Of a DNA stretch of 64,000 bases, positions 1-64,000 are shown in pieces; position 1 is the first letter of the stretch, and each line of letters begins with the position of its first letter. The stretch lies in assembly GCA_900315935.1 (NCBI GenBank), contig ONBB01000001.1, positions 62,001 to 126,000 on the forward strand, read 5' to 3'. The DNA is from an uncultured Bacteroidales bacterium. GTDB lineage: Bacteria > Bacteroidota > Bacteroidia > Bacteroidales > P3. The notes below the pieces were generated by a model. It did not search any database. It was not told the origin of the DNA and saw nothing but the letters and a program-made list of their open reading frames with translations. Both the position numbers and the translations under genes were made by a program.

Positions 1-221
1 TTCTTGGCAGTGGCTTTGGCAGCCTTTTTGACCTCTTCCTTGACGGCGGGGACAACGGTGTCGATTACATCGGTGGCAGCGGCTTCCATCTCATCGGCAA
101 TCTGTTCGATAGCCTCGGTGGCGGTGGTGTCCTCTTCAGCGGGCTGGGGATTGTTGTTGCATGCCACAAGGCCAAAAGCAGCGACAGCGGCAATAGCGGC
201 CAGTTTGAAAATCTTCTTCAT
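1..221 (-). CDS. Small alanine-rich lipoprotein, 3' end cut by window edge
   Basis: The minus strand opens at an ATG at 221 and stays open to the window edge (73 codons seen). The N-terminus is a lipoprotein signal: MKKIFKL, a hydrophobic stretch, then GLVAC with the modified cysteine near residue 21. The mature part seen is rich in Ala, Glu, Thr and Lys and looks like an unstructured or helical spacer. The signal resembles that of the next lipoprotein (MKNIFKL). Function is unknown. The C-terminus lies outside the window. Confidence 0.7.
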   Translation of the reverse strand, partial: MKKIFKLAAIAAVAAFGLVACNNNPQPAEEDTTATEAIEQIADEMEAAATDVIDTVVPAVKEEVKKAAKATAK

Positions 222-246
222 TGTTTTATCTGTTTTGAAAGATTTA

Positions 247-963
247 TTATTTTTTCTTCATGGCAGCCTTCTGAGCGGAGGCGGCGTCGAACTTGTAGTT
301 CTGGATGGAGACGGTCATGTTCTTCTTCGTGGCATTCTCGAGAGCATTCTCGATATCCTCTTCGGAGGGGGTTCCATCGATTGCCTGGAGTTCAGCGAGA
401 GCTTCGTCGAAGGAGTACAGGATGACAGCAACATTGCAGGTGAGGGTGAGCTCGGTGGCATCGAACTGGGCGTTGGGGAGCTTGTAGTCGCTGCCTTGGG
501 CGGGGCCATAGAGCTGCCAGTCGCCCATAATCTTGTTGTAGGCATTTTGGCTCTGGTAGTAAGCCTCGACAATGGCATCGGTGGGGAGAATGCTGTTACC
601 GCTAACTTCCTGTCCGTTCATGGAGTAACTCCACTGGGCGGCCAATGCGTAGCCGTACTGCGGATCGGTATCGAGGTCAAATCCAACGCGGAACAGGGGG
701 AACTCGTAGCTCTCATTGTTGAGACCTTTGGCAGCTTCGAGGACGTAGAATGATTGTCCTGCAGCCACTTGGAAAGCATCGGTGAAGCCAATGGTTTGGT
801 TGGCACCGTCCCAGCTGACGGTAATGCTGCTCTGCTGACCAGGGTTAGGGTTGGGGTTAGGGTTAGGATTGGGTGTGGGCTCCTCGGTGTCGTCATTACC
901 GCAGGCAACCATCAGGCTGCAGCTCAGAAGGGCGATGCCCATCAGTTTGAAAATGTTCTTCAT
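247..963 (-). CDS. Lipoprotein with Pro-Asn repeat linker
   Basis: A 238-residue protein with a type II signal peptide (MKNIFKL, lipobox LMVAC, Cys21). A PNPNPNPNPNP linker at about residues 31-41 probably tethers the globular part away from the membrane. The remaining ~190 residues resemble no family I recognise; the C-terminus is basic (MKKK). The gene has its own -7 promoter box at 1012-1019. It lies 25 bp upstream of the other lipoprotein on the same strand, so the two may be co-transcribed. An outer-membrane or surface location is inferred from the lipobox only. Confidence 0.75.
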   Translation of the reverse strand: MKNIFKLMGIALLSCSLMVACGNDDTEEPTPNPNPNPNPNPGQQSSITVSWDGANQTIGFTDAFQVAAGQSFYVLEAAKGLNNESYEFPLFRVGFDLDTDPQYGYALAAQWSYSMNGQEVSGNSILPTDAIVEAYYQSQNAYNKIMGDWQLYGPAQGSDYKLPNAQFDATELTLTCNVAVILYSFDEALAELQAIDGTPSEEDIENALENATKKNMTVSIQNYKFDAASAQKAAMKKK

Positions 964-1011
964 GTTGTTTTTAATGTTTTTGGGTTAATATTTTCGTTCT
1001 AAAATTTGGTG

Positions 1012-1019
1012 CAAAAGTA
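1012..1019 (-). promoter_or_regulatory. Bacteroidetes-type -7 promoter box
   Basis: Read on the minus strand this is TACTTTTG, matching TAnnTTTG. It would start transcription about 44 nt before the lipoprotein ATG at 963. No clear -33 TTTG is visible. Confidence 0.55.
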
Positions 1020-1126
1020 CGTAAATTTCCCCACACGGCAGCCATTTTTTTTCTATTATTTACTATGGTATTGAATTTCAATGTATTGAGCGATGTTAAT
1101 TATTCTTAACATTTCCTGTTTCTTGC

Positions 1127-2482
1127 CTACAGCAAGGGGGTCATGTAGTATGGAAGGTAGCAAATTGGCTCGTCGATGCGCAGGTCGCCGGAATGGATAA
1201 TGTAGGGTGTGGCGAGATAAGGACCGAACTTTTTCATCAGTTTGTTAAGTGACGAGGTGGTGTAGCGAGCACCGCTTTTCACCTCGATGGGGGAGATGTT
1301 GTGCCGGTTGGTGGGGGTGGGTTTTCGGATGAGGAAGTCGATTTCCATGCGGTCGTCGGCCACGGGCGAGGCTTTGGAATAGAAGTAGAGCGTGTGGCCG
1401 GCGGTCTGCAGCATCTGTGCCACGACATTCTCGGCAATCATGCCCTGGTTGATTTCCAGTTTGTCCAAAAGGAGCTTGGCATAGATGTCGTTGTTGAGGA
1501 GGCCGTTTTCATCGAATGCCAGGCTTATGAGCAGGCCGGTGTCGGCCATGTAGCACTTGAGCGTGGTGGTGTCGCGGTTGAGGCGCAGGCCGATATTGGG
1601 GGCTGTGGTGTTGTGGCAGGTGTAGACAATCATGGCCTCGCGGAGCCAGAGGAAGGCGTTCTCGTAGTCGCGGAAGCGTGCGCCGGGTTTCAGCGCCGCC
1701 AGGGAGAATTTCTTCTCATGTTTCTGGAGCTGGGCGGGAATTTCGTCGAAAATGTCAGCCACCTTTGCCTCGTAGCCTTCGGCATATTTGTATATATCGG
1801 TGCGGTAGAGGTCGAGAATGGTACGCTTGACTTTGTCGACCTGCTCGAAGCTGCGTGAGTGGACGTATTCGGCCACGGCCTGTGGCATGCCGCCGACGAT
1901 GAGATACTGCCGGAATAAATCCATGGCTTTTCGGTGCAGCAGTTGCCCCAGTGGTTTACGGAGATGGAAACAATGGGCGATGGTGTCCATCATCTGCTCG
2001 TTGCCGCTGGCCCAAAGAAATTCCTCGAAGTCCATGGGGTACATCTTCAGATGCTGCTCCTCTGAGGGAATGATGATGTTTTTCACGTTGCGCCGCAGTG
2101 AGGTCAGCGAGCCGGTCTCGATGTAGTCATAGCGGCCGTCGGCTACCAGGTACTTGATGGCCGCACGGGCTCGCGGGCATTCCTGCACCTCGTCGAAGAC
2201 CACAACCGACTGGCGAGGATGGAGCTGGACATGGTAGTAGGTAGTGAGGTTGAGGAATAGGGTGTCGAGGTCGTCGATGTAGTTGTCAAACAGTTGCTTG
2301 ATGGAGGTGGGGGCACTGCCGAAGTCGACAATGAGCGCCGAGCGGTATTCGTTTTGGGCGAATTGCTGCACAATGTAGCTCTTGCCTACGCGTCGGGCAC
2401 CATCGATAAGAATGGCGGTGCGGCCGTTAGATTCTTGTTTCCAGTGTTTTAGTTGGTCGTATATTTTTCGTCTCATGCCCAA
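1127..2482 (-). CDS. AAA-type ATPase with DUF4143 C-terminus
   Basis: A 451-residue protein of the common ATP-binding/DUF4143 family. The Walker A motif is GARRVGKS at residues 28-35 and Walker B is the hydrophobic VVVFDE, followed by the family's QECPRA stretch. The C-terminal half has the DUF4143 pattern, including a nuclease-like segment (EIDFLIRK ... PIEVKSG) that is typical of the family. These proteins are numerous in Bacteroidales and their biological role is not settled; toxin-like or conflict roles have been proposed. It stands alone, with short AT-rich flanks. The flank at 2483-2564 carries repeats of the phrase 'caaaatgacacaaattgag'. Confidence 0.85.
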   Translation of the reverse strand: MGMRRKIYDQLKHWKQESNGRTAILIDGARRVGKSYIVQQFAQNEYRSALIVDFGSAPTSIKQLFDNYIDDLDTLFLNLTTYYHVQLHPRQSVVVFDEVQECPRARAAIKYLVADGRYDYIETGSLTSLRRNVKNIIIPSEEQHLKMYPMDFEEFLWASGNEQMMDTIAHCFHLRKPLGQLLHRKAMDLFRQYLIVGGMPQAVAEYVHSRSFEQVDKVKRTILDLYRTDIYKYAEGYEAKVADIFDEIPAQLQKHEKKFSLAALKPGARFRDYENAFLWLREAMIVYTCHNTTAPNIGLRLNRDTTTLKCYMADTGLLISLAFDENGLLNNDIYAKLLLDKLEINQGMIAENVVAQMLQTAGHTLYFYSKASPVADDRMEIDFLIRKPTPTNRHNISPIEVKSGARYTTSSLNKLMKKFGPYLATPYIIHSGDLRIDEPICYLPYYMTPLL

Positions 2483-2499
2483 GATAACACAAAATGAGA

Positions 2500-2565
2500 T
2501 TATTTATTGTGCAAAAATGACACAAATTGAGATTATTGTTTTCCTAAAATGACGCAAATTGAGAT
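2500..2565. repeat. Short direct repeat between DUF4143 ATPase and permease
   Basis: The phrase 'aaaatga(c/g)(a/g)caaa(a/t)tgagatta' occurs about three times between 2490 and 2565, with spacing near 32 bp. It separates the ATPase start from the permease stop. It may hold regulatory sites; nothing else is visible here. Confidence 0.4.
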
Positions 2566-3662
2566 TATCGCCGCACGTCGAGGGCGTCGCGCAGGCCGTT
2601 GGCCAGGAGCATAAAGGCCAGCACCACCACCATGATACAGGCGCCGGGAAGCAGGGCCAGGTAGGCGCTGTCGAGCAGCAGGTAGCCGTAGTTTTCTTTC
2701 ACCATCATGCCCCACGACGGCATGGGCGGCTGCACGCCGATGCCGAGGAACGAGAGGCCCGCCTCGAGCAGTATGGCGCTGGCGAAGTTGGAGGCCGCTA
2801 CCACTACCACGGCACCCATGATGTTGGGCAGCACGTGCCGCACCAAGGTGCGCGCGGTGCTGTAGCCCAGCGCCCGCGTGGCTTCGATGTATTCTTTTTC
2901 TTTGATGGAGAGCACCTCGCCGCGCACCACACGCGCTATGTCGACCCACATCGTCAGGCCCACGGCCACGAATATCTGCCAGAAGCCCTTGCCCAGCACG
3001 AAGGTGATGGCGATGACCAGCAACACCGTGGGGATGGACCACACGACGTTGATGAGCCACATGATGACGTTGTCCACCCAGCCGCCGCGGTAGGCCGCCA
3101 GGGCGCCGAGGGTGATGCCCAGCAGCAGGGCGATGAGGATGGCGATGAAGCCTACCGAGAGGCTCACACGCGACCCTATCATCAGCATCGACAGCACGTC
3201 GCGCCCGTAGGCGTCGGTGCCGAGCAGGAATCGCCGCTCCTTGACGAAGGCACTGGCGGCGGCCACCGCAATGGGTTCGCCGTTATAGGGGGTGGCCAGG
3301 ATGCTGTCGCGTGCGCGTTCATATTTTATTATAGGAGTGGCGGCGTAGGGCAGGGGCTCGCCGTGGAGCATGCGAGAGAATGTTGAATTTTGAATTTTGA
3401 ATTTTGAGTTTTCTGTTTTGGTGCAGAGGAAGGTGGCGCGGGAGCCGGGCTTGAGGGTGGCCAGCTCGAGGTACTGCTGGTTGCAGTGGGGGGTGGGGTC
3501 GGGGGTGATGAGGTAGCCCAGCACCGCCACCAGGGCGAAGAGGCCGATCACCACTAGGCTGGCCATCGACAGCGGGTTGCGGCGGAAGCGGCGCCACATC
3601 AGGCTGTCGAGCGACTGGCCGGCCAGGTCGGCGGCGGACTTCTTCTTGAAGGGGTTTTTCAT
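2565..3662 (-). CDS. ABC transporter permease, OppC/DppC family
   Basis: A 365-residue inner-membrane permease of the peptide/nickel importer type. The cytoplasmic N-terminus (MKNPFKKK) is followed by a first membrane helix, a periplasmic region, and then the binding-protein-dependent transport domain. It carries the EAA loop typical of the family (EATRALG, about residue 255) and the pre-C-terminal LSFLGIGVQPP signature. The residues at about 83-93 come from a run of 7-bp repeats inside the gene and lie in the periplasmic loop. No partner permease, binding protein or ATPase is adjacent, so the rest of the transporter must be encoded elsewhere. It lies upstream of nothing else on its strand for 80 bp. 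Confidence 0.85.
   Translation of the reverse strand: MKNPFKKKSAADLAGQSLDSLMWRRFRRNPLSMASLVVIGLFALVAVLGYLITPDPTPHCNQQYLELATLKPGSRATFLCTKTENSKFKIQNSTFSRMLHGEPLPYAATPIIKYERARDSILATPYNGEPIAVAAASAFVKERRFLLGTDAYGRDVLSMLMIGSRVSLSVGFIAILIALLLGITLGALAAYRGGWVDNVIMWLINVVWSIPTVLLVIAITFVLGKGFWQIFVAVGLTMWVDIARVVRGEVLSIKEKEYIEATRALGYSTARTLVRHVLPNIMGAVVVVAASNFASAILLEAGLSFLGIGVQPPMPSWGMMVKENYGYLLLDSAYLALLPGACIMVVVLAFMLLANGLRDALDVRR
3384..3418. repeat. 7-bp iterons inside the permease gene
   Basis: Units of gaatttt repeat about five times with drift (gaatttt x3, gagtttt, ctgtttt). They are read in frame as a Lys/Phe/Asn/Ser-rich insert in the permease. Confidence 0.75.
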
Positions 3663-3752
3663 TCTGGTTTTCTGGATTTTCTAGATAATCTAGATATTCT
3701 AGATATTCTAGTTTTTCTAGATATTCTAGTTTTTCTAGATATTCTAGTTTGG
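3663..3752. repeat. 9-bp CTAGA iterons, intergenic
   Basis: From 3680 to 3751 there are eight consecutive 9-bp units of the type tctagatat or tctagtttt, in perfect phase, preceded by two degenerate tctgg units. They fill the gap between the permease start and the DUF59 stop. The same 9-bp word family recurs at 21508-21597. Confidence 0.9.
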
Positions 3753-3754
3753 TA

Positions 3755-4072
3755 TTATAAGAATCCCAGTTCCAGCTTCACCTCGTCGGGGATGCGGTCC
3801 ATGGTCCAGGGTGGGTCGAAGGTGAGTTCCACGTCGACGCTCTTCACGCCGCTGATGTAACTCACCATCTGCTTCACCTCCTGGAACATATATTCTGCCT
3901 CGGGGCAGTCGGGTGCCGTCATGGTCATGAGCACCTTGACGTTGAGGTCGGCATCGACATCGATGTTGTAGATGAGCCCCAGGTCGTAGATGTTGACCGG
4001 TATCTCGGGGTCGTAGATGTTGCGCAGGCAGTTGACGACTGCGCTCTTGATGGTCTCTTGATTGGGTTCCAT
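3755..4072 (-). CDS. DUF59 / MIP18-family Fe-S assembly factor
   Basis: A 105-residue single-domain protein of the DUF59 family (SufT/PaaD/MIP18 type), which helps mature iron-sulfur proteins. The family's conserved block is present: DPEIPVNIYDLGLIY at residues 21-35 and TAPDCP at 52-57, with the reactive cysteine at 56. Length is normal. It follows sufE by 46 bp on the same strand, so the two almost certainly act in one Fe-S assembly pathway. The gap between them holds 8-bp iterons. SufT-like is the best guess, but the sequence cannot separate the subfamilies. Confidence 0.88.
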   Translation of the reverse strand: MEPNQETIKSAVVNCLRNIYDPEIPVNIYDLGLIYNIDVDADLNVKVLMTMTAPDCPEAEYMFQEVKQMVSYISGVKSVDVELTFDPPWTMDRIPDEVKLELGFL

Positions 4073-4082
4073 GGCTATTTTC

Positions 4083-4125
4083 TTGAACTACTTAACTCCT
4101 TAACTACTGTCTCCTTAACTACTTG
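4083..4125. repeat. 8-bp TAACTACT iterons between sufE and DUF59 gene
   Basis: Units gaactact, taactcct, taactact, (gtctcct), taactact follow one another. The last unit supplies the final codons and stop of sufE. Confidence 0.7.
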
Positions 4126-4535
4126 AGCTTATACGCCAGCGCATACATCTTCATCTGCTTCACCATGGAGGTGAGGCCGTTGGAGCGGGTGGGGGAGAGG
4201 TGCTCCTTGAGGCCGATGGCGTCGATGAAGGCGAGGTCGGCGTCGAGGATGTCCTGCGGGGTCTGCCCGTCGAGGGCACGGATGAGGAGGGTGATGATGC
4301 CGCGGGTGATGACGGCGTCGCTGTCGGCGCGGAAGAAAAGGCGTCCGTCGCGATGCTCGCAGCTGAGCCACACGCGGCTCTGGCACCCCTTGATGAGGTT
4401 CTGCTCGGTCTTGTCGCGCTCCTCAATCTCGGGACACTCCTTGCCCAGCTCGATGAGGTAGGCATACTTGTCGAGCCATTCGTCGAAGTTGGCGAACTCG
4501 TCGATGATTTGCTGTTCTATTTCCTTGATGGTCAT
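4119..4535 (-). CDS. sufE: SufE family cysteine desulfuration protein
   Basis: A 138-residue SufE-type protein. SufE takes persulfide sulfur from the desulfurase SufS and passes it to the SufBCD scaffold. The acceptor cysteine sits in IKGCQSRVW at residue 51, the same position as in E. coli SufE. The C-terminal LSPTRSNGLTSM is also a family signature. Length is normal. It begins 6 bp after the LptF/G-type gene ends, so it is probably co-transcribed with the mutA-lptG group. No sufS or sufBCD is in the window. Confidence 0.92.
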   Translation of the reverse strand: MTIKEIEQQIIDEFANFDEWLDKYAYLIELGKECPEIEERDKTEQNLIKGCQSRVWLSCEHRDGRLFFRADSDAVITRGIITLLIRALDGQTPQDILDADLAFIDAIGLKEHLSPTRSNGLTSMVKQMKMYALAYKLK

Positions 4536-4541
4536 GTTGTT

Positions 4542-5645
4542 CTATTTGGGTGCTTTGTGAATCAGGTAGGCCGCCGCCAGGGCATACACCACCTGCGGCA
4601 GCAGCACGGCCATGAAAGGCGGGAGGTTGCCGTTGGTGGCGAAGACGGTGGTTACCTTCATGAATACGATGAACGAGAAGGCGATGGCGATGCCCAAGGC
4701 CAGGTGCATGCCAGTGCCGCCGCGGGTCTTGCGGGCCGCGATGGCCACGCCGATGAAGGTCATCACGATGATGGCCAGCGGGTTGAGCAGGCGTTGGAAG
4801 AGTTCGATTTTCGAGGCTTTCACCGTGCCCGTGCCGCGCATCTCCTCGCGCTGGATGTAGCGTATGAGCTGGGGCGTGTTCATGGTCTCCACGCGGGTGG
4901 AGAGCACGTTGAGGTCTTCGGGTAGCAGGTGGAAGTCTTTCTCTGCCTTGTGCTCTCGTGTGAGGGTTTCATTGCGCAGGCTGTCGATGGTGCGCAAGGT
5001 GTACTGTGTGCAACTCCAGAGCCCCGTGGCGGTGTCGTAGGCGATGGCGTCGGCCGTCTCGCGCTGCAGCAGGCGGCCGTCGGGGGCGAGCACCTCGCGG
5101 CGGAACTTGTAGGCCCGCTGCTGTTTCACGTCGTAGCTCTCGGCATACACCTGCACGCCGCGCTCGGCCTGGAAGTGCAGGTTGGAGTAGTAGTTGGTGG
5201 CCTTCGACTTGACGTATTGCTCCTCGAAATCAATCAGGTGGCGGTTCGAGATGGGGATGACGAAGTTGCCCAGGATGAACACCACAACGGCCACGATGGC
5301 GGCGCCGTAGGCGTAGGGGCGCAGCATGCGGCGGTAGCGGATGCCGGAACTCAGGATGGCGATGATTTCGCTGTTGCCCGCCATCTTCGAGGTGAAGAAT
5401 ATCACCGCGATGAAGATGAACAGCGGGCTGTAGAGGTTGACGAAGCCGGGGATGAAGTTGAAGTAGTAAATCGACACAATCTGCCACAGTGTGGCTTTGT
5501 GCGAGAGAAACTTGTCCAGCTTCTCCGACACGTCGAAGGTGATGACGATGATGATGATGAGCGCCAGCGCCAACAAAAACGTCGTCAGGTACTTGCCGAG
5601 GATGTATCTGTCTAGCCGGTAGTGCAGTGGCGACTGGCGCATCAC
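4542..5645 (-). CDS. LptF/LptG-family permease
   Basis: A 367-residue YjgP/YjgQ-family protein, the membrane part of the LptB2FG machine that moves lipopolysaccharide from the inner membrane. Three membrane helices lie at about residues 13-120, then a large periplasmic beta domain (about 125-265), then three more helices at the C-terminus. The opening block (LDRYILGKYLTTFLLAL) and the FIPGFVNLYSPLFIF block are typical. Bacteroidetes usually carry more than one such gene, and LptG is more likely than LptF from gene size. It starts 14 bp after mutA stops, which suggests one transcript. Confidence 0.85.
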   Translation of the reverse strand: MMRQSPLHYRLDRYILGKYLTTFLLALALIIIIVITFDVSEKLDKFLSHKATLWQIVSIYYFNFIPGFVNLYSPLFIFIAVIFFTSKMAGNSEIIAILSSGIRYRRMLRPYAYGAAIVAVVVFILGNFVIPISNRHLIDFEEQYVKSKATNYYSNLHFQAERGVQVYAESYDVKQQRAYKFRREVLAPDGRLLQRETADAIAYDTATGLWSCTQYTLRTIDSLRNETLTREHKAEKDFHLLPEDLNVLSTRVETMNTPQLIRYIQREEMRGTGTVKASKIELFQRLLNPLAIIVMTFIGVAIAARKTRGGTGMHLALGIAIAFSFIVFMKVTTVFATNGNLPPFMAVLLPQVVYALAAAYLIHKAPK

Positions 5646-5659
5646 TTCTTTGAGGTTGC

Positions 5660-7479
5660 TTACAACAGTTGTTTCTGGAAGGCGGTCAGGCTTTCCAGTA
5701 CGTTGGTTTTCACGTGGATGAACTCATCGATGCCGTAGCCTTTGTAGGTCTCCACCATCTCTTTGGGGAAGCCGGCCAGGACGAGGCTCTTCACCTTGCC
5801 TTTCAGTGCCTTGCATACGGGTTCGGTCAGCTCGGCATACTCGTCGTCGCTCGAGCAGAGCACCACCACGTCGGCGCCGCTCTCGAGGGCTGCCTTGGCA
5901 CCCTCCTCTGCGGTGGCGAAGCCGGGGTTGTCGATGATTTCGTAGCCGGCCACGCCGAAGAAGTTGGTGGCGAAGCCCGAGCGGGCTTTGCGCATGGCCA
6001 GGTTGCCGTAGGTCAGCAGGAACACTTTCGGACGGCGGGCGGCCTTCTCGGTCTGCATGCGCAGGGCCTCGAAAGGTTCGGCGCCGCGGTACACCTTGAG
6101 GGTCTTCACCTCGTCGCCCTTCTCACCCTGGCAGCAGCAGTGGCCATCGGTCTGCACCTTTTCGGCCATCTTCTCCAACAGGTTGGGGTACTGGTTGGTG
6201 CCGAGGATGGTGGTCTTGCGGGTGGCGATGTTGTTGTCGCGCTCGCGGGCTGTCTTCTCCACCTCTTCCTGCACGTAGCCGGCACGCAGGGCCTTGCAGT
6301 AGCCGCCCAGCTCTTCCACCTTCAGGAAGTGCTCCCAGGCGCCACGGGCTATCTGGTCGGTCAGGTTCTCGATATAGTAGCTGCCGGCAGCGGGGTCGAC
6401 AATCTTCTCCAGGTAGCTCTCCTCTTTGAGCAGCAGCTGCTGGTTGCGGGCTATGCGGTAGCCGAACTCGTCGGCCTCCTTGTAGGCGTTGTCGAACGGC
6501 AGCACCGAGATGCTGTCGGCACCGGCCACGGCGGCCGACATGGCCTCGGTGGTCGAGCGCAGCATGTTCACATAGGGGTCGTACACCGACTGGTTCCAGC
6601 GGCTGGTGGTGGCGCCGATGAAGAGCTTGTAGGCGCAGTCGCACTCGGGCTTGTACTGCTCCACGCCATCTCGGTGAAGTAGGTGCTGCCCACGCCGAAG
6701 TTGACGGCAATGCTGCGGGCGGCATGCTCCATCTTCACGCCCATGTCGGTCAGTCTGGAAACCAGCTCGTTGGCGGCGGCCAGGGTGAAGCCCAGCTCCT
6801 GCACGGCATTGGCGCCGGCGCTGTTCAGCAGGCTGCCGTCCACGGTCAGCACGCGGAACTTGGGCAGCTCCTTCGAGGCGTACTCCACCAGCTGCTTGGC
6901 CATTTCGAGGTCGCCCTCTTCACCGCGGTGGAACTTGCCGTGTTTCAGCGCGTGGCGGAACATGTCCCAGCTGCACGAGCCGCAAAGCTCCTCGGTGTTG
7001 TAGCCCTCCTTGCGGGCATATTCCACATAGATCTTCAGCAGCCCCAGGTAGTCCTCCGAGCAGGTGAAGTTCACGCTCACGGCGTTGATATAGATGCCCT
7101 TGAGCAGGGCGGCCATGTCGTCGAGGGATTTGACGTTCTTGGCGCAGAGGCCCAGCGAGGTAGCGCCGCGCTCCACGGCGTCCATCGCCACGCGGTTGGC
7201 CTCCACCACATCCGGGATGCGGATGTCCTGGCGCACCTCCCACTCGTTGCCGCTCTTCTGCTTGCCGCGTGTGTAGGGCTTCTCGCCAGGGTTACTATCC
7301 AGATATTCAAGTCCTTCCAGGTCCTCGGCGCGGTAGTAGGGCTTCACCTTGAAGCCTTCCAGCGTGCGCCACACGAGCTTCTTCTCGTAGTCGGCACCTT
7401 TGAGGTCTTTGTTGATTACCTCCTCCCATTTCTCGGTCGAGACGGGCGGGAATTCGCTAAATAATCTGTTGTCTTCCAT
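5660..7479 (-). pseudogene. mutA: Methylmalonyl-CoA mutase small subunit, frameshifted
   Basis: The small subunit of the B12-dependent mutase that interconverts succinyl-CoA and methylmalonyl-CoA (propionate pathway). The N-terminal part reads from ATG 7479 to about 6680; the rest reads in another frame from about 6678 to 5660. At the junction, ...GSTYFTEMA is followed directly by VEQYKPECDC in the shifted frame. The family normally has about a dozen residues here (the KFRAAR...W helix), so roughly 37 bp are missing and the frame is lost. The second half still has NQSVYDPYVNM and the degenerate B12-domain-like C-terminus. A promoter box lies at 7517-7524. mutB, usually next to mutA, is absent; the following gene is LptF/G. 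Either a real lesion or an assembly error. Confidence 0.85.
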
Positions 7480-7516
7480 TATGTTGTATCGTTTATTGTT
7501 TCATGTAAGCAAAAAG

Positions 7517-7550
7517 CAAAGATACAACTTTTTTTTGATTCGTGCGCAAA
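7517..7550 (-). promoter_or_regulatory. Promoter of mutA operon
   Basis: On the minus strand the -7 box TATCTTTG is at 7517-7524 and a TTTG that can serve as -33 is at 7547-7550 (22-bp gap, slightly long). The predicted leader is about 34 nt. Confidence 0.6.
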
Positions 7551-7589
7551 AATATAAAAACGGCTTCCGAATTCCACCTTCTTCCCACC

Positions 7590-7638
7590 CCATCCCCCGG
7601 CATGGCCGAAGAGAGGAAGAAGAGAGGAAGAAGAGGGT
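7590..7638. repeat. Direct repeat, left copy, flanking the RecB-like gene
   Basis: ccatccccc, then ggccgaagagaggaagaagag with one extra 11-bp purine unit (aggaagaagag), ending gggt. The matching right copy is at 11032-11070. The rest of 7551-7771 shows no gene. Confidence 0.75.
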
Positions 7639-7771
7639 GCTTGCAATATGCTGACAGACAGCGGATTGTGTTTGGGTCAAAAATGGGCATTTCCGGCACT
7701 TTTTCCCGCTTTTTTGCATCTCTTTTCCGGTTGGATGGTTCCTGCTGGTTATCAGTGTTTTATGTGATATA

Positions 7772-7803
7772 TTTGCCTGTTCGGGAAAAAAGATGTATCT
7801 TTG
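7772..7803 (+). promoter_or_regulatory. Promoter of the RecB-like gene
   Basis: TTTG at 7772-7775 and TATCTTTG at 7796-7803 are spaced by 20 bp, a textbook Bacteroidetes promoter. Transcription would start near 7807, leaving a leader of about 15 nt. This fixes the ATG at 7822 as the start. Confidence 0.8.
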
Positions 7804-7821
7804 CGTTCAAATCCAATTGGC

Positions 7822-10800
7822 ATGAGCGAACATAACCCATTCATAATCTGCAAGGCTTCGGCCGGCAGCGGCAAGACGTTCACCCTGGTGCGCGAGTATC
7901 TGCGCTTTGCCCTGGCCGGCGACGAGCAGCGTGTCGGCGAGAACTTCCGTCGCATCCTGGCCATCACTTTTACCAACAAGGCTGCCAACGAGATGAAAAC
8001 CAGGATTATGGAAACGCTCTCCGAACTGGCCGTCCCGGGTTCCTGCCCGGCGCATGCCGGCATGTGCACCCCGCTGCTCGAGGCCATCAACCAGATGGAC
8101 TTCCACCGACACCGGCCGCTCGCCGAAGCTGACCTCCGCCGTCGCGCCGCCACTCTCCGCTCGGCCATGCTCCACCGCTACTCCGACCTCTCGGTTTCCA
8201 CCATCGACAGCTTCATGCACCGCGTCGTGCGCACCTTCGCCCACGACCTCGGTCGACCCGTCAACTTCGAGGTTCGCATCGAGCAGGACGACCTCATCGA
8301 GCAGGCTGTCGCCAACCTCATGTCCCTCGTCGGCACCGAAGGGCACGACGACCTCACGCGCGCCGTCTCCGCCTTCGCCGTCAGCCGCATGGAGAACGAG
8401 AAGGGCTTCGCCATCGAGGGTGCACTCGCCACCCTTGCCGCACAGCTCTTTGCCGAGGATACCGAACAGTACCTCAGTCTCTTGCGCGAATATACGCTCT
8501 CCGATTTCATCGAGATTCACCACCGCTATACGACCGACAACCGCCTTTTTGAGCAACAGCTCAAGTCGCTGGGTGCCAAAGCCCTCAAGCTGCTGGCCTC
8601 GGCCTCCATGGACGAGTCGGTCTGCAATCAGGGCGGCCGTGGCTACCTCTCGTTCTTCAACAAGCTGGCTGCGGGTGCCGTGGCGCAGCCCAACGCATAC
8701 GCTGTCAAGGTGTTCGAGGCCGTGGACTACTGCGGTGCCACGCTCTGCAAGGCCAAGGCCCACACCCCTGCCGCCGATACCGTCGCCCAGCCCTTGCGTG
8801 AAATATATTTCGAGATACAACATCTTCTCGACGAACAACTTACCGACTACAATACGCGCATCGTCCTCCTATCCAACCTCTACTCCGTGGCCCTCCTCGG
8901 CGAGCTCAGCCGCTGTCTGCAGGAGTACTCCAGCGACAATGAGGTGATGCACCTGTCGGAGTTTAATAAGTTGATTAACAGTGTGGTGCTCGAGCAGGAT
9001 GCCCCGTTCCTCTACGAGCGCCTCGGTAGCCGCTACACCCACTTCCTCATCGACGAGTTCCAGGATACCTCGCTCCTGCAGTGGCAGAACCTCGTGCCGC
9101 TGCTCTCCAACGGTGTCTCTCAGGATAGTGATTCTCTGGTGGTTGGCGATGCCAAGCAGGCCATCTACCGCTTCCGTCAGGGCGATGTGCGCCAGTTCCT
9201 GCGCCTGCCGCAGGTCGAGGGCATGCCCGACCACAGCCGCGTCCTCGGCCGCTGCCGTCCTCTGCACCTCGACACCAACTTCCGCACCCTCCGCGCGGTG
9301 GTACGGTTCAACAATGCGTTCTTCTCCTGGCTGGTACGCAACCATTACGCCGACAACCAGTTGGCCCTCGACGCCTACATCGGTCCCGACCTCTCGGTCA
9401 AGCCCGAAGAGGAGTCGCTCTACCAGCAGGTGGCCCCCAAGCATGAGCAGGGTCCCGAAGGGTATGTCGACATCGCCTTCACCGACCCCGACGACTCCGA
9501 GGCCATTCCCGCCCGTGTGCTGCAGATTATCACCGATATGGTTCAAAAGCAGGGCTATCGTTATCGCGACATCATGGTGCTGGCCCGCACCCGTCGCGAG
9601 TTGGCCACCATCGGTGCCTATCTGCGCGAACACAGCGATGTGCCGCAGAGTTCGGCCGAGTCGTTCTACCTGCGCGGCAGCCACGCCGTGATGGCGCTCG
9701 TCGCGGCCCTCCGCTCCCTGGCCGACCCGGCCGACCGTGTCGCTGCGGCCGACCTCCTTGTCCGCCTCCAACGCCTTGGCGTGCTGGCTGGTAGCCACTT
9801 GGATGCTTTCGCAGGTGCAGATGCCTTTGATCTCTGCACGCTCCTCCGTGCCGAGGGCATCGAATTCGACCGCGACCACCTCCTCTCGCTCGACCTCTAC
9901 GACCTCTGCGAGCAGCTGCTGCGCAACCTCCGCCTCGATGGCATCGACACCCCCTACGTCGCCTCCCTCCTCAACCGCGCCGCCGCCTTCTCGGCTCGCC
10001 ACATGCAGGGCATCTCCGATTTCCTCCGCTGGTTCGACGACCACCCCGACCTCTCGGCCGCCTGCTCCGACGAGGGCGACGCTGTCCGCCTGCTCACCAT
10101 CCACAAGGCCAAGGGACTCGAGGCGCCGGTTGTCATCTGCCCGTTCTTCACTCCCAGAGCCAAGCCTTACAGCCTGTGGGTCAACGTGCAGGACCGGTTC
10201 TACACCGACGGCAAGTCGCTGCCCGCATCATACGTTACCCTCGGCAAGGACTCCGTTACCCGCTTCGACCCCGACCGCGACCGCGAGCGTGCCGACAGCC
10301 TCTTCGATGACCTTAATATATTATATGTCGCATTCACGCGTCCGCGCGAGCGGCTCTATGCCGTATGTGCCCAAAGCAAGGGCGACACGCTGACTTACAG
10401 CCGTTTGCTGTCGCTCTATCTCAAGGGCGACGCCTCTTTCGGCGACCCCGATTCGCCCCCCGTCAGAAAGGAGGAGGAGAAGGAACGCGTAGAGGATGTG
10501 CGACTCGGGCGTCTCTCTTTCCCCGAGTGGACCTCGGTGGTCCGTGTGGCCTCGCCCGCCGAACGCGCCATCACCCCCCTGCTCGAGGAGAGTGTCCGCT
10601 TCGGTATCTACGCCCATGAGCTGTTGGCCGATATTCAGCATGCTGACGATGTCGATGCCGCCATCGCGCGCTTCCTCAGACGCCAGCCCGTCGGCATCTC
10701 CGAGGCCGACCTCAACAAGCTGCAGTCCTTTGCCCGCGACGTGGTGGTCAACCCCCTCACGGCCCGCTTTTTCTCCCCTGATTACCAGGTGAAAACCGAG

Positions 10801-11031
10801 TGCGCCATTGTCGATGGCGACAGCGAGTGCCGCCCCGACCGCGTAGTGATTACCCCCGACGAGACCTGGGTCATCGACTTCAAGACCGGCAAGGATTTGG
10901 GGAGCGTCCATAACAGTCAGGTGCAGCTCTACTGCCGCACCCTCGCTGCCATGGGCTATCCCCGTGTCTCCGGCTGGCTCCTCTACTTTGATCCTGTCCT
11001 CACCCTTCGCCCTGTGCCACCCCTCCCCTGA
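7822..11031 (+). CDS. UvrD/Rep-type helicase with RecB nuclease domain
   Basis: A 1069-residue superfamily 1A helicase-nuclease of the AddA/RecB type, for double-strand break processing. Motifs in order: Walker A ASAGSGKT at residues 12-19, DEFQDTSLLQW (Walker B), GDAKQAIYRFRQGD, TNFRT, LTIHKAKGLEAPVV and VAFTRPRERLY. The C-terminus holds a PD-(D/E)XK nuclease: RPDRVV followed by WVIDFKTG and QVQLYCRTL. The start at 7822 is chosen over an upstream in-frame TTG because the promoter box overlaps the latter. AddB is not adjacent; in Bacteroidetes addB is often next to addA, so this gene may be an AddA-like protein with a distant partner. It is flanked by near-identical 40-bp repeats. Confidence 0.9.
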   Translation: MSEHNPFIICKASAGSGKTFTLVREYLRFALAGDEQRVGENFRRILAITFTNKAANEMKTRIMETLSELAVPGSCPAHAGMCTPLLEAINQMDFHRHRPLAEADLRRRAATLRSAMLHRYSDLSVSTIDSFMHRVVRTFAHDLGRPVNFEVRIEQDDLIEQAVANLMSLVGTEGHDDLTRAVSAFAVSRMENEKGFAIEGALATLAAQLFAEDTEQYLSLLREYTLSDFIEIHHRYTTDNRLFEQQLKSLGAKALKLLASASMDESVCNQGGRGYLSFFNKLAAGAVAQPNAYAVKVFEAVDYCGATLCKAKAHTPAADTVAQPLREIYFEIQHLLDEQLTDYNTRIVLLSNLYSVALLGELSRCLQEYSSDNEVMHLSEFNKLINSVVLEQDAPFLYERLGSRYTHFLIDEFQDTSLLQWQNLVPLLSNGVSQDSDSLVVGDAKQAIYRFRQGDVRQFLRLPQVEGMPDHSRVLGRCRPLHLDTNFRTLRAVVRFNNAFFSWLVRNHYADNQLALDAYIGPDLSVKPEEESLYQQVAPKHEQGPEGYVDIAFTDPDDSEAIPARVLQIITDMVQKQGYRYRDIMVLARTRRELATIGAYLREHSDVPQSSAESFYLRGSHAVMALVAALRSLADPADRVAAADLLVRLQRLGVLAGSHLDAFAGADAFDLCTLLRAEGIEFDRDHLLSLDLYDLCEQLLRNLRLDGIDTPYVASLLNRAAAFSARHMQGISDFLRWFDDHPDLSAACSDEGDAVRLLTIHKAKGLEAPVVICPFFTPRAKPYSLWVNVQDRFYTDGKSLPASYVTLGKDSVTRFDPDRDRERADSLFDDLNILYVAFTRPRERLYAVCAQSKGDTLTYSRLLSLYLKGDASFGDPDSPPVRKEEEKERVEDVRLGRLSFPEWTSVVRVASPAERAITPLLEESVRFGIYAHELLADIQHADDVDAAIARFLRRQPVGISEADLNKLQSFARDVVVNPLTARFFSPDYQVKTECAIVDGDSECRPDRVVITPDETWVIDFKTGKDLGSVHNSQVQLYCRTLAAMGYPRVSGWLLYFDPVLTLRPVPPLP

Positions 11032-11070
11032 CCATCCCCCTACCAAGGCCGAAGAGAGGAAGAAGAGGGT
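11032..11070. repeat. Direct repeat, right copy, flanking the RecB-like gene
   Basis: ccatccccc starts in the base after the helicase stop codon, followed by aaggccgaagagaggaagaa and gagggt. It matches 7590-7638 except for one missing 11-bp unit. Confidence 0.75.
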
Positions 11071-11095
11071 CCTCTAAAAGTCTGCCAGCCAGCCT

Positions 11096-11150
11096 GTTGC
11101 AAAACCACCCAAAATGCCTCTGAAGGCAAAATGATGCCGGATTTTGCAAC
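11096..11150. repeat. Nested inverted repeat before tonB
   Basis: Outer arms gttgcaaaa (11096-11104) and ttttgcaac (11142-11150) match perfectly. Inside them tgcc...ggca (about 11115-11128) forms a second hairpin. The structure lies about 145 bp before tonB and could be a terminator of the helicase gene, a leader structure or a mobile palindrome. Confidence 0.55.
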
Positions 11151-11295
11151 TAGTTGATAGTGTTGCGTTTATAAGAAAAATCAACTTTTTTAACAAAAAA
11201 GTGTTGGTAATTCAGTTTTTTTTCGTAATTTAGCACTCGAAAACAAAGGGCTCGAACGGCCCGAAAATGAGAATAAACAATTAAAAAACAATAAT

Positions 11296-11982
11296 ATGGA
11301 ACTCAAGAAAAATCCCAAGGCCGACCTCGAAAAACGCAGAGGTCTCTATCTGGAGATAGGCTTGGTGGTCGCTCTTGTAGCCGCCCTCGTCGCTTTCAAC
11401 GTCAAGTCCTATGACCGTGAGGCCAAGGAAGCCCTCGAGCGCGAGGCTGTCCTCGAGGAAGAGGAGATCATCATCCAGACTGACATCCAGGAACCGCCAC
11501 CCCCTCCGCCACCAGAAGTGCCCGAGGTAACCACCGTCATTGAGGTGGTCGCCGACGACAAGGAGGACATCAAGGAGGTAAACTTCAGTGCTGAGGTTAC
11601 CGACGACACCAAGAACATTGAGATTACCCCCGTGGTTGTCGAGGAGGAAGAGGAAGTGGCCGAAGAGCCGATCTTCACCGTCGTTGAGAACGACCCCGAG
11701 TTCCCCGGCGGCATGGAAGCCCTCTACAAGTACTTGGCCCAGAACATCAAGTACCCCCAGCTCGCCCGCGACAACGGCATCACTGGCAAGGTGTATGTTA
11801 CCTTCGTCGTTGAGCGCGACGGCTCCATCGCCAACCCCAAGGTACTCCGCGACATCGGCGGCGGCTGCGGCCAGGAAGCCATCCGCGTCGTCAAGTCCAT
11901 GCCCAAGTGGACCCCCGGCAAGCAGCGTGGCAAGGCTGTCCGTGTGCAGTTCAACCTCCCGGTCAACTTCTCGCTCAAGTAA
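11296..11982 (+). CDS. tonB: Energy transducer TonB
   Basis: A 228-residue TonB. It couples the proton-driven ExbBD motor to outer-membrane TonB-dependent receptors. A short cytoplasmic N-terminus is followed by one membrane helix at about residues 18-36, an acidic segment (EEEEII) and a proline run (EPPPPPPPEVPEV), then further acidic linker. The C-terminal domain at about 140-228 has the Bacteroidetes pattern: FPGGMEALYKYLAQNIKYP, GKVYVTFVVERDGS and VKSMPKWTPGKQRGK. ExbB and ExbD are not in the window. The TonB-dependent-receptor-like barrel at 14028-16436 is a possible client. A hairpin terminator follows. Confidence 0.95.
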   Translation: MELKKNPKADLEKRRGLYLEIGLVVALVAALVAFNVKSYDREAKEALEREAVLEEEEIIIQTDIQEPPPPPPPEVPEVTTVIEVVADDKEDIKEVNFSAEVTDDTKNIEITPVVVEEEEEVAEEPIFTVVENDPEFPGGMEALYKYLAQNIKYPQLARDNGITGKVYVTFVVERDGSIANPKVLRDIGGGCGQEAIRVVKSMPKWTPGKQRGKAVRVQFNLPVNFSLK

Positions 11983-12004
11983 CACATCCTTTTCACCAGA
12001 ATAC

Positions 12005-12040
12005 GGGAGCAGCAGGTCCAGTCCACTGCTCCCTTTTGTT
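12005..12040 (+). terminator. Intrinsic terminator after tonB
   Basis: GGGAGCAG at 12005-12012 pairs with CTGCTCCC at 12026-12033 and is followed by TTTTGTTT. It ends one base before the ATG of the ABC-F gene. Confidence 0.8.
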
Positions 12041-12041
12041 T

Positions 12042-13955
12042 ATGATTAGCGTCAACAACCTCTCGGTGCAGTTCACCGGCACCAACCTCTTCGACAACGT
12101 AACCTTCAACATTGCCGACCACGACCGCATAGGTTTGGTGGGCATGAACGGTGCCGGCAAGTCCACACTCCTCAAGATACTCTGCGGCTGGCAGGAACCC
12201 GAAAGCGGCTCCATTGTCATCGCCTCCGGCCAGACCGTGGGCTACCTGCCCCAGGAGATGGTGCCCGACACCGTCGGCACGGTGATTGAGGAGGCCCTCA
12301 CTGCCTTCAGCCAGCTCGACGAGCTGGAGCAGGAGCAGGAACGCCTCTCGCTAGCCATCGCCGAACGCACCGACTATGAGTCGGCCGACTACACACGCCT
12401 CCTGGAGCGGCACCATGAAGTTACCGAGCACATCGCCATCCTCGGCGGCAGCCGTCGCCGCGAGCAGGCCGAGAAGGTGCTGCTGGGTCTCGGCTTCCAG
12501 CACTCGGATTTCGACCGCCCCGTGGCCGTCTTCAGCGGCGGCTGGCAGATGCGTGTCGAACTGGCCAAGCTTCTCCTGCGGCGCCCCGACTTCCTGCTAC
12601 TCGACGAGCCTACCAACCACCTCGACATCGTCTCCATCCAGTGGCTCGAGGGCTACCTCTCCTCTTATCCCGGAGCTGTGGTGCTCGTCAGCCACGACCG
12701 CACCTTCCTCGACAACATCACGCGCCGCACCATCGAGATTACCGCTGGCCGTATCTACGACTACAAGTGCCCCTACTCCGAGTATGTCGTCCAAATGCAG
12801 GAACGCCGTGCCAGCCAGATGGCGCAACTCACCAACCAGCAGCGCCAGGTGGCCCAGATCGAGGCGTTCATCGAGCGCTTCCGCTACAAGGCCACCAAGG
12901 CCAAGCAGGTGCAGAGCCGTGTGAAGATGCTCGAGCGTATGGAGAAGATTTCCATCGACGAGGTCAGCACCGAGAGCATCCACTTCCAGTTCCCGCCCGC
13001 CCCCCACAGCGGCAAGATTGTGGTCGAGGCGCAGCACCTCGGCAAGGCTTACGGCGAGAAACAGGTGTTTGACAATGTGGATTTCCTGCTCACCGCCGGC
13101 CGCAAGGTGGCCTTTGTGGGCCGCAACGGCGAGGGCAAGTCGACCATGGCCAAGGTCATCGTGGGCGACATCAACGACTATACCGGCACGTTCCGCCTCG
13201 GCGCCGGTGTCTGCGTGGGCTACTACGCGCAGAACCAGGCCGCTATGCTCAACCTGGACAAGACTGTCTTCGAGACTATCGACGACATTGCCCAGGGCGA
13301 CATACGCCCCAAAATACGCAACATCCTCGGCTCCTTCCTCTTCTCCGACGACGACATCGACAAGAAGGTCAAGGTGCTCTCCGGCGGCGAGAAGGCGCGT
13401 CTGGCGCTGGCCAAGCTGCTCCTCACGCCGAGCAACCTGCTTGTCCTCGACGAACCCACCAACCACCTGGATATGAACTCGAAGGACATCCTCAAGAATG
13501 CCCTCCTGCAATATTCCGGCACCCTTATCGTCGTCTCCCACGACCGCGACTTCCTCTCCGGCCTCACCGACGAGCTCTACGAGTTCCGCGACGGTGCCGT
13601 CCACGAGTTCAAGGGTGACATCATGGAATTCCTGGAACTTCAGAATAATCAGAGTATTCAGAATAATCAAAACACTCAGAATAATCAGAACATTCAGAAA
13701 GAGACCTCCGCCTCCAAAGCCGCCTACGAGCAGTCCAAGGAGCGTGAGCGCGAGCGCCGCAAGCTGCAGAATGTCGTCAAGCAGAAAGAGCAGGAGATAG
13801 AGTTGCTGGAAGCCTCCATCGCTGCCAAGGATGAAATCCTGGCCACCGGCGAGGCGCAGTCCCCTGAATTCTACAAGGAATACCAGTCCCTCAAAACCCA
13901 GCTCGAGCAGAAGATGTCCGAGTGGGAGGATGCCGTCATCGCTGCGGAGCAATAG
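12042..13955 (+). CDS. ABC-F family ATPase
   Basis: A 637-residue soluble protein with two ABC ATPase domains and no membrane part, as in ABC-F translation factors. First Walker A GMNGAGKST (about residue 32), then SGGWQMR signature and LLLDEPTNHLD; second Walker A GRNGEGKST, LSGGEKARL and LVLDEPTNHLD. The linker between the domains is charged. The C-terminal coiled coil (about 560-637) is preceded by a Gln/Asn tract at residues 534-554 made from 9-bp DNA repeats. The start at 12042 is chosen because MISVNNLSVQF is the usual beginning and the upstream extension overlaps tonB. A housekeeping member is likelier than a resistance factor, but this cannot be settled here. Confidence 0.9.
   Translation: MISVNNLSVQFTGTNLFDNVTFNIADHDRIGLVGMNGAGKSTLLKILCGWQEPESGSIVIASGQTVGYLPQEMVPDTVGTVIEEALTAFSQLDELEQEQERLSLAIAERTDYESADYTRLLERHHEVTEHIAILGGSRRREQAEKVLLGLGFQHSDFDRPVAVFSGGWQMRVELAKLLLRRPDFLLLDEPTNHLDIVSIQWLEGYLSSYPGAVVLVSHDRTFLDNITRRTIEITAGRIYDYKCPYSEYVVQMQERRASQMAQLTNQQRQVAQIEAFIERFRYKATKAKQVQSRVKMLERMEKISIDEVSTESIHFQFPPAPHSGKIVVEAQHLGKAYGEKQVFDNVDFLLTAGRKVAFVGRNGEGKSTMAKVIVGDINDYTGTFRLGAGVCVGYYAQNQAAMLNLDKTVFETIDDIAQGDIRPKIRNILGSFLFSDDDIDKKVKVLSGGEKARLALAKLLLTPSNLLVLDEPTNHLDMNSKDILKNALLQYSGTLIVVSHDRDFLSGLTDELYEFRDGAVHEFKGDIMEFLELQNNQSIQNNQNTQNNQNIQKETSASKAAYEQSKERERERRKLQNVVKQKEQEIELLEASIAAKDEILATGEAQSPEFYKEYQSLKTQLEQKMSEWEDAVIAAEQ
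13641..13703. repeat. 9-bp iterons translated as a Gln/Asn tract
   Basis: Seven 9-bp units in perfect phase: cagaataat, cagagtatt, cagaataat, caaaacact, cagaataat, cagaacatt, cagaaagag. Nine bases is three codons, so the frame is kept and the protein reads Q-N-N and Q-x-x triplets. Confidence 0.92.
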
Positions 13956-14027
13956 CCCCCTCTCGGCACACACCAAGTGGCCTCTCTGGTTTTGCGTTAG
14001 TTTGCTTGTGAGGAGCAATACCCGCTG

Positions 14028-16436
14028 CTAGCTTTTTTTCTTGTCGCCTTTTTTTCTGCCATGCATCTGCTGGCTTTCCATCTCGGTGCGGCCGATGCGC
14101 CAGGTGAGGCCGAAGCTGAGGTAGCGGCTGGTGTGGGAGCTCTCGCTGGAGGAGGGGTTGTAGGGGTTGACGCTTTCGCCGCCAGTGCGGACGGTGTTGA
14201 AGAGGTCGTTGATGTTGAGGAAGAGCGAGAGGCGGCGGTCGAAGAGGTCGGTGCTCACGCCGCAGTCGACGGAGAAGTATGGGTCAACCTCGGCCAACAG
14301 TGTCTGTGTGCGGCTGCGGTAGATGGCGTTGGCGAACACTTGCAGCTTGTCCCACAGCTTCGCCCAGAAGTTGAGCCGCAGGGAGTAGCACAGCATCTCG
14401 CTCTCGACCCACTTCCCGGGTCGGTATTGCACGCGGTAGTAGTCGTCGAATAGGTTGGCGTAGAAGCGGATATTCATGAAGTCGGCGGGTCGCAGGGTGG
14501 CGTTCATCCCGAGACCTCGGTTGCGGGCGGAGCCGATGTTGAAGGGCTGGCTGAATGCCACGATACGCCCAAACGGGTCGCAATGAGCCACATCGGTGAG
14601 GGTGCCGGTCTGGTCGCGCATCGACTTGTACCACGCGCTGACGCCGATGCTGCCGAGGTGGTCGAAATAGCGTTCCCAGCCGAGTTTCAAGTTGTCGGTG
14701 TAGCCGTTGCGAAGCGTGGGGTTGCCGGTGGAATAGCCGTCGTAGCCGTAGGTGGTGAATCGTGTGAGCTGTGTGGCGGTGGGCGGCATGACATAGTGGG
14801 TGTAGCTGAAGGTGAAGTTGTGCATCGACTCGGTGCTGTACGAGGCGTGGAGGGTGGGGTTGAAGGTGAGGCTGTGCCGGCTCACATTGCCGCTGTCGGC
14901 CATGGGATATTGCAGGCGGTACCAGGTGTTGTTCATGGCGAGCGATATGCCGAGGGTGAAGCGTCCGAAGTGATGCTCGCCACCGGCGTAGAGCGAGAGT
15001 TCGTATGTACTGTTGGTGTAATTGTAGCTGCGCAGCGAGTCGGTGTGGCTGCCGAGGGTCTCTTCCACCTCTTTCCGCTCCGGCGCGAGGCTGGCCATGA
15101 GGCCGAAATCCACTTCGCCACGCTTGCTGTAAGGCAGCGCGATGTCGGCGGTGATGCCGTGCCACTGCGAGGGGTTGAAGTTTGTGCGGAAGCGAGAGGC
15201 GTTGAGGTCGGTGAGGCTGTCGAAGCTGCGCAGGTCGCTGGCATAGGAACGGTTGCGCGTCAGTGTGCCGGTGTAGTCGACGAAGAGCATCCCGCCCAGC
15301 GTGTCGAGTTTCTTTTCCAGCATTACGCCGAAAGCGGCATCGGCCAGCAGGCTGCCGTTGCGTTGGGCCTCGTTGTAGAAATAGCGTCCGGGGGATGAGA
15401 TGAACTCCGTGCGTTCGGTGCGACCGTCAATGCGGCTGCTGTCATGCGTGGCGGTCGTCCACAGCCATAGGTTTACCAGCGTGTTGCTGTCGATGTTGTA
15501 GTCGAAGTCCAGCCCGAAATTGCCACCAAGGGTGCGGTTACGGCTGTGCCCTTTGGTAGAGATGGATGCCGAGAGGGTACTGTCGGGCGCTAGCAGGCTG
15601 CTGCTGCTCGAGGCATCGCCGCTGTAGCTGTCGTAGTCGCCGCTTACAAAGATGTTGAATCGTACCGTCTCATTGCTCCACACATAATCCACCCACGGCC
15701 CCACCTGCGGCTTGCTGTTGGCGTTGAGGCCGATGCACAGCAACTCGTTGCGTTTCACCTTGGCGCTGGTAACTATGTTGACCACGCAGTTCTGTGTGTG
15801 GTACTTGGCCGAGGGGTGGGCTATGACCTCGATGCGCTGCAGTGTGCCGGCGGGCAGCGACTTGAGGTACTGCTTGAGGCTTTCGGCTTTGAGGTGCGAC
15901 GGCTTGTTGTTAATCCATATCGAGACCTCGGCACCGCCGCGATACTTGATGTTGCCCTCGGCGTCCACTTCTATCCCCGGGGCGTTTTGGAGGGCATCGG
16001 TGGCGTTGCCGCTCTGCACACTGGGGTCATCGCCCACGTTGTAGTATACCTTCTCGCCGTCGGCGGAGTAGAGCGGATGGCTGGCGGTAATCTGTACCTC
16101 TTTCAGTTGGGTGGCATTGTTTTCAAGGGTGATGGTTCCGAGGTCGGTGTCTTTTTCGATTTCGACCCTCCGCCAGTGGGGCAGGTAGCCCATGAAGGTG
16201 ATGCGCAGCAGATAGCTGCCGCCGGCGATGTTGCTGATGGCGAACCGCCCGTCCATATCGCCCGTGGTGCCGTAGGCGAATGCGCTGTCCGTCTCGTGCA
16301 GCAGCACGCAGTTGGTGAATGGTAGAGATTCTCCTTTCGCATCGGTCACGTTGCCGACAAGCGAATATGATGTTTGTGCCATTGCAGCACCGGCCATGCC
16401 CATTGCGAGCACCGCCATGATGATTTGTTTCAGCAT
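14028..16436 (-). CDS. TonB-dependent-receptor-like outer-membrane beta-barrel protein
   Basis: An 802-residue secreted protein. The signal peptide ends at AMAQ (about residue 21). A carboxypeptidase-regulatory-like beta-sandwich follows (about 24-105: VGNVTDAKGESLPF, DMDGRFAISNIAGGSYLLRITFMGY). Next is a plug-like domain (ATDALQNAPGIEVDAEGNIKYRGG...VSIWINNKPS). The rest is a long beta-barrel rich in aromatic and Ser/Thr residues, as in Bacteroidetes 'outer membrane beta-barrel' receptors that lack a SusD partner. Substrate is unknown. The tail GRKKGDKKKS is unusually basic. It is separated from the flavoprotein gene upstream by 186 bp that may encode a small peptide. Confidence 0.88.
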   Translation of the reverse strand: MLKQIIMAVLAMGMAGAAMAQTSYSLVGNVTDAKGESLPFTNCVLLHETDSAFAYGTTGDMDGRFAISNIAGGSYLLRITFMGYLPHWRRVEIEKDTDLGTITLENNATQLKEVQITASHPLYSADGEKVYYNVGDDPSVQSGNATDALQNAPGIEVDAEGNIKYRGGAEVSIWINNKPSHLKAESLKQYLKSLPAGTLQRIEVIAHPSAKYHTQNCVVNIVTSAKVKRNELLCIGLNANSKPQVGPWVDYVWSNETVRFNIFVSGDYDSYSGDASSSSSLLAPDSTLSASISTKGHSRNRTLGGNFGLDFDYNIDSNTLVNLWLWTTATHDSSRIDGRTERTEFISSPGRYFYNEAQRNGSLLADAAFGVMLEKKLDTLGGMLFVDYTGTLTRNRSYASDLRSFDSLTDLNASRFRTNFNPSQWHGITADIALPYSKRGEVDFGLMASLAPERKEVEETLGSHTDSLRSYNYTNSTYELSLYAGGEHHFGRFTLGISLAMNNTWYRLQYPMADSGNVSRHSLTFNPTLHASYSTESMHNFTFSYTHYVMPPTATQLTRFTTYGYDGYSTGNPTLRNGYTDNLKLGWERYFDHLGSIGVSAWYKSMRDQTGTLTDVAHCDPFGRIVAFSQPFNIGSARNRGLGMNATLRPADFMNIRFYANLFDDYYRVQYRPGKWVESEMLCYSLRLNFWAKLWDKLQVFANAIYRSRTQTLLAEVDPYFSVDCGVSTDLFDRRLSLFLNINDLFNTVRTGGESVNPYNPSSSESSHTSRYLSFGLTWRIGRTEMESQQMHGRKKGDKKKS

Positions 16437-16491
16437 GATTGTGTTGATTAATAATGAACCAATATATTTCTAACCGGGAGGTTGGAAATAT

Positions 16492-16611
16492 TCAGGGCGC
16501 CCGCATCGCCTCGTGGAACGTGGTGGCCTCGTTTTGCATGGCAGGGGCATCGCCGTCGGGTGTCCACGTCAGGTGGCGTAAGGATTGTTCATTATTAACT
16601 TTGGTATGCAT
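16492..16611 (-). CDS. Possible 39-residue small protein
   Basis: An ATG at 16611, 11 bp after the flavoprotein stop, opens a 39-codon frame ending at 16492 (starts MHTKVNNEQSL, ends MRAP). It lies between two genes of the same strand and uses the GC-rich codons of its neighbours. No family is recognised. It could be a real small gene or chance. Confidence 0.3.
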   Translation of the reverse strand: MHTKVNNEQSLRHLTWTPDGDAPAMQNEATTFHEAMRAP

Positions 16612-16622
16612 AATCAGGGTTC

Positions 16623-17993
16623 TTACACCGCTTCGGCGGCGGCGTGGGCGGTGGAGAAGGCTATCTGGAGGTTGTAGCCGCCGGTGTCGGCGTCGAGGTC
16701 GAGGAGTTCACCTATTATATACAGACCGCTCACCAGTCGGCTTTCCATCGTCTTGGGGTTCACTTCGGAAAGGGAGACACCGCCCTGGGTAACGATGGCC
16801 TCGTTCCAGTCGCGTGTGCCTGTCAGCGTGAAGGTTGCACCTTTGAGCCAGTCGCGCAGCCGGCGCCGTTCCTCGCCGGTGATTTGGTGCAGGCGCTTGT
16901 AGTACTCGATGTGCAGTTGTTTCAGCGCCAGCGGTATCAGCTCGGCGGGCAGCCAGAGGCGCAGGGCGTCGTTGAAGATGCGCGTGCCGTTTTGGTTGAG
17001 GTCGGCTTGCAGGCGGCGGTCCAGTTGCTCGTGAGTGAGACCCGGCTTGAGGTCCAGGCGCGCGGTCAGTGGCTGCCCTCCGTGCAAGGGACGGCTGGCG
17101 ATACGGCTGGCGGATAGGACAATGGGGCCTCCCAAGCCGTCTTCGGTGAAGGTCATTTCGCCGATGCCGGAGCGGAAGACACACTCCTCCACCACCGCTT
17201 CGCGGCGGTCCCCCTCCCCTAGCTTAGGGGAGGAGCTGAAGAGCGACAGCTGTACGTTCTTCAGCTGGAAGCCTACCAACTCCTCGGGTATCTGCTCCTC
17301 GCAGCGCAGGGCTACGAGCGAGGGCACGGTCTCTATCACCGTGTGCCCCAGTTCGCTGGCCATGCGGTGGCCGGCGCCGGTGCTACCGGTGGTGGGGTAG
17401 GAGAGGCCGCCGGTGGCGAGGATAATGTGTCGGCAGGGGATGCGCTCGCCTCCTTGCAGGATTACGCATGTTGCCTCTGTAGGGACGTGGCGTGCCGCGT
17501 CCGCTGTGGGCGAATAGCTTGCTTCGGGCATGGCGCTCCGTGTCCCTACGGACTTCACCGTGGCGTTCTTGCGGATGGTAACGTTGGGGTTCTGTTCCAG
17601 TTCGCCGATGAGGGCGAGGAAGATGTCCAGCGCCTTGCCGCTGGCGGGGTATACGCGGTTGCCGCGCTCCACAGTCAGCTCCACGCCTCGGCTTTCGAAG
17701 AAGTCCATCAGCTCTTGGTTGAAGAAGCGGCCGTAGGCGTTGCGGAGCCATACACCGCCAGTCTGTCCGGGCTTCTTGGTGGTGCCGGCGGTGGAGGAGC
17801 CGATATGGGGCAGCGTGTCTCGGAGAGGGTTGGTATTTGTCAGGTTGCAACGCCCCTTGCCGGTGATGCGCAGCTTGCGTCCGCACTGGTCCATCTTCTC
17901 CAGCAGCAGCACACGCTTGCCGCGCCCGGCGGCCACCACGGCGGCCATCAGACCCGCCGCACCGCCGCCAACCACTATAACATCGTATTCCAT
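16623..17993 (-). CDS. BaiN/HI0933-family NAD(P)/FAD-dependent oxidoreductase
   Basis: A 456-residue flavoprotein. The N-terminal Rossmann fold reads VIVVGGGAAGLMAAVVAAGRG, followed by the family block GRKLRITGKGRCNLTN, then ILATGGLSYPTTGSTGAGHRMASELGH, and C-terminal GGVSLSEVNPKTMESRLVSG and GGYNLQIAFSTA. The physiological substrate of this family is poorly known. Start: ATG 17993 (MEYDVIVV), since the upstream extension runs through a palindromic repeat. Two in-frame inserts are odd: about residues 150-172 (from the palindrome at 17479-17549) and about 254-268 (from the palindrome at 17186-17233). Both are placed where the family has short loops. Confidence 0.88.
   Translation of the reverse strand: MEYDVIVVGGGAAGLMAAVVAAGRGKRVLLLEKMDQCGRKLRITGKGRCNLTNTNPLRDTLPHIGSSTAGTTKKPGQTGGVWLRNAYGRFFNQELMDFFESRGVELTVERGNRVYPASGKALDIFLALIGELEQNPNVTIRKNATVKSVGTRSAMPEASYSPTADAARHVPTEATCVILQGGERIPCRHIILATGGLSYPTTGSTGAGHRMASELGHTVIETVPSLVALRCEEQIPEELVGFQLKNVQLSLFSSSPKLGEGDRREAVVEECVFRSGIGEMTFTEDGLGGPIVLSASRIASRPLHGGQPLTARLDLKPGLTHEQLDRRLQADLNQNGTRIFNDALRLWLPAELIPLALKQLHIEYYKRLHQITGEERRRLRDWLKGATFTLTGTRDWNEAIVTQGGVSLSEVNPKTMESRLVSGLYIIGELLDLDADTGGYNLQIAFSTAHAAAEAV
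17186..17233. repeat. Palindromic element translated inside the flavoprotein gene (B)
   Basis: Arms cctcccct (17213-17220) and aggggagg (17226-17233) flank agctt; next to it accgc...gcggt (17194-17209) makes a second hairpin. The layout resembles the intergenic palindromes at 18007-18029 and 22461-22506. Confidence 0.75.
17479..17549. repeat. Palindromic element translated inside the flavoprotein gene (A)
   Basis: The ends gtagggac and gtccctac are exact inverted repeats; pairing continues imperfectly for about 20 bp (gtggcgtgcc against ggcatggcgctccgt). The protein reads through it in frame as a Ser/Thr/Ala/Pro-rich loop. Confidence 0.78.
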
Positions 17994-18006
17994 AGTGCAT
18001 TCTGCC

Positions 18007-18029
18007 CCCCTCTCCTCCCAGGAGAGGGG
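18007..18029. repeat. Palindromic element / terminator between usp and flavoprotein genes
   Basis: cccctctcct and aggagagggg are perfect 10-bp arms around ccc, followed by ctgggggtgagg. It lies between the stress-protein stop and the flavoprotein start and may also end transcription. Confidence 0.7.
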
Positions 18030-18045
18030 CTGGGGGTGAGGCTTT

Positions 18046-18885
18046 TTAGATCTTCGCCGACACGTTGATGAAGTCGGCCGGGTGGATACAGAGCACCGGT
18101 ATCTGCGAGCGGTGCACGATTTGCTGGGCGTTGGTGCCGAGGAATATCTGGCTGATGATGTGGTCCTGTTCGGTGTTGATGACCACCAGGTCGGCCTTGA
18201 TGTCATCGGCGTAGTTGAGCACCGTGTCGCAGTAGTTGGAGTAGGGACGGATATCGAAGTGATATTTGACACCTTCTTTTTCAAGGTAGTCCATCGACTG
18301 CTGGACGTAGGTGCGCAGGGCGTGCTCCTCCTCCTTGAGGTCGAGCAGGCCGAGGATGTGCACCTCGGAGCCGAATATCTTGGCCATCGAGGCTGCGGGC
18401 GGCACTTTCTGGCGCGAGTTGGCGTTGACGCGGATGGGCACCACGATGCGCTCCAGCTGCTTGTGGAAGTCGTAACCCTGGCGCACGGTGAGCACGGGAC
18501 AGGGCGAGTCCTGCACGATGCGCACCGCCTGGCTGCCCATCCAGTATTTCTCGAAGCCCGAGGCGCCGTTGGTGCCGATGATAATCATCGAGGCCAGCTC
18601 GCGTGTGGCTGTTGTGGCCAGGGCCGGCGCCACCTTGCCGCTGGTGATCTGCCAGCGCAGCTTGCCGTGCTTCATGGCAGGCTGGTATTTCTCGCAGAGG
18701 GTCTGCAGCTTGTCCTCGGCCAGGTTGGTCATGATGTTCAGCTGCTCGCCGTCGAAGAGCAGTTTCTCGCGGCGGGCCCAGATGAGGATGATGTCGCTCT
18801 GAAAGCGGTTGGCCACGTCGATGGCCAGTTCGAGCGCCACATAGGAGCCTTCGGAGAAGTCGGTGCCGACTATGATTGGTTTCAT
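18046..18885 (-). CDS. Tandem universal stress protein (UspA fold)
   Basis: A 279-residue protein with two UspA-type domains (about 1-140 and 145-279). The first opens with KPIIVGTDFSEGS and contains SMIIIGTNGASGFEKYWMGSQAVRIVQDSPCPVLTV, which matches the G-x2-G-x9-G(S/T) nucleotide-binding pattern. The second ends with ADLVVINTEQDHIISQIFLGTNAQQIVHRSQIPVLCI and lacks that glycine spacing, so only the first domain is likely to bind ATP. Start: ATG 18885, since the upstream codons lack the strand's normal beginning. Role in general stress tolerance is inferred from the family. Confidence 0.9.
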   Translation of the reverse strand: MKPIIVGTDFSEGSYVALELAIDVANRFQSDIILIWARREKLLFDGEQLNIMTNLAEDKLQTLCEKYQPAMKHGKLRWQITSGKVAPALATTATRELASMIIIGTNGASGFEKYWMGSQAVRIVQDSPCPVLTVRQGYDFHKQLERIVVPIRVNANSRQKVPPAASMAKIFGSEVHILGLLDLKEEEHALRTYVQQSMDYLEKEGVKYHFDIRPYSNYCDTVLNYADDIKADLVVINTEQDHIISQIFLGTNAQQIVHRSQIPVLCIHPADFINVSAKI

Positions 18886-19156
18886 GCTTGCTATTTTTTT
18901 GTTAATTTCTGTTATAACGCGCATCGAATTGTTTTATTGCAACGGAGTGGATTTTTTTCTTTTTACGTCTAATCTCCCAACCCTCCAAGAGATGCCCTGG
19001 AGAGGCAGAACCAAGGCAAAACCTATACACTTCAATCTGCTGTGAACCATGGGGTTGTGTCTGTCTAGAAAAGGGGCGTTTTCGCGGTTTTGGGGCAATT
19101 TTTGTACTTGGGTTGTATCTCGCTGTGGGACTGCAAGTTGCGGTCTGTGCGGAAGG
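18886..19156. other. Intergenic region between usp and ruvB
   Basis: No gene is visible. The two flanking genes are divergent. Only the ruvB promoter at its right end is recognisable. Confidence 0.5.
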
Positions 19157-19160
19157 TTTG

Positions 19161-19192
19161 TTTGGCTATGTCGGCAAAAAAACTTACCTTTG
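19161..19192 (+). promoter_or_regulatory. Promoter of ruvB
   Basis: TTTG at 19161-19164 and TACCTTTG at 19185-19192 are spaced by 20 bp. The predicted start of the RNA (about 19196-19199) falls on or beside the ATG at 19197. Confidence 0.75.
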
Positions 19193-19196
19193 CACC

Positions 19197-19241
19197 ATGA
19201 ACCGAAGGTCTCGAACACCTTATAAACAGTTGAACCAGTGA
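19197..19241 (+). other. Candidate leader ORF overlapping the ruvB start
   Basis: ATG 19197 opens a 14-codon frame ([14 protein letters not shown]) whose TGA stop at 19239-19241 overlaps the ruvB GTG start at 19238-19240. The layout allows translational coupling. Confidence 0.4.
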
Positions 19242-20260
19242 GAAATGATAATCTCGATAGCCATTCTATCTCCGCGAAAGAGAAAGAGTTAGAGCGTGCG
19301 CTGCGCCCCTCGGGGTTCGACAGCTTCGCCGGTCAGCATCAGGTGGTGGAGAACCTCAAGGTCTTCGTCCGCGCCGCCAAGGAGCGCGGCGAGCCGCTTG
19401 ACCACGTGCTCCTCTACGGCCCTCCCGGCCTCGGCAAGACCACCCTCTCCAACATCATCGCCAACGAGCTGGGCGTCGGCATCAAGACCACCTCCGGCCC
19501 CGTGCTCGACAAGCCCGGCGACCTGGCCGGACTGCTCACCTCGCTGCAGGACAACGACGTGCTCTTCATCGATGAGATTCACCGCCTCTCGCCCGTAATC
19601 GAGGAGTACCTCTACAGCGCCATGGAGGATTTCCGCATCGACATCATGATCGAGTCCGGCCCCGCCGCCCGCAGTGTGCAGCTGAATCTGAAACCCTTCA
19701 CCCTCATCGGCGCCACCACCCGCAGCGGCATGCTCACCGCCCCGTTGCGCGCCCGCTTCGGCATCAACTGCCGCCTGGAATACTACGATGCCGACACGCT
19801 CACCAAGATTGTCAACCGCTCGGCCGGTCTCCTGCAGGTGAAGATTACCTCCGAGAGCGCCATCGAGATAGCGCGCCGCAGCCGCGGCACCCCCCGCATT
19901 GCCAACCGCCTCCTGCGCCGTGTGCGCGACTTCGCACAGGTCAAGGGCGACGGCACCATCACGCTCGACATCGCGCGCTACGCCCTCCAGGCCCTCAATG
20001 TCGACCGCAACGGCCTCGATGAGATGGACCTCCGCATACTGACCACGATTATAGACAAGTTCCGCGGCGGCCCCGTCGGCCTCAACACCATCGCCACCGC
20101 CGTCGGCGAGGATGCCGGCACCGTCGAGGAGGTCTACGAGCCCTACCTCATACAGGAGGGCTACCTCATGCGCACCCCCCGCGGCCGCGAAGCCACCATG
20201 CTCGCCTACCAACACCTGGGCAAAATCAAGACCAACGGCAACCAACAAGAATTATTTTGA
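19238..20260 (+). CDS. ruvB: Holliday junction branch migration helicase RuvB
   Basis: A 340-residue AAA+ motor that drives Holliday junction branch migration with RuvA. Walker [10 protein letters not shown] is at residues 61-69; [25 protein letters not shown] is Walker B and the RuvA-contacting region; [18 protein letters not shown] holds sensor 1 and the arginine finger; the C-terminal winged helix ends with RTPRGREAT. Length fits the family. The GTG at 19238 is taken as the start because no in-frame ATG precedes the conserved [13 protein letters not shown]. hutI follows with 5 bp between them, so they share a transcript. Confidence 0.95.
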
Positions 20261-20265
20261 ATATT

Positions 20266-21513
20266 ATGCGAATACTAATCAAGAATATCAAGGAACTGGT
20301 GGGCGTCGAGTCCACGCCTCGGCTGCGCAAGCAGGGCAAAGAGATGTCCGTGCTGGAGACCATAAAGGATGCCTACCTCGTCATCGAGGACGGCAAGTTT
20401 GCCGCCTTCGGACCGATGAGCGAGTGGAAGTCAGAAAGTGGGAAGTGGAAAGTGGAAAAGGAGGTCGATGCCACCGGTCGGCTGGTGATGCCGAGTTTCT
20501 GCGACTCGCACACGCACGTCGTCTATGCCAACTCCCGCGAGAAGGAGTTTGTCGACAAAATCCGCGGCCTCAGCTATGAGGAGATTGCCAAGCGCGGCGG
20601 CGGCATCCTCAACTCCGCCAAGGCCACCGCGGCAGCCACAGAGGACGAGCTCTACGCCTTGGCCCGGCGGCGCCTCGACGACCTGATGCGCATGGGCACC
20701 GGCGCCATCGAGATCAAGAGCGGCTACGGACTCTCCACCGAGAGCGAGCTGAAGCTCCTGCGCGTCATACGCCGCCTCAAGGAGACCACCCCCATGACCA
20801 TCAAGTCGAACTTCCTCGGCGCCCATGGCATACCGATGGAGTACCGCGGCCACCAGGAGGATTATGTCGACCTGGTCATCAACGAGACGATACCGCGCGT
20901 GGCCGCCGAGGGGCTGGCCGACTTCATCGATGTCTTCTGCGACCAGGGCTTCTTCACCGTCGCCGACACCGAGCGCATCCTCGAGGCCGGCATTAAATAC
21001 GGCATGCGGCCCAAGATACATGCCAACGAGATGGCCATCTCGGGCGGCGTGCAGGTGGGCGTGAAGTACAATGCCATCTCGGTCGACCATCTGGAGCAGA
21101 TGGGCGATGCCGAGATTGAGTGCCTGAAGGGCTCCGACACGATGCCCACCGTGCTCCCCGGCTGCGCCTTCTTCCTGGGACTGCCCCTGTCGCCGGCCCG
21201 CCAGATGATTGACGCCGGCCTGCCCGTGGCCATGGCCTCTGACTACAACCCCGGCACCTCGCCCTCCGGCAACATGCAGCTCATCTTCTCCATGGCCTGC
21301 ATCCGCTACCGCCTCACCCCCGAGGAGGCCCTCAACGCCACCACCCTCAACACCGCCTACGCCATGGGTGTCAGTAACGAAGTCGGCTCCATCGCCGTCG
21401 GCAAGAAGGCCAACTTCTACATCACCAAACACATCCCCGGCTACGAATACATGCCCTACGCCTACGGCGAGAACAAAGTCGAGCGTGTGTTCCTCAATGG
21501 CCAGGAAATCTAG
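20266..21513 (+). CDS. hutI: Imidazolonepropionase
   Basis: A 415-residue amidohydrolase that opens 4-imidazolone-5-propionate to N-formimino-glutamate in histidine breakdown. The metal-binding SFCDSHTHVVYA, KSGYGL, FLGAHGIP, KIHANEM and ASDYNPG blocks are all present. Start is ATG 20266, just after the ruvB stop. Seven or so residues near 54-64 (Trp/Lys/Ser-rich) come from 7-bp iterons and lie in the N-terminal beta domain. The stop codon TAG is supplied by the first unit of a 9-bp iteron array. hutH, hutU and hutG are not nearby, which is unusual for a complete Hut pathway. Confidence 0.93.
   Translation: MRILIKNIKELVGVESTPRLRKQGKEMSVLETIKDAYLVIEDGKFAAFGPMSEWKSESGKWKVEKEVDATGRLVMPSFCDSHTHVVYANSREKEFVDKIRGLSYEEIAKRGGGILNSAKATAAATEDELYALARRRLDDLMRMGTGAIEIKSGYGLSTESELKLLRVIRRLKETTPMTIKSNFLGAHGIPMEYRGHQEDYVDLVINETIPRVAAEGLADFIDVFCDQGFFTVADTERILEAGIKYGMRPKIHANEMAISGGVQVGVKYNAISVDHLEQMGDAEIECLKGSDTMPTVLPGCAFFLGLPLSPARQMIDAGLPVAMASDYNPGTSPSGNMQLIFSMACIRYRLTPEEALNATTLNTAYAMGVSNEVGSIAVGKKANFYITKHIPGYEYMPYAYGENKVERVFLNGQEI
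20424..20458. repeat. 7-bp iterons translated inside hutI
   Basis: gtggaag, tcagaaa, gtgggaa, gtggaaa, gtggaaa follow in perfect 7-bp phase and are read in frame. Confidence 0.85.
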
Positions 21514-21597
21514 AATAACTAGTTAATCTAGAAAGACTAGAATATCTAGAAAGACTAGAATATCTAGAATTTCTAGAAAATCTAGAATATCTAGAAA
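21508..21597. repeat. 9-bp CTAGA iterons after hutI
   Basis: Ten 9-bp units in perfect phase, each with a central CTAG: atctagaat, aactagtta, atctagaaa, gactagaat and so on. The hutI stop codon lies within the first unit and the LolD-like ATG follows 13 bp after the last. Confidence 0.95.
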
Positions 21598-21610
21598 AAA
21601 AAGAAAACCC

Positions 21611-22264
21611 ATGATCACCGCCGAAAACCTCAACAAAAGCTACGGCTCGCTGCACGTCCTGCGCGACATCTCGCTGACCATCAACCAGGGCGAGGTGGTC
21701 TCCATCGTCGGCCCTTCGGGTGCCGGCAAGACCACCCTTTTGCAGATCCTCGGCACCCTCGACCGCCCCGACAGCGGCACCCTCCGCTACGGCGACACTG
21801 AAGTCTCCAAGCTGAAGGAGAAAGACCTGGCGCGCTTCCGCAACGAGCACATCGGCTTCGTCTTCCAGGCGCACCACCTGCTGCCCGAGTTCACGGCGCT
21901 GGAGAACGTCTGCATCCCCGCCCTCATCAAGGGCACTCCCATGAAAGAGGCCGAGGCGCGGGCGATGGAGTTGCTGTCCGTGATGAAAGTCGACCAGCGC
22001 GCCACGCACAAGCCCGCCGCACTCAGCGGCGGCGAGCAGCAGCGTGTCGCGGTGGCGCGGGCACTGATGAACCGCCCCATGGCCATCCTGGCCGACGAGC
22101 CCAGCGGCAACCTCGACACCCAGCACGCCCGCGAGCTCCACCAGCTCTTCTTTACCCTCCGCGACCAGTACCGCCAGACCTTCATCATCGTAACTCACAA
22201 CCCCGAGCTCGCCGCCATGGCCGACCGCCGCATCACCCTCCGCGACGGCCAGCAACAACCCTGA
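21611..22264 (+). CDS. ABC transporter ATP-binding protein, LolD-like
   Basis: A 217-residue ATPase of the LolD/MacB/FtsE group, which powers FtsX-fold membrane proteins such as lipoprotein releasers. Walker [10 protein letters not shown] at about residue 37, Q-loop [18 protein letters not shown], signature [15 protein letters not shown], Walker [12 protein letters not shown] and switch VTHN. The phrase [13 protein letters not shown] is characteristic of LolD. The permease (LolC/E-type) is not adjacent; the accessory island begins right after this gene, and may have separated them, or the gene may always be alone. Confidence 0.85.
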
Positions 22265-22291
22265 CCACTCCCTTCCAAAACAAAACTCCCA

Positions 22292-22401
22292 CTAGGACCC
22301 AACTAGGAGTTACCTAGGACCTACCTAGGAGTTATCTAGGAGTTGACTAGGACCCGACTAGGAGTTGACCAGGACCCGACTAGGAGAAATGTAGGACTTA
22401 T
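22292..22401. repeat. 11-bp CTAGG iterons
   Basis: Ten 11-bp units in perfect phase, mostly ctaggaNNNNN, using two endings that are mixed (gaccc.. and gagtt..). Located directly after the LolD-like gene at the left end of the accessory island. Confidence 0.95.
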
Positions 22402-22460
22402 CAATGGCTTATCCGATTCCCTTGTACTTAACTAATAATCCACAACTCATATCTCACGAC

Positions 22461-22650
22461 TCCCCCTCTGAACTAGAGGAGGTGGCCGCCGCAGGCGGAC
22501 GGGGCGTGTCTCCTGGAACACCTCGTTGGGGCGAATCATCATTCGCCCTCTCAAAAAGTCCCCATCGGGGACGCAGGATAATAGCCGTGGGCGCCAGCCC
22601 ACGGAACGGAATCCATCCCACCCAGAGCCCTGTAAGGGCGACGGAAGCAA
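22461..22650. repeat. Cluster of short palindromic repeat units
   Basis: At least four hairpins in a row: cctct/agagg (22465-22479) with a GC-rich tail, gtcccc/ggggac (about 22559-22573), ccgtgggc/gcccacgg (22585-22604), and gccct/agggc (about 22627-22639). No gene is visible. The gap 22265-22669 otherwise holds only the 11-bp iterons. Confidence 0.7.
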
Positions 22651-22669
22651 AAAAAGCATTGTTTATAGC

Positions 22670-23185
22670 ATGATACAATACATCGCCGACAAAGACCACT
22701 ACACCGAAGTCCTCTCGCGCTGCGAGACGGTCAGGCACGACCTCTGGATTGGCACGGCCGACCTCAAGGACCTCTATGTCGGAAGCGGGGCCAGGGTGGT
22801 GCCCTTCCTCTCCATCCTCGACAAACTGCTCAAACGCGGTGTCGAGGTGCGGCTGCTGCACGCTAAGGAGCCGGGCGAGAACTTCCGTGCCGACTTCGAC
22901 AACTATCCTGGTCTATGGACGAAACTGGAGAGAAAGCTCTGTCCGCGAGTGCATTTCAAGATAATGATATTCGACTGCGCGGTGGCCTATATCGGCTCCG
23001 CCAACCTCACCGGTGCCGGCATCGGCATGAAAGGCGACAACAACCGCAACTTCGAGGCCGGAATCCTCACCGACGAGCCCCAATTGGTCGATGCCGCCGC
23101 CGACCACCTCGACAGCGTCTGGCAGGGCACGCACTGTGCCAAATGCAGGCGCAAGGACTTCTGTGGCGACAGGATTTCCAGATAA
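22670..23185 (+). CDS. Phospholipase D-family protein, copy 1
   Basis: A 171-residue protein with a single PLD-type active site: VHFKIMIFD (H95, K97) followed by GSANLTGAGIGMKGDNNRNFEAG. One HxK motif per chain suggests a dimer, as in the Nuc/BfiI nucleases. The C-terminus has a small Cys cluster (CAKCRRKDFC) that could hold zinc. Start: ATG 22670 (MIQYIADKDH), the same as in the other copies. Near-identical copies lie at 39164-39679 (minus, intact) and 42490-42978 (minus, broken). A nuclease role is likelier than a lipid role from size and context, but is not proven. Confidence 0.85.
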   Translation: MIQYIADKDHYTEVLSRCETVRHDLWIGTADLKDLYVGSGARVVPFLSILDKLLKRGVEVRLLHAKEPGENFRADFDNYPGLWTKLERKLCPRVHFKIMIFDCAVAYIGSANLTGAGIGMKGDNNRNFEAGILTDEPQLVDAAADHLDSVWQGTHCAKCRRKDFCGDRISR

Positions 23186-23222
23186 AACCACCCTTATGAC
23201 AGGAAATGACAAACTTCGACTG

Positions 23223-23230
23223 TATTTTTG
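23223..23230 (+). promoter_or_regulatory. -7 promoter box of the exonuclease gene
   Basis: TATTTTTG matches TAnnTTTG and lies 27 bp before the ATG at 23258. Confidence 0.55.
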
Positions 23231-23257
23231 CCACTCGATAAAACTAAAGAATGTAAG

Positions 23258-23752
23258 ATGAAAGACTTCGCAGCCATAGACTTCGAGACCGCCAACGAAT
23301 GCCCCTCCAGCGTGTGCAGCGTGGGTGTGGTCGTTGTCCGGGATGGAGTGATGACAGATAACTTCTACAGCCTCATCAAGCCGGAGCCCAATTATTACCG
23401 CTGGTTCTGCCAGCGGGTGCACGGCCTTGGGCATGACGACACGGACACTGCCGAGGTCTTCCCCGAGGTGTGGGCGCGGGTGGCTCCGCTGATAGAGGGC
23501 ATGCCGCTTGTGGCGCACAACAAGCGGTTCGACGAAGGCTGCCTCCGCGCCGTCATCCAGGTGTATCAGATGGATTGGCCCGACTATCGCTTCCGCTGCA
23601 CCCTGCAGACCTCTCGACACAAGCTACCCAACCTCGAGAACCACCAGCTGCACACCGTCTCTGCCGCCTGCGGCTACAACCTAGAGCACCACCACCACGC
23701 CCTGGCCGACGCGGAAGCCTGCGCTGCCATAGCAATCAAACTGGGACTTTGA
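23258..23752 (+). CDS. DEDDh 3'-5' exonuclease
   Basis: A 164-residue exonuclease of the DnaQ/epsilon type. Motif I is AAIDFETAN, motif II includes HNKRFDEGCLRAV, and motif III is HHHHALADAEACA (His and Asp of DEDDh). The protein is only the exonuclease domain, as in stand-alone members. Start: ATG 23258, downstream of a promoter box. It is the last plus-strand gene before the minus-strand island genes and follows PLD copy 1 by 72 bp, so two nucleic-acid enzymes sit at the island edge. Confidence 0.88.
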   Translation: MKDFAAIDFETANECPSSVCSVGVVVVRDGVMTDNFYSLIKPEPNYYRWFCQRVHGLGHDDTDTAEVFPEVWARVAPLIEGMPLVAHNKRFDEGCLRAVIQVYQMDWPDYRFRCTLQTSRHKLPNLENHQLHTVSAACGYNLEHHHHALADAEACAAIAIKLGL

Positions 23753-23973
23753 TTAAATTTGAGAATTTTGTCCCAACAAGTTGCACTTGACAGAACCATA
23801 CTGTTTCTGTAGATTCAGCTACGAAGTGTAATAAAGGTGTGCCATATCGCGACACATTACCATAAAAGATTACATCACAGAACTCTCTATCCATCTTTTA
23901 AGTTCGCCTATTAAATTATTCTCGGTTTCACATTGCAAATTACAGTAATCAGAATAATTTATAATGGATTATA
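23753..23973. other. Convergent intergenic region
   Basis: Lies between the ends of two convergent genes. A weak dyad ggtgtgcc...cgacacatt (about 23843-23864) resembles the hairpins at 36830 and 37937. Otherwise AT-rich with no gene. Confidence 0.4.
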
Positions 23974-24450
23974 TTACAAAATATCAATACCATTGAATGC
24001 TTCATCCCAGAGCGATAAATCATCCTCGTCGGTAATATCGGGAAGTAGGTAATCTTCCGGATATATTTGGTCAATAACTGCGGGGTTTTCAGGAATCGCC
24101 GTCAATAATTTCTCATCTGATGCTTTAAGCCTTTTACGTATCTTTTTAAAGAATGCTACCTCGTTGTATTCGATGGATTTGTCCACTTCGATGGTCTGGA
24201 TGGCTATACTTACCAATTCACATTCTTCCTCCTCGGTCAATGCAGCAGTTTTTACCTCGTCAAGGTATCTTTTCAGGAATCTGTTGCCTTCACTCCGCAG
24301 TTGCGTCAGATAACCTGAAAGCAACTGTTGCAAATCCATTTCTTTGAACTGAGGAAGTTCTTTGATTTTCTCCACTTCTTCTGGCGCAATCTCGCCATCA
24401 CAGGCAATACAGCAAAAGGCTGTCTTTAAATATATTTCCTTTCTATCCAT
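23974..24450 (-). CDS. TerB-like domain protein
   Basis: A 158-residue acidic, all-helical protein. The first ~115 residues have the TerB/DjlA pattern of paired helices with a small acidic loop: AFCCIACDGEIAPEEVEKIKEL, then ALTEEEECELVSIAIQTIEVDKSIEYNEVAFFKKIRKRL. TerB domains occur in tellurite and phage-stress gene clusters and are thought to act at the membrane or as metal-sensing adaptors. The acidic tail ends NGIDIL. It is the last gene of the five-gene Hsp70 operon, 12 bp after the kinase-AAA gene. Confidence 0.72.
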   Translation of the reverse strand: MDRKEIYLKTAFCCIACDGEIAPEEVEKIKELPQFKEMDLQQLLSGYLTQLRSEGNRFLKRYLDEVKTAALTEEEECELVSIAIQTIEVDKSIEYNEVAFFKKIRKRLKASDEKLLTAIPENPAVIDQIYPEDYLLPDITDEDDLSLWDEAFNGIDIL

Positions 24451-24462
24451 AATGATTTGTGT

Positions 24463-26154
24463 TTATTTGAATCCAATACGTTTTTTCTCAGGTTCTTTTG
24501 GCTTTATTGATGATGGGTGAGTCTTGATGCTTTCATTCAATATCTCCATGGTTATCTTTTCGTTTCGACTCAATGCAAGTCGAGCGGCTTCATCAACAAG
24601 GTACCGAATATCCGATGATACATATCCGTCAGTCAGAGTAGATAGTTGTTCATAATCGATGCCGAAGTCTATATAACGATCTTTCAGGTACATCTCGAAC
24701 ATCTCGCGACGAGCCTCTGCATCGGGAGGGCCAACAAATATTTTCTTTTCCAAACGGCCGGTACGCAACATAGCCTCATCTATCTCGTCTGGCAGATTGG
24801 TGGCACCAATGACAAAAACACCTTTTTCTCCTGTACGATCCATCTGCGCCAACATTTCATTTACAGCGCTGCGGCTCATTTCGTGAGCATCGCTGTTTCG
24901 CTTTGGAAGCAGTTCGTTTATTTCGTCGATGAAGATAATAGTCGGTGCGTTTTCCTCCGCCTCCTTGAACATGGCAGCAATGTTTTCTTGTGTTGCATTA
25001 ACATAGCGACTTTTGAGGTCAGAGGGGGTACGCATAACGAAGTTGAAACCCACTTCCTCGGCCAGTTTCTTGGCAAAGAAAGTCTTTCCGCAACCAGGAG
25101 GACCATATAGCAACATACCGTTGGGCATGGATATGCCATAACGCTTATATTTTTCAGGCTCACGCAGCAGGTCAATCACATCACGCTGCAGTTGTGCTTT
25201 CAGTTCTCTCATTCCTGCCACATCCGACAGTCCGTTGCCGGTCTTTATGGTTTTGGCTTTCTTTCCCTGCTCTTTCTTTTGAGTGTTTGTCGTATTTACA
25301 GATACTTTTACCTCGCCCCGAATAGCCTTTGCCATCTCTTCTGCCGACTGAAAACGTTCTTTTGGGTCAACAGTAAGAGCTTTAGCAATTGCCTCTACCA
25401 TACCGTCAGGAGCAGCGATTCTGTTTAATGACATTACCTTTAATGGCTTCTCCCGTTCGCTTTGTAAACGATCTTCAAAATCGTCTCCATTCTTCACTTG
25501 CCACGGAAGTGTTCCGTACAGCAAGCGATAGGTCATCACGCCAACGGAAAACAAATCGCTCTGTGGTGAATAGATTCCATTCATTGCCTCTGGTGCAAGA
25601 TAATATGGCAACAATCCCTTCTTGTCGAACGCTCGTCGTCCGTTGCTCAGCCTACGAGCGTGACCAAAGTCTATTATCACCGCCTGTTTTGTGGTTGCAT
25701 CAAGCATAATGTTCTGCGCCGTCAGCTCATTGTGGATTATGGGGTCTGCTTGGGAATGCAGATATTGCAACCCGGCGAGTACATTGCATACCCATTCACG
25801 TACTTCGTAGGGATTGCTCCCCTCACGATTAATATTCTGTTCTAATGTTTCACCGCAAATAAAGTCACTTACCAAATAGGCCATTTGTCTTCCATCAAGC
25901 ATTATTTCTTGTTGCTCTACGAGGTGCATTACATTGGGATGTTTCAATCCCTTCATAATATCCAGTTCAATGACGTTATCGTCCTCGTCGAACTGCCTGC
26001 CGTTCAGCCTAGCAAGATCTATCAACTTTAGGAAATAGTTTCTTCCCGAGGCATCTTTTACACGATACGTCTCGGCATAGTCGCCCTGCTTGATAGGGAA
26101 AGCAACTGTATAGTCGCCTACTTTTTGTTGTTTAGAAAGTGTAAACATACTCAT
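24463..26154 (-). CDS. Protein kinase-like domain fused to AAA+ ATPase
   Basis: A 563-residue fusion. Residues ~10-280 form a eukaryotic-type kinase fold: Lys43 (FLKLIDL), Glu in VIELDIMKGLKHPNV, and IDFGHA at 161-166. The catalytic loop reads HNELTAQN (141-148): the usual catalytic Asp is Glu143 and the usual Lys is Ala/Thr, so activity is doubtful. A Lys/Thr linker follows. Residues ~310-560 are a classical AAA+ module: Walker A GPPGCGKT (351-358), Walker B IIFIDE (406-411), GATNLPDEID sensor and RTGRLEKK arginine finger. The C-terminus is KKRIGFK, like the tail of the AAA protein at 35114. It sits between the Hsp70 gene and the TerB gene. Confidence 0.88.
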   Translation of the reverse strand: MSMFTLSKQQKVGDYTVAFPIKQGDYAETYRVKDASGRNYFLKLIDLARLNGRQFDEDDNVIELDIMKGLKHPNVMHLVEQQEIMLDGRQMAYLVSDFICGETLEQNINREGSNPYEVREWVCNVLAGLQYLHSQADPIIHNELTAQNIMLDATTKQAVIIDFGHARRLSNGRRAFDKKGLLPYYLAPEAMNGIYSPQSDLFSVGVMTYRLLYGTLPWQVKNGDDFEDRLQSEREKPLKVMSLNRIAAPDGMVEAIAKALTVDPKERFQSAEEMAKAIRGEVKVSVNTTNTQKKEQGKKAKTIKTGNGLSDVAGMRELKAQLQRDVIDLLREPEKYKRYGISMPNGMLLYGPPGCGKTFFAKKLAEEVGFNFVMRTPSDLKSRYVNATQENIAAMFKEAEENAPTIIFIDEINELLPKRNSDAHEMSRSAVNEMLAQMDRTGEKGVFVIGATNLPDEIDEAMLRTGRLEKKIFVGPPDAEARREMFEMYLKDRYIDFGIDYEQLSTLTDGYVSSDIRYLVDEAARLALSRNEKITMEILNESIKTHPSSIKPKEPEKKRIGFK

Positions 26155-26255
26155 TTAAAATCAAAATATAGTCTCCCTAATAGCAATAGTACAAACACCG
26201 TTATCGTCAACTCCTTACAAACAAGTTATTCTTATAAATCATCTAACATATTATA

Positions 26256-28760
26256 CTACAGCTGAACCTTTTCCTGTTCCTCAATTGGTAACAAATCGAT
26301 TATTCGGACGCAAACTTGTCTCACCTCCTCCCAATCAGGATTGTTGTTCACCATCTCCATTCCCTGATTGAGAAGTTGTTTTGCTGTAGCAGCATTGCGC
26401 CACTGGTAGTGGCCAAACTGCTGCTGATGTTGCTGCAAAAAGCCCACAAGAACAGCAGGCAGTGCTATTTGAGTAACCAGTCTGCTTAAATCTTGGAGCA
26501 CTTCGTGAGCAGCTTTGACATCACGCATTCGAATGGTCTGGTCAACCACTCGTCTCATTTCAGCCACAGCAGCATCGTCGTGAAGCGACCAAGTCTCATT
26601 GTTCGCCCGTTCCAGTCGGTCAAATTCGTCACGCAATTCTGTTTCTACAGTTTCCCACTCATGATTTTTCTCAACCTTTTCTAAAGCAAGAGACACTCTA
26701 CGTAGGTCATCAAGCAAGTGCTGCATATCGTCATCTTTGCTGTGTTCATTTTCTTTCCTGCGGTCAAGGTCGACCATTTTTTCTTCAATCTCTGCTAACT
26801 CGCTTGGAGTAGCTGTTCTTTTGAGTGAATGCAACTTGGATTGAGCCTCGGCAAAGCGTCTGAGCCATTCCTTGTAACTCATAACACTACGACTATCTAC
26901 AACAATGTCTTTCTCTACCGTTTCTCCCAATTGAATAAAGAATACATCCAAATGATAGCCCTGAGAGTTGTCCACTTTGAGTGTTATGTCTATCTCGCTC
27001 CCTGCGGATACAACTGCTGGCACATCATCTCCAGTAATGACAATGTCTGTCACGTGGTCATTATGGATTGCACTGCTGCCTTCCGTAAACATTTCACCTA
27101 GATAAATTGGTATAATCAGACGGTCAGTCTCGTTGCCCGGATTGAGTTGGCGTGGTACTTTAAGTCCGTTTCTGATACCCACGGCAGGGAGTGACTGGTT
27201 TTTCTCCAAACCCTTAAGAGGTACAAACACATCTCTGTCCATCACTGCGTCGTGAGCCTCAATACCAATGTTGTATGGCAAAGGGGCACTATCAACCTGA
27301 CTTCCTTGTATAATGGTCAACTCGTTGGGGAAACAAGGCAGTTTGTTACCGATTTCATCACAGACAGCAATGGTGAAAGCATTGGCACGACCTTCCTTTA
27401 AAACACACTCCACGGCATCGCCTGTAGCAGTCAACGCTAGTTTTCCACTTGACCACGAACCGTCACCACTTGTCACCTCAAACATCAGGCTTTTGCCACT
27501 TATGCCTTTGCTCTCATTTGATAGTAGTTTTACAATCACGTATTCGCTTGGCAGAACAGATGTCGACTTATACCCTAACTCTAAAGCAACTTGTTGTTCT
27601 TCAGCCGATGCTTTCACATCGGCATCATATTCCTGCGTTGTGGCATAAAGTGCAGCACCACGAGCAACAGCGGTCATTGGGTCTATACTGGTATCTACAT
27701 TTGCCGTGATTTGTTCTTTCAACATCTGTCTCAAGACTGGCGAGTATGTGGGACCACCAACAAGAATCAATGAACTAAGGTCGCCACCCTTCAAATTGTT
27801 GCGTTTCAGCAACCCCTTGACAATATCCAAAGCCTTTTGGAATATTGGAGACAGGACTTGTTGCATCTGTTCTGCAGTAATAACCATATCCAACTCCAAT
27901 GGTTCGCCCTCATCATCCTCTCCAAATTCGTCCAGCGGTGACATAATGTCAACCGACGGCTTAAATGATAGCTGGTTTTTGACTTGTTCAGCATAGTATT
28001 TAACAGCATCGCGCAGAATCACGCGCTTGGTTGCATTTGCCATAATGCCATCAATGGCATAATTATCTTTCAAATAAGGTATAATTATCTCGTCAACGAT
28101 AGCAGAGTCAAGATTTTTGCCGCCAAGGTAGTTGTCGCCCTCGGTGTCTTTAACCTGCATAATACCGTCTTCCACTTGAAGCAGAGCAGCATCAAATGTT
28201 CCTCCGCCAAAGTCAAACACCAACCAATATCCATTCTTGTTGTCGGTGGTCAGTCCGTATGCCATCGAGGCTGCGATGGGTTCTTGCAGCAACGAGCAAT
28301 GATCTATGCCGGCCAGTTTGGCGGCACGCATTGTGGCTGCAATTTCAGGTGCCTTGAATTTGGCAGGAATGGTAATAACACAGGCATCGACAGTATCGTC
28401 GCCAATGAACGACTTCAGCGTTTTGAGCACTTCCGCCGACAATTCCTCGCTACTGTAGCTACGCTCCATATTGCTACTTGCATACTTTGTATCAAGTCCC
28501 ATAGTGCGTTTGAACTCAATGAAGACATTACTTGACCCGGTTTGCATTGTCTTGGTTGAACGAGCCTTGTCTTGCTTAAGATCATTCATTGCTGAGTCAC
28601 CAACACGGACCTGACGTTTCCGAGTAAAAGATACACACGATGGTAGAGTGTCTTTCAGGGTATCGGTCTTCTTGATGGTTGGCTCCCCATTCTCCATCTT
28701 GCAGATTGCGGAATTGGTGGTACCAAGGTCAATTCCATATTTCATTTTTAGCTTAGCCAT
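26256..28760 (-). CDS. Hsp70-family chaperone with long helical C-terminus
   Basis: An 834-residue DnaK relative. The actin-fold ATPase is complete: DLGTTNS at residues 11-17, VFDFGGGTFD in phosphate loop 2 and LVGGPTYSPVLR in the adenosine site. The substrate-binding domain diverges from DnaK, and a long charged helical tail (about 640-834) replaces the DnaK lid; it ends EKVQL and not EEVD. It is not the housekeeping DnaK. In the operon it follows the membrane coiled-coil gene by 11 bp; a 101-bp gap separates it from the kinase-AAA gene. A J-domain-like protein is encoded two genes upstream, giving it a likely dedicated co-chaperone. Confidence 0.9.
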   Translation of the reverse strand: MAKLKMKYGIDLGTTNSAICKMENGEPTIKKTDTLKDTLPSCVSFTRKRQVRVGDSAMNDLKQDKARSTKTMQTGSSNVFIEFKRTMGLDTKYASSNMERSYSSEELSAEVLKTLKSFIGDDTVDACVITIPAKFKAPEIAATMRAAKLAGIDHCSLLQEPIAASMAYGLTTDNKNGYWLVFDFGGGTFDAALLQVEDGIMQVKDTEGDNYLGGKNLDSAIVDEIIIPYLKDNYAIDGIMANATKRVILRDAVKYYAEQVKNQLSFKPSVDIMSPLDEFGEDDEGEPLELDMVITAEQMQQVLSPIFQKALDIVKGLLKRNNLKGGDLSSLILVGGPTYSPVLRQMLKEQITANVDTSIDPMTAVARGAALYATTQEYDADVKASAEEQQVALELGYKSTSVLPSEYVIVKLLSNESKGISGKSLMFEVTSGDGSWSSGKLALTATGDAVECVLKEGRANAFTIAVCDEIGNKLPCFPNELTIIQGSQVDSAPLPYNIGIEAHDAVMDRDVFVPLKGLEKNQSLPAVGIRNGLKVPRQLNPGNETDRLIIPIYLGEMFTEGSSAIHNDHVTDIVITGDDVPAVVSAGSEIDITLKVDNSQGYHLDVFFIQLGETVEKDIVVDSRSVMSYKEWLRRFAEAQSKLHSLKRTATPSELAEIEEKMVDLDRRKENEHSKDDDMQHLLDDLRRVSLALEKVEKNHEWETVETELRDEFDRLERANNETWSLHDDAAVAEMRRVVDQTIRMRDVKAAHEVLQDLSRLVTQIALPAVLVGFLQQHQQQFGHYQWRNAATAKQLLNQGMEMVNNNPDWEEVRQVCVRIIDLLPIEEQEKVQL

Positions 28761-28771
28761 ATATTTGTGTA

Positions 28772-29653
28772 TTATATGTTTTGACTTACGGTTATTTGTG
28801 CGGCTTGTATCATCTGTCCCTTATAATTTATTTGGGGCTTGGTTATTCCAGTAATAATTCGTTTGCCACGTTCAAGACTATCATCATCATTAAACGATGG
28901 CGACACTTTCATTCCCTCTACATAATCTTTTCCAAGCATATCCACCAGCTCATACCCATTGGCAAGAAGATTATCTTTCATCTGTTTGACACTCCTTGTT
29001 AAATGTTTATGACCTTTAATATTGCTATCCATACGATAGAGCGTCATTTCCATAAATGTAATACGGTCAGCCAAAGCTTTGACAAGGCTGTGGTCAGGCT
29101 CGCTTGTGGTTTGATTAGATTGTGGAGCATTCAATCCTTCGGAAATCTTTTTTAGTTCCCCGATTTCTTTGTCCATCTTCTCAACCATCTGACGGTTGAG
29201 GTCGTCAGCACGGGCACGAAGTAGTTCAATGTCATCGCCTTTCTTGGCAATAAGTTTGCGGAGGATGAAGTATGCTGCAACCAACAGCAAACAAATTGCT
29301 ACTGCAATCACTATACCCCATACTACAGACTTATGTTGGCGGGTACAGGTTTCCTGTACTGCCATTTCTGCGTCCGTCATACGCACCCCATAGCGTTCGT
29401 CAATAGAGTCCATCTGATTGTGAAGACCACCAACCTTTTTCTCAACTGTCTCACTAAGCAGATTTACCTTTTCGCTATTGCTCTCCACCTGTGTCGCAAG
29501 CTCGTGGGTTCTTTGCTCCAACTTGGTGAGTTGTTCCTGCAGGGCTTTGTTTTGCTGCTCAAGTGAGCAATTACGGATACTGTCTGTTGATTGTGCATAA
29601 ACAGATGTTTGCAATAAAAACAAAGCAATAATTAGATGTATTTTACTCCTCAT
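28772..29653 (-). CDS. Membrane coiled-coil protein with GrpE-like C-terminus
   Basis: A 293-residue protein. A signal peptide (residues 1-20, cut after VYA) leads to a periplasmic coiled coil (~30-105), one membrane helix (~110-131) and a cytoplasmic part. The cytoplasmic part has a helix (~140-165), a polar linker, another helix, and a final ~60 residues ([20 protein letters not shown] ... [20 protein letters not shown]) that look like the beta domain of GrpE, the nucleotide exchange factor of Hsp70. That similarity is my reading and needs a structure search. The gene overlaps the J-like gene by 11 bp and precedes the Hsp70 gene by 11 bp. Confidence 0.65.
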
Positions 29654-31358
29654 TTCTATAGATTTTTATAAAACTGTCAAGTGTTGTTCTTATAAAATTG
29701 TTTATTCGTTTTTTGTCTTTCAAATGTTCAACCCAAGTAGGTGAGTACTTATAATAGAATCTTACGAAAGCACGACCTATCGGATTCTTTTGCAGCACAT
29801 CGTCACGGAACCCTCTCAACACCATTACTTGTGGATGATTATAGTCACCATATACCATTGTGGCAATGTAGCATCCGCCACCATCACCACCTCCACTATT
29901 GCCACCTGTTGCAGTATTTAGAGTGTCGTATATATCCTTTAAAGTAGTTCTGTTGGGAAGATAACGGTTCTGACGGAAATCGTTTTCCATATCAAAACCA
30001 TCCATTATTCTAATAGCCTTCCAAGCATTATTTACTACAGGTTGTACATTTAATCTGATTATAGTGGCTTTTACTTGTGGACTTGCATTTTGAGAAGCAT
30101 GGATTAACAAGTTTTGATTATCGTTAACTTCCCCAATAATATTGCCCAAAGCCAAACCTACAACTTGTGTTGATGTTTTCAAATAGAAAGGATTGTCTTC
30201 CCCAAGTTTTTGTTTTATTGATTGCAAACTTTGTTTTGTTGCGTTTAGAAGATCCAGGGAACGATTAGTTCTGTCATTCTCGTGAGTTAATGAGATTGTT
30301 TTTTCTCCTGGATTTTTAAGGAATGACAAAATTGCATTCTGAACTATCTCCATCTCATTCTCTACCTCTGCTGGCGGCAGGTTCTCTTTCTTTTTGCGTA
30401 ATATGTCAACATTGTGTTGGATATGGTCGCGGGCCATCTTGCCAACGGCAATTTTGAGAGCGTACTCGCCAAGTTTCAAAGCATTCTCAATAACATCTCT
30501 GTTCTCTCCATCTATCTTGTTGAAATAGTTGATAGAGCATTGCAGTATCTGGTTGGCTAGTTTGTCTACCAAACGGCTGTAACGAGAATCATCGCTACCA
30601 ACCAATTTCTGTAACTGTATACGTACCTTATTGGTGTTATTTGCAAGCTTCTTGCCCGCTTCCAGCTGTGCTTCAGCATTATCTGTGCTGATAGCTTTAC
30701 AGGCAACAATCTCTTTTTCAATAATGTCAAGAGGCTTCTTTATTGCAATATTTCGAAGCTCGAATTCAATTATTTCCGAACCTCCAGGTAGCACTGTATC
30801 CTTCCCCCAATCTTGAAGGAGTGTAGACGCTTCTACCTCTTCTGTCAAAGTCTGGAGGTATAGTTTTATCAAGTCGGAAGCGCTCATCTCAAATGTCTGT
30901 CCTACAATAGCGTGACACATCTGGCTGTATAGACCGTTCGTTATGGAGTAGAAGTCAAGCAAAGCTTCTTCGTATTTACCAGCTTGCAATTCAAGTATAG
31001 ATCGGCAGAGCAAAGCCTCCCACGAATAACTTTTTGAAAAGAGTTCTAATGCTTTCTCGTTATTTCCTTGCAGCAAATGGTCGTATGCCAATTTACCCAT
31101 AGAATCAGAGGGTTGCGCAAACCAAAACAGCGCATGCCTGATTTTGTCTTGCGGAAGGTTGATATCGCGTTCAGAGGTTGCAACAGACTCTCTGCTGCGA
31201 TTGACAGGAGGCAAAATACTAGGCAAATCCAGCGGAAATACAACTTCTTTTCCTATGTCTAACAATCTCATCTTGCCTTTGTTGGCAGCAAGGTCTTTCG
31301 CACTGGCATTCACAGGTATGCCAAGCATTCGGAATGGGTTATGTTCTATCAGTTTCAT
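29643..31358 (-). CDS. Degenerate J-domain protein with CFI-box C-terminus
   Basis: A 571-residue protein. The N-terminus ([20 protein letters not shown] ...) begins like a J domain, but the HPD tripeptide is absent. A helical, TPR-like region follows ([29 protein letters not shown]), then a long helical body. After a Gly-rich linker ([11 protein letters not shown]) comes [20 protein letters not shown], the Cys-containing 'CFI-box' motif found at the C-terminus of many bacterial proteins. Start: ATG 31358 (MKLIEHNPF); an upstream in-frame extension passes through inverted repeats and looks non-coding. First gene of the Hsp70 operon and presumed J-protein partner of the Hsp70. Confidence 0.75.
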
Positions 31359-31600
31359 CGGGCGTGGAGTGTATAAAAATAGCGTGGAACGTTTACTTTG
31401 TCCGAACGCTAGGGTTTCCACGCCCTCCAAAATCAAACAAGTCATTCCACGCCGATGAACGGCGTTTCGTTGACCTATTCTCGATTTTGGCATCCCGAGC
31501 TGGGATTATTGTGGAAATTTAGCGTTCAAGAATAGCACGAATCGCTATTATATGTCTATGTCTTTATTTTTTTGTTATCTTACATGTCGTCACTTCATTT
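31359..31600 (-). promoter_or_regulatory. Long structured leader of the Hsp70 operon
   Basis: About 250 nt separate the promoter from the first start codon. In RNA order the leader carries GCGTGGAA (31452-31445), GGGCGTGGA (31425-31417), TTCCACGC (31389-31382) and TCCACGCCC (31368-31360). Either upstream strand can pair with either downstream strand, and the last ends one base before the start codon at 31358. Confidence 0.5.
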
Positions 31601-31642
31601 TATTTTTGCGGTTGCAAAAATACGCATTTTTTTCGATACCAA
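31601..31642 (-). promoter_or_regulatory. Promoter of the Hsp70 operon
   Basis: On the minus strand, TTGG (31642-31639) and TATTTTTG (31622-31615) are 16 bp apart. A second TATTTTTG lies on the plus strand at 31601-31608, making the palindrome TATTTTTGC-ggtt-GCAAAAATA. A similar ~45-bp sequence occurs at 46731-46780. Confidence 0.6.
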
Positions 31643-31903
31643 TGCTTTTTATGATAAGGTTCCCTGAAAATATAGTGAGAATCAACCAATTGAAATTAAG
31701 TTTCTCATTTAAAATGCCCAAAGAATTTGTATGGTTGATTGTCTGATTGTTACAAATTTCGGTCTAAAGGACAAAAATGATGCTTGAATTTTCGGTCATT
31801 ATGTCTGCGATTGAAAACAAAGATGTATCTTTGCATCGCCGATGAAGCGGAGACTGGCTCTGCTGGAGAGCAACCCGTCAAGGAATAATCGGCCAGTATT
31901 ATA
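31643..31903. other. Intergenic region between Hsp70 operon and transposase
   Basis: AT-rich, no gene. A plus-strand TATCTTTG box lies near 31824-31831 within the palindrome caaagatgtatctttg, with no clear gene downstream. Confidence 0.4.
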
Positions 31904-31957
31904 CCAATGAAACTGGACTCCATCCATAATGGCCGGAGTCCTTTCCCGTTTCATTGG
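31904..31957. terminator. Large inverted repeat after the transposase
   Basis: ccaatgaaac (31904-31913) pairs with gtttcattgg (31948-31957), and ggactcc (31915-31921) with ggagtcc (31935-31941). It lies just past the transposase stop and may be a terminator or an element end. Confidence 0.6.
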
Positions 31958-31966
31958 GCATTACTG

Positions 31967-32950
31967 CTATGCCTTAAAAAACTCAGTGATAAACTTTTGC
32001 TTCTGTTTTTGTGACAGGCCGTTGTGCACGCGCAGCTTGGTCTTCAGTTCCGAGAAGTGTCCGTCGATGGCGTTTGTTGTGTTAGGCATACCGATGTCCA
32101 TATGGTCGAGATAGGTAAATAGGTATGGCAGATTCCGTTTCAGGCTCAAGTATGCCGACTTCAGTGGCTTGTGCTTATAGTGACTCCTGCCTGTTTCCTC
32201 GTCTGTCGTGCGTTCATTTAGGTAGCTCTCCCACTTCTCGTGCCATAGTCCAAGTGCGCCTTCAAATGATTCGCGGTCAGTCTTTGTGAGCATCAGGGAC
32301 AGTGAACGCAACTCCTTCCCGGGTTCTGTCTTCGGACGTTTTGTGAGGCGCGTGGTCACTATCTTCTGCTGGTGAAACTGGCACATCTGTATCGGTATGT
32401 CGGGAAAGGCGTTGAATAACCCGCGCCGTCCGTCGCACACTATCCCGAGTATTTCATACCCCCTGCTCTTAAGTTCCGCAATCCCTGCCGAATATTTCTC
32501 CACAGTCTCGTTGCCGACATTGTATTTCAGCAGGTTCTCGTTGGTGATGGCATCCTTGAACAGCATTGTGCCGTGTTCTCTTCCCCAATAAGTGGTATCC
32601 ATCAGCACAATCACCTTTCGCGGTTGCTTGTCCTGGAATGATGGCTGGTATCTCATCAGCCTCCGTTGCACCGTTTTGGCTGACACCCCGTGCGCGGCAC
32701 CTATCTCTGCATAAGTCTGCTTGCGAACAACATACTCTTCCCATAGTACCGAGTCATCCAGGCGCTCCCCTCCGTTAAATTGCCTCCCGCATTGCCAGCA
32801 TTTGTATCTCTGTACCCCGTTTACATGCCCGATTTTCTTTACTTTCTTGCATCCGCAGTGCGGACATTTTTTTTGTTCATGACCTTTGACTTTGTCAAAG
32901 TAACGATAAAATCACGCTTTCTCGTCGGTTCGACCATTAATTTTGTCCAT
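31967..32950 (-). pseudogene. IS256-type transposase (Zn-ribbon variant), interrupted
   Basis: Read from ATG 32950, the frame gives 12 codons, then a TGA (32912-32914), then continues open in the same frame to 31967. After the stop come a zinc ribbon (KCPHCGCKK ... YKCWQCGRQF), a helix-turn-helix (TYAEIGAAHGVSAKTVQRRL) and a DDE/MULE-type core (VIVLMDTTYWG, GIVCDGRRGLFNAF, MCQFHQ, NAIDGHFSELKTKLR). This matches the IS256 'variant Zn-binding' group as I remember it. The promoter box at 32983-32990 would drive it. The nonsense codon suggests a dead copy, unless translation restarts at an internal GTG. Confidence 0.8.
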
Positions 32951-32955
32951 TACGT

Positions 32956-33134
32956 CAGATTTTCCTTTCTTGATTCCGGTTGCAAAAATAGGCAATGTGT
33001 ATACCAATACGTGTCATACGTTGGGTGGGTGCAAAAAAAGTATCCAAATTTTCCCATTGATGGGAAATAATGGGAAAGGGCCTATGTATTCCCCTAGAGA
33101 ACCCCTAGGGAGTCCCTACCGTTCCCCTACCGTC
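32956..33134. repeat. Operon-junction repeat, left copy
   Basis: About 179 bp, roughly 93% identical by eye to 46813-46990. Contents from right to left: four 11-bp iterons (33087-33130), a hairpin (tttcccat/atgggaaa) followed on the minus strand by a T run, and a -7 box TATTTTTG (32990-32983). It holds the last codons of the WYL gene. Confidence 0.9.
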
Positions 33135-34042
33135 AGGCTGGGGAATAGGTCGTTTTCTTGATATTTTTCAACCATCTTTTGGGCCTCTTCGCGCATCTCG
33201 TCGCGGAGTGTCTCCGGCTTCAGCACCTCGGCGGTGCTGCCGAGGGAGAGAATTCGCTGGCGAAGGTCGAAGGTCGGGCGCACCCGCAAGGCAAAGATGG
33301 AGTATTCGTCGTTTCTGCGCAGCTCCATTTGGGAGCGGTGCAAGGGCAGGGAACGAAGGTAGTTGGCCTGGCGTGCATCCACTTTCAGCCAGATGCTCTC
33401 CACCTCACCGTCGCCGATGGTGATGCCGAATACCCCGTCGAACATCTCTTCAAGGTCAAAGCCGGGGTCGCGGCGGAAGGTCTCCTCCTTGATTTCAAGG
33501 TTGCTGACCCGGTCGAGGGCGAAGATGATGTGCGGCATCTCCGCCTTGAATCGCCCTATAAGGTACCACCGCCGCTCGTACATCTTGACGGCGTGGGGCT
33601 GGAAGTTGAAATAGTGGGTGGCGGTGTCGGCCCAATAGGGTTTGTAGTCGAACTCTACCAGGTGTTGCTCCTTCAGTGCCTGCAGTACAGCCGGGAGGTG
33701 CTCCGTGTTGGCGCTCTCGATGCTTATATATTGGGCCGTATCCCTGCTGTCGCTGACGATGCGGTTCACAGCGATGGAGTCCATAAGCCAGCGGCGGAAA
33801 TAGTCGTTGTCGCCGTTGTCGGCTATGTGGTAGCGCCAGTCAGCTCCGCATTCTATCTCGATGCCGAAAATCTCCTTCACCTCCTTGCGGTGGCGGTGGA
33901 AGGTGCGCCTGATGTATTTCTCGCCGTTGCTTACCTCGTCGTCGTGCTGATAGGCGTCGGAAATCTGGTTGAGCGTGAGGCCGGTGTCGCCAGCCCGCAT
34001 CAGGGTCTCCACCAGCCAGATGTATTTCTTCAGCGTTGTCAT
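33116..34042 (-). CDS. WYL-domain transcriptional regulator
   Basis: A 308-residue protein with an N-terminal winged-helix-like region (~1-70: GLTLNQISDAYQ ... RTFHRHRKEVKEIF), then a WYL domain (~130-200: QHLVEFDYKPYWADTATHYF, ERRWYLIGRF) and a C-terminal extension (WCX-like, to ~300). WYL proteins sense ligands, often nucleic-acid pieces, and regulate defence operons. Its start overlaps the RhuM-Fic stop by 4 bp (ATGA), so the two are translationally coupled and it may control that gene or the wider cluster. Its last codons lie inside the 179-bp junction repeat. Confidence 0.88.
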   Translation of the reverse strand: MTTLKKYIWLVETLMRAGDTGLTLNQISDAYQHDDEVSNGEKYIRRTFHRHRKEVKEIFGIEIECGADWRYHIADNGDNDYFRRWLMDSIAVNRIVSDSRDTAQYISIESANTEHLPAVLQALKEQHLVEFDYKPYWADTATHYFNFQPHAVKMYERRWYLIGRFKAEMPHIIFALDRVSNLEIKEETFRRDPGFDLEEMFDGVFGITIGDGEVESIWLKVDARQANYLRSLPLHRSQMELRRNDEYSIFALRVRPTFDLRQRILSLGSTAEVLKPETLRDEMREEAQKMVEKYQENDLFPSLTVGER

Positions 34043-35028
34043 GGGTTGTTCTTGTTGATCAGGTTGACCACCACCTTTACCATCACCTCCTTCTCCTCGG
34101 GGCGGCTCTCGGCAATCATCAGCGTGAGAGCCACAAGGGTGTTGTCGGCGATGCGCTTGCTGCCATCCTCGCGGTAGAGGATGCGGTTGTTGTTCAGGAA
34201 CCAGAGGAACAGCGTGGCGGCTATGCGTTTGTTGCCGTCGCTGAACGAGTGGTTCTTGGTAACGAGATAGAGCAGCATGGCGGCCTTCTCCTCGGTGCTG
34301 GGGTAGAGCTCCACGCCGTCGAAGGTCTGGTATATCTGTCCGATGGAGCTCTTGAACGACTCGTCTTTCTCGTTGCCGAAGAGGGCGCTCTCGCCGAAGC
34401 GTTCCTTCAGCGAGCGGATGGCCTGCATAGCGTTGTCATAGGTGGCATGGAAAGGGGCCTCGCTGGTTGTATCGTTGATGGTAAGCCGCTGGTAGTCGAA
34501 GCTGTCGAGGGTGTCGAGCGCATAGGTATAGTCGGTTACCACGTTGAAGAGCGCATGGGTCTCGTCGGTAGAGAGTAGTGGCTGGCTCTGTATCGTCCGC
34601 CCCAGCATACCCACCAGCTGCCGCAACTCGCCGATCTGCTCCTTGCGGATGCGCTCGTTGACGGCATAGCCCTTGACAAGATAGTCCTTTAAGACCTTGT
34701 TAGCCCATTGGCGGAACTGCGTACCACGCTGACTTTTCACTCGATAGCCGACGGAGATAATGACATCGAGGTTGTAAAGTGTAGTATAATATGTTTGGTC
34801 AGCATCAGTACCCATATGTGCAAATTTTGCACATGTGATATCTCTCGTCAATTCTTTTTCCTTGTAGACGTTGTTTATATGCCTGCCAATCACCGTTCTG
34901 TCCTTTTGGAACAATTCTGCCATCTGTGCCTGCGATAGCCAGACGGTATCCTTGTCCATTTTTACCTCCAGATTGGTCGCACCATCTGCAGTCTGATAGA
35001 TGATTATCTTGTCGTTGATGTTCTCCAT
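34039..35028 (-). CDS. RhuM-Fic/Doc fusion protein
   Basis: A 329-residue protein. Residues ~1-150 are the RhuM family (TVWLSQAQMAELFQKDRTVI, HINNVYKEKEL, YNLDVIISVGYRVKSQRGTQFRQWA). Residues ~200-329 are a Fic/Doc domain with the core NHSFSDGNKR (259-268), which matches HxFx(N/D)GNKR, so AMP-transfer or kinase-type toxin activity is possible. No obvious inhibitory (S/T)xxxE(G/N) helix was pinned down. Such RhuM-Fic fusions occur in defence and toxin-antitoxin regions. It overlaps the WYL regulator by 4 bp. Confidence 0.88.
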   Translation of the reverse strand: MENINDKIIIYQTADGATNLEVKMDKDTVWLSQAQMAELFQKDRTVIGRHINNVYKEKELTRDITCAKFAHMGTDADQTYYTTLYNLDVIISVGYRVKSQRGTQFRQWANKVLKDYLVKGYAVNERIRKEQIGELRQLVGMLGRTIQSQPLLSTDETHALFNVVTDYTYALDTLDSFDYQRLTINDTTSEAPFHATYDNAMQAIRSLKERFGESALFGNEKDESFKSSIGQIYQTFDGVELYPSTEEKAAMLLYLVTKNHSFSDGNKRIAATLFLWFLNNNRILYREDGSKRIADNTLVALTLMIAESRPEEKEVMVKVVVNLINKNNP

Positions 35029-35113
35029 GCTTAGAATAACGTTATCTGTACCTTTTTATTGCATTGAGGGATTATCGGAGGTTTTCTCCGGTTCATCAAG
35101 CAGATATAGTCCA

Positions 35114-36787
35114 TCAAAAGTTGAATCCTATTCGTTTGGTCGAGGTGTTGCTAATACACTCCGAGTCGCAATGCGAGGCCAAATTCTCGGCGGTGGGGAC
35201 GGTGTTGCCGTGCAGGATGGCGTCGATGGCGTAGTGGCGGGCGATGTTCTCTATCTGGCCGCCGCTGAAGTCGTAACGCTCGGCCAGTTTCTCCGCATCT
35301 GCAATGTCAAGCGTGGGCAGCATTTCTTTCCAGATGGCGGTGCGGGCTTCGACGGTGGGCTTGTCGAAACGTATCTTGTAGAGAAAGCGGCGCTCGAAGG
35401 CTTTGTCCATGTTCTGCGCGAGGTTGGTGGTGGCGATGAGTATGCCGTCGAGAGTTTCCATCTCTTGCAGGATAATATTCTGCAAGGAATTCTCCATCTT
35501 GTCCACCGCCCGCTCGGCGCCCTCCTGACGCCTGCCTATGATGGCGTCGGCCTCGTTGAACAGCAGTATGGGAGCGATGCTGCTTTCGCTGACACGCTGG
35601 CGGTAGGTGTCGAATAGCGCTTTGATGTTCTTCTCGCTCTCACCCACCCAGCAGCTCTTTAACTCAGCGATGTTCACCTGCATGATGTCGCGTCCCGTGC
35701 GGCGCGCCAACTGCATCACGGTCTCGGTCTTTCCAGTGCCAGGTACACCGTAGAAGAGACATGTGAACCCGCAACGGAACCCCTGCTCCTGCAGACGGGT
35801 ATGGATATCGCTGTAGTTCCTCTCGTCAAGCAGGCCAGCCAGTTCGTCGATGTTGTGGGTTATTTCCTTTGAATAGAATAGCGTGCGAGGTTTGATATCT
35901 GTGGTTTTAATCATGTTGCGGAGCGACTTGGAGGCTTCCAATGATGCGAGCTGCAGCTCGTCGAGCAGTTCACGCTTGGCCTTCATTGTGAGACGGAAAT
36001 AGTAGCGGTCACCCATGCCGTTACTGTTGCTGAACTCCACCAGTTTCATGTTTTGTAATTCGATCTCTCCTCTTTCCAGTTCCGATCTGATACTACGCAT
36101 CTCGCTTTTGCTGAACATACAATCAATATCATGAAAACCAACCATATCGTCGTTTTTGTTTACGAACAGATGGCAGAACATCATCAGCAGTATCAGGTCG
36201 TTGTGCATATATCTATATGGGCAGTATTTTTTCAATGCTTGAACAAATAATAAATGTTGGTTGCTTTCAAGCAACATGACAAACCGTTCACGTGCAGATT
36301 TGTAGTCCATTTCATCATCATCAACCATGTCGACTATTATGGCAAGTTCATCAAATAGCTCTCGGCAAGTCAGCCCAGACATTTTTCTAGGGGCATATAC
36401 TTCATCAACTTTAAAGGCATCAACCACCTCCAGAGGAACACGGTAGGAAACTCTATCGGTATTCCGTTTTCTGATAATCAGCCCACGATTGACCAGAACG
36501 TCTATGTCGTTGGTATAGCGGATAACACGTGTAGTACGGCAACCTGTTGCCTTAACGATGTCGCTTGCATAGATATTGCAGTCGTCGCTTTGGTCGATGA
36601 ACAAAGCCAACATCACGCTCTGCTCTTTCGTAAGATCAAGGCGCGTGGAAATATGTTTTATATAACGACTTGCCTTACGATAGAACTCCGGCGACAGCTG
36701 AGAATCTTTCGACAGATCTACGATGTTTTCTACTGCCGTAAGCAAGTCCAACTTGCTCCTACTTTGTTTTTTGCTTTCAGTTTCCAT
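35114..36787 (-). CDS. AAA+ ATPase with N-terminal helical/winged region
   Basis: A 557-residue protein. The N-terminal ~300 residues are helical, with a likely winged helix (EQSVMLALFIDQSDD ... GCRTTRVIRYTNDIDVLVNRG). The AAA+ module has Walker A GVPGTGKTE, a pore-type region, and a Walker B that reads ILLFNEADAI, with Asn where Asp is usual; the catalytic Glu remains. Sensor ATTNLAQNMD and arginine-finger-like RRFLYKIRF follow. The tail is TKRIGFNF, like the kinase-AAA tail. Start: ATG 36787, 25 nt after a strong -7 box. Function unknown; its neighbours are defence-type genes. Confidence 0.82.
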   Translation of the reverse strand: METESKKQSRSKLDLLTAVENIVDLSKDSQLSPEFYRKASRYIKHISTRLDLTKEQSVMLALFIDQSDDCNIYASDIVKATGCRTTRVIRYTNDIDVLVNRGLIIRKRNTDRVSYRVPLEVVDAFKVDEVYAPRKMSGLTCRELFDELAIIVDMVDDDEMDYKSARERFVMLLESNQHLLFVQALKKYCPYRYMHNDLILLMMFCHLFVNKNDDMVGFHDIDCMFSKSEMRSIRSELERGEIELQNMKLVEFSNSNGMGDRYYFRLTMKAKRELLDELQLASLEASKSLRNMIKTTDIKPRTLFYSKEITHNIDELAGLLDERNYSDIHTRLQEQGFRCGFTCLFYGVPGTGKTETVMQLARRTGRDIMQVNIAELKSCWVGESEKNIKALFDTYRQRVSESSIAPILLFNEADAIIGRRQEGAERAVDKMENSLQNIILQEMETLDGILIATTNLAQNMDKAFERRFLYKIRFDKPTVEARTAIWKEMLPTLDIADAEKLAERYDFSGGQIENIARHYAIDAILHGNTVPTAENLASHCDSECISNTSTKRIGFNF

Positions 36788-36815
36788 AACTAACTTCTTT
36801 TCTTGATTTCGACTG

Positions 36816-36854
36816 CAAAAATACAAAAAGGGTGTGTCAAATCACGACACACCC
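36816..36854 (-). terminator. Fused terminator-promoter module
   Basis: On the minus strand, gggtgtgtc and gacacaccc (36854-36846 and 36838-36830, 9-bp arms) are followed by CTTTTTG and directly by the -7 box TATTTTTG (36823-36816). It ends the PD-(D/E)XK transcript and starts the AAA transcript. Confidence 0.75.
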
Positions 36855-36881
36855 CGTGCGGCGGAGAGAAATAAACTGCAG

Positions 36882-37895
36882 TTAGTCTAATTTTTTAAAA
36901 ACATCTATCATGCGACAGGAAATCTTTGGCAACAGTTCCATTAGCCTGTCTATATCATTCTCCTCAAGGAAGAATATCAGAACCTCGCTCTCCTTTATTC
37001 CTCTATCCGCAACCTTACCCGGATGCAATGCCGGCATGCTTACCACAATATCAGCCGCTTCCTTGCGCAGATTTCTCAGCCGCCGCATCTTGTATCCAAC
37101 TTCATCGTTCGACGGCTCGCCGTATTGATTTAGCCGGATATAGAACCTCCCGGAGCGAATATCCACCCGCCAAAACAGGCTTTCGCAATATCCATCCTCT
37201 TTTCTCGCTATATCTATCTGTGTCCATGGACGGCCGAAGCTGGTCCCATTCCTTATTTCGAGGTAAGGAACCCCCTGCTCATACATATTCTCGACAATAC
37301 AATCGCACAAGTATTTCTGGCCATCGGCGCTCCATAGCACATCATAATCATGCTTATTGAAGAGTCTTTCATGTAGCGAATTTATATTCTCCAGAAATGT
37401 AACCGTGATGTACTCGTAGTACATCTTTATCAGCGAGTGCAGGTCGACCATCTTTTCCAACACGGACGCCATCTCACCAACAAAGATAATGTCATAATGC
37501 TCATTGGAAACCTCTTTGCATTCCTGCGAATTCACATAGGCCAGCTTGTAGTAAAAATAGCGATAGCAATCGGGATAGATCTCCCTGTATCGTGCCAGTT
37601 GTCCGCTGTGGGGCATGCTCCAGGTTTTGTCCTCAAACAATGCCATTTGCCGTTCGCCGTCATCCTCAAAGCGGAATGCCAGCAGCACGTCGACATTGTT
37701 TTCTTGCCGTTTCAGCTCTATGCCGCCAATCGGTCGGCCGCGATCCGCCTTCTTCAATATCAACTTGTCGAAGAATGTCTGTTTCTGTGTTTTGTATGCT
37801 TCCTCTGAATCAAGGAAGTAGAGCAACCACACGAGGAAGGCATCCGTTGTCAACTCTTTGGGAGCATGAAAGAAAATGTTTGTTTTTGCATCCAT
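36882..37895 (-). CDS. PD-(D/E)XK nuclease-superfamily protein
   Basis: A 337-residue protein. The N-terminal half has the pattern of the PDDEXK_4-type families: an acidic residue in NNVDVLLAFRF, then MALFEDKTWS giving the E-x-K pair, followed by HSGQLARYREIYPD. The C-terminal half (VPYLEIRNGTSFGRPWTQIDIA ... FWRVDIRSGRFYIRLNQYG) is like the tail often found in these proteins. Start: ATG 37895, 23 nt after a -7 box. It has its own promoter and terminator, so it is a single-gene unit in the cluster. Nuclease activity is inferred from the motif. Confidence 0.75.
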   Translation of the reverse strand: MDAKTNIFFHAPKELTTDAFLVWLLYFLDSEEAYKTQKQTFFDKLILKKADRGRPIGGIELKRQENNVDVLLAFRFEDDGERQMALFEDKTWSMPHSGQLARYREIYPDCYRYFYYKLAYVNSQECKEVSNEHYDIIFVGEMASVLEKMVDLHSLIKMYYEYITVTFLENINSLHERLFNKHDYDVLWSADGQKYLCDCIVENMYEQGVPYLEIRNGTSFGRPWTQIDIARKEDGYCESLFWRVDIRSGRFYIRLNQYGEPSNDEVGYKMRRLRNLRKEAADIVVSMPALHPGKVADRGIKESEVLIFFLEENDIDRLMELLPKISCRMIDVFKKLD

Positions 37896-37921
37896 CGTTA
37901 TCTGTTTTTCGTTTCGGGATG

Positions 37922-37959
37922 CAAAAATACAAAAAGGGTGCGTCACATCGTGACGCACC
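37922..37959 (-). terminator. Fused terminator-promoter module
   Basis: ggtgcgtcac (37937-37946) and gtgacgcacc (37950-37959) are perfect 10-bp arms with a 3-nt loop. On the minus strand CTTTTTG and the -7 box TATTTTTG (37929-37922) follow at once. Same layout as 36816-36854. Confidence 0.78.
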
Positions 37960-37982
37960 TTTTGAGAAGCTCTTTTTACTTG

Positions 37983-39131
37983 CTAATACGCATACTCCCC
38001 ATGCTTATTTACAAAACTGCGTGCAATCTCGTATGCTGCCTGAAAATCGCCTTTATCATAATAGTATTTCCACGCACTGGATATGACTTTGAATATCCCG
38101 CGACTATTATCTTCAGAGTATTCTGCGCCATACTGAGTGAGGATATTGTTCATTTTAAACAAGCCGGCTATGTCGCCACCATACATGACAATATTATTTT
38201 GAGTCAACGAGTGGGCAATTGACGCAATGATATGGTATTTTTCATCAATCAAACACAGATGATTTTCCTCCGCTTTCGGGAAAGTGAATATATCTTGATC
38301 AACAGGTAACAAATCCCAAATATGGTACGTTTCAATATCTTTAATCAAAGAGTCCACATAAGCATCGATACCTATACCGCTGTAAAGCCCCATCCATGTA
38401 GGATGAGGGAGTTTGAATACGTGGGTGGATGAATTGCGCAGATAGTAATAGTCATATTTAATCTTAGCATGGGATAATCTCAAACAATTTTTCCTATGCT
38501 TTGCATCAACGTTGTACATACTACTTAGAGTATCATCATTCATAAAATAGTCCTCGTTGGCTCCACTATAGACAATGAAAACCACTTTGGGCGCGCATGA
38601 GTTTATAATATGGTTCAAGTCATCAAATTTTCTACTAGCCGTCTTTACTGCATTCCAGGCTTGCTGTTCTGCACCTGCCCACTGACTTGTCACTTCATAT
38701 CTCTCGATGGAGTTGGCTTGTGCCCACACGAAACTTTTTAGGATGGATTGTACCTCTTTGTCAGAGGCGTTCTTATCCACAAGTTTGCAAAAATCAACAT
38801 GGTAGAACCTCGCTAAAAACCTGAAAACAAATGCCCAGAAAGTTGCATGCCAATTCGAAGCCCATCCAAGCGGCAGGAATTGGTTCAGGCAATCGTCCGA
38901 ATTATTCAAATAGTCATTAGCATTTCTACTCATGAAGTCTTGCATCTCATTCCATCCGTAGGTCTCCATGCCACAGAAGGCAAATCTATACTTTGCATTT
39001 TCATAACATTCGCCTACTCCGGGGAAATGAGGCCCGGTTATTCCTTTAATGTTCAAATGTGCCAGTTCTTTCTTAAATTCCTCAATCAACGGAATAAACT
39101 CCGCATTTCTTCTGTCAATGATGTTTTTCAT
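37983..39131 (-). CDS. Unknown protein, possible uracil-DNA glycosylase fold
   Basis: A 382-residue protein without a clear family. Residues ~40-230 contain three blocks spaced as in the UDG superfamily: YRFAFCGMETYGWNEM near the start, APKVVFIVYSGANEDYF in the middle, and THVFKLPHPTWMG near 240. In UDG-type enzymes such blocks form the uracil pocket and the HPS-like loop. The C-terminal ~130 residues look like a separate helical part. The assignment is weak and based on motif spacing only. A terminator follows at 37937-37959. It is 32 bp downstream of PLD copy 2. Confidence 0.5.
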   Translation of the reverse strand: MKNIIDRRNAEFIPLIEEFKKELAHLNIKGITGPHFPGVGECYENAKYRFAFCGMETYGWNEMQDFMSRNANDYLNNSDDCLNQFLPLGWASNWHATFWAFVFRFLARFYHVDFCKLVDKNASDKEVQSILKSFVWAQANSIERYEVTSQWAGAEQQAWNAVKTASRKFDDLNHIINSCAPKVVFIVYSGANEDYFMNDDTLSSMYNVDAKHRKNCLRLSHAKIKYDYYYLRNSSTHVFKLPHPTWMGLYSGIGIDAYVDSLIKDIETYHIWDLLPVDQDIFTFPKAEENHLCLIDEKYHIIASIAHSLTQNNIVMYGGDIAGLFKMNNILTQYGAEYSEDNSRGIFKVISSAWKYYYDKGDFQAAYEIARSFVNKHGEYAY

Positions 39132-39163
39132 ACTTGTATATTAATTACATTATAAACTGTCCT

Positions 39164-39679
39164 TTATTTTGAAATCCTGTCGCCGCAGAAGGCTTTTCGT
39201 TTGCACTTGGAACATCGTCGCCCTTGCCAGACGCTGTCGAGGTGGTCGGCGGCGGCATCGACCAATTGGGGCTCGTCGGTGAGGATGCCGGCCTCGAAGT
39301 TGCGGTTGTTGTCGCCTTTCATACCGATGCCGGCACCAGTGAGGTTGGCGGAGCCGATGTAGGCGGTGGCGCAGTCGAAAATCATTATCTTGAAATGCAC
39401 CCTTGGGCAGAGTCTCCGCTCCAAGCGGCTCCACAACTCAGGATATTTGTCGAAATCCTCGCGGAAGTTCTCACCTGGTTCTTTGGCGTGCAGCAGACGC
39501 ACATCGACACCCCGTTTCAGCAGCTTGTCGAGGATTGAGAGGAACGGCACAACATTCTTGCCGCTGCCGACATAGAGATCTTTGAGGTCGGCAGTACCAA
39601 TCCACAGGTCGTGCTTGACCTTCTCGCAACGCGAGAGGACTTCTGTGTAATGGTCCTTGTCTGCGATGTATTGTATCAT
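39164..39679 (-). CDS. Phospholipase D-family protein, copy 2
   Basis: A 171-residue near-copy of the protein at 22670. The active-site stretch VHFKIMIFDCATAYIGSANL and the C-terminal Cys cluster (CSKCKRKAFC) are intact. Start: ATG 39679 (MIQYIADKDH). An upstream in-frame extension was rejected because it reads through the zinc-ribbon gene in the wrong frame. It lies on the opposite strand to copy 1 and on the same strand as the broken copy 3, with the second DUF262 gene and the zinc-ribbon gene between copies 2 and 3. Dimeric nuclease activity is inferred. Confidence 0.85.
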   Translation of the reverse strand: MIQYIADKDHYTEVLSRCEKVKHDLWIGTADLKDLYVGSGKNVVPFLSILDKLLKRGVDVRLLHAKEPGENFREDFDKYPELWSRLERRLCPRVHFKIMIFDCATAYIGSANLTGAGIGMKGDNNRNFEAGILTDEPQLVDAAADHLDSVWQGRRCSKCKRKAFCGDRISK

Positions 39680-39680
39680 T

Positions 39681-40106
39681 CTACTGGCTGAGTTTGTTCC
39701 ACTGGTGAGAGCCTCCTTGGGAACAGCCCAAGGAAGAGGGGGGGCGCTCGTTGTTGATGGTGATGCCACATTTCCTGCACTGGTAGGTGGCATTGCCCAC
39801 ATGGCCAAGATGATTCCATTGATGAGAGCCTTTGGCGGGACATCCAAGAGTGGATGGATTACGTTTGCTCTCCAGCAAAGTTCCACACTTCTTGCAGTTA
39901 TAGTTCTCTTGTCATACTACCCCTAAGTTATACCATTGATGTGAGCCACCCGCTCGGCAGTTGAGGGCTGATGGTGTACGTTCGGATTTCACCAAGGTAG
40001 CACATTTGCAGCACTGGTAGTTCTTTAAATCTCCTGTTTTATCAAGGTTGATAATAAACCCCGGAAGAAAAACAATCAATATTATTGAAACCAAACGTCT
40101 TAACAT
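39681..40106 (-). pseudogene. Three-repeat zinc-ribbon protein with internal stop
   Basis: From ATG 40106 the frame reads a hydrophobic N-terminus (LVSIILIVFLPGFII, one membrane helix or signal), then three ~34-residue repeats of the form CxxC-x(12-15)-C-x(3)-GSHQW-xxL. Between repeats 1 and 2 there is an in-frame TGA at 39912-39914; repeats 2 and 3 continue in the same frame to 39681. Each repeat has three cysteines and one histidine, which fits a zinc site. Either the gene is inactivated by one base change, or a short one-repeat form is the product. It lies between the second DUF262 gene (4-bp gap) and PLD copy 2. Confidence 0.72.
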
Positions 40107-40110
40107 ATTT

Positions 40111-42480
40111 CTATAACGTATTTGGTTGTGGAATCTCTGACAGAAAGGCGTCGAGTTGCTCTTTTATAGTTACCAAATCAATAGAATTGCCGACACTGCA
40201 TTTATACCACCAATCATTATCCTCTTTTAATAGATTGTCTCCGCCGAGAAAATCCTTGTTCTCTTGGGTCACAGTTGTTCCCAAGGCCTTTCTTATGCCA
40301 CATTCTACAGACGATGGTTTCCCGTTTTCTTTTGTTGCTGGCCATTCTACACACGCCATATAGTTTCCTCGCTCAATACCAACACCAACCCACTGTCTTG
40401 CCCAATCTTGTTCGCGTTTTAGTTCGTAGTCATTATGGTCTGAAGCCGCAAAATGGATTATTGCATCGGGGTATATCTTCATCACTTCCTCAAACAACTC
40501 TTTTCTTTCCACAAGAGTGTCGGAAAGTATGGGCTGACAAACGAGCTCTTTTATTAATTCGAAAACCTTGTCATAAATTCTACAGAAACGAGCATATGTG
40601 ACGTTTGCAAATTTAATACTTGAAGCGGCATCATAAGTCACTTCATATCTCACCCTTTCCACTTCTTCATCATAATCCAATGCAACACGATTAGCATAAT
40701 ACTCGCTATAATCTTCACCGTCGTTTTTGCTACGATTAGATTCATACGATATTGCAGCAAAATTTCCTATGCTATCCAACCACACCTTGTCATACTCTCG
40801 GTAATCCCCTTGTTTTCTGTCAATACGTTTTCGTGCAACAATATGGTCAAAATCCCACGGTCGATTGTATTCTGCCCACATATCCTGCCTTGCAGGGTCA
40901 TAGTTGGGAAAATGAGTGTTGATGTATTCTCGTTCAGCATACAGAAGCATCTCTCTTGACTCCGTATGACCATTCCAGAATATCCTATCAAAGAACTCAC
41001 GTGCTGGTGCAGGAACACTATGCCACACTCTCCAGCTTGGACTTTCCCCAATATTGGGAACATATCCACGAACATCCGCCGGGCTGTATATATGCAAGAG
41101 ACTACAATTGTGCATTAACATGGAGATGCCCTTTTGGATGTTGTTTATGGTTATGCCATCCTTGCATCTCCGAAATATCTCCTGCACACATCCCTTTTTG
41201 TCATTGTTCGCGGAAAACCAGTGCAAACAAAATGCGAGTGCCCTGATTTGCGAGGCCGTTAATTCTGTAGGAGATTTAATGTTCTCATACGCAAAATACA
41301 TCAACAGCAAATACACATCTGGGGAATTTCTTGCAATGATTGTGCGTAATATGCTTGGAGTCCGATTTGCTCCCTCCCCATTAACGCCCAACCATTCATC
41401 TATTTGCTCAAGTATTTTTTCCAAATGGGCATTGTATAGATATGTAATTTTTTCTCTCTCGGCATCTTTCCTCGCATAACTACGGATTTGACGAATGCTT
41501 AGTTCATTTTTCAATGAGTCGTCCTCCTTGTCGGTCAAAGCCAAGCGGAATGCCAGCATAACAAGTTTCGATGGACTCATATATTTCTTTGCAAGCCTAT
41601 CGTTTATATCCTTAATAGTCGGCCAATATGCTTTGATGGCCGAATAATTCAAATCATCTCTTGAAATTGCCGTTCCTCCCGTATTCAGTCGCGTGAAAAG
41701 CACCTCAAGAGTTGTCTGTTCAACAGTATCCGTTTCAGATTCTGTCTCTGACTCCATCACCTCTTTGGGAAGATGATTACAATTGATGTAGTAATTGTCA
41801 AGAGCCACAATGCGAGGGAATAGAACCTCTTTCAGATAGCAACACGCCTTTTCATTAAAATCAATCTTCTTGCTATAGGCAAAATTTGTTTCCTTAAAAA
41901 TAGTTATCGTTTTATGCAAGAAAGCCTCTGCATCATTATTTGTTGTTTTTGATGCTTCCAACAAACACCATAATGGTATAGGACAGTTCGCTTCTATCGG
42001 CCAGGTTCCCGTCAATGAAAATTCACGATTATAAATATTCCCTTGAAGCTCAAATATATCTAACGATTTCCTTTTTTCTCTGGTGTTTAGGCGGCTGCAG
42101 TCATCATCGTTTTTGAATCCCCAAGGCTGTGGAATTGTTGTGGCTTTAATCCAAAACATTCTGGTGCTATTTTTTACAGAAGGTGGCACCAAATCTATCC
42201 AAAGTACTGCTCTGGCATCCTTGACCGTATTAAAGCCAATGCTTATCGCATTGTAACGCTGCTGTCCATCCATCAAATAGTATTTACCTTTCTGGCCTTG
42301 TTCAACAATATCAGACAGCATAAAAGACCCTATAGGGAACCCCCGAAGTATGGAGTCCCACAGAAGTTCTACTTGGCTCGGTTTCCACACAAGACCACGT
42401 TGTAATGCTGGTATTGTAACCTCTGAGTTATCAGCCGTCCAACCAGCAATTTCCCTAAGCGAATATATCTTGTTTTCCAT
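40111..42480 (-). CDS. DUF262 (GmrSD-like) protein 2
   Basis: A 789-residue protein. The N-terminal DUF262/ParB-like NTPase domain has IPALQRGLVWKPSQVELLWDS-type opening and the DGQQR motif at residues 71-75. The C-terminal region has an HNH-like core: WDFDHIVARKRID followed by SIGNFAAISYESNRSKND. DUF262 plus HNH is the layout of GmrS-GmrD type IV restriction systems and many stand-alone phage-defence proteins. The extreme C-terminus (~670-789) is an extra domain. Its start lies within the worn 3' end of PLD copy 3. Confidence 0.85.
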   Translation of the reverse strand: MENKIYSLREIAGWTADNSEVTIPALQRGLVWKPSQVELLWDSILRGFPIGSFMLSDIVEQGQKGKYYLMDGQQRYNAISIGFNTVKDARAVLWIDLVPPSVKNSTRMFWIKATTIPQPWGFKNDDDCSRLNTREKRKSLDIFELQGNIYNREFSLTGTWPIEANCPIPLWCLLEASKTTNNDAEAFLHKTITIFKETNFAYSKKIDFNEKACCYLKEVLFPRIVALDNYYINCNHLPKEVMESETESETDTVEQTTLEVLFTRLNTGGTAISRDDLNYSAIKAYWPTIKDINDRLAKKYMSPSKLVMLAFRLALTDKEDDSLKNELSIRQIRSYARKDAEREKITYLYNAHLEKILEQIDEWLGVNGEGANRTPSILRTIIARNSPDVYLLLMYFAYENIKSPTELTASQIRALAFCLHWFSANNDKKGCVQEIFRRCKDGITINNIQKGISMLMHNCSLLHIYSPADVRGYVPNIGESPSWRVWHSVPAPAREFFDRIFWNGHTESREMLLYAEREYINTHFPNYDPARQDMWAEYNRPWDFDHIVARKRIDRKQGDYREYDKVWLDSIGNFAAISYESNRSKNDGEDYSEYYANRVALDYDEEVERVRYEVTYDAASSIKFANVTYARFCRIYDKVFELIKELVCQPILSDTLVERKELFEEVMKIYPDAIIHFAASDHNDYELKREQDWARQWVGVGIERGNYMACVEWPATKENGKPSSVECGIRKALGTTVTQENKDFLGGDNLLKEDNDWWYKCSVGNSIDLVTIKEQLDAFLSEIPQPNTL

Positions 42481-42489
42481 AAATCCTTT

Positions 42490-42978
42490 TTATTGGCTTT
42501 TCGTTTGCACTTGGCACATCGTCGGCCTTGCCATACGCTGTCGAGGTGGTCGGCGGCGGCATCGACCAATTGGGGCTCGTCGGTGAGGATTCCGGCCTTG
42601 AAGTTGCGGTTGTTGTCGCCTTTCATGCCGATGCCGACACCAGTGAGGTTGGCGGAACCGATGTAGGCGGTGGCGCAGTCGAATATCATTATCTTGAAAT
42701 GCACCCGCGGACAAAGCCTCCGTTCCAACCTGCTCCACAAGCCAGGATACTTGTCGAAGTCTTCTCGAAAGTTCTCTCCCGGTTCTTTGGCGTGCAGCAG
42801 ACGCACATCGACGCCACGTTTCAGCAACTTGTCGAGGATTGAGAGGAACGGAACCACATTCTTGCCGCTGCCAACATATAGATTCTTCAAGTCGGCGGTA
42901 CCAATCCACAGGTCGTGCTTCACCTTTTCGTATAGTGAGAGGACCTTTGTGTTCCTTGTCTGCGATATATTGTATCAT
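42490..42978 (-). pseudogene. Phospholipase D-family gene, copy 3, degraded
   Basis: The start ATG at 42978 (MIQYIADKEH) is kept, but compared with copy 2 about 5 bp are missing around 42940, which shifts the frame. The body then reads DLWIGTADLKNLYVGSGKN to CAKCKRKA in the other frame. About 20 bp that encode the final FCGDRISK are also deleted, so the third Cys of the cluster is lost. The active-site block is still intact. It sits 9 bp after the first DUF262 gene and abuts the second one. Confidence 0.82.
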
Positions 42979-42987
42979 AAAAGATGT

Positions 42988-44913
42988 TTATTCTGGCGAA
43001 GATGGGTAATACCTATTATCAACAAAAAGCATACGTTTTTGTTGCTCATCTGAGAGGTGTAATCCAGACACCATTGTCATCAAGAATTTTAACATATATA
43101 TTCCTCGAGAAAGAATGGTATTACTATTCCACTCATCGCTTTGTGCCACTTTGATTTCACTAATTGTTCCGTCTTTGTATCGTTCTCTTTTATCTTTCCA
43201 AGAGCTGTTTTGTAATTCTGAATTTTTAGCACCTTTTATGATTGTCAGGTTACCCAACGTATTGATTATTATTTTTTGTGCACGCCAGTTCTCATCATCG
43301 GACAAGTCTTTCCCACCGAGATAGTCTTCCATAACTTTGTTCCAGTTTGTTTGGTAGGTTTGAGGAAGAATGTGTTCAATATTGATATCATAATAATTAT
43401 CCCAGCTAACATGAGGCAAATCATTTCCTTGCAGATGGTGTTCATATTCCATAAGGAAGAATTTCAACCCGTTCCAGCGATGAAATCCTTTTGCGCCTCG
43501 CTCATATTCAAACAGCCAGTTGAATTGACCTATCATACCGTCAATGTTGCATTCTGTATTGATGTATCCTTCAAGCTTTTCGTTTAAATCATTCAGATTT
43601 GATTCTTTGTCATGCAACTCTCTTGCACGCATTGCATAGGTCCTCTCATCAACCACATTCATACTGGGAAGACTGTTCCTGAAACCAATTTTCAAGAGTA
43701 GGTCAATGCATCGATTAGCTTCTTCGGGGTAATCATTCTTGAAACTCAAAATTGTAGCTATAAGAATACGCATTTCTTTTGAGTCGTTTAGGAAACGTAG
43801 CTTCTTTATTCGTACATCATTACTATTATAGACCTCATACCAGTATGGAACAAACTCGGCAATGTCAAGAACGTAATTCTCTATCTTTTTGTAGTTCACA
43901 AAGGGTTCTTTTTCCGCAGTGTCATCAGCACCATATTCAAGCGGATAGTTTTGCGCTCTGTTGCAGAACATTTGGAAAACCTTTTCTTCGGCTGCTTGAA
44001 TAGAAAAAGAAGTTTCTTTGGGCTTCCTTATCAAAGTAAGATGCGCGGACAAGAAATCATCTTCGTCAAGCATTCCTTCAGGATTCTTGCCAAGATAATC
44101 ATAAACTTTTCGCCATGCGTCGTTTACATTGTCCGATAATTTGATTTTCTCGTCGGGTAGACAAGGGAGTTTTGCTGTCAGGAATAGTAAGCGATTTTTG
44201 AGTTTCTCAAGAATGCTTAATGGTTTCCCTCGGTTATTCATTGTTTCGAATACAGCTTGCTCTGAAACGCTGTTACTTATATATTTAATATCAAAAACAA
44301 GTGCTGTCTGGATTCGACGAAGAAAATCTCTTTTCTGGTCACCTGATAATATGTTTATTTTTTCTCGAAACCATTCTTTTGCTTTCTTCAGATTGTTTGT
44401 ATAGACATTTACAAACTCGGTTGGGAGGACAACAGTTGTGTCCTCAAATATTCTGTTTAGAAGAAATGACCTGTTCTTGTCTTTCTTTCCATAGGAAAAC
44501 AAATATAACCGTGTATTTGTGGAGTTTCTGCTTTTGAATAGGAATGTGTTTTGTAGTTCTGCTTTCTCTTCTTCATCGGGATAGGCCTTAATCAATTCAC
44601 AAATCATTATTTCCAAAGTGGTCAACCTCTGCTGCCCGTCAACCACTGCATAGAAACGGTTTCCTTTGTCCTTAAACCATCTTTCCTCTTCTGGGATATT
44701 GTGCCGGCTGATTTCTTTAAGGCTGATTGTCCCTGTAAAATGAGGTTGGTAATCCCCAGTGCTAGTATCCTCGTTTATATCCCAGATGTCCTCCCAAAGA
44801 TCGTTCCATTGACGTACTCCCCAAGCGTATCCTCTCTGGTAATCAGGGATGCGAAAGGCTTTTGTTGCAAAAACTTGAGCCAGTCTCAAGTCGTTAGTTT
44901 CATTGCTTGCCAT
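42988..44913 (-). CDS. DUF262/DUF1524 (GmrSD-like) protein 1
   Basis: A 641-residue protein with both halves of a GmrSD-type restriction enzyme in one chain. N-terminal DUF262: FRIPDYQRGYAWGVRQWNDLWED and AVVDGQQRLTTLE (DGQQR at 92-96). Middle: FETMNNRGKPLS, a family signature. C-terminal DUF1524 HNH: INIEHILPQTYQTNW, then TLGNLTIIKGAKNSEL and WKDKRERY. These enzymes cut modified phage DNA using NTP. It is 12 bp after the two-TM gene, suggesting co-transcription. Confidence 0.92.
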   Translation of the reverse strand: MASNETNDLRLAQVFATKAFRIPDYQRGYAWGVRQWNDLWEDIWDINEDTSTGDYQPHFTGTISLKEISRHNIPEEERWFKDKGNRFYAVVDGQQRLTTLEIMICELIKAYPDEEEKAELQNTFLFKSRNSTNTRLYLFSYGKKDKNRSFLLNRIFEDTTVVLPTEFVNVYTNNLKKAKEWFREKINILSGDQKRDFLRRIQTALVFDIKYISNSVSEQAVFETMNNRGKPLSILEKLKNRLLFLTAKLPCLPDEKIKLSDNVNDAWRKVYDYLGKNPEGMLDEDDFLSAHLTLIRKPKETSFSIQAAEEKVFQMFCNRAQNYPLEYGADDTAEKEPFVNYKKIENYVLDIAEFVPYWYEVYNSNDVRIKKLRFLNDSKEMRILIATILSFKNDYPEEANRCIDLLLKIGFRNSLPSMNVVDERTYAMRARELHDKESNLNDLNEKLEGYINTECNIDGMIGQFNWLFEYERGAKGFHRWNGLKFFLMEYEHHLQGNDLPHVSWDNYYDINIEHILPQTYQTNWNKVMEDYLGGKDLSDDENWRAQKIIINTLGNLTIIKGAKNSELQNSSWKDKRERYKDGTISEIKVAQSDEWNSNTILSRGIYMLKFLMTMVSGLHLSDEQQKRMLFVDNRYYPSSPE

Positions 44914-44925
44914 AATTCTTTATTG

Positions 44926-46107
44926 TTATTTCTTAAACCATTCAAGTAACGTTGCAGCATATCCAGCATCATATCTCGAGATTGTACGACGATATACACC
45001 GCCAGGATTACCCACCCCATCTGGCACGTATGCAATGGGCTCTACTATTAGATTCGAGCAAAGATCTGCGCCGTCGTCACGACCATTGTATATGTCGTAC
45101 TTCATTACGTCATGGTCATTAACAAATTTTACTTGCTCTTGATGACCGAAAAGATGTAAGGTTTCTTTTTGTTCGTTATAATCAAAGATGCGCCACCCTA
45201 AGGGTTTGAATGCTCCAATATAGCCATATCCTCCCCTTCGGAATAAAAAGACTATATCATTTTCACCAACTTGTCTCAACAAATTAGTTCTCCATTCTTC
45301 TTCATATTCAATCAATGATAGCTCGTTTATCCCATCGTCAAGAGCCTTAATTTGTTCATTGCCCAACATCGCAAAATGCCAAGCTGTTTCATATGGAATC
45401 TTTTTATTTGATACTATCTCTGTGTTTTGAATAATCTCTTCTTTTGAGTTGTCTGCTTCAATAACAACATGATTATTTGAAGAGTAATCTTCAGGAGTGA
45501 TTGCTTTCCATAAATCATTTATTGTTTTAATTACATCTGATTCATTTGAAGCATCATCAATCGAGAGTTCTTTACGCAAAGCATTGGCTATGCGAGCATA
45601 ACCTTCAGATTGTTTTATGTCACCTTCACCAAATAGTTTACTTATTTCTTGTGATATTAATGTAAGAGTGTTAGCATTAGCATAGAACACAAGGTCTTGA
45701 AAAACCCTCCTGCGTAGTGTATGTAATTTGTCTTCATTTAGTTCGCCAGTGGTAAGCGAGGAATACAATTCACCAAGGAACTTGTTGTATGCATCAATTT
45801 TACTTTCACGAATTTGGATGTTTTCCTTATTTTGCTTTTCTCTGTTTCTTCTTTCGTCTTCTGCCTCATTTTGTTCATTCTGTAGTTTTTGTTGCTGTTT
45901 GGTTTGTTCGACTAGTAATAAATTTGTAATAATTACAGTGACACCTGCACCCAAACATGCTGCCAAGAACTGAAATGGCGCATCTTTCCATCCAAAAAGG
46001 TGACATAATACAGCTGCAACCAAAAGAAACAGCATCATTAAAACAGAGATGATGGAAGCCCGATAGGTCTCTGTCCATTTTTGTTTTTTGCTATTTTCCG
46101 ATGTCAT
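44926..46107 (-). CDS. Two-TM coiled-coil protein with unknown C-terminal domain
   Basis: A 393-residue protein. Two membrane helices (~17-38 and ~45-65) are followed by a charged coiled coil (~66-110, Gln/Glu/Lys-rich), a helical region and a mixed C-terminal domain (~240-393) with NDIVFLFRRGGYGYIGAFKPLGW, which is faintly like PUA/EVE-type folds. The topology would place everything after the helices in the cytoplasm. It directly precedes the GmrSD-like genes on the same strand, so it may anchor or sense for them. No family is recognised. Confidence 0.7.
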   Translation of the reverse strand: MTSENSKKQKWTETYRASIISVLMMLFLLVAAVLCHLFGWKDAPFQFLAACLGAGVTVIITNLLLVEQTKQQQKLQNEQNEAEDERRNREKQNKENIQIRESKIDAYNKFLGELYSSLTTGELNEDKLHTLRRRVFQDLVFYANANTLTLISQEISKLFGEGDIKQSEGYARIANALRKELSIDDASNESDVIKTINDLWKAITPEDYSSNNHVVIEADNSKEEIIQNTEIVSNKKIPYETAWHFAMLGNEQIKALDDGINELSLIEYEEEWRTNLLRQVGENDIVFLFRRGGYGYIGAFKPLGWRIFDYNEQKETLHLFGHQEQVKFVNDHDVMKYDIYNGRDDGADLCSNLIVEPIAYVPDGVGNPGGVYRRTISRYDAGYAATLLEWFKK

Positions 46108-46126
46108 AATCTTTATATGTTTTGTT

Positions 46127-46468
46127 TCAACTCCTCTTCATCCAACTTCGGCCGGCGCTTGTGGAATAATATAGTCCTTTGCTGGTGGTGGCTAAAAGTT
46201 CTCGGCCGCCATCGGCAAGGCTACGAAACTCACCGCATGAAGAGCCTGTGTAGCGCGACATCCAGGAACGGCCCTCGCTGGTGGAATAATACACACCTTT
46301 CGTGGTAACGGCAAGCAGCTCGTTGCCATAGGGCAGCAGGTCAAGGAATGTTCCACAGGATGAACCGCTGTAGCGCGTCATCCAAGAACGACCGCCGCTG
46401 GTTGAATACTCGACCCCTTTTGCTGAGACGCGCAGCATCTCTTTTCCGAAGTTGATTAATTGTGGCAT
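46127..46468 (-). CDS. Small BNR/propeller-like repeat protein
   Basis: A 113-residue protein made of three ~40-residue repeats: ELLAVTTKGVYYSTS-GRSWM-xRYxGSSCG. The GRSWM piece resembles the Asp-box/BNR turn of beta-propellers, but three repeats cannot close a propeller on their own, so it may be a fragment or assemble as an oligomer. Start: ATG 46468. It is 19 bp upstream of the two-TM gene. The tail ends SWMKRS in mid-repeat, which may mean truncation. Confidence 0.65.
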   Translation of the reverse strand: MPQLINFGKEMLRVSAKGVEYSTSGGRSWMTRYSGSSCGTFLDLLPYGNELLAVTTKGVYYSTSEGRSWMSRYTGSSCGEFRSLADGGRELLATTSKGLYYSTSAGRSWMKRS

Positions 46469-46519
46469 ACAATTCGTTTTTTTAATTTGTTGAATACTAA
46501 AAAGGCACAAGTCATAGGT

Positions 46520-46723
46520 TCAATTCATCTTAGCAGAGGTATCGCCAGAGACCTTTAACAGAGACGGAACTTTACCTGAATGTCTTATGCCTATAGAGGT
46601 GCCATTACAGCACATATAGGCAAAAAGCATCGGCATCTGTCCTTCTGTTAGGTCGAAAACTGGCGATTTTCTACTAAAGGAACTTATCCAATATGCATTT
46701 TGCCGTGATTTGTTGTCTTCCAA
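46520..46723 (-). CDS. Possible 67-residue protein
   Basis: A frame from TTG 46723 (LEDNKSRQNAYWISS ...) to 46520 follows a strong -7 box and has protein-like composition (SPVFDLTEGQMPMLFAYM). No family is recognised and the TTG start is uncertain. It would be the first gene of the transcript running into the BNR-like gene. Confidence 0.35.
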   Translation of the reverse strand: MEDNKSRQNAYWISSFSRKSPVFDLTEGQMPMLFAYMCCNGTSIGIRHSGKVPSLLKVSGDTSAKMN

Positions 46724-46740
46724 ATCACGGTGCAAAAATA
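46703..46740 (-). promoter_or_regulatory. Promoter with perfect inverted repeat at +1
   Basis: The -7 box TATTTTTG is at 46740-46733. Directly after it, ccgtgatttg (46703-46712) and caaatcacgg (46721-46730) form a perfect 10-bp dyad with an 8-bp spacer covering the start of the RNA. It could be an operator or a 5' hairpin. Confidence 0.6.
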
Positions 46741-46812
46741 CACATTTTTTTGATACCGATGCGTTTTTTAACATATTTCCCAAACAATTTTTCTTTAGGT
46801 GTGTTTTTTCTG

Positions 46813-46990
46813 CAGATTTTACTTTCTTGATTCCGGTTGCAAAAATAGGCAATGTGTATGCCAATACGTGTCATACGTTGGGTGGGGGCAAAAAAGTAAC
46901 CATTATTTCCCATCGATGGGAAATAATGGGAAAGGGCCTATGTATTCCCCTAGAGACCCCCTAGGGAGTCCCTACCGTTCCCCTGCCGTC
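46813..46990. repeat. Operon-junction repeat, right copy
   Basis: Matches 32956-33134. It contains four 11-bp iterons (46943-46986), a perfect 24-bp palindrome (46903-46926) followed on the minus strand by a run of six T, and a -7 box (46847-46840). It lies 22 bp after the tilS stop and would end the giant-gene/tilS transcript. Confidence 0.9.
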
Positions 46991-47011
46991 TAGCAGGTGA
47001 ACGGGGCAATT

Positions 47012-48331
47012 TTAGGTGGGGAGGAGGGTTAGTTGCAGTATTTTTTTTGTGCTATCGGTGATGCGTGTCCGCTCGTCGGCCCGCAGACCCACGACCCATA
47101 TCGTGCGCCCTTCGCTATCCTCCAGCAGCCACACCCACTGCTTCTCCAGCCGGCTCAACCCCAGGTCGGCGAGGAAGTCGCTCACCAGGCGGCTCCCCTG
47201 CATACCGAAGGGCAGGAAGCGGTCGCCGGTCTGCCAGGGGCGCAGGCGCAGGGGTGGGCGCAGTCGGTCGCCATCCACGTAGATGACCCGTCCCGAACGA
47301 TCCCACCGCTCGGGCAGCGGTGCCTCGGCGATGCCTATCGTTGGCGGGGTGGCCTCGGTGCGCGGGGCTATGATCAGCTGCCCGCGGTGCAGCGTAAGGC
47401 TGTGGGTGGCGGTGTGGAACAGTTGTCCGCCGTCCGTGGTCAGCGCCTCGGTCAGTTCGTCGACCATGGCGGCGTTCACGCCGTAGGGGCGCAGCAGCTC
47501 GTAGGTGAGCGTGCGCTGCGGGTTGAGGCGCAGGAGGTCGTCCGTGCGGATGGCGGTCAGCGGCGGGTGGGGGTAGGGGAGGAGCGAGGCGTGAGGCGTG
47601 AGGAGTTGTTGGCGCAGGGTGTCGACATGCCGCCGGTAGACTTTGCCGGCTTCGTCCAGCCGCTGCAGGTTGGCCTCCATGGTGGCGTCGACCTTGGGGT
47701 AGAGTTCGCGCAGCAGCGGCATCAGCTGCAGCCGGATTCGGTTGCGCCGCGCGCAGGGTTCGCTGTTGGTGTGGTCCTCGACGTAGGCCAGGCCGCGCTC
47801 GGCGACGTAGCGGTCTATCTCTTCGCGGCTGAAGCCTAGCAGGGGTCTCACCACACGGACGCCATTGATGTGCGCCTCGGCGCGGATGCCGCGCAGTCCC
47901 TCGATGCCGGTGCCGCGGAAGAGGTTGAGGAAGAAGGTCTCGATGTTGTCGTCGCGATGGTGGGCGGTGGCCACGCAGGGGTAGCCGTGCTGGCGGCAAA
48001 GGCGGCTGAAGAAGTCGTAGCGCAACTCGCGTGCAGCCTCCTCGATGCCCATCTGGTGCGTGGCGGCGTAGGCGTGGGTGTCGTAGCGTTCGGCATGGAA
48101 CACGGCTCCATAGCTCTCGGCCAGGCGGCGCACGAATGCCTCGTCGCGGTCGCAGTCGCCGGGGCGCAGGTTGAAGTTGCAGTGCGCGATGGCGAAGGGG
48201 ATGCCTGCGCGGTGGCAGAGGTCGGCCATGGTTACCGAGTCGCGTCCGCCGCTAACGGCCAGCAGCACCGTCCTGTCGGTAGGCAGGAGGTGCTGCTGGC
48301 GGTTGTTGGCTGTGAAGCGTTCGAGCATCAT
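47012..48331 (-). CDS. tilS: tRNA(Ile)-lysidine synthetase
   Basis: A 439-residue N-type ATP pyrophosphatase that makes lysidine at the wobble base of tRNA-Ile(CAU). The PP-loop SGGRDS is at residues 27-32; ATAHHRDDNIETFFLNLFRGTG is the family signature; the C-terminal substrate-binding part includes GDRFLPFGMQGSRLVSDFL. Essential gene. Its ATG overlaps the TGA of the giant T9SS protein gene (ATGA), an odd partner that probably makes tilS expression depend on that very long transcript unless an internal promoter exists. Confidence 0.95.
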   Translation of the reverse strand: MMLERFTANNRQQHLLPTDRTVLLAVSGGRDSVTMADLCHRAGIPFAIAHCNFNLRPGDCDRDEAFVRRLAESYGAVFHAERYDTHAYAATHQMGIEEAARELRYDFFSRLCRQHGYPCVATAHHRDDNIETFFLNLFRGTGIEGLRGIRAEAHINGVRVVRPLLGFSREEIDRYVAERGLAYVEDHTNSEPCARRNRIRLQLMPLLRELYPKVDATMEANLQRLDEAGKVYRRHVDTLRQQLLTPHASLLPYPHPPLTAIRTDDLLRLNPQRTLTYELLRPYGVNAAMVDELTEALTTDGGQLFHTATHSLTLHRGQLIIAPRTEATPPTIGIAEAPLPERWDRSGRVIYVDGDRLRPPLRLRPWQTGDRFLPFGMQGSRLVSDFLADLGLSRLEKQWVWLLEDSEGRTIWVVGLRADERTRITDSTKKILQLTLLPT

Positions 48332-51300
48332 CGCATGATCATCTTCTTCATGCGGCGCTGGCCGTCGACTTCGATGCCGTAGAAGTATACGCCCGACGAG
48401 TACTCGCCCATGTCGAGGGTGATGGTCTGGCGGCCGGCATCGTAGTGCTGCTCGAAGCTGTTGACCATGTGGCCCATGGCGTCGATGACGAAGAAGCGCA
48501 CCTTGGCGGCGTTGGGCAGCACGAACGGGATGGTGGTCTTGCCGGTGAAGGGATTGGGGTAGTTTTGGTCGAGCACCAGCTCGTCCTCCAGCACCGTGGG
48601 CACTCCCTCGAAGTGGTTTATCACCTCGACGACGGTGGTCTTGTTGTTCTCGGGGTTGGCATCCTGGAAGCGGGTGTCGCCTTCGCCCGAGTAGGAGCGG
48701 GTCATGCTCTTGGGGATGCGCTGGTTGAACTGGATGTGGGTTGTGTCGCCTGGACGCAAATAAATGGTCGGCGGGTTGGAGGCAGGGAACGAGAGGCTGT
48801 TGCCGTTGATGGTAACGCGTGCGTGGATACCGCGGTTGACCACAGTCAGGTTGCCTCGGTTGATTACCTGCAGGCGCACACGGCAGTCGGGTTCACCGGT
48901 TTCTTCCACAAGGACCTTGGTCGCCTCGAGGTCGGTGTATAGTGTCTCGAGCACCTTGGTGCTGTCGTTGCTTTGGTCGTTGTCGCCGTCGATGCTGACA
49001 AAGCCCGTTACATTGGGGTAGCCCATGGCGCGGTGCGGCAGCTGGACGTTGAACATGTGGTAGGCGGTGCTCAGACCCGGTAGCGGTCGGGCGCGGCTGT
49101 AGGTTTCGGTTACCATCGTGTTGGGGTCGTCGTCGATGAGGAAGCCCACTCGGAATCCGTTGGCGCCGGTCGAACCGCGGTTCTCTATCTTCAGCTGGAA
49201 CATTACGCTGTTAAAGTCCGAGGTGTCGACCACTACAGCGGCGGCAGCCAGGTCGGTTACCAGCGAGATGGCCTGGACGCGCTTGATGATGGTGTCGTTG
49301 TAGATGTATTCGTTCTGCTCGCTCTTGATGATGCCGGTCAGTTTCATCAGGCCCATCGGCGCACGCAGGCGCTGGCGGAATGTGTAGTTGAAGTAGGCCA
49401 GCGGCTGGAGCGGCTGTCCGAGGTACTCGGTGAAGTCGATTTCCTCGTCCACGCGGTTGACATCGTTCACCATGTAGCTGGCGGTGGCACGGGCTATCGG
49501 GTTCACACCGAAGTTGCGTATGCGCAGGGTTACTTGAACCGATGTGTCGCCGGCCACCACTTTGTCTCGTGGGTAGATGAACTCATGGGCACTGATATCG
49601 TCGTCGAGCGGCGAAAGCGAGAAGTGCTTGATCAGGGTGTCGTTGTCGCGGTAGATGTCCAAGTCCCACTGGGTGAAGGCCATGATGTCGAAGTTCTCGG
49701 GGAAGTCGTTTGTTACCACAAAGGGAACGTCGAAGGTCAGTGTGTCGGAACCTCCCGGGGGAATGAGGCAGGTAACCGTGCTTTCGCGGGAGAGGAAGGT
49801 ACCATAGGTGGTGTATCCCAGCTGGAAGCTGCGGGCCGTGTCGGTGCCGAAGTTCTTCACCACCACCTTGGGGTAGTAGGTGCGGCCGTACTGTGCGATA
49901 CTCGGCTCGGTAATGTCGATGACACCCACATCCGTCGGGATGGGAGCACGGCCAATCTTGAAGTTGTCGACGGCGCAGCCTTCGCCAAAGGAGGCGGTGG
50001 CGGAGTTGCTGAGCGGCGTGTTGTATACGAAGCGGAACTGCAGGCGCTCCTGGAAATCACCGCTGATGGTTTTGGTCGACAGCCAGTAGCGGTTGTAGTC
50101 GGAGCCGCCGCTGGAACCATCGAACACGCGGTCGTCGGCGTTGTTGTACCAGTTCGTGGCTTCTTCGAAATCGACTTTTACCCAGCGGTTCATATAGTTG
50201 TAGAACTCCAGATGTACCGAGCTGCCACCTGTCAGGTTGCGACGCAGGTAGAACGACAGCGTGTCGGGTTTCACCTGCGAGATGTCGATGATGGGACTGT
50301 AGAGGTAGCTGGCGTTGCCGCGGCGTCCGGTGGAGATGGTGAGTTGCGGGTCGGTTACCCAGGCGTAAGGCTCCGAGTGGGGACCGGTGATGCGTACCTT
50401 GTTGGGCGTGCCGTGGGTCCAGTAGTTGCGCATGTAGGCATTATAGCCCTTCGGTGCATACCACATGTTGATGGAATCGAAGTTTTCGTCCACGACTAGT
50501 TCTACCACATGGAAGCGGTGGTACTCGTACTGCAGCGTGTCGTTCTGGTGGATGGTGTCGCCCTCGGTGTTGTGCCAGATGGTCAGTGTCGAGGTCCCCA
50601 GCGGCAGGGTGTGGACCGGCAGGGTTACGTCGCCACTGGTGCCGGGCTGCAGGGTGCCGGTGAAGTTGACGGTGCCTTCGGCTGTGGGGTCGATGGTATC
50701 GCCGTCGAACCTGAAGTGGAACGTCGGGTTGGTCAGTGCCGTGGTGCCTTTGTTCATAATGCGGAACTTGACTTCCACCGTCTGGTCGTTGCGCACCAGC
50801 TGGTTGCGTGGGGAGACAATCTGTGTGATGGACAGGTCGGTCTCGGGCCCCTCTTCGTCCACGAACAGCAGGAAGTCGATGGCATGGCCGTCCTTGTTGT
50901 CGGCGATGCCTGAAGTGGGTATGACGCTGGCGTCAGAATAGTCATTGTTGGAACCTACACACACACGCATGCGCATATATCCATAGGAGGCTGAGGTGGG
51001 TATGGTGATATATGCCCTTGTGGGCTCGTAGTTCCAATGCAGTTGACCGTTCACCACCACTTCGTCTCCGGCAAAGTTTCCGCTGCGGTCGAAGTCAATC
51101 ATCGCCCAGGTCTTGTAGCGGAAGTCCTCGGCCATCGGGTCGGTGGGAGTTATCTCTACAATCAGTGTGTCGCCGGAACCTCGCGTTACGTGCAGCACAG
51201 GATATTCGTGATTGTTGTAGGAGGTCGCTTCGGTGTAGCCGCGGCCCATGGGCGGGAGGTCGAGGTTGATTTCGTTATAGGATATGCGCGTGATGTCGAA

Positions 51301-54300
51301 TGTTGGGTTGCTGGACTTGGTGGCAGCATAGTTGTTCTCGGCCAGCGAGCGGAAGGAGTGGGCTACGCGTATGGTGTCGTTTTTGCGCACTACGTCGCTG
51401 GGCAGGTCGGTCCAGATGAGAAGTGAGTAGTTTTGGAGTTGGGTGGGGGTGGTGATGTTGAGCAGTTCGCTGAATGTGTATTCAACCGTCTGTCCCGATG
51501 CTATCGGGGTGGTGCAGACTTCGCTCACTTCCTGTATGACATTGGCACCGCGTTTGAGTTGGTAGGCCACGGGCACATTGGTCTGTGCCGAGGTTCCGTA
51601 GTTGATGATTCGTATGCGCACGGTGTCATTCTCCATGTATACACGGCTGCCCAGCGGTGCCAGCACCTCGTCGAATGCCACGTCGTTGGGCACTAGCTGG
51701 TTCACTTGAACGTGGACCTGTGAGAAGTGGCTCTGGCAGTTGTTCTGGCTGCGACAGGAGAGGTAGTATACCGAGTCGTCAAAATATTGCGGCGTGTTGC
51801 TCCATAGGGTCGAGGCGTTGTAGTTCGTTGGCTGGTAGAATGGCGCGGCCGTCGAGTCGCGATACCACATGATGGGGCGCTGGTTTTCCTGCGAGGCACG
51901 CACTGCGCCCCAGGTTCCGTAGCTGAATATAGTGTCATATCCTATGGGAGGCGCAGGTGTGTAGTAGGAGTTGATGGTGGGCGATGCACTGTTGGTATTG
52001 GCGGTGGTGTCGTTGTCGTTTGACACGTCGTTGACATAGTTGCACCAACCCGACACTTTGACCGTTATGTTGGAGGCATGGCCGGTGGGATAGAGGTTGG
52101 CAGAGTCGGTGAAGGTGATGGTGGTGTTGTTGCCGATGTACAAATCCTCCGCCAGTGTGATGGTTTCAGAGTTGCTGGCTGGCAGGGTGGGGATGGTGAT
52201 GGTGGTCGGGGTCATCTGGGTGGCCGTATATCCAATGGCCAGTTCGGTATTGGCGGGAATTGTCTTGAATCCCTTGTTGGTAAGGGTTATGTGTATGGCG
52301 GTTTTGTGCATGTAGCATCCGGGTGTGGAGGTCGACATCCTTGTTGCCTCGAGGTTAAAGGCCGGTGCCAGGTAGAACGGGGTCGAGATGTTGTTGTTGC
52401 TTTCGGCGCTGTCGACGGGGATTTCTACTACTACATGCACGATGGCTGTATCGATTATTCCGAGTACCGTGGGCATCATGATGGTGTCGCGTTTCATTTG
52501 TGCCGGTTGGAATGTGCCGAGCGACTTGGGCGTTGTGGTGGTTGTAGCTTCATGGCCTTCGATATAGGCGTACCACGACACGTCGTTCTCCGTAGAACGT
52601 CCGTTGTTATAGAACTGGGCTATGATGCGCACATCGTCGCTCTCGATGTTGGGAGGCATGTTGGTGGCACTGAAATTGAGGCTAACAGGCATCGAGGGGT
52701 CGAGGATGCGCACTACGGCCATGTCATGAGTCTTGATCTCCATTTCGTGGGCGCCAATGGTGGGTGCCGGTATAGGCGGACGCATCTTGCCGTCGATGTC
52801 ATCAATGACGTCGGTGTTGTATTGTGCCAGTGCGACGAAGTTCGTCATCAGAAGGTGCAAATCGTTTTCGGAAGTGAAGAATGGTTCGTCGAATACCGAG
52901 TTGCCATCTGCTCCGTTTCGTGCTTGCAGCGCCGAGAGTGAATTGGCGGCAAACTTCCAGAAGAGGGGCGTGGTGCCGGCACTGTAGTAGGCGTTGAAGT
53001 TCGATGCGGAGAGGGTGTTCAGTTCGGACACGTAGTAGGCATATCCGTTGCTGAAGTTGGCGAAGATGTTGTTCATCACTTGCAGGCCGCTCACCGTGGC
53101 GCCTGCGCGGAATCCGTAGGTCTTGGTCGACTGGCTGGCGGTGGTGCCGTTGCTCACGCGGATGGTGTTGTAATAGATGTTGACATTGGAGGTCGTCGAG
53201 TCAGCCCAGATACCAGCTGATTCCTGTGTATTGTTGGCAGGGTTGGCAGGGTTCTGTACACGGCTGCTGGCACTGATCATGTTGTTCGTTACATACCCCT
53301 TGTTGGTACTGGTGGAGGCTATGTTGGCCAGCTGTATACCACGTTTGCCGCCAGTCTGGTTGTCGATGAGGTATATCTGGTTCTTCTCTACCTTGAAAGT
53401 GCCTTCGGTTTGGGCCAGATACATGCCAGTCAGTAGTCGATTGGGCTTGCCGGGTGTGCCGGAGGTTATCTGGTTGGATCGGATTTCCAGGTTGGTGATG
53501 TTGCGCAGGTTGAGACCCAGGCTGGTAAAGTTTCGGAAGATGTTGTTGGTCAGTAACAGGTTGCTGTAGCCCGTGCCGTTGGTCTTGATGGAGTAATATC
53601 CACTGTCGATGATGCAGTTGGTAACGGTAAGGTTGCTGATATTGTCATTGAGCACCACGCCTGCGGCGGTGGCTGCATCGGCGGTGCCTTTCACCTTGAT
53701 GGTCATACTGTCAAGGGTGATGTTGTCGCCGTTCTGCATAACCAGTGCATTGGCATGGTTGCCAGCGTTGCCGGTGCCGGTGGGACGTGCCTCTATCTTG
53801 AAGTTGGAGAGGATTACGTTGGATGCGCTGTCGAGCCGCATTACATAGTTGTCGGTTTGGGTGGTAGCAGCGGTCAGCAACACTTCGTTGCCCATACCGA
53901 CAAAACTGATGGTGTTGGTGTCAGATGAGCCTTCGATGTGGCCGAGAGCAACCTGTTCGTTATAGGTGCCGTTGGATACCTGGAACACCACCGGGCCCTC
54001 GATACCGGCCACGTTCAACGTGTCGATGGCTTCGCCAAACGAGCTGTAGTCGGCATCGCTGAGAGCGATGGTATAGGTTCCGCGGCAGAAGTGGACGATG
54101 AATGATTGTGCGATGGTGTCGTTGCTGCTGGTAAAGTCGTTGGGTGTGTGTACAATGGAGGTAATTGTGTGGCGGCCGGGACCGAGTTCCTTTTTGAAGA
54201 GTTGTTCTGTGCGTTGGTCGCCCGAGGCAATGGTTCCTGCAACTGTGAGGCTGTCCAGCCCCTCATTGTCGAGATAGTAGTAGATGGTTACGTTGCTGCG

Positions 54301-57300
54301 GTCGTCGCTACCCTGATTGCGGAGGTTGATGAAGATGGGGATACTGTCGCAAGAATTATAGTGGATGGTGTCCGAGCCACTAGGCCAGTAGAGTGCCATG
54401 TCGACAGGCGGTATATTGGTCATTGTTACGTTGAAGGTGGAGATAGGACCAGTACATCCATAGGTTATCGTGTCAAACATGATGTTGGGACGGTTGGATT
54501 TGCGTGTTCCTGCAACGGTGGGGGCAAACTCGCTGCTGTTGTACTTCATCAGAACCGAATTGGTTTTGGTGGTGTAGCGCGTTTTGCTGCCATTGTTGAT
54601 GGCGGCAGGCAGGTTGTAGTTCACCTCAACCACCATGCTGCTCGTGCCGTCCCATTCATAAGGAGTGTCGAAGGCATGGCGTACCCAGTTCTGGGCCTGC
54701 GAGCCGGTGATGGTCAGTTGGTCGTAGGAACAAACGGTCTGGGTTTCGTACCATGACGTGGAGGGGAAGGCTGTGTCGGTGGTGGCACCGATGCCAATAG
54801 TGTAATTGTACAGCGTCTGTGATGTGTTGTTGCCAATGGCATCGAGGTAGAAGTGGATTGCTTCCACGGGACCGGCCTCCAGTCCAGCGGCATGCAACTC
54901 GCTGGCACTGTAAATATACTGCTGGCGGGCGTACTTGTTTTTAACGTTGTAGGGGTTGGGTTCGCTGTCGGTGCTTTGGGTGGTGCCGATGCCGATGACT
55001 CCGTCGCGACGCGTGGTTACGATATGGGCCACACCCATCGTGCCGTTCATGTACAGACGGTCGGTTATATAGGTGTATCCTGTGTCGACGGCATCCATAT
55101 CGTAGTTGTACCAGACGGGAGTCAGATTCAAGGCAGAAGCTGCCATTGTAATGGTATCCCTGTCTGCGTAGAATACTGTTCGGTCGGCAGGCGGTACGGG
55201 TGCTGCTGGCGTGTAGAGGGATGTGGTGGAGGCATACGAGGTGTCGTTTGAGCGTATCTGGTCGTTGGCAAGTGCATCGGCCCACACTTTGATGATAACC
55301 AGCGAGTCTCTGTCGAAGGCCATGTTCAATTGTTGAGTGAAGGTGTGGGTGATGACTCCATTGGCAGGGATGCCGGTGGTGATGGTCTCGCTCACTGTGT
55401 CGCCGCCGGCGCAGTAGTTGAGTGTCAGTGAATCCACAGGTTGGATACCGTAGTTGTGCACCGTTACGGTGATGTCTTCGTTGCCCATGGCGCACTGCGT
55501 TGCGGGCAGGGTTGGCGGGGTAAGGTGCAGGTCGTTGAGCGGAGCGTTGTTCAAGGTGATGTTCACCTTGCCGAAATAGCCGTCGCAGCCATTGTCGGAG
55601 TAGCGCATCCAAGCTGGGTCGTTGGTGTTGAGGAACATGGGCTGGCTTGGAGAGGCAGCGCGCCAGTCGTTGGCGTTTCCATAGAATTGGGTTCTTACCA
55701 GACCGCACACCGTATTGCCTGCGACGGAGAAGCCATTGCCGCTCCACACGTAGGAAGGCTGGCCGATGAGTGGCCAGTTGGAGGTGGACGAGGTGGCGTT
55801 TAGCACCAGCATATCCTCCACCACTCCGCCGTGACGGTATACGAATGCAACGGTCGAACTGTGCTGCACAGTTATGCTCGACAGGTTGCTTGACCCTGTG
55901 GTGACGGTCATTGTGGGATTGCTTGAAGAAGCGTTGACGAACTGTACCACCAGTGACTGGCCAGGTTCAATGCTGACATCGCCAAAGACGTATACCTTGT
56001 TGTTTAAATTAGCGGTGTTCGACATGGTCATCAGCGTGTCGCCCTCCAGGTAAGCCGTGGCATCGCCGATGTTGGTCAGCTGCAGGGCCACCTTGCGGTT
56101 CGATATCATCCAGTAGGGCATGTTGGGTGTCAGGCCCAACACATTGTTGTTTCGGGCAAACTCCAACTGCGTGATGCGGACAATGGGCATGTTGCGGCGC
56201 TGGGCGATGTAGAATACTGTGTCGGTACGTAAGGTGTCGGTGGTGAAAGTAGGACCTACATGGAAGGGTGCGGCATCGGTGGAGTCGCGATACCAATAGA
56301 TAGTCGAGCTGCGCGAGGGGGCCGAGGTGTTGCCGTAGACGGCCCAGTTCTCGATGCCGCCGGTAGGAGTAATGGTGGCGGTGGTGGCGTAGTCGGGAGT
56401 GAGATAGATGTCGGTGGGGGTTACGGGGCGGTATCTGCTCAACACATAGAAAGTGTTGGTGTCGTTGGTCAGGTTCGGGTCGTTGGCGAAGATGGTCCAC
56501 ACCTTGATGGTGTACAGCGAGTCGCGCTTACCATTGGGGGGCAGGGTCAGCATGCGGCCGGTGAAGATGGTTGTCGTGTCTTCGGCCGGAACGGTGTCCG
56601 TGATGTTCACCGTGTTCACCATGCCACCATTTATTTGGTAGGCCAGGCTGAGACCCGTAGTGGTGGTATAGGCGTTGACACCGCTGTTACGCAGGCGTAC
56701 TGCCAGCTCGACACTCGAGGGCATGTAGCAGGTCTCCAATTCGGGCGACACAAGCGCTTCGGGCTCGAAGTCGTAACCCAGCGAAACAAACTCGAAGGCA
56801 CCGGGGCAGGTGGCAGTTGTGCTGCGCAGGCTGTCGAACATGTCGGTGGGGACGGTGGCCAGCGGCATACCCACACCCTTGATCAAACGGTTGTAGGTGC
56901 GCAGGTCTACCAGCGAGCCATTGAGGAAGTAGGGATTGGTAGAGATGGAGTTCGCGTCTTCGGGGAAGGCGGTTACCCAGTCTTCAATGCTGGCGTAGGC
57001 GTTGCCCAGCTGGCGGCAGAGGGTGCCGCTGGTGGAATAGTACACATTGTACCCCACCGTGTTGTTGGGGCTGGGGAAGTAGTTGAAGGCGTAGTTGTTG
57101 TTGTCGAGGGCCACCAGTATGTTGTTGATGAAGCGGTTGTTGGCAATCGTGCCGCCGCCAAGTGTGGCAGCCGACACGTTGCTGCGCGTCATGGCAGTCA
57201 TCTTGACCGAGTTGTACACCACGTCAGTCCAGGTAGCCTGGATGACGTTCAGGGGTGAGGTCATAAGGTTGGCCGAGCCGTCATCGTTGCACACTATCAT

Positions 57301-60039
57301 GTTGTTGGCAATCAGGGCGTGGGTGGCCGAGGTGCCGATGACATTGCTCACGCCGATGGCGCCGGCGCCGTGCGAGGTGTATATCTTGTTGGCCAGCACG
57401 CGGGTGGCACCGTAGCACTCGTAGAGCAGGAGCACATAGCTCGAGTTGGTGGTTACATCGTACATCTCGTTGCCCTGTATCACGGCATTGCTTTGGTTCT
57501 GTACGCTGATGGCGTTGTCATTCTGGTTGTAGAACGTGCTGTTGAGCACACTGTTGTTGAGCGACAGTATGTCGGCGGCCAGACCCGTCATGGCTACGCC
57601 AATGCGTCCACCGTGGAAGGTGCAGCCGTCCACTACCATGCCATCGGAATAGCCACTGTTGATCATGGAGGCGATGCGCATCGTGGGGAGGGTGGAGTTG
57701 AGGCTGTCGGTGAAGGTGCATCGCTCGAAATGGCAGTTGTCGCTTCCGTCGCCCAGGCTAACCATGTCGGTCAGCGAGCCGTCCACGCGCACGAAATTGA
57801 TGTCGCGGAACCGTATGTTCGATGCCTGTGCCAGATTTACAATGCTGGACACGTTCATGTCGGCATCGGAATAGAACGTAACCCCTGTGGTGGCGGGACG
57901 GAAGACGATGTAGTGGTTGGCGGTGAGGCCGTTGATAGCGGGTACGGTGAAGGCGGGGTAGCGGCCGGGGGCGATGTTGACGACGAGGCTGTCGTTGATT
58001 CCGCAGCGGCTGACGGCATATAGGAACTCCTCGATGGTGTTGAAGTCGGGGTTGGTGCCACCGATGTTGCGGGAGCCGTTCATGGGACCGTCGCAGACGA
58101 TAAACGCCGAGCTGGAGGTGTCGTTATAGGGCTCGTGGTCGCGGAGGCGCTGTGTGCCGGCAGTGAGGGTGTCTTCCACCCAGGCGGTGAGGGTGTGGAA
58201 TCCGGCAGGGAGGTTGATGTTGGTGGCGATGGTTACATCAGTGGTCTGGTTGGCATTGAGTGAACCTGACCAGTCGTAATGACCTGTGATGGCACCGTTG
58301 TCGATAGAGTAGCTGATACGTATGCCGTTGGTTGTCAGTGCGCCGAAGTTTTTTAGGCGCACGGTGAGTATGTCTGGGCGGTTGACCATGGGGGTCTCGT
58401 AGTTGGGGTAGACCAATTCGCTGATGCCCATGTCATGGAGCAGGGGCAGGTTGGCTTCCTGGTGGAACACAAAGGCGGGGCGCCGGTTCTCGGTGTTGTA
58501 GGCTTCGCGAATGGTGTGGCCGTTGCCACCCACCGACTCGTCGCCGCCGTTGTACCACAGGGTGGTCTTGCCGGTGGCGGTAGCTATCATCTGGATGGTA
58601 GCCGACGAACGGTTGAGGTTGTCGTCGTAGGATGCCTGCATCAATATATCCTTGCCGGCGTAGCGGAAGGTGTCTTGCAGTTGGATGGTCTGCGTGCTGC
58701 CGATGATGGCGGAGTTGATGGTCAGGGGGCCGTCGTAGACGGTCTGCATGTATGATTCGGTGAAGTATCTGACGGCGGCTGAAGCGTTGACGGTGTAGTT
58801 GGTGGGCACGTTGGCCATCTTGATGCGGTAGCTTGGGCGTGTGATGGCGTTGTTCACGTTGGCGCCCAGTGTCATGGTGAAGGCGGTGATGGAACCGGGT
58901 TCATAGCCAGCCTGGGCCAGCAGGGCCGAGTCGTAGACCCATTCGCTCTTGTTGTCGGCTCGGGCGGGGAAGGGTATGAAGTTGTAGGTCGAGGTGCCGG
59001 TAAATCCAGGGGTCAGTATACCAGGTTGCGCCACACCGCGCACACAACGGTATTCCACCCAGCCGTTGGCGGCCAGGGGGAAGGTAACGCGGTTTGCATT
59101 GGTCGTGGCGTCGCGCACCACGCAGTAGAAGTACATCATGGTGTCGTAGCCTTCGAAGGGTATGTGTCCGCTAAAGCGGTTGTTCACACCGCTGACCGGG
59201 GTCATGTTGACGCGGTACTGCTGGGGGCTGCTGCCGATGCGGTAGATGAGGTATACCGAGTCGGCGTTGATGCCTTCGGCCACAGTGGTCCTGGCATCGA
59301 GTACGATGTCGGCGCCACGGCTGCTGGCGTAGTTCGGCATGTCGGGGTATTTGAACATGCTGATGTTGGGACGTACCATCAGGCTCGGGCTGGCGTTGAT
59401 TTTGATGTTGTCGATGTACCAGCTGCCGGCCGGGCTGTTGTGGGTCTTGCTTGCAATGACGAACTTGATCTGCAGTTTGCGCTGCGAGGTGGTCAGGCCG
59501 GTGGTGATGACGTCGTTCAGGTCGAAGCGTTCACTCTTCCAGCAGTCGTTGTCCGGGTTGCCGCCGAGCCAGTCGTCGTACGAGTTGCGGTTGAAGGCAC
59601 CTGTCATCTGGAACTCGCTGCTACCGCCGTTGGTCATGTTGTAGTATTGCGAGTTGAGCTGCGTCCACGAGGCCGGGTTGTCCGGCTGGTCGGGACGCTT
59701 GAAGAAGATGCGGGCAATCAGGTAGTCGCCGTTGTTTTCGCGTATCGGGCAGATGTGGTCGAACTCGAGCGAGATGTACCTCAGCGTCAGGTCTTGCGTG
59801 AAGTCGAGCGTGTCGAGGTAGAGCGTTACCTCGCCGTTGGACGACTGGTCGAGCTTCAAGGCGCGCGCCCCGCTCATTTGCAGGGTGGTCGAGTAGCCCA
59901 AATTGGCCGCAACATCGGTGCGGTAGTTTACGTTCTCGCTAGTCTCGAAGCCCTGGTAGAACATTTCTGTTACCTGCGCTTTGGCGCTGAAGGCTCCCAG
60001 GAGGAAAATGATGCTCGGAAGTAGTGTTCTGAGTTTCAT
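48328..60039 (-). CDS. Giant T9SS-secreted multidomain surface protein
   Basis: A 3903-residue secreted protein. Signal peptide 1-22 (cut after SAKA). The N-terminal ~190 residues are a jelly-roll-like domain. Right-handed beta-helix regions lie near residues 650-960 and 1985-2425 (NAIxVQNQSN..., NITNLEIRSNQI-type turns). Between and after them are many CARDB/Ig-like repeats (PVDSLTLNYCAGGDTVSETI, VTVHNYG). A GEVED-type domain is near 2940-3060 (KTWAMIDFDRSGNF), a second jelly roll near 3180-3330, and a type A T9SS sorting domain at ~3820-3903 (LDQNYPNPFTGKTTIPF ... GVYFYGIEVDGQRRMKKMIM). Likely an adhesin or surface layer protein. No catalytic residues recognised. Confidence 0.9.
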   Translation of the reverse strand: MKLRTLLPSIIFLLGAFSAKAQVTEMFYQGFETSENVNYRTDVAANLGYSTTLQMSGARALKLDQSSNGEVTLYLDTLDFTQDLTLRYISLEFDHICPIRENNGDYLIARIFFKRPDQPDNPASWTQLNSQYYNMTNGGSSEFQMTGAFNRNSYDDWLGGNPDNDCWKSERFDLNDVITTGLTTSQRKLQIKFVIASKTHNSPAGSWYIDNIKINASPSLMVRPNISMFKYPDMPNYASSRGADIVLDARTTVAEGINADSVYLIYRIGSSPQQYRVNMTPVSGVNNRFSGHIPFEGYDTMMYFYCVVRDATTNANRVTFPLAANGWVEYRCVRGVAQPGILTPGFTGTSTYNFIPFPARADNKSEWVYDSALLAQAGYEPGSITAFTMTLGANVNNAITRPSYRIKMANVPTNYTVNASAAVRYFTESYMQTVYDGPLTINSAIIGSTQTIQLQDTFRYAGKDILMQASYDDNLNRSSATIQMIATATGKTTLWYNGGDESVGGNGHTIREAYNTENRRPAFVFHQEANLPLLHDMGISELVYPNYETPMVNRPDILTVRLKNFGALTTNGIRISYSIDNGAITGHYDWSGSLNANQTTDVTIATNINLPAGFHTLTAWVEDTLTAGTQRLRDHEPYNDTSSSAFIVCDGPMNGSRNIGGTNPDFNTIEEFLYAVSRCGINDSLVVNIAPGRYPAFTVPAINGLTANHYIVFRPATTGVTFYSDADMNVSSIVNLAQASNIRFRDINFVRVDGSLTDMVSLGDGSDNCHFERCTFTDSLNSTLPTMRIASMINSGYSDGMVVDGCTFHGGRIGVAMTGLAADILSLNNSVLNSTFYNQNDNAISVQNQSNAVIQGNEMYDVTTNSSYVLLLYECYGATRVLANKIYTSHGAGAIGVSNVIGTSATHALIANNMIVCNDDGSANLMTSPLNVIQATWTDVVYNSVKMTAMTRSNVSAATLGGGTIANNRFINNILVALDNNNYAFNYFPSPNNTVGYNVYYSTSGTLCRQLGNAYASIEDWVTAFPEDANSISTNPYFLNGSLVDLRTYNRLIKGVGMPLATVPTDMFDSLRSTTATCPGAFEFVSLGYDFEPEALVSPELETCYMPSSVELAVRLRNSGVNAYTTTTGLSLAYQINGGMVNTVNITDTVPAEDTTTIFTGRMLTLPPNGKRDSLYTIKVWTIFANDPNLTNDTNTFYVLSRYRPVTPTDIYLTPDYATTATITPTGGIENWAVYGNTSAPSRSSTIYWYRDSTDAAPFHVGPTFTTDTLRTDTVFYIAQRRNMPIVRITQLEFARNNNVLGLTPNMPYWMISNRKVALQLTNIGDATAYLEGDTLMTMSNTANLNNKVYVFGDVSIEPGQSLVVQFVNASSSNPTMTVTTGSSNLSSITVQHSSTVAFVYRHGGVVEDMLVLNATSSTSNWPLIGQPSYVWSGNGFSVAGNTVCGLVRTQFYGNANDWRAASPSQPMFLNTNDPAWMRYSDNGCDGYFGKVNITLNNAPLNDLHLTPPTLPATQCAMGNEDITVTVHNYGIQPVDSLTLNYCAGGDTVSETITTGIPANGVITHTFTQQLNMAFDRDSLVIIKVWADALANDQIRSNDTSYASTTSLYTPAAPVPPADRTVFYADRDTITMAASALNLTPVWYNYDMDAVDTGYTYITDRLYMNGTMGVAHIVTTRRDGVIGIGTTQSTDSEPNPYNVKNKYARQQYIYSASELHAAGLEAGPVEAIHFYLDAIGNNTSQTLYNYTIGIGATTDTAFPSTSWYETQTVCSYDQLTITGSQAQNWVRHAFDTPYEWDGTSSMVVEVNYNLPAAINNGSKTRYTTKTNSVLMKYNSSEFAPTVAGTRKSNRPNIMFDTITYGCTGPISTFNVTMTNIPPVDMALYWPSGSDTIHYNSCDSIPIFINLRNQGSDDRSNVTIYYYLDNEGLDSLTVAGTIASGDQRTEQLFKKELGPGRHTITSIVHTPNDFTSSNDTIAQSFIVHFCRGTYTIALSDADYSSFGEAIDTLNVAGIEGPVVFQVSNGTYNEQVALGHIEGSSDTNTISFVGMGNEVLLTAATTQTDNYVMRLDSASNVILSNFKIEARPTGTGNAGNHANALVMQNGDNITLDSMTIKVKGTADAATAAGVVLNDNISNLTVTNCIIDSGYYSIKTNGTGYSNLLLTNNIFRNFTSLGLNLRNITNLEIRSNQITSGTPGKPNRLLTGMYLAQTEGTFKVEKNQIYLIDNQTGGKRGIQLANIASTSTNKGYVTNNMISASSRVQNPANPANNTQESAGIWADSTTSNVNIYYNTIRVSNGTTASQSTKTYGFRAGATVSGLQVMNNIFANFSNGYAYYVSELNTLSASNFNAYYSAGTTPLFWKFAANSLSALQARNGADGNSVFDEPFFTSENDLHLLMTNFVALAQYNTDVIDDIDGKMRPPIPAPTIGAHEMEIKTHDMAVVRILDPSMPVSLNFSATNMPPNIESDDVRIIAQFYNNGRSTENDVSWYAYIEGHEATTTTTPKSLGTFQPAQMKRDTIMMPTVLGIIDTAIVHVVVEIPVDSAESNNNISTPFYLAPAFNLEATRMSTSTPGCYMHKTAIHITLTNKGFKTIPANTELAIGYTATQMTPTTITIPTLPASNSETITLAEDLYIGNNTTITFTDSANLYPTGHASNITVKVSGWCNYVNDVSNDNDTTANTNSASPTINSYYTPAPPIGYDTIFSYGTWGAVRASQENQRPIMWYRDSTAAPFYQPTNYNASTLWSNTPQYFDDSVYYLSCRSQNNCQSHFSQVHVQVNQLVPNDVAFDEVLAPLGSRVYMENDTVRIRIINYGTSAQTNVPVAYQLKRGANVIQEVSEVCTTPIASGQTVEYTFSELLNITTPTQLQNYSLLIWTDLPSDVVRKNDTIRVAHSFRSLAENNYAATKSSNPTFDITRISYNEINLDLPPMGRGYTEATSYNNHEYPVLHVTRGSGDTLIVEITPTDPMAEDFRYKTWAMIDFDRSGNFAGDEVVVNGQLHWNYEPTRAYITIPTSASYGYMRMRVCVGSNNDYSDASVIPTSGIADNKDGHAIDFLLFVDEEGPETDLSITQIVSPRNQLVRNDQTVEVKFRIMNKGTTALTNPTFHFRFDGDTIDPTAEGTVNFTGTLQPGTSGDVTLPVHTLPLGTSTLTIWHNTEGDTIHQNDTLQYEYHRFHVVELVVDENFDSINMWYAPKGYNAYMRNYWTHGTPNKVRITGPHSEPYAWVTDPQLTISTGRRGNASYLYSPIIDISQVKPDTLSFYLRRNLTGGSSVHLEFYNYMNRWVKVDFEEATNWYNNADDRVFDGSSGGSDYNRYWLSTKTISGDFQERLQFRFVYNTPLSNSATASFGEGCAVDNFKIGRAPIPTDVGVIDITEPSIAQYGRTYYPKVVVKNFGTDTARSFQLGYTTYGTFLSRESTVTCLIPPGGSDTLTFDVPFVVTNDFPENFDIMAFTQWDLDIYRDNDTLIKHFSLSPLDDDISAHEFIYPRDKVVAGDTSVQVTLRIRNFGVNPIARATASYMVNDVNRVDEEIDFTEYLGQPLQPLAYFNYTFRQRLRAPMGLMKLTGIIKSEQNEYIYNDTIIKRVQAISLVTDLAAAAVVVDTSDFNSVMFQLKIENRGSTGANGFRVGFLIDDDPNTMVTETYSRARPLPGLSTAYHMFNVQLPHRAMGYPNVTGFVSIDGDNDQSNDSTKVLETLYTDLEATKVLVEETGEPDCRVRLQVINRGNLTVVNRGIHARVTINGNSLSFPASNPPTIYLRPGDTTHIQFNQRIPKSMTRSYSGEGDTRFQDANPENNKTTVVEVINHFEGVPTVLEDELVLDQNYPNPFTGKTTIPFVLPNAAKVRFFVIDAMGHMVNSFEQHYDAGRQTITLDMGEYSSGVYFYGIEVDGQRRMKKMIMR

Positions 60040-60203
60040 AATGCGTTTATTATATTATATATTTTTTATTTTCAGTTACTTATGTAAATAACGGCAGTTA
60101 CTTTAATCTGCAAAGTAACACATTTTTTCTGACATGGACAAATATCTGCCCATTATTGTTGTCAGAAACGGATGTTTTAAGATAAATTAACAGGCCGGGA
60201 GGC
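60040..60203. other. Intergenic region upstream of the giant gene
   Basis: AT-rich. A TTACTTTG near 60109-60116 (minus strand) is close to a -7 box but has imperfect spacing. No gene seen. Confidence 0.35.
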
Positions 60204-60974
60204 TTACATTCCTCTCTGTTCCAGCGCCTCGTACATGAAGACGCCGGCGGCCACGCTCACGTTCAGCGAGGCTACCTCGCCCACGATGGGCAGTTTGGCG
60301 CGTATGTCGCTTATTTTCAGCATTTCGGAGCTGATGCCGGTCTCCTCGTTGCCGAGGATGAGCAGGGTGGGGCGGCGGAAGTCGACTTGTCGGTAGTGTA
60401 CGGCACCTTTCTCGGTGGCAGCAACCACTTGGTAGCCACATTGTTTGGCTAGGTTTACCACCGTCTTGAAGTTGGCCTCGCGGCAGAGCGGCAGGCGCAG
60501 CAGGGCACCGCTGGAGGTCTTGATGGCATCCTGGTTGATGGCGGCCGAGCCGCGGTCGGGCACCACCAGGGCATCCACGCCCGTGCACTCGGCCGTGCGG
60601 GCGATGGCGCCCATGTTGCGCACGTCGGTGATGTGGTCCAGCACCACCACCAGCGGGCAAGCCTTCTCCTCCGCCAGGGCGGGCAGCAGGTCGAGGGCCG
60701 ACCGGTAGGCCACCGCTGCCAGTGTGGCCACCACCCCCTGGTGGTTGCCGCGCGCCAGGCGGTCCAGCTTCTCCGCGGGTACGAACTGGAACGGGATGCC
60801 GCCTTCGCGCAGGCGGCTGACGAGGTCGGTGCCGAGTCCCTTTTTAGGTCCTCCGTCGTGGCTGCCGAAACCGCTCTGAAGGTAGACGCGTTCGATGCGG
60901 GCTCCGCTCTCAATGGCTTCAATCACAGGGCGTAAACCGTATATCTGCTGGCTGTTGTTGCTGGGCTTTTCCAT
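60204..60974 (-). CDS. rlmB: 23S rRNA 2'-O-methyltransferase, RlmB/TrmH type
   Basis: A 256-residue SpoU-family methyltransferase. The N-terminal substrate-binding domain (QQIYGLRPVIEAIESGARIERVYLQ) is followed by the knotted SPOUT domain: VLDHITDVRNMGAIARTAECTGVDALVVPDRGSA, LLILGNEETGIS and LPIVGEVASLNVSVAAGVFMYEA, the three family motifs. RlmB methylates G2251 in 23S rRNA; the sequence cannot exclude a related tRNA enzyme. Start: ATG 60974, about 24 nt after the promoter's predicted RNA start. Confidence 0.9.
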   Translation of the reverse strand: MEKPSNNSQQIYGLRPVIEAIESGARIERVYLQSGFGSHDGGPKKGLGTDLVSRLREGGIPFQFVPAEKLDRLARGNHQGVVATLAAVAYRSALDLLPALAEEKACPLVVVLDHITDVRNMGAIARTAECTGVDALVVPDRGSAAINQDAIKTSSGALLRLPLCREANFKTVVNLAKQCGYQVVAATEKGAVHYRQVDFRRPTLLILGNEETGISSEMLKISDIRAKLPIVGEVASLNVSVAAGVFMYEALEQRGM

Positions 60975-61001
60975 GGGTGGTAGGTGTTGTTTTTCGGACT
61001 G

Positions 61002-61009
61002 CAAAGATA
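61002..61009 (-). promoter_or_regulatory. -7 promoter box of rlmB
   Basis: TATCTTTG on the minus strand, 27 bp before the ATG at 60974. Confidence 0.65.
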
Positions 61010-61080
61010 GCAAAAAAAACTAAAACGGCGGTTCTTTTTATTATGTCTATATGTTTGTATTGAAAAATACAGGGGAAAAG

Positions 61081-61124
61081 CATAGGACATACTAGGGGAA
61101 TGGTAGGGGAACGGTAGGGGAATA
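61081..61124. repeat. 11-bp iterons, third locus
   Basis: Units ctaggggaatg, gtaggggaacg, gtaggggaata (61092-61124) preceded by a degenerate unit. Same 11-bp word family, in the opposite orientation, as in the junction repeats at 33087 and 46943. Confidence 0.85.
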
Positions 61125-61199
61125 CAAAGGCACTGGAAGGATATGGAAGCTTATGGTACTTTGGGGGTGTGGGTTGTGAGTTGGGTAGGGGAATCGTCC

Positions 61200-62447
61200 T
61201 TAGGGTGCGTTGACGGTACTGACGGCCAGGAGGCGGTCGGCGCGGTCGGAGGGCAGGCGCTGGTAGAGGCAGAGGGTGTAGCGGTTGGGGGCCAGGCGGT
61301 GGTTGCCTTCGAGGCGTGCGGTGGTGCCCACGGCGCTGCCAGACGGGAGGAAGAGCAGCTGGTAGGCGTAGTAGCCTTGTTTGAGCAGCAGGCGGGCGGT
61401 GTAGGCGCGGTAGGTGGGGTTGTACTCCATGCGCGACCGCTCGTCGAGCTGCCAGTCGGTGAGTGCGCCGACGATGTGCACGCTGCCGTCCAGGTAGGGC
61501 TGCGCCATGGGGAGCGAGAAGTTGACCCACACGTATTCGGCCTCCAACAAGGGGTTGCGGCGGTCCCAGGCGTTGACTTTCATGCCGCCCTGGAGGGTGG
61601 TCTCGACGATGTAGGGCTTGCGCGAGCGGTCCTCGTCGGGGCGCAGGATGGCGTAGTATTCGCCTCCGTACTCTTCGATGCGGGCGATGTTGTACATCGG
61701 CGAGCGGAGGTTTGCGGCATCGAAGAAGCGGTAGTTGTTGCCCGCCTCGAAGATGTTCTGTGGCCGCTGGCGGTAGGCGAGGCGTCCGCGGTCGTAGCCG
61801 GCGAAGGCGAGGGCGCGCTGGTTGTCGAGGCGTCCGTTCTGCTGCGCTATGAGGGTGAGGTACTGTGGGTTGAGCGGCATTTGGCCCGGGTCGACGAGGG
61901 CGTCGACTTCCTGGCGGCGGTCGATGTCGATGCCGTCGTAGGGGCGCCCCACCGTGCCGCCGAGGGCGACGGCCTGCTCGCTGACCCATAGGCGGCGTGT
62001 GAGGACGACACTGTCGGGCTCGCCGGCCAGGTGGACGGTGAGGAGGTAGTTGCCCGAGTGGGTGAATTCGCTGTAGGGCTCGGGCAGGGTGTGGCGGTAG
62101 TGGATGTAGGGTCGTAGGGTGGTGAAGGAGAAGTCGTAGGCGGTGATGGCGGCGGTGGCGAAGCCGGCGATGAATTCGTAAGCCTCCAGGCTGTCGGGGC
62201 GCCAGTGGGCGTCGCAGTGGCGGAGGGTGTACTCCAGCTCGAGCGGCTGGTCGAGCAGCAAGTCGAAGCTGAGCGCAAGGCGCCGACCCGATTCGAGGGC
62301 GATGACCGGCGGTTCCAACTCGCTGCCGACGGGATGCAGCATGACCGTTTTCACCCAGGGGTGAAAGGCCGAGTCGGCAACCCGCTGGGCGGCAGTCATC
62401 GTGTTGAACGCCAGTACGATGAGGAGTGGTATGAGTATACGTTTCAC
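61200..62447 (-). CDS. DUF5103 / type IX secretion plug-domain protein
   Basis: A 415-residue secreted protein. The signal peptide (VKRILIPLLIVLAFNTMTAAQ) starts at a GTG. The mature part has the DUF5103 pattern: LEYTLRHCDAHWRPDSLEAYEFIAG, TLRPYIHYRHTLPEPYSEFTHSGNYLL and GAFTDWQL-like GALTDWQLDERSRM. This family is linked to the type IX secretion apparatus ('plug' domain), which fits the T9SS cargo protein next door. The GTG at 62447 lies at the predicted start of the RNA, so the mRNA may be leaderless. Confidence 0.85.
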   Translation of the reverse strand: MKRILIPLLIVLAFNTMTAAQRVADSAFHPWVKTVMLHPVGSELEPPVIALESGRRLALSFDLLLDQPLELEYTLRHCDAHWRPDSLEAYEFIAGFATAAITAYDFSFTTLRPYIHYRHTLPEPYSEFTHSGNYLLTVHLAGEPDSVVLTRRLWVSEQAVALGGTVGRPYDGIDIDRRQEVDALVDPGQMPLNPQYLTLIAQQNGRLDNQRALAFAGYDRGRLAYRQRPQNIFEAGNNYRFFDAANLRSPMYNIARIEEYGGEYYAILRPDEDRSRKPYIVETTLQGGMKVNAWDRRNPLLEAEYVWVNFSLPMAQPYLDGSVHIVGALTDWQLDERSRMEYNPTYRAYTARLLLKQGYYAYQLLFLPSGSAVGTTARLEGNHRLAPNRYTLCLYQRLPSDRADRLLAVSTVNAP

Positions 62448-62451
62448 ACTG

Positions 62452-62459
62452 CAAAGATA
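62452..62459 (-). promoter_or_regulatory. -7 promoter box of the DUF5103 gene
   Basis: TATCTTTG on the minus strand, ending 4 bases before the GTG start codon. The neighbouring divergent miaB promoter is at 62537-62544. Confidence 0.65.
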
Positions 62460-62536
62460 CAACTATTTCCGAAACCTCCAAAAAATGCTTATTCCCCCAT
62501 TTTGCATTTTTTTCTTCATGGTTGAAAAAAAAGTCG

Positions 62537-62544
62537 TAATTTTG
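62537..62544 (+). promoter_or_regulatory. -7 promoter box of miaB
   Basis: TAATTTTG matches TAnnTTTG; the ATG follows 27 bp later at 62572. Confidence 0.65.
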
Positions 62545-62571
62545 CATTTTATTTTATTTCCATAAATACGA

Positions 62572-63900
62572 ATGGAGAAAGTATACATAGAGACCTACGG
62601 ATGCCAGATGAACTTCGCCGACAGCGAGGTGGTGGGCTCCATACTGACTGGCGCTGGCTATGGCCTTGCCGACGAAGTGGAGGGGGCTGACTTTGTGTTG
62701 ATTAACACCTGTGCCATCCGCGACAACGCCGAGCAGCGCGTGCGCCACCGCGTGCGCGAGCTGCGTGCGCTGCAGAACCGCCGCCGCAACCTTCGCATCG
62801 GCATACTGGGGTGCATGGCCGAGCGTCTGCAGAGCCGCCTGATGGAGGAGGAGGACAACCTCTCGTTCGTCTGCGGCCCCGATGCCTACCGCCGCCTGCC
62901 CGAACTGCTGGCCCAGGTGCGTGGCGGACAGAAAGCCGCCGAGGTGGAGCTCAGCACCACCGAGACCTACGCCGACATCGAGCCCGTGCGCCTGGCCTCC
63001 AACGGCATCTCGGCCTATATCAGCATCATGCGCGGCTGCCAGAACTACTGTGCCTACTGCGTGGTGCCCTACACACGCGGCCGCGAGCGCAGCCGCGACC
63101 CGCAGACCATCGTCGACGAGGCGCGCAGCCTCTTCGGGCGCGGCTACCGCGAGGTAACGCTGCTGGGGCAGAATGTGAACAGTTACGGGTGGAACGCGGA
63201 GAGTGCCGGCAATAGGGTGGGTTTCCCCGAGTTGCTGGCGAGGGTGGCTGCCATCGACCCCGCGCTGCGGGTGCGCTTCGCCACATCGCACCCCAAGGAC
63301 CTCAGCGACAGCCTGCTGGAGGTGATGGCGCAGCATGCCAACATCTGCCGCTGCATTCACCTGCCCGTGCAGAGCGGAAGCAACCGTATGCTGAAACTGA
63401 TGAACCGCAAGTACACTGTCGAATGGTACCTCGACCGCGTCGACGCCATCCGCCGCTACCTGCCCGACTGCTCCATCACCACCGACGTGATAGCGGGCTT
63501 CAGCACCGAGACCGAGGAAGACCACCGGCAGACGCTCGACCTCTTCCGCCGTGTGCGCTACGACTACGCATACATGTTCAAGTACTCGCTGCGCGAGGGC
63601 ACCTACGCCGCCAGGCACCTGGCCGACGACATAGACGAGGCCGAGAAAACACGCCGTCTGAACGAAATCATAGCCCTGCAAGGCCAGATAGCGCTGGAAA
63701 ACAACCGCCGCGAGGTGGGACGCGAATACGAAGTGCTAATCGAAGGCGAGAGCCATCGCAGCAAGGAGCGCCTTTTCGGACGCAACAGCCAGAACAAGGT
63801 CATCGTGTTCGACCGCGCCGACGCCCAGCCCGGCACCTACCGCCGTGTGCGTGTCGACGACTGCACTGCCGCCACGCTGCTGGGAACATTGACAGATTGA
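62572..63900 (+). CDS. miaB: tRNA-2-methylthio-N6-dimethylallyladenosine synthase
   Basis: A 442-residue radical SAM methylthiotransferase acting on tRNA position 37. The N-terminal UPF0004 domain has the three iron-sulfur cysteines at 11, 47 and 81 (TYGCQMN, NTCAIRDNAEQR, GCMAER). The radical SAM motif CQNYCAYC is at 156-163 (C156, C160, C163), followed by VVPYTRGRERSR. The C-terminal TRAM domain ends at residue ~440. Length and motifs fit MiaB rather than MtaB or RimO. Confidence 0.95.
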   Translation: MEKVYIETYGCQMNFADSEVVGSILTGAGYGLADEVEGADFVLINTCAIRDNAEQRVRHRVRELRALQNRRRNLRIGILGCMAERLQSRLMEEEDNLSFVCGPDAYRRLPELLAQVRGGQKAAEVELSTTETYADIEPVRLASNGISAYISIMRGCQNYCAYCVVPYTRGRERSRDPQTIVDEARSLFGRGYREVTLLGQNVNSYGWNAESAGNRVGFPELLARVAAIDPALRVRFATSHPKDLSDSLLEVMAQHANICRCIHLPVQSGSNRMLKLMNRKYTVEWYLDRVDAIRRYLPDCSITTDVIAGFSTETEEDHRQTLDLFRRVRYDYAYMFKYSLREGTYAARHLADDIDEAEKTRRLNEIIALQGQIALENNRREVGREYEVLIEGESHRSKERLFGRNSQNKVIVFDRADAQPGTYRRVRVDDCTAATLLGTLTD

Positions 63901-63920
63901 ACCTTTAAAATAACAAAGAT

Positions 63921-64000
63921 ATGAGTATCAGACAAAGCATATTCGCCCTGTTCGCCACCGCCCTGCTGGCGGCATCCTGCGCCACCGCCACTCCCCGCAG
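63921..64000 (+). CDS. Lipoprotein, 5' end only
   Basis: ATG 63921 opens a frame that runs off the window: MSIRQSIFALFATALLAASC, with the lipobox LAASC (Cys20), then ATATPR. It lies 20 bp after miaB on the same strand. In Bacteroidales a LptE-type or other small lipoprotein often follows miaB, but the visible part cannot show which. Confidence 0.7.
   Translation, partial: MSIRQSIFALFATALLAASCATATPR

What the first reader, a model, noticed from the sequence alone, without database searches (positions are those of the whole stretch)
23974..31642. Five-gene Hsp70 / J-like / GrpE-like / kinase-AAA / TerB operon
One minus-strand unit encodes, in order, a J-domain-like protein with CFI-box tail, a membrane coiled-coil protein with a GrpE-like end, a divergent Hsp70, a kinase-like AAA+ fusion and a TerB-like protein. 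Gaps are 11-12 bp or overlaps, except one of 101 bp. Together they would form a membrane-tethered chaperone/unfoldase machine with its own co-chaperones and a kinase-like regulator, in a defence-type island. I know the separate families but not a named system with this set. Stress response or phage defence is inference.
Basis: partly seen in the sequence, partly recalled or inferred. Interest (0 to 1): 0.8.

Follow-up and report, generated by a model that had tools for sequence, protein, structure and literature searches.

The report
Membrane-tethered Hsp70–AAA+ operon (mobile)
Five bacterial genes that travel together appear to build a membrane-linked protein-remodelling machine from an Hsp70 chaperone, its own helpers and an unfolding motor whose tail carries a short motif that other motors use to plug into the ClpP shredder; it is not in the defence catalogue checked and its job is untested.

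Summary
Five minus-strand genes (23974-31358) encode a J-like/TPR protein with a CFI-box tail (JL), a transmembrane GrpE-fold protein, an Hsp70, a kinase-like AAA+ fusion and a TerB-like protein. It is a real, portable module: of 80 named loci found through the GrpE-like domain, 47 carry all five families in this order on one strand, 18 are incomplete where a contig end could explain it, 14 are incomplete inside, one is reordered. Haliscomenobacter plasmid pHALHY02 has the same five beside BREX genes. The GrpE fold is supported by structure search. Hsp70 ATPase residues and the AAA+ motor are intact; the kinase is degenerate in most members, and the J-like domain lacks HPD.

New here: the AAA+ protein ends in a conserved [IV]GF-type tail (53 of 53 aligned members; exactly [LIV]G[FL] in 50), the motif by which ClpX/ClpA dock on ClpP. 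It recurs in proteobacterial relatives and in a second AAA+ family of this window, but in 0 of 20 FtsH controls. One operon (L039) contains its own second ClpP.

Best reading: a membrane-gated Hsp70-to-AAA+ chaperone-protease, probably for defence; function is inference. No named system was found.

The parts
23974..24450 (-). TerB-like protein, 158 aa
   Evidence: ORF; Pfam TerB E=0.014, below cut-off; profile of 51 members weakly matches PDB 2h5n, a hypothetical protein (9e-4), and 2ou3, a tellurite resistance protein (0.13); last of the five in 47 of 80 loci
24463..26154 (-). Pseudokinase-like domain (about residues 8-285) fused to AAA+ unfoldase (about 308-540), linker, C-terminal RIGFK tail; 563 aa
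   Evidence: Pkinase 1.5e-34, AAA 4e-39; Walker A/B, Arg finger, aromatic pore loop kept, kinase catalytic Asp mostly lost; tail xG[FY] in 53 of 53 aligned, exactly [LIV]G[FL] in 50
26155..26255 (-). 101-bp gap; the slot that in many relatives holds variable accessory genes (X genes)
   Evidence: gap lengths and X ORFs; CpXC domain in the L028 X gene
26256..28760 (-). Divergent Hsp70, 834 aa: canonical ATPase domain, unmatched C-terminal half
   Evidence: HSP70 6.7e-66 over residues 9-382; profile of 60 members: best stretches end at or before position 406 in the 60 PDB rows shown of 131; ATPase residues invariant 60/60
28772..29653 (-). Transmembrane GrpE-fold protein, 293 aa: signal-peptide-like N-terminus, periplasmic coiled coil (predicted), TM helix near residues 113-131, cytosolic GrpE-like domain (about 185-293)
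   Evidence: AlphaFold model pLDDT 86.5; top 13 Foldseek hits are GrpE; predicted TM in 62/62
29643..31358 (-). JL protein, 571 aa from the conserved internal start: J-like N-terminus without HPD, all-helical TPR/solenoid body, CFI-box C-terminal tail
   Evidence: CFI_box_CTERM 4.1e-24; model pLDDT 92.1, all helical; hhalign to J-domains probability 73.7; HPD 0 of 49; start by homology

Best explanation
It is a mobile, membrane-gated Hsp70-to-AAA+ chaperone-protease module.

Steps shown by sequence or structure prediction: the operon encodes an Hsp70 with all ATPase residues, a GrpE-fold protein built into a membrane, a J-like/TPR scaffold that in most aligned members ends in a membrane segment or CFI box, an AAA+ motor with intact ATPase and pore-loop residues carrying a mostly degenerate kinase domain, and a TerB-like partner.

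Steps inferred: the coiled coil outside the membrane senses an envelope or invasion event and changes nucleotide exchange by the attached GrpE domain on the Hsp70. The JL protein brings a client to the Hsp70 at the membrane. The Hsp70 hands the client to the pseudokinase-gated AAA+ ring. The conserved C-terminal [IV]GF tails plug the ring into ClpP (the host's, or in L039 the operon's own), so the client is destroyed rather than refolded. The likely setting is defence against phages or other invaders; the client is unknown.

My confidence by step: conserved chaperone/unfoldase machine 0.85; ClpP docking 0.5; defence role 0.5.
For: Conservation: 47 of 80 loci with all five in order; 18 incomplete where a contig end could explain it. 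Three of the five non-own phylum-sample genomes with a hit (G202, G071, G405) also have all five in order. Same set on a plasmid beside BREX.

GrpE: top 13 Foldseek hits; GrpE Pfam matches 11 of 62 members weakly, best 0.0016; predicted TM 62/62.

Hsp70: ATPase residues 60/60.

AAA+: Walker A Lys 53/53, Walker B Glu 53/53, Arg finger 53/53, pore-loop aromatic 53/53.

Tail: xG[FY] 53/53, exactly [LIV]G[FL] 50/53, after a variable linker. Also in the four proteobacterial plasmid AAA+ proteins read, in relatives L009 and L012 that lack the kinase and the Hsp70 operon in the stretches read, and in 21 of 24 relatives of the other window AAA+ at 35114-36826; 0 of 20 FtsH controls. (L/I/V)-G-(F/L) is the published ClpP H-pocket binding motif (PMC8745299, passages).

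ClpP: in L039 a ClpP gene follows JL2 and a small ORF, same strand. That genome has a second ClpP between ORFs that I read as trigger factor and ClpX. ClpP is in 13 of 13 genomes searched that carry at least one of these genes (7 of them all five in order); HslV/20S in 4 of 13 and not in the window's genome.

True J-domain gene next after TerB in L083, and one small ORF further in L090.

Mobility: 6 of 395 phylum genomes and 16 of 393 order genomes, own included. A relative with GrpE-like, Hsp70 and AAA+ genes lies directly after TnsD/TnsE genes on Aeromonas and Shewanella plasmids.

Defence neighbours: GajA, pAgo, AbiLi, ThsB and SoFic models hit among 112 flank ORFs; 117 control ORFs hit 11 models, which I judge to be lookalikes.
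Against: No binding or activity was tested. An operonic ClpP was seen in 1 of 80 loci, and the flank sample and the control sample each held ClpP-family genes, so ClpP is not shown to be enriched nearby. The published motif sits in an internal loop, here at the C-terminus; a linear IGF peptide was reported to show very little activity (PMC8745299).

Kinase-AAA proteins without the tail exist: L048 and L052 have a GNAT-like extension instead (the name is my reading), and L157 (genome G265) ends without any such motif. In L039, the locus with its own ClpP, the tail is IGY, not IGF.

The J-like domain lacks HPD (0 of 49). Profile-profile comparison of this GrpE-like branch with canonical GrpE failed (0.5). 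14 of 80 loci lack parts internally, some keeping only JL-GrpE-Hsp70, so the AAA+ step is not obligatory. The G016 stretch has JL, kinase-AAA and TerB but no Hsp70 or GrpE-like gene.

The flank test used 112 of 235 eligible ORFs and 117 of 134 control ORFs; test and control are not matched genome by genome; the tool counts matches by family, not by protein, and showed 25 of 64 families.
Confidence: 0.5

Rival explanations
1. Envelope proteostasis without proteolysis: a second, membrane-local Hsp70/AAA+ disaggregase that repairs or extracts inner-membrane or periplasm-bound proteins under stress. The [IV]GF tail docks on another component (for example the TPR-like body of JL), not on ClpP.
For: Hsp70 plus AAA+ is the layout of the DnaK-ClpB disaggregase (recalled). 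JL has a TPR-like signal. Accessory genes include lipoprotein-like, TM and TPR-retropepsin proteins.
Against: The tail is also kept in AAA+ proteins of other gene contexts, such as the 35114 family and L009, L012, which argues for a common outside partner. The patchy distribution (6 of 395) and the plasmid and Tn7-like settings are unlike housekeeping proteostasis.
Confidence: 0.25
2. Abortive-infection or toxin control: the machine keeps a variable effector (the JL tail or the X-gene products) inactive and releases it on invasion, in the manner of chaperone-thresholded conflict systems.
For: JL tails vary among CFI box (14), TM (31) and other (4) of 49. X genes between Hsp70 and kinase-AAA vary in sequence and number. 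Chaperone thresholding is a published idea for conflict systems (PMC7159879, passages).
Against: No recognised nuclease or toxin domain was found in the 6 X proteins scanned with Pfam at E 0.01. The window operon has only a 101-bp gap at the X position.
Confidence: 0.2
3. Selfish or addiction function of a mobile element rather than defence of the host.
For: Found on plasmids and beside Tn7-like genes.
Against: Also on large contigs, up to 783 kb, in many named lineages. No antitoxin-like pair was recognised in the operon.
Confidence: 0.05

Closest known systems
DnaK-DnaJ-GrpE(-ClpB) chaperone machine
   Same: Hsp70 with intact ATPase residues, GrpE-fold partner, J-like partner, AAA+ motor
   Different: GrpE domain is built into the membrane with a predicted coiled coil outside; J-like domain lacks HPD; C-terminal half of Hsp70 unmatched; AAA+ is FtsH/Cdc48-like with a kinase-like domain, not ClpB. 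The window genome has separate canonical DnaJ and GrpE genes.
ClpXP/ClpAP AAA+ proteases
   Same: AAA+ motor with (L/I/V)-G-(F/L) motif; a ClpP gene in one operon (L039)
   Different: Motif is a C-terminal tail after a linker, not an internal loop; kinase-like N-domain; ClpP binding untested
GAP1-N2 GTPase conflict systems with HSP70, GrpE and DnaJ (Kaur et al. 2020, PMC7159879, passages read)
   Same: Hsp70, GrpE and DnaJ parts in a predicted conflict system
   Different: Those are centred on GTPases; the Hsp70/GrpE theme is described for actinobacteria and firmicutes. No GTPase was found in this operon, and a kinase-AAA plus TerB set is not in the passages read
Type III CoCoNuT CnuD Hsp70-like proteins (PMC11090510, passages read)
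   Same: Hsp70-like ATPase in a restriction/defence setting
   Different: CnuD is described as having degenerate Walker A-like motifs and works with McrBC homologues; here the ATPase residues are intact and no McrBC belongs to the operon
IetA (IetAS defence ATPase)
   Same: AAA+ domain scores against the IetA profiles
   Different: Score is far below the NCBIfam cut-off (99.8 against 510 bits) and no serine-protease partner (IetS, recalled) was seen among the Pfam-scanned neighbours
bNACHT25 with DnaJ (PMC12169576, title and start of abstract in the listings only)
   Same: a host chaperone part used in phage sensing
   Different: single NLR-related protein with DnaJ; here a whole dedicated Hsp70 set

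Membership tests
DnaK-DnaJ-GrpE chaperone system | Hsp70 ATPase domain with catalytic residues | tested here: met
   D11, T14, K84, E160, D183, T188, D190 invariant in 60 of 60; matching to E. coli DnaK numbering is recalled
DnaK-DnaJ-GrpE chaperone system | canonical substrate-binding domain | tested here: inconclusive
   60-member profile matches the ATPase domain of PDB Hsp70s, best stretches ending at or before position 406 in the 60 rows shown of 131; no structure predicted for the C-terminal half
DnaK-DnaJ-GrpE chaperone system | GrpE fold in the exchange factor | tested here: met
   top 13 Foldseek hits all GrpE, best E 2.5e-5, low whole-chain TM-scores; sequence-level hhalign to canonical GrpE failed for this branch (0.5) and was 56.4 for the proteobacterial branch, controls 0.2-1.0
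DnaK-DnaJ-GrpE chaperone system | J-domain with HPD | tested here: not met
   0 of 49 have HPD; partial profile similarity 73.7
ClpP-dependent AAA+ protease | AAA+ motor residues with aromatic pore loop | tested here: met
   53 of 53 aligned members
ClpP-dependent AAA+ protease | (L/I/V)-G-(F/L) docking motif | tested here: met
   window RIGFK; 50 of 53 aligned members exactly (others MGF in L045, FGF in L073, IGY in L039). Not in the alignment: L033, L038, L040 keep it; L048, L052 and L157 lack it; L075 is broken. Position differs from ClpX (C-terminal tail)
ClpP-dependent AAA+ protease | physical binding to ClpP | not testable with these tools
   no complex modelling or assay available
active Ser/Thr kinase | Lys, catalytic Asp, Asn and DFG Asp all present | tested here: not met
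   window has Glu at the catalytic Asp; 8 of 53 have all four
TerB family | Pfam TerB above its cut-off | tested here: not met
   16.1 against 24.4 bits
catalogued anti-phage system (PADLOC 2.0.0) | specific model hits to the system's own proteins | tested here: not met
   no hit for Hsp70 or JL at E 0.01; kinase/AAA-type hits for the fusion; weak hits for the coiled-coil and TerB-like proteins
GAP1-N2 GTPase conflict system | GTPase core gene | tested here: not met
   none among the 19 window genes scanned with Pfam
CoCoNuT | McrB/McrC homologue in the operon | tested here: not met
   none among the 19 window genes scanned with Pfam

The most novel reading that the evidence does not exclude
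A new class of immune machine. A GrpE built into the membrane turns an outside event into nucleotide exchange on a dedicated Hsp70, which feeds a pseudokinase-gated AAA+ ring that docks on ClpP through C-terminal [IV]GF tails. The same tail, shared by at least three lineages of AAA+ proteins in defence-type islands, would mark a whole hidden family of ClpP-dependent effector proteases that use the host's own peptidase.
Probability: 0.35. Interest if true: 0.92.

Novelty: new variant of a known kind. Interest (0 to 1): 0.78.

Why it matters
A nucleotide exchange factor placed across the membrane would be a new way to couple the outside of a bacterium to its Hsp70 cycle. If the [IV]GF tails dock on ClpP, ClpP gains a new set of partners found by a short tail motif, and defence islands would be seen to recruit the host degradation machine. 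Both claims can be tested with purified proteins. The module is spread over many lineages but rare (6 of 395 phylum genomes, own included), so it is easily missed in model strains.

Tried and rejected
Viral contigs: patterns from the kinase-AAA protein matched 4 stretches, none a relative. The Hsp70 search of plasmids gave 247 records, 7 of which cover at least 80% of the query at one place; 20 were listed.

A fully active kinase was considered and rejected for most members. A true J-domain was considered and only partly kept: Foldseek for JL gave only weak solenoid hits among the 50 shown (E 6e-3 or worse), and DnaJ is not among the 25 families listed of 91 for JL members.

The idea that ClpP is generally encoded nearby was rejected: the ClpP family was matched by 2 of 112 flank ORFs but a ClpP also fell in a control stretch (L148); only L039 was seen to have it inside the operon. 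HslV as the dock was considered: no match in the window's genome and in 9 of 13 genomes searched.

Profile-profile comparison of the Bacteroidota GrpE-like domain with canonical GrpE failed (0.5), although the fold search succeeded. The tree of 60 Hsp70s does not prove transfer: the label test was not significant for Bacteroidota (189 of 500 shuffles as low), and many rows are metagenome bins.

'CFI-box-CTERM' gave no paper. Sigma-70-type promoter and terminator counts (22 and 8) were close to shuffles (18.1, sd 4.4; 7.0, sd 2.2).

I kept the odds.

Full report
Observation. The five ORFs exist where stated, on one strand, with gaps of 12, 101 and 11 bp and an overlap of 11 bp. Pfam gives a kinase domain (1.5e-34) joined to an AAA domain (4e-39), an HSP70 ATPase domain (6.7e-66, residues 9-382) and a sub-threshold TerB match. 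NCBIfam gives a CFI-box tail on the first gene (4.1e-24). Homologues show that the first gene starts at the internal ATG at 31358. The window is G000:C8:62001-126000 of an unnamed 2.29-Mb genome; the nearest named relative of its Hsp70 among those aligned is a Bacteroidales bin from water deer omasum, 76% identical.

Conservation. I aligned the C-terminal domain of the coiled-coil protein from six loci and scanned the genome collection (84,980 species by the tool's description): 124 relatives, the best 80 kept. With profiles of the five families, 47 of 80 loci have all five in the order JL, GrpE-like, Hsp70, kinase-AAA, TerB on one strand; one has the last two swapped; 18 are incomplete where a contig end could explain it; 14 are incomplete inside the contig. 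The Haliscomenobacter hydrossis plasmid pHALHY02 carries the same five genes next to brxL and pglZ. Among the 80, members titled outside Bacteroidota and its sister groups are uncultured assemblies except Aliidiomarina sp. B3213. The distribution is patchy: 6 of 395 genomes in the phylum sample and 16 of 393 in the order sample, own genome included. Of the five non-own phylum genomes, three (G202, G071, G405) have all five genes in order, G265 has four with the contig end near, and the G275 stretch shows the GrpE-like gene and a distant AAA+ gene.

The exchange factor. AlphaFold models the coiled-coil protein as a long helix, two short helices and a small beta domain (pLDDT 86.5, pTM 0.50). 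The 13 best matches in the PDB are all GrpE chains (best 2.5e-5), with low whole-chain TM-scores. A transmembrane segment is predicted in 62 of 62 aligned members and a hydrophobic N-terminus in 56 of 62. So the GrpE-like part is well supported and is held in the membrane; that its coiled coil lies outside is a topology prediction. On proteobacterial plasmids a related domain appears as a free protein of 114-123 aa just before the Hsp70 (profile match 90.8 with four of them).

The Hsp70 and JL. The ATPase residues are invariant in 60 of 60; the C-terminal half matches no solved Hsp70 by sequence in the rows shown. JL is an all-helical protein (pLDDT 92.1) with TPR-like signal. Its N-terminus resembles J-domain helices I-II (probability 73.7; other segments tested against J-domains 0.1 to 0.6) but HPD is absent in 49 of 49; an F-P/D-x-D pattern is common in that region. 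Its tails vary: CFI box 14, TM 31, other 4 of 49, by pattern and hydropathy. A real J-domain gene follows TerB directly in L083 and after one small ORF in L090, and degenerate ones lie downstream in L092.

The motor. In 53 aligned members the AAA+ motifs are intact. The kinase catalytic Asp is Glu 29, Asp 8, Asn 7, Gly 5, Ala 3, Arg 1; all four canonical residues occur in 8 of 53. After a variable linker all 53 end in xG[FY], exactly [LIV]G[FL] in 50. This is the motif that Clp ATPases use to bind ClpP (PMC8745299, passages). It is also in AAA+ relatives without the kinase and without an Hsp70 operon in the stretches read (L009, L012), in four proteobacterial plasmid AAA+ proteins, and in 21 of 24 relatives of a different AAA+ protein in this window at 35114-36826. 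None of 20 FtsH proteins has it. Exceptions are L048 and L052, which end in a GNAT-like extension, and L157, which has no such tail.

ClpP. In L039 (Candidatus Cacconaster scatequi) the operon runs on through a second JL, a small TM protein and a ClpP gene on the same strand (Pfam CLP_protease 1.3e-77). That genome has another ClpP flanked by ORFs that I read as trigger factor and ClpX (names by eye). This is one locus of 80, and its motor tail is IGY. ClpP is in all 13 genomes searched that carry at least one gene of the set (7 with all five in order), HslV-like proteins in 4.

Setting. Among 112 flank ORFs (of 235 eligible, from 43 of 45 loci) 64 PADLOC models matched at 1e-20 or better, among them GajA, pAgo, AbiLi, ThsB and SoFic (two proteins). 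Among 117 control ORFs (of 134, from 15 stretches elsewhere in ten genomes that carry genes of the set) 11 models matched, which I judge to be housekeeping lookalikes. Test and control are not matched genome by genome; the tool reports families, not proteins, and shows 25 of the 64. Relatives on Aeromonas and Shewanella plasmids follow Tn7-like transposition genes; the Polaromonas relative lies near Zorya genes.

What is known. PADLOC has no hit for the Hsp70 or JL. Papers describe GTPase-centred systems with Hsp70, GrpE and DnaJ (PMC7159879, passages) and Hsp70-like CnuD in CoCoNuTs (PMC11090510, passages); both differ in core genes. Ten searches of the open-access library listed no description of this set; several listings were only the top of longer lists, and subscription papers and preprints are mostly not covered.

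Verdict. A real, conserved, mobile machine not named in the sources checked. The best reading is a membrane-gated Hsp70-to-AAA+ chaperone-protease, with defence as the likeliest setting. ClpP docking and the defence role are inference.

Noticed in passing
window 35114-36826 (-): A second AAA+ protein, scoring against IetA (2.5e-28), also ends in KRIGFNF; relatives in 46 of 295 order genomes, own included; 21 of 24 read keep the tail, the others have AGF, MGF or IGF further from the end.
   Followed up: partly
window 33116-35028 (-): WYL/WCX regulator and a RhuM-Fic protein matching PDC-S23 (6.1e-142) just before that AAA+ gene.
   Followed up: no
window 31967-32686 (-): IS256-type transposase of the variant Zn-binding type, matching from position 61 of the model, so possibly 5'-truncated, just upstream of the operon.
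   Followed up: no
window 39164-46107 (-): PLD-like protein, two GmrSD-type proteins (one without a C-terminal domain match) and a weak SLATT/DUF1003 match, a defence-type stretch.
   Followed up: no
window 48328-60039 (-): A 3903-aa protein with CARDB, beta-helix and Por_Secre_tail matches, likely a type IX secreted giant.
   Followed up: no
L072:13631-15151: A second, short Hsp70-like gene (506 aa) in the operon between an X gene and the kinase-AAA gene.
   Followed up: no
L048:12876-15164 and L052:4636-6924: Kinase-AAA proteins of 762 aa with a GNAT-like C-terminal extension in place of the [IV]GF tail.
   Followed up: partly
L029:5718-7748, L030:829-2865: TPR plus retropepsin-like protease gene next upstream of JL on the same strand.
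   Followed up: partly
L028, L029, L031, L034, L039, L056 (Hsp70-kinase gap): X genes that look like one CpXC-type zinc protein family with a C-terminal TM segment (CpXC 5e-11 in L028).
   Followed up: no
L027:5730-9974: An AAA+ relative with the IGF tail close to, but on the other strand from, a tubulin/FtsZ-like gene (reading by eye) and a TPR-like gene.
   Followed up: no
L066, L068, L070, L071, L076: Variant with a short 171-aa GrpE-like gene, Hsp70 and, where the upstream is held, JL-like genes; no kinase-AAA or TerB found in the stretch held.
   Followed up: no
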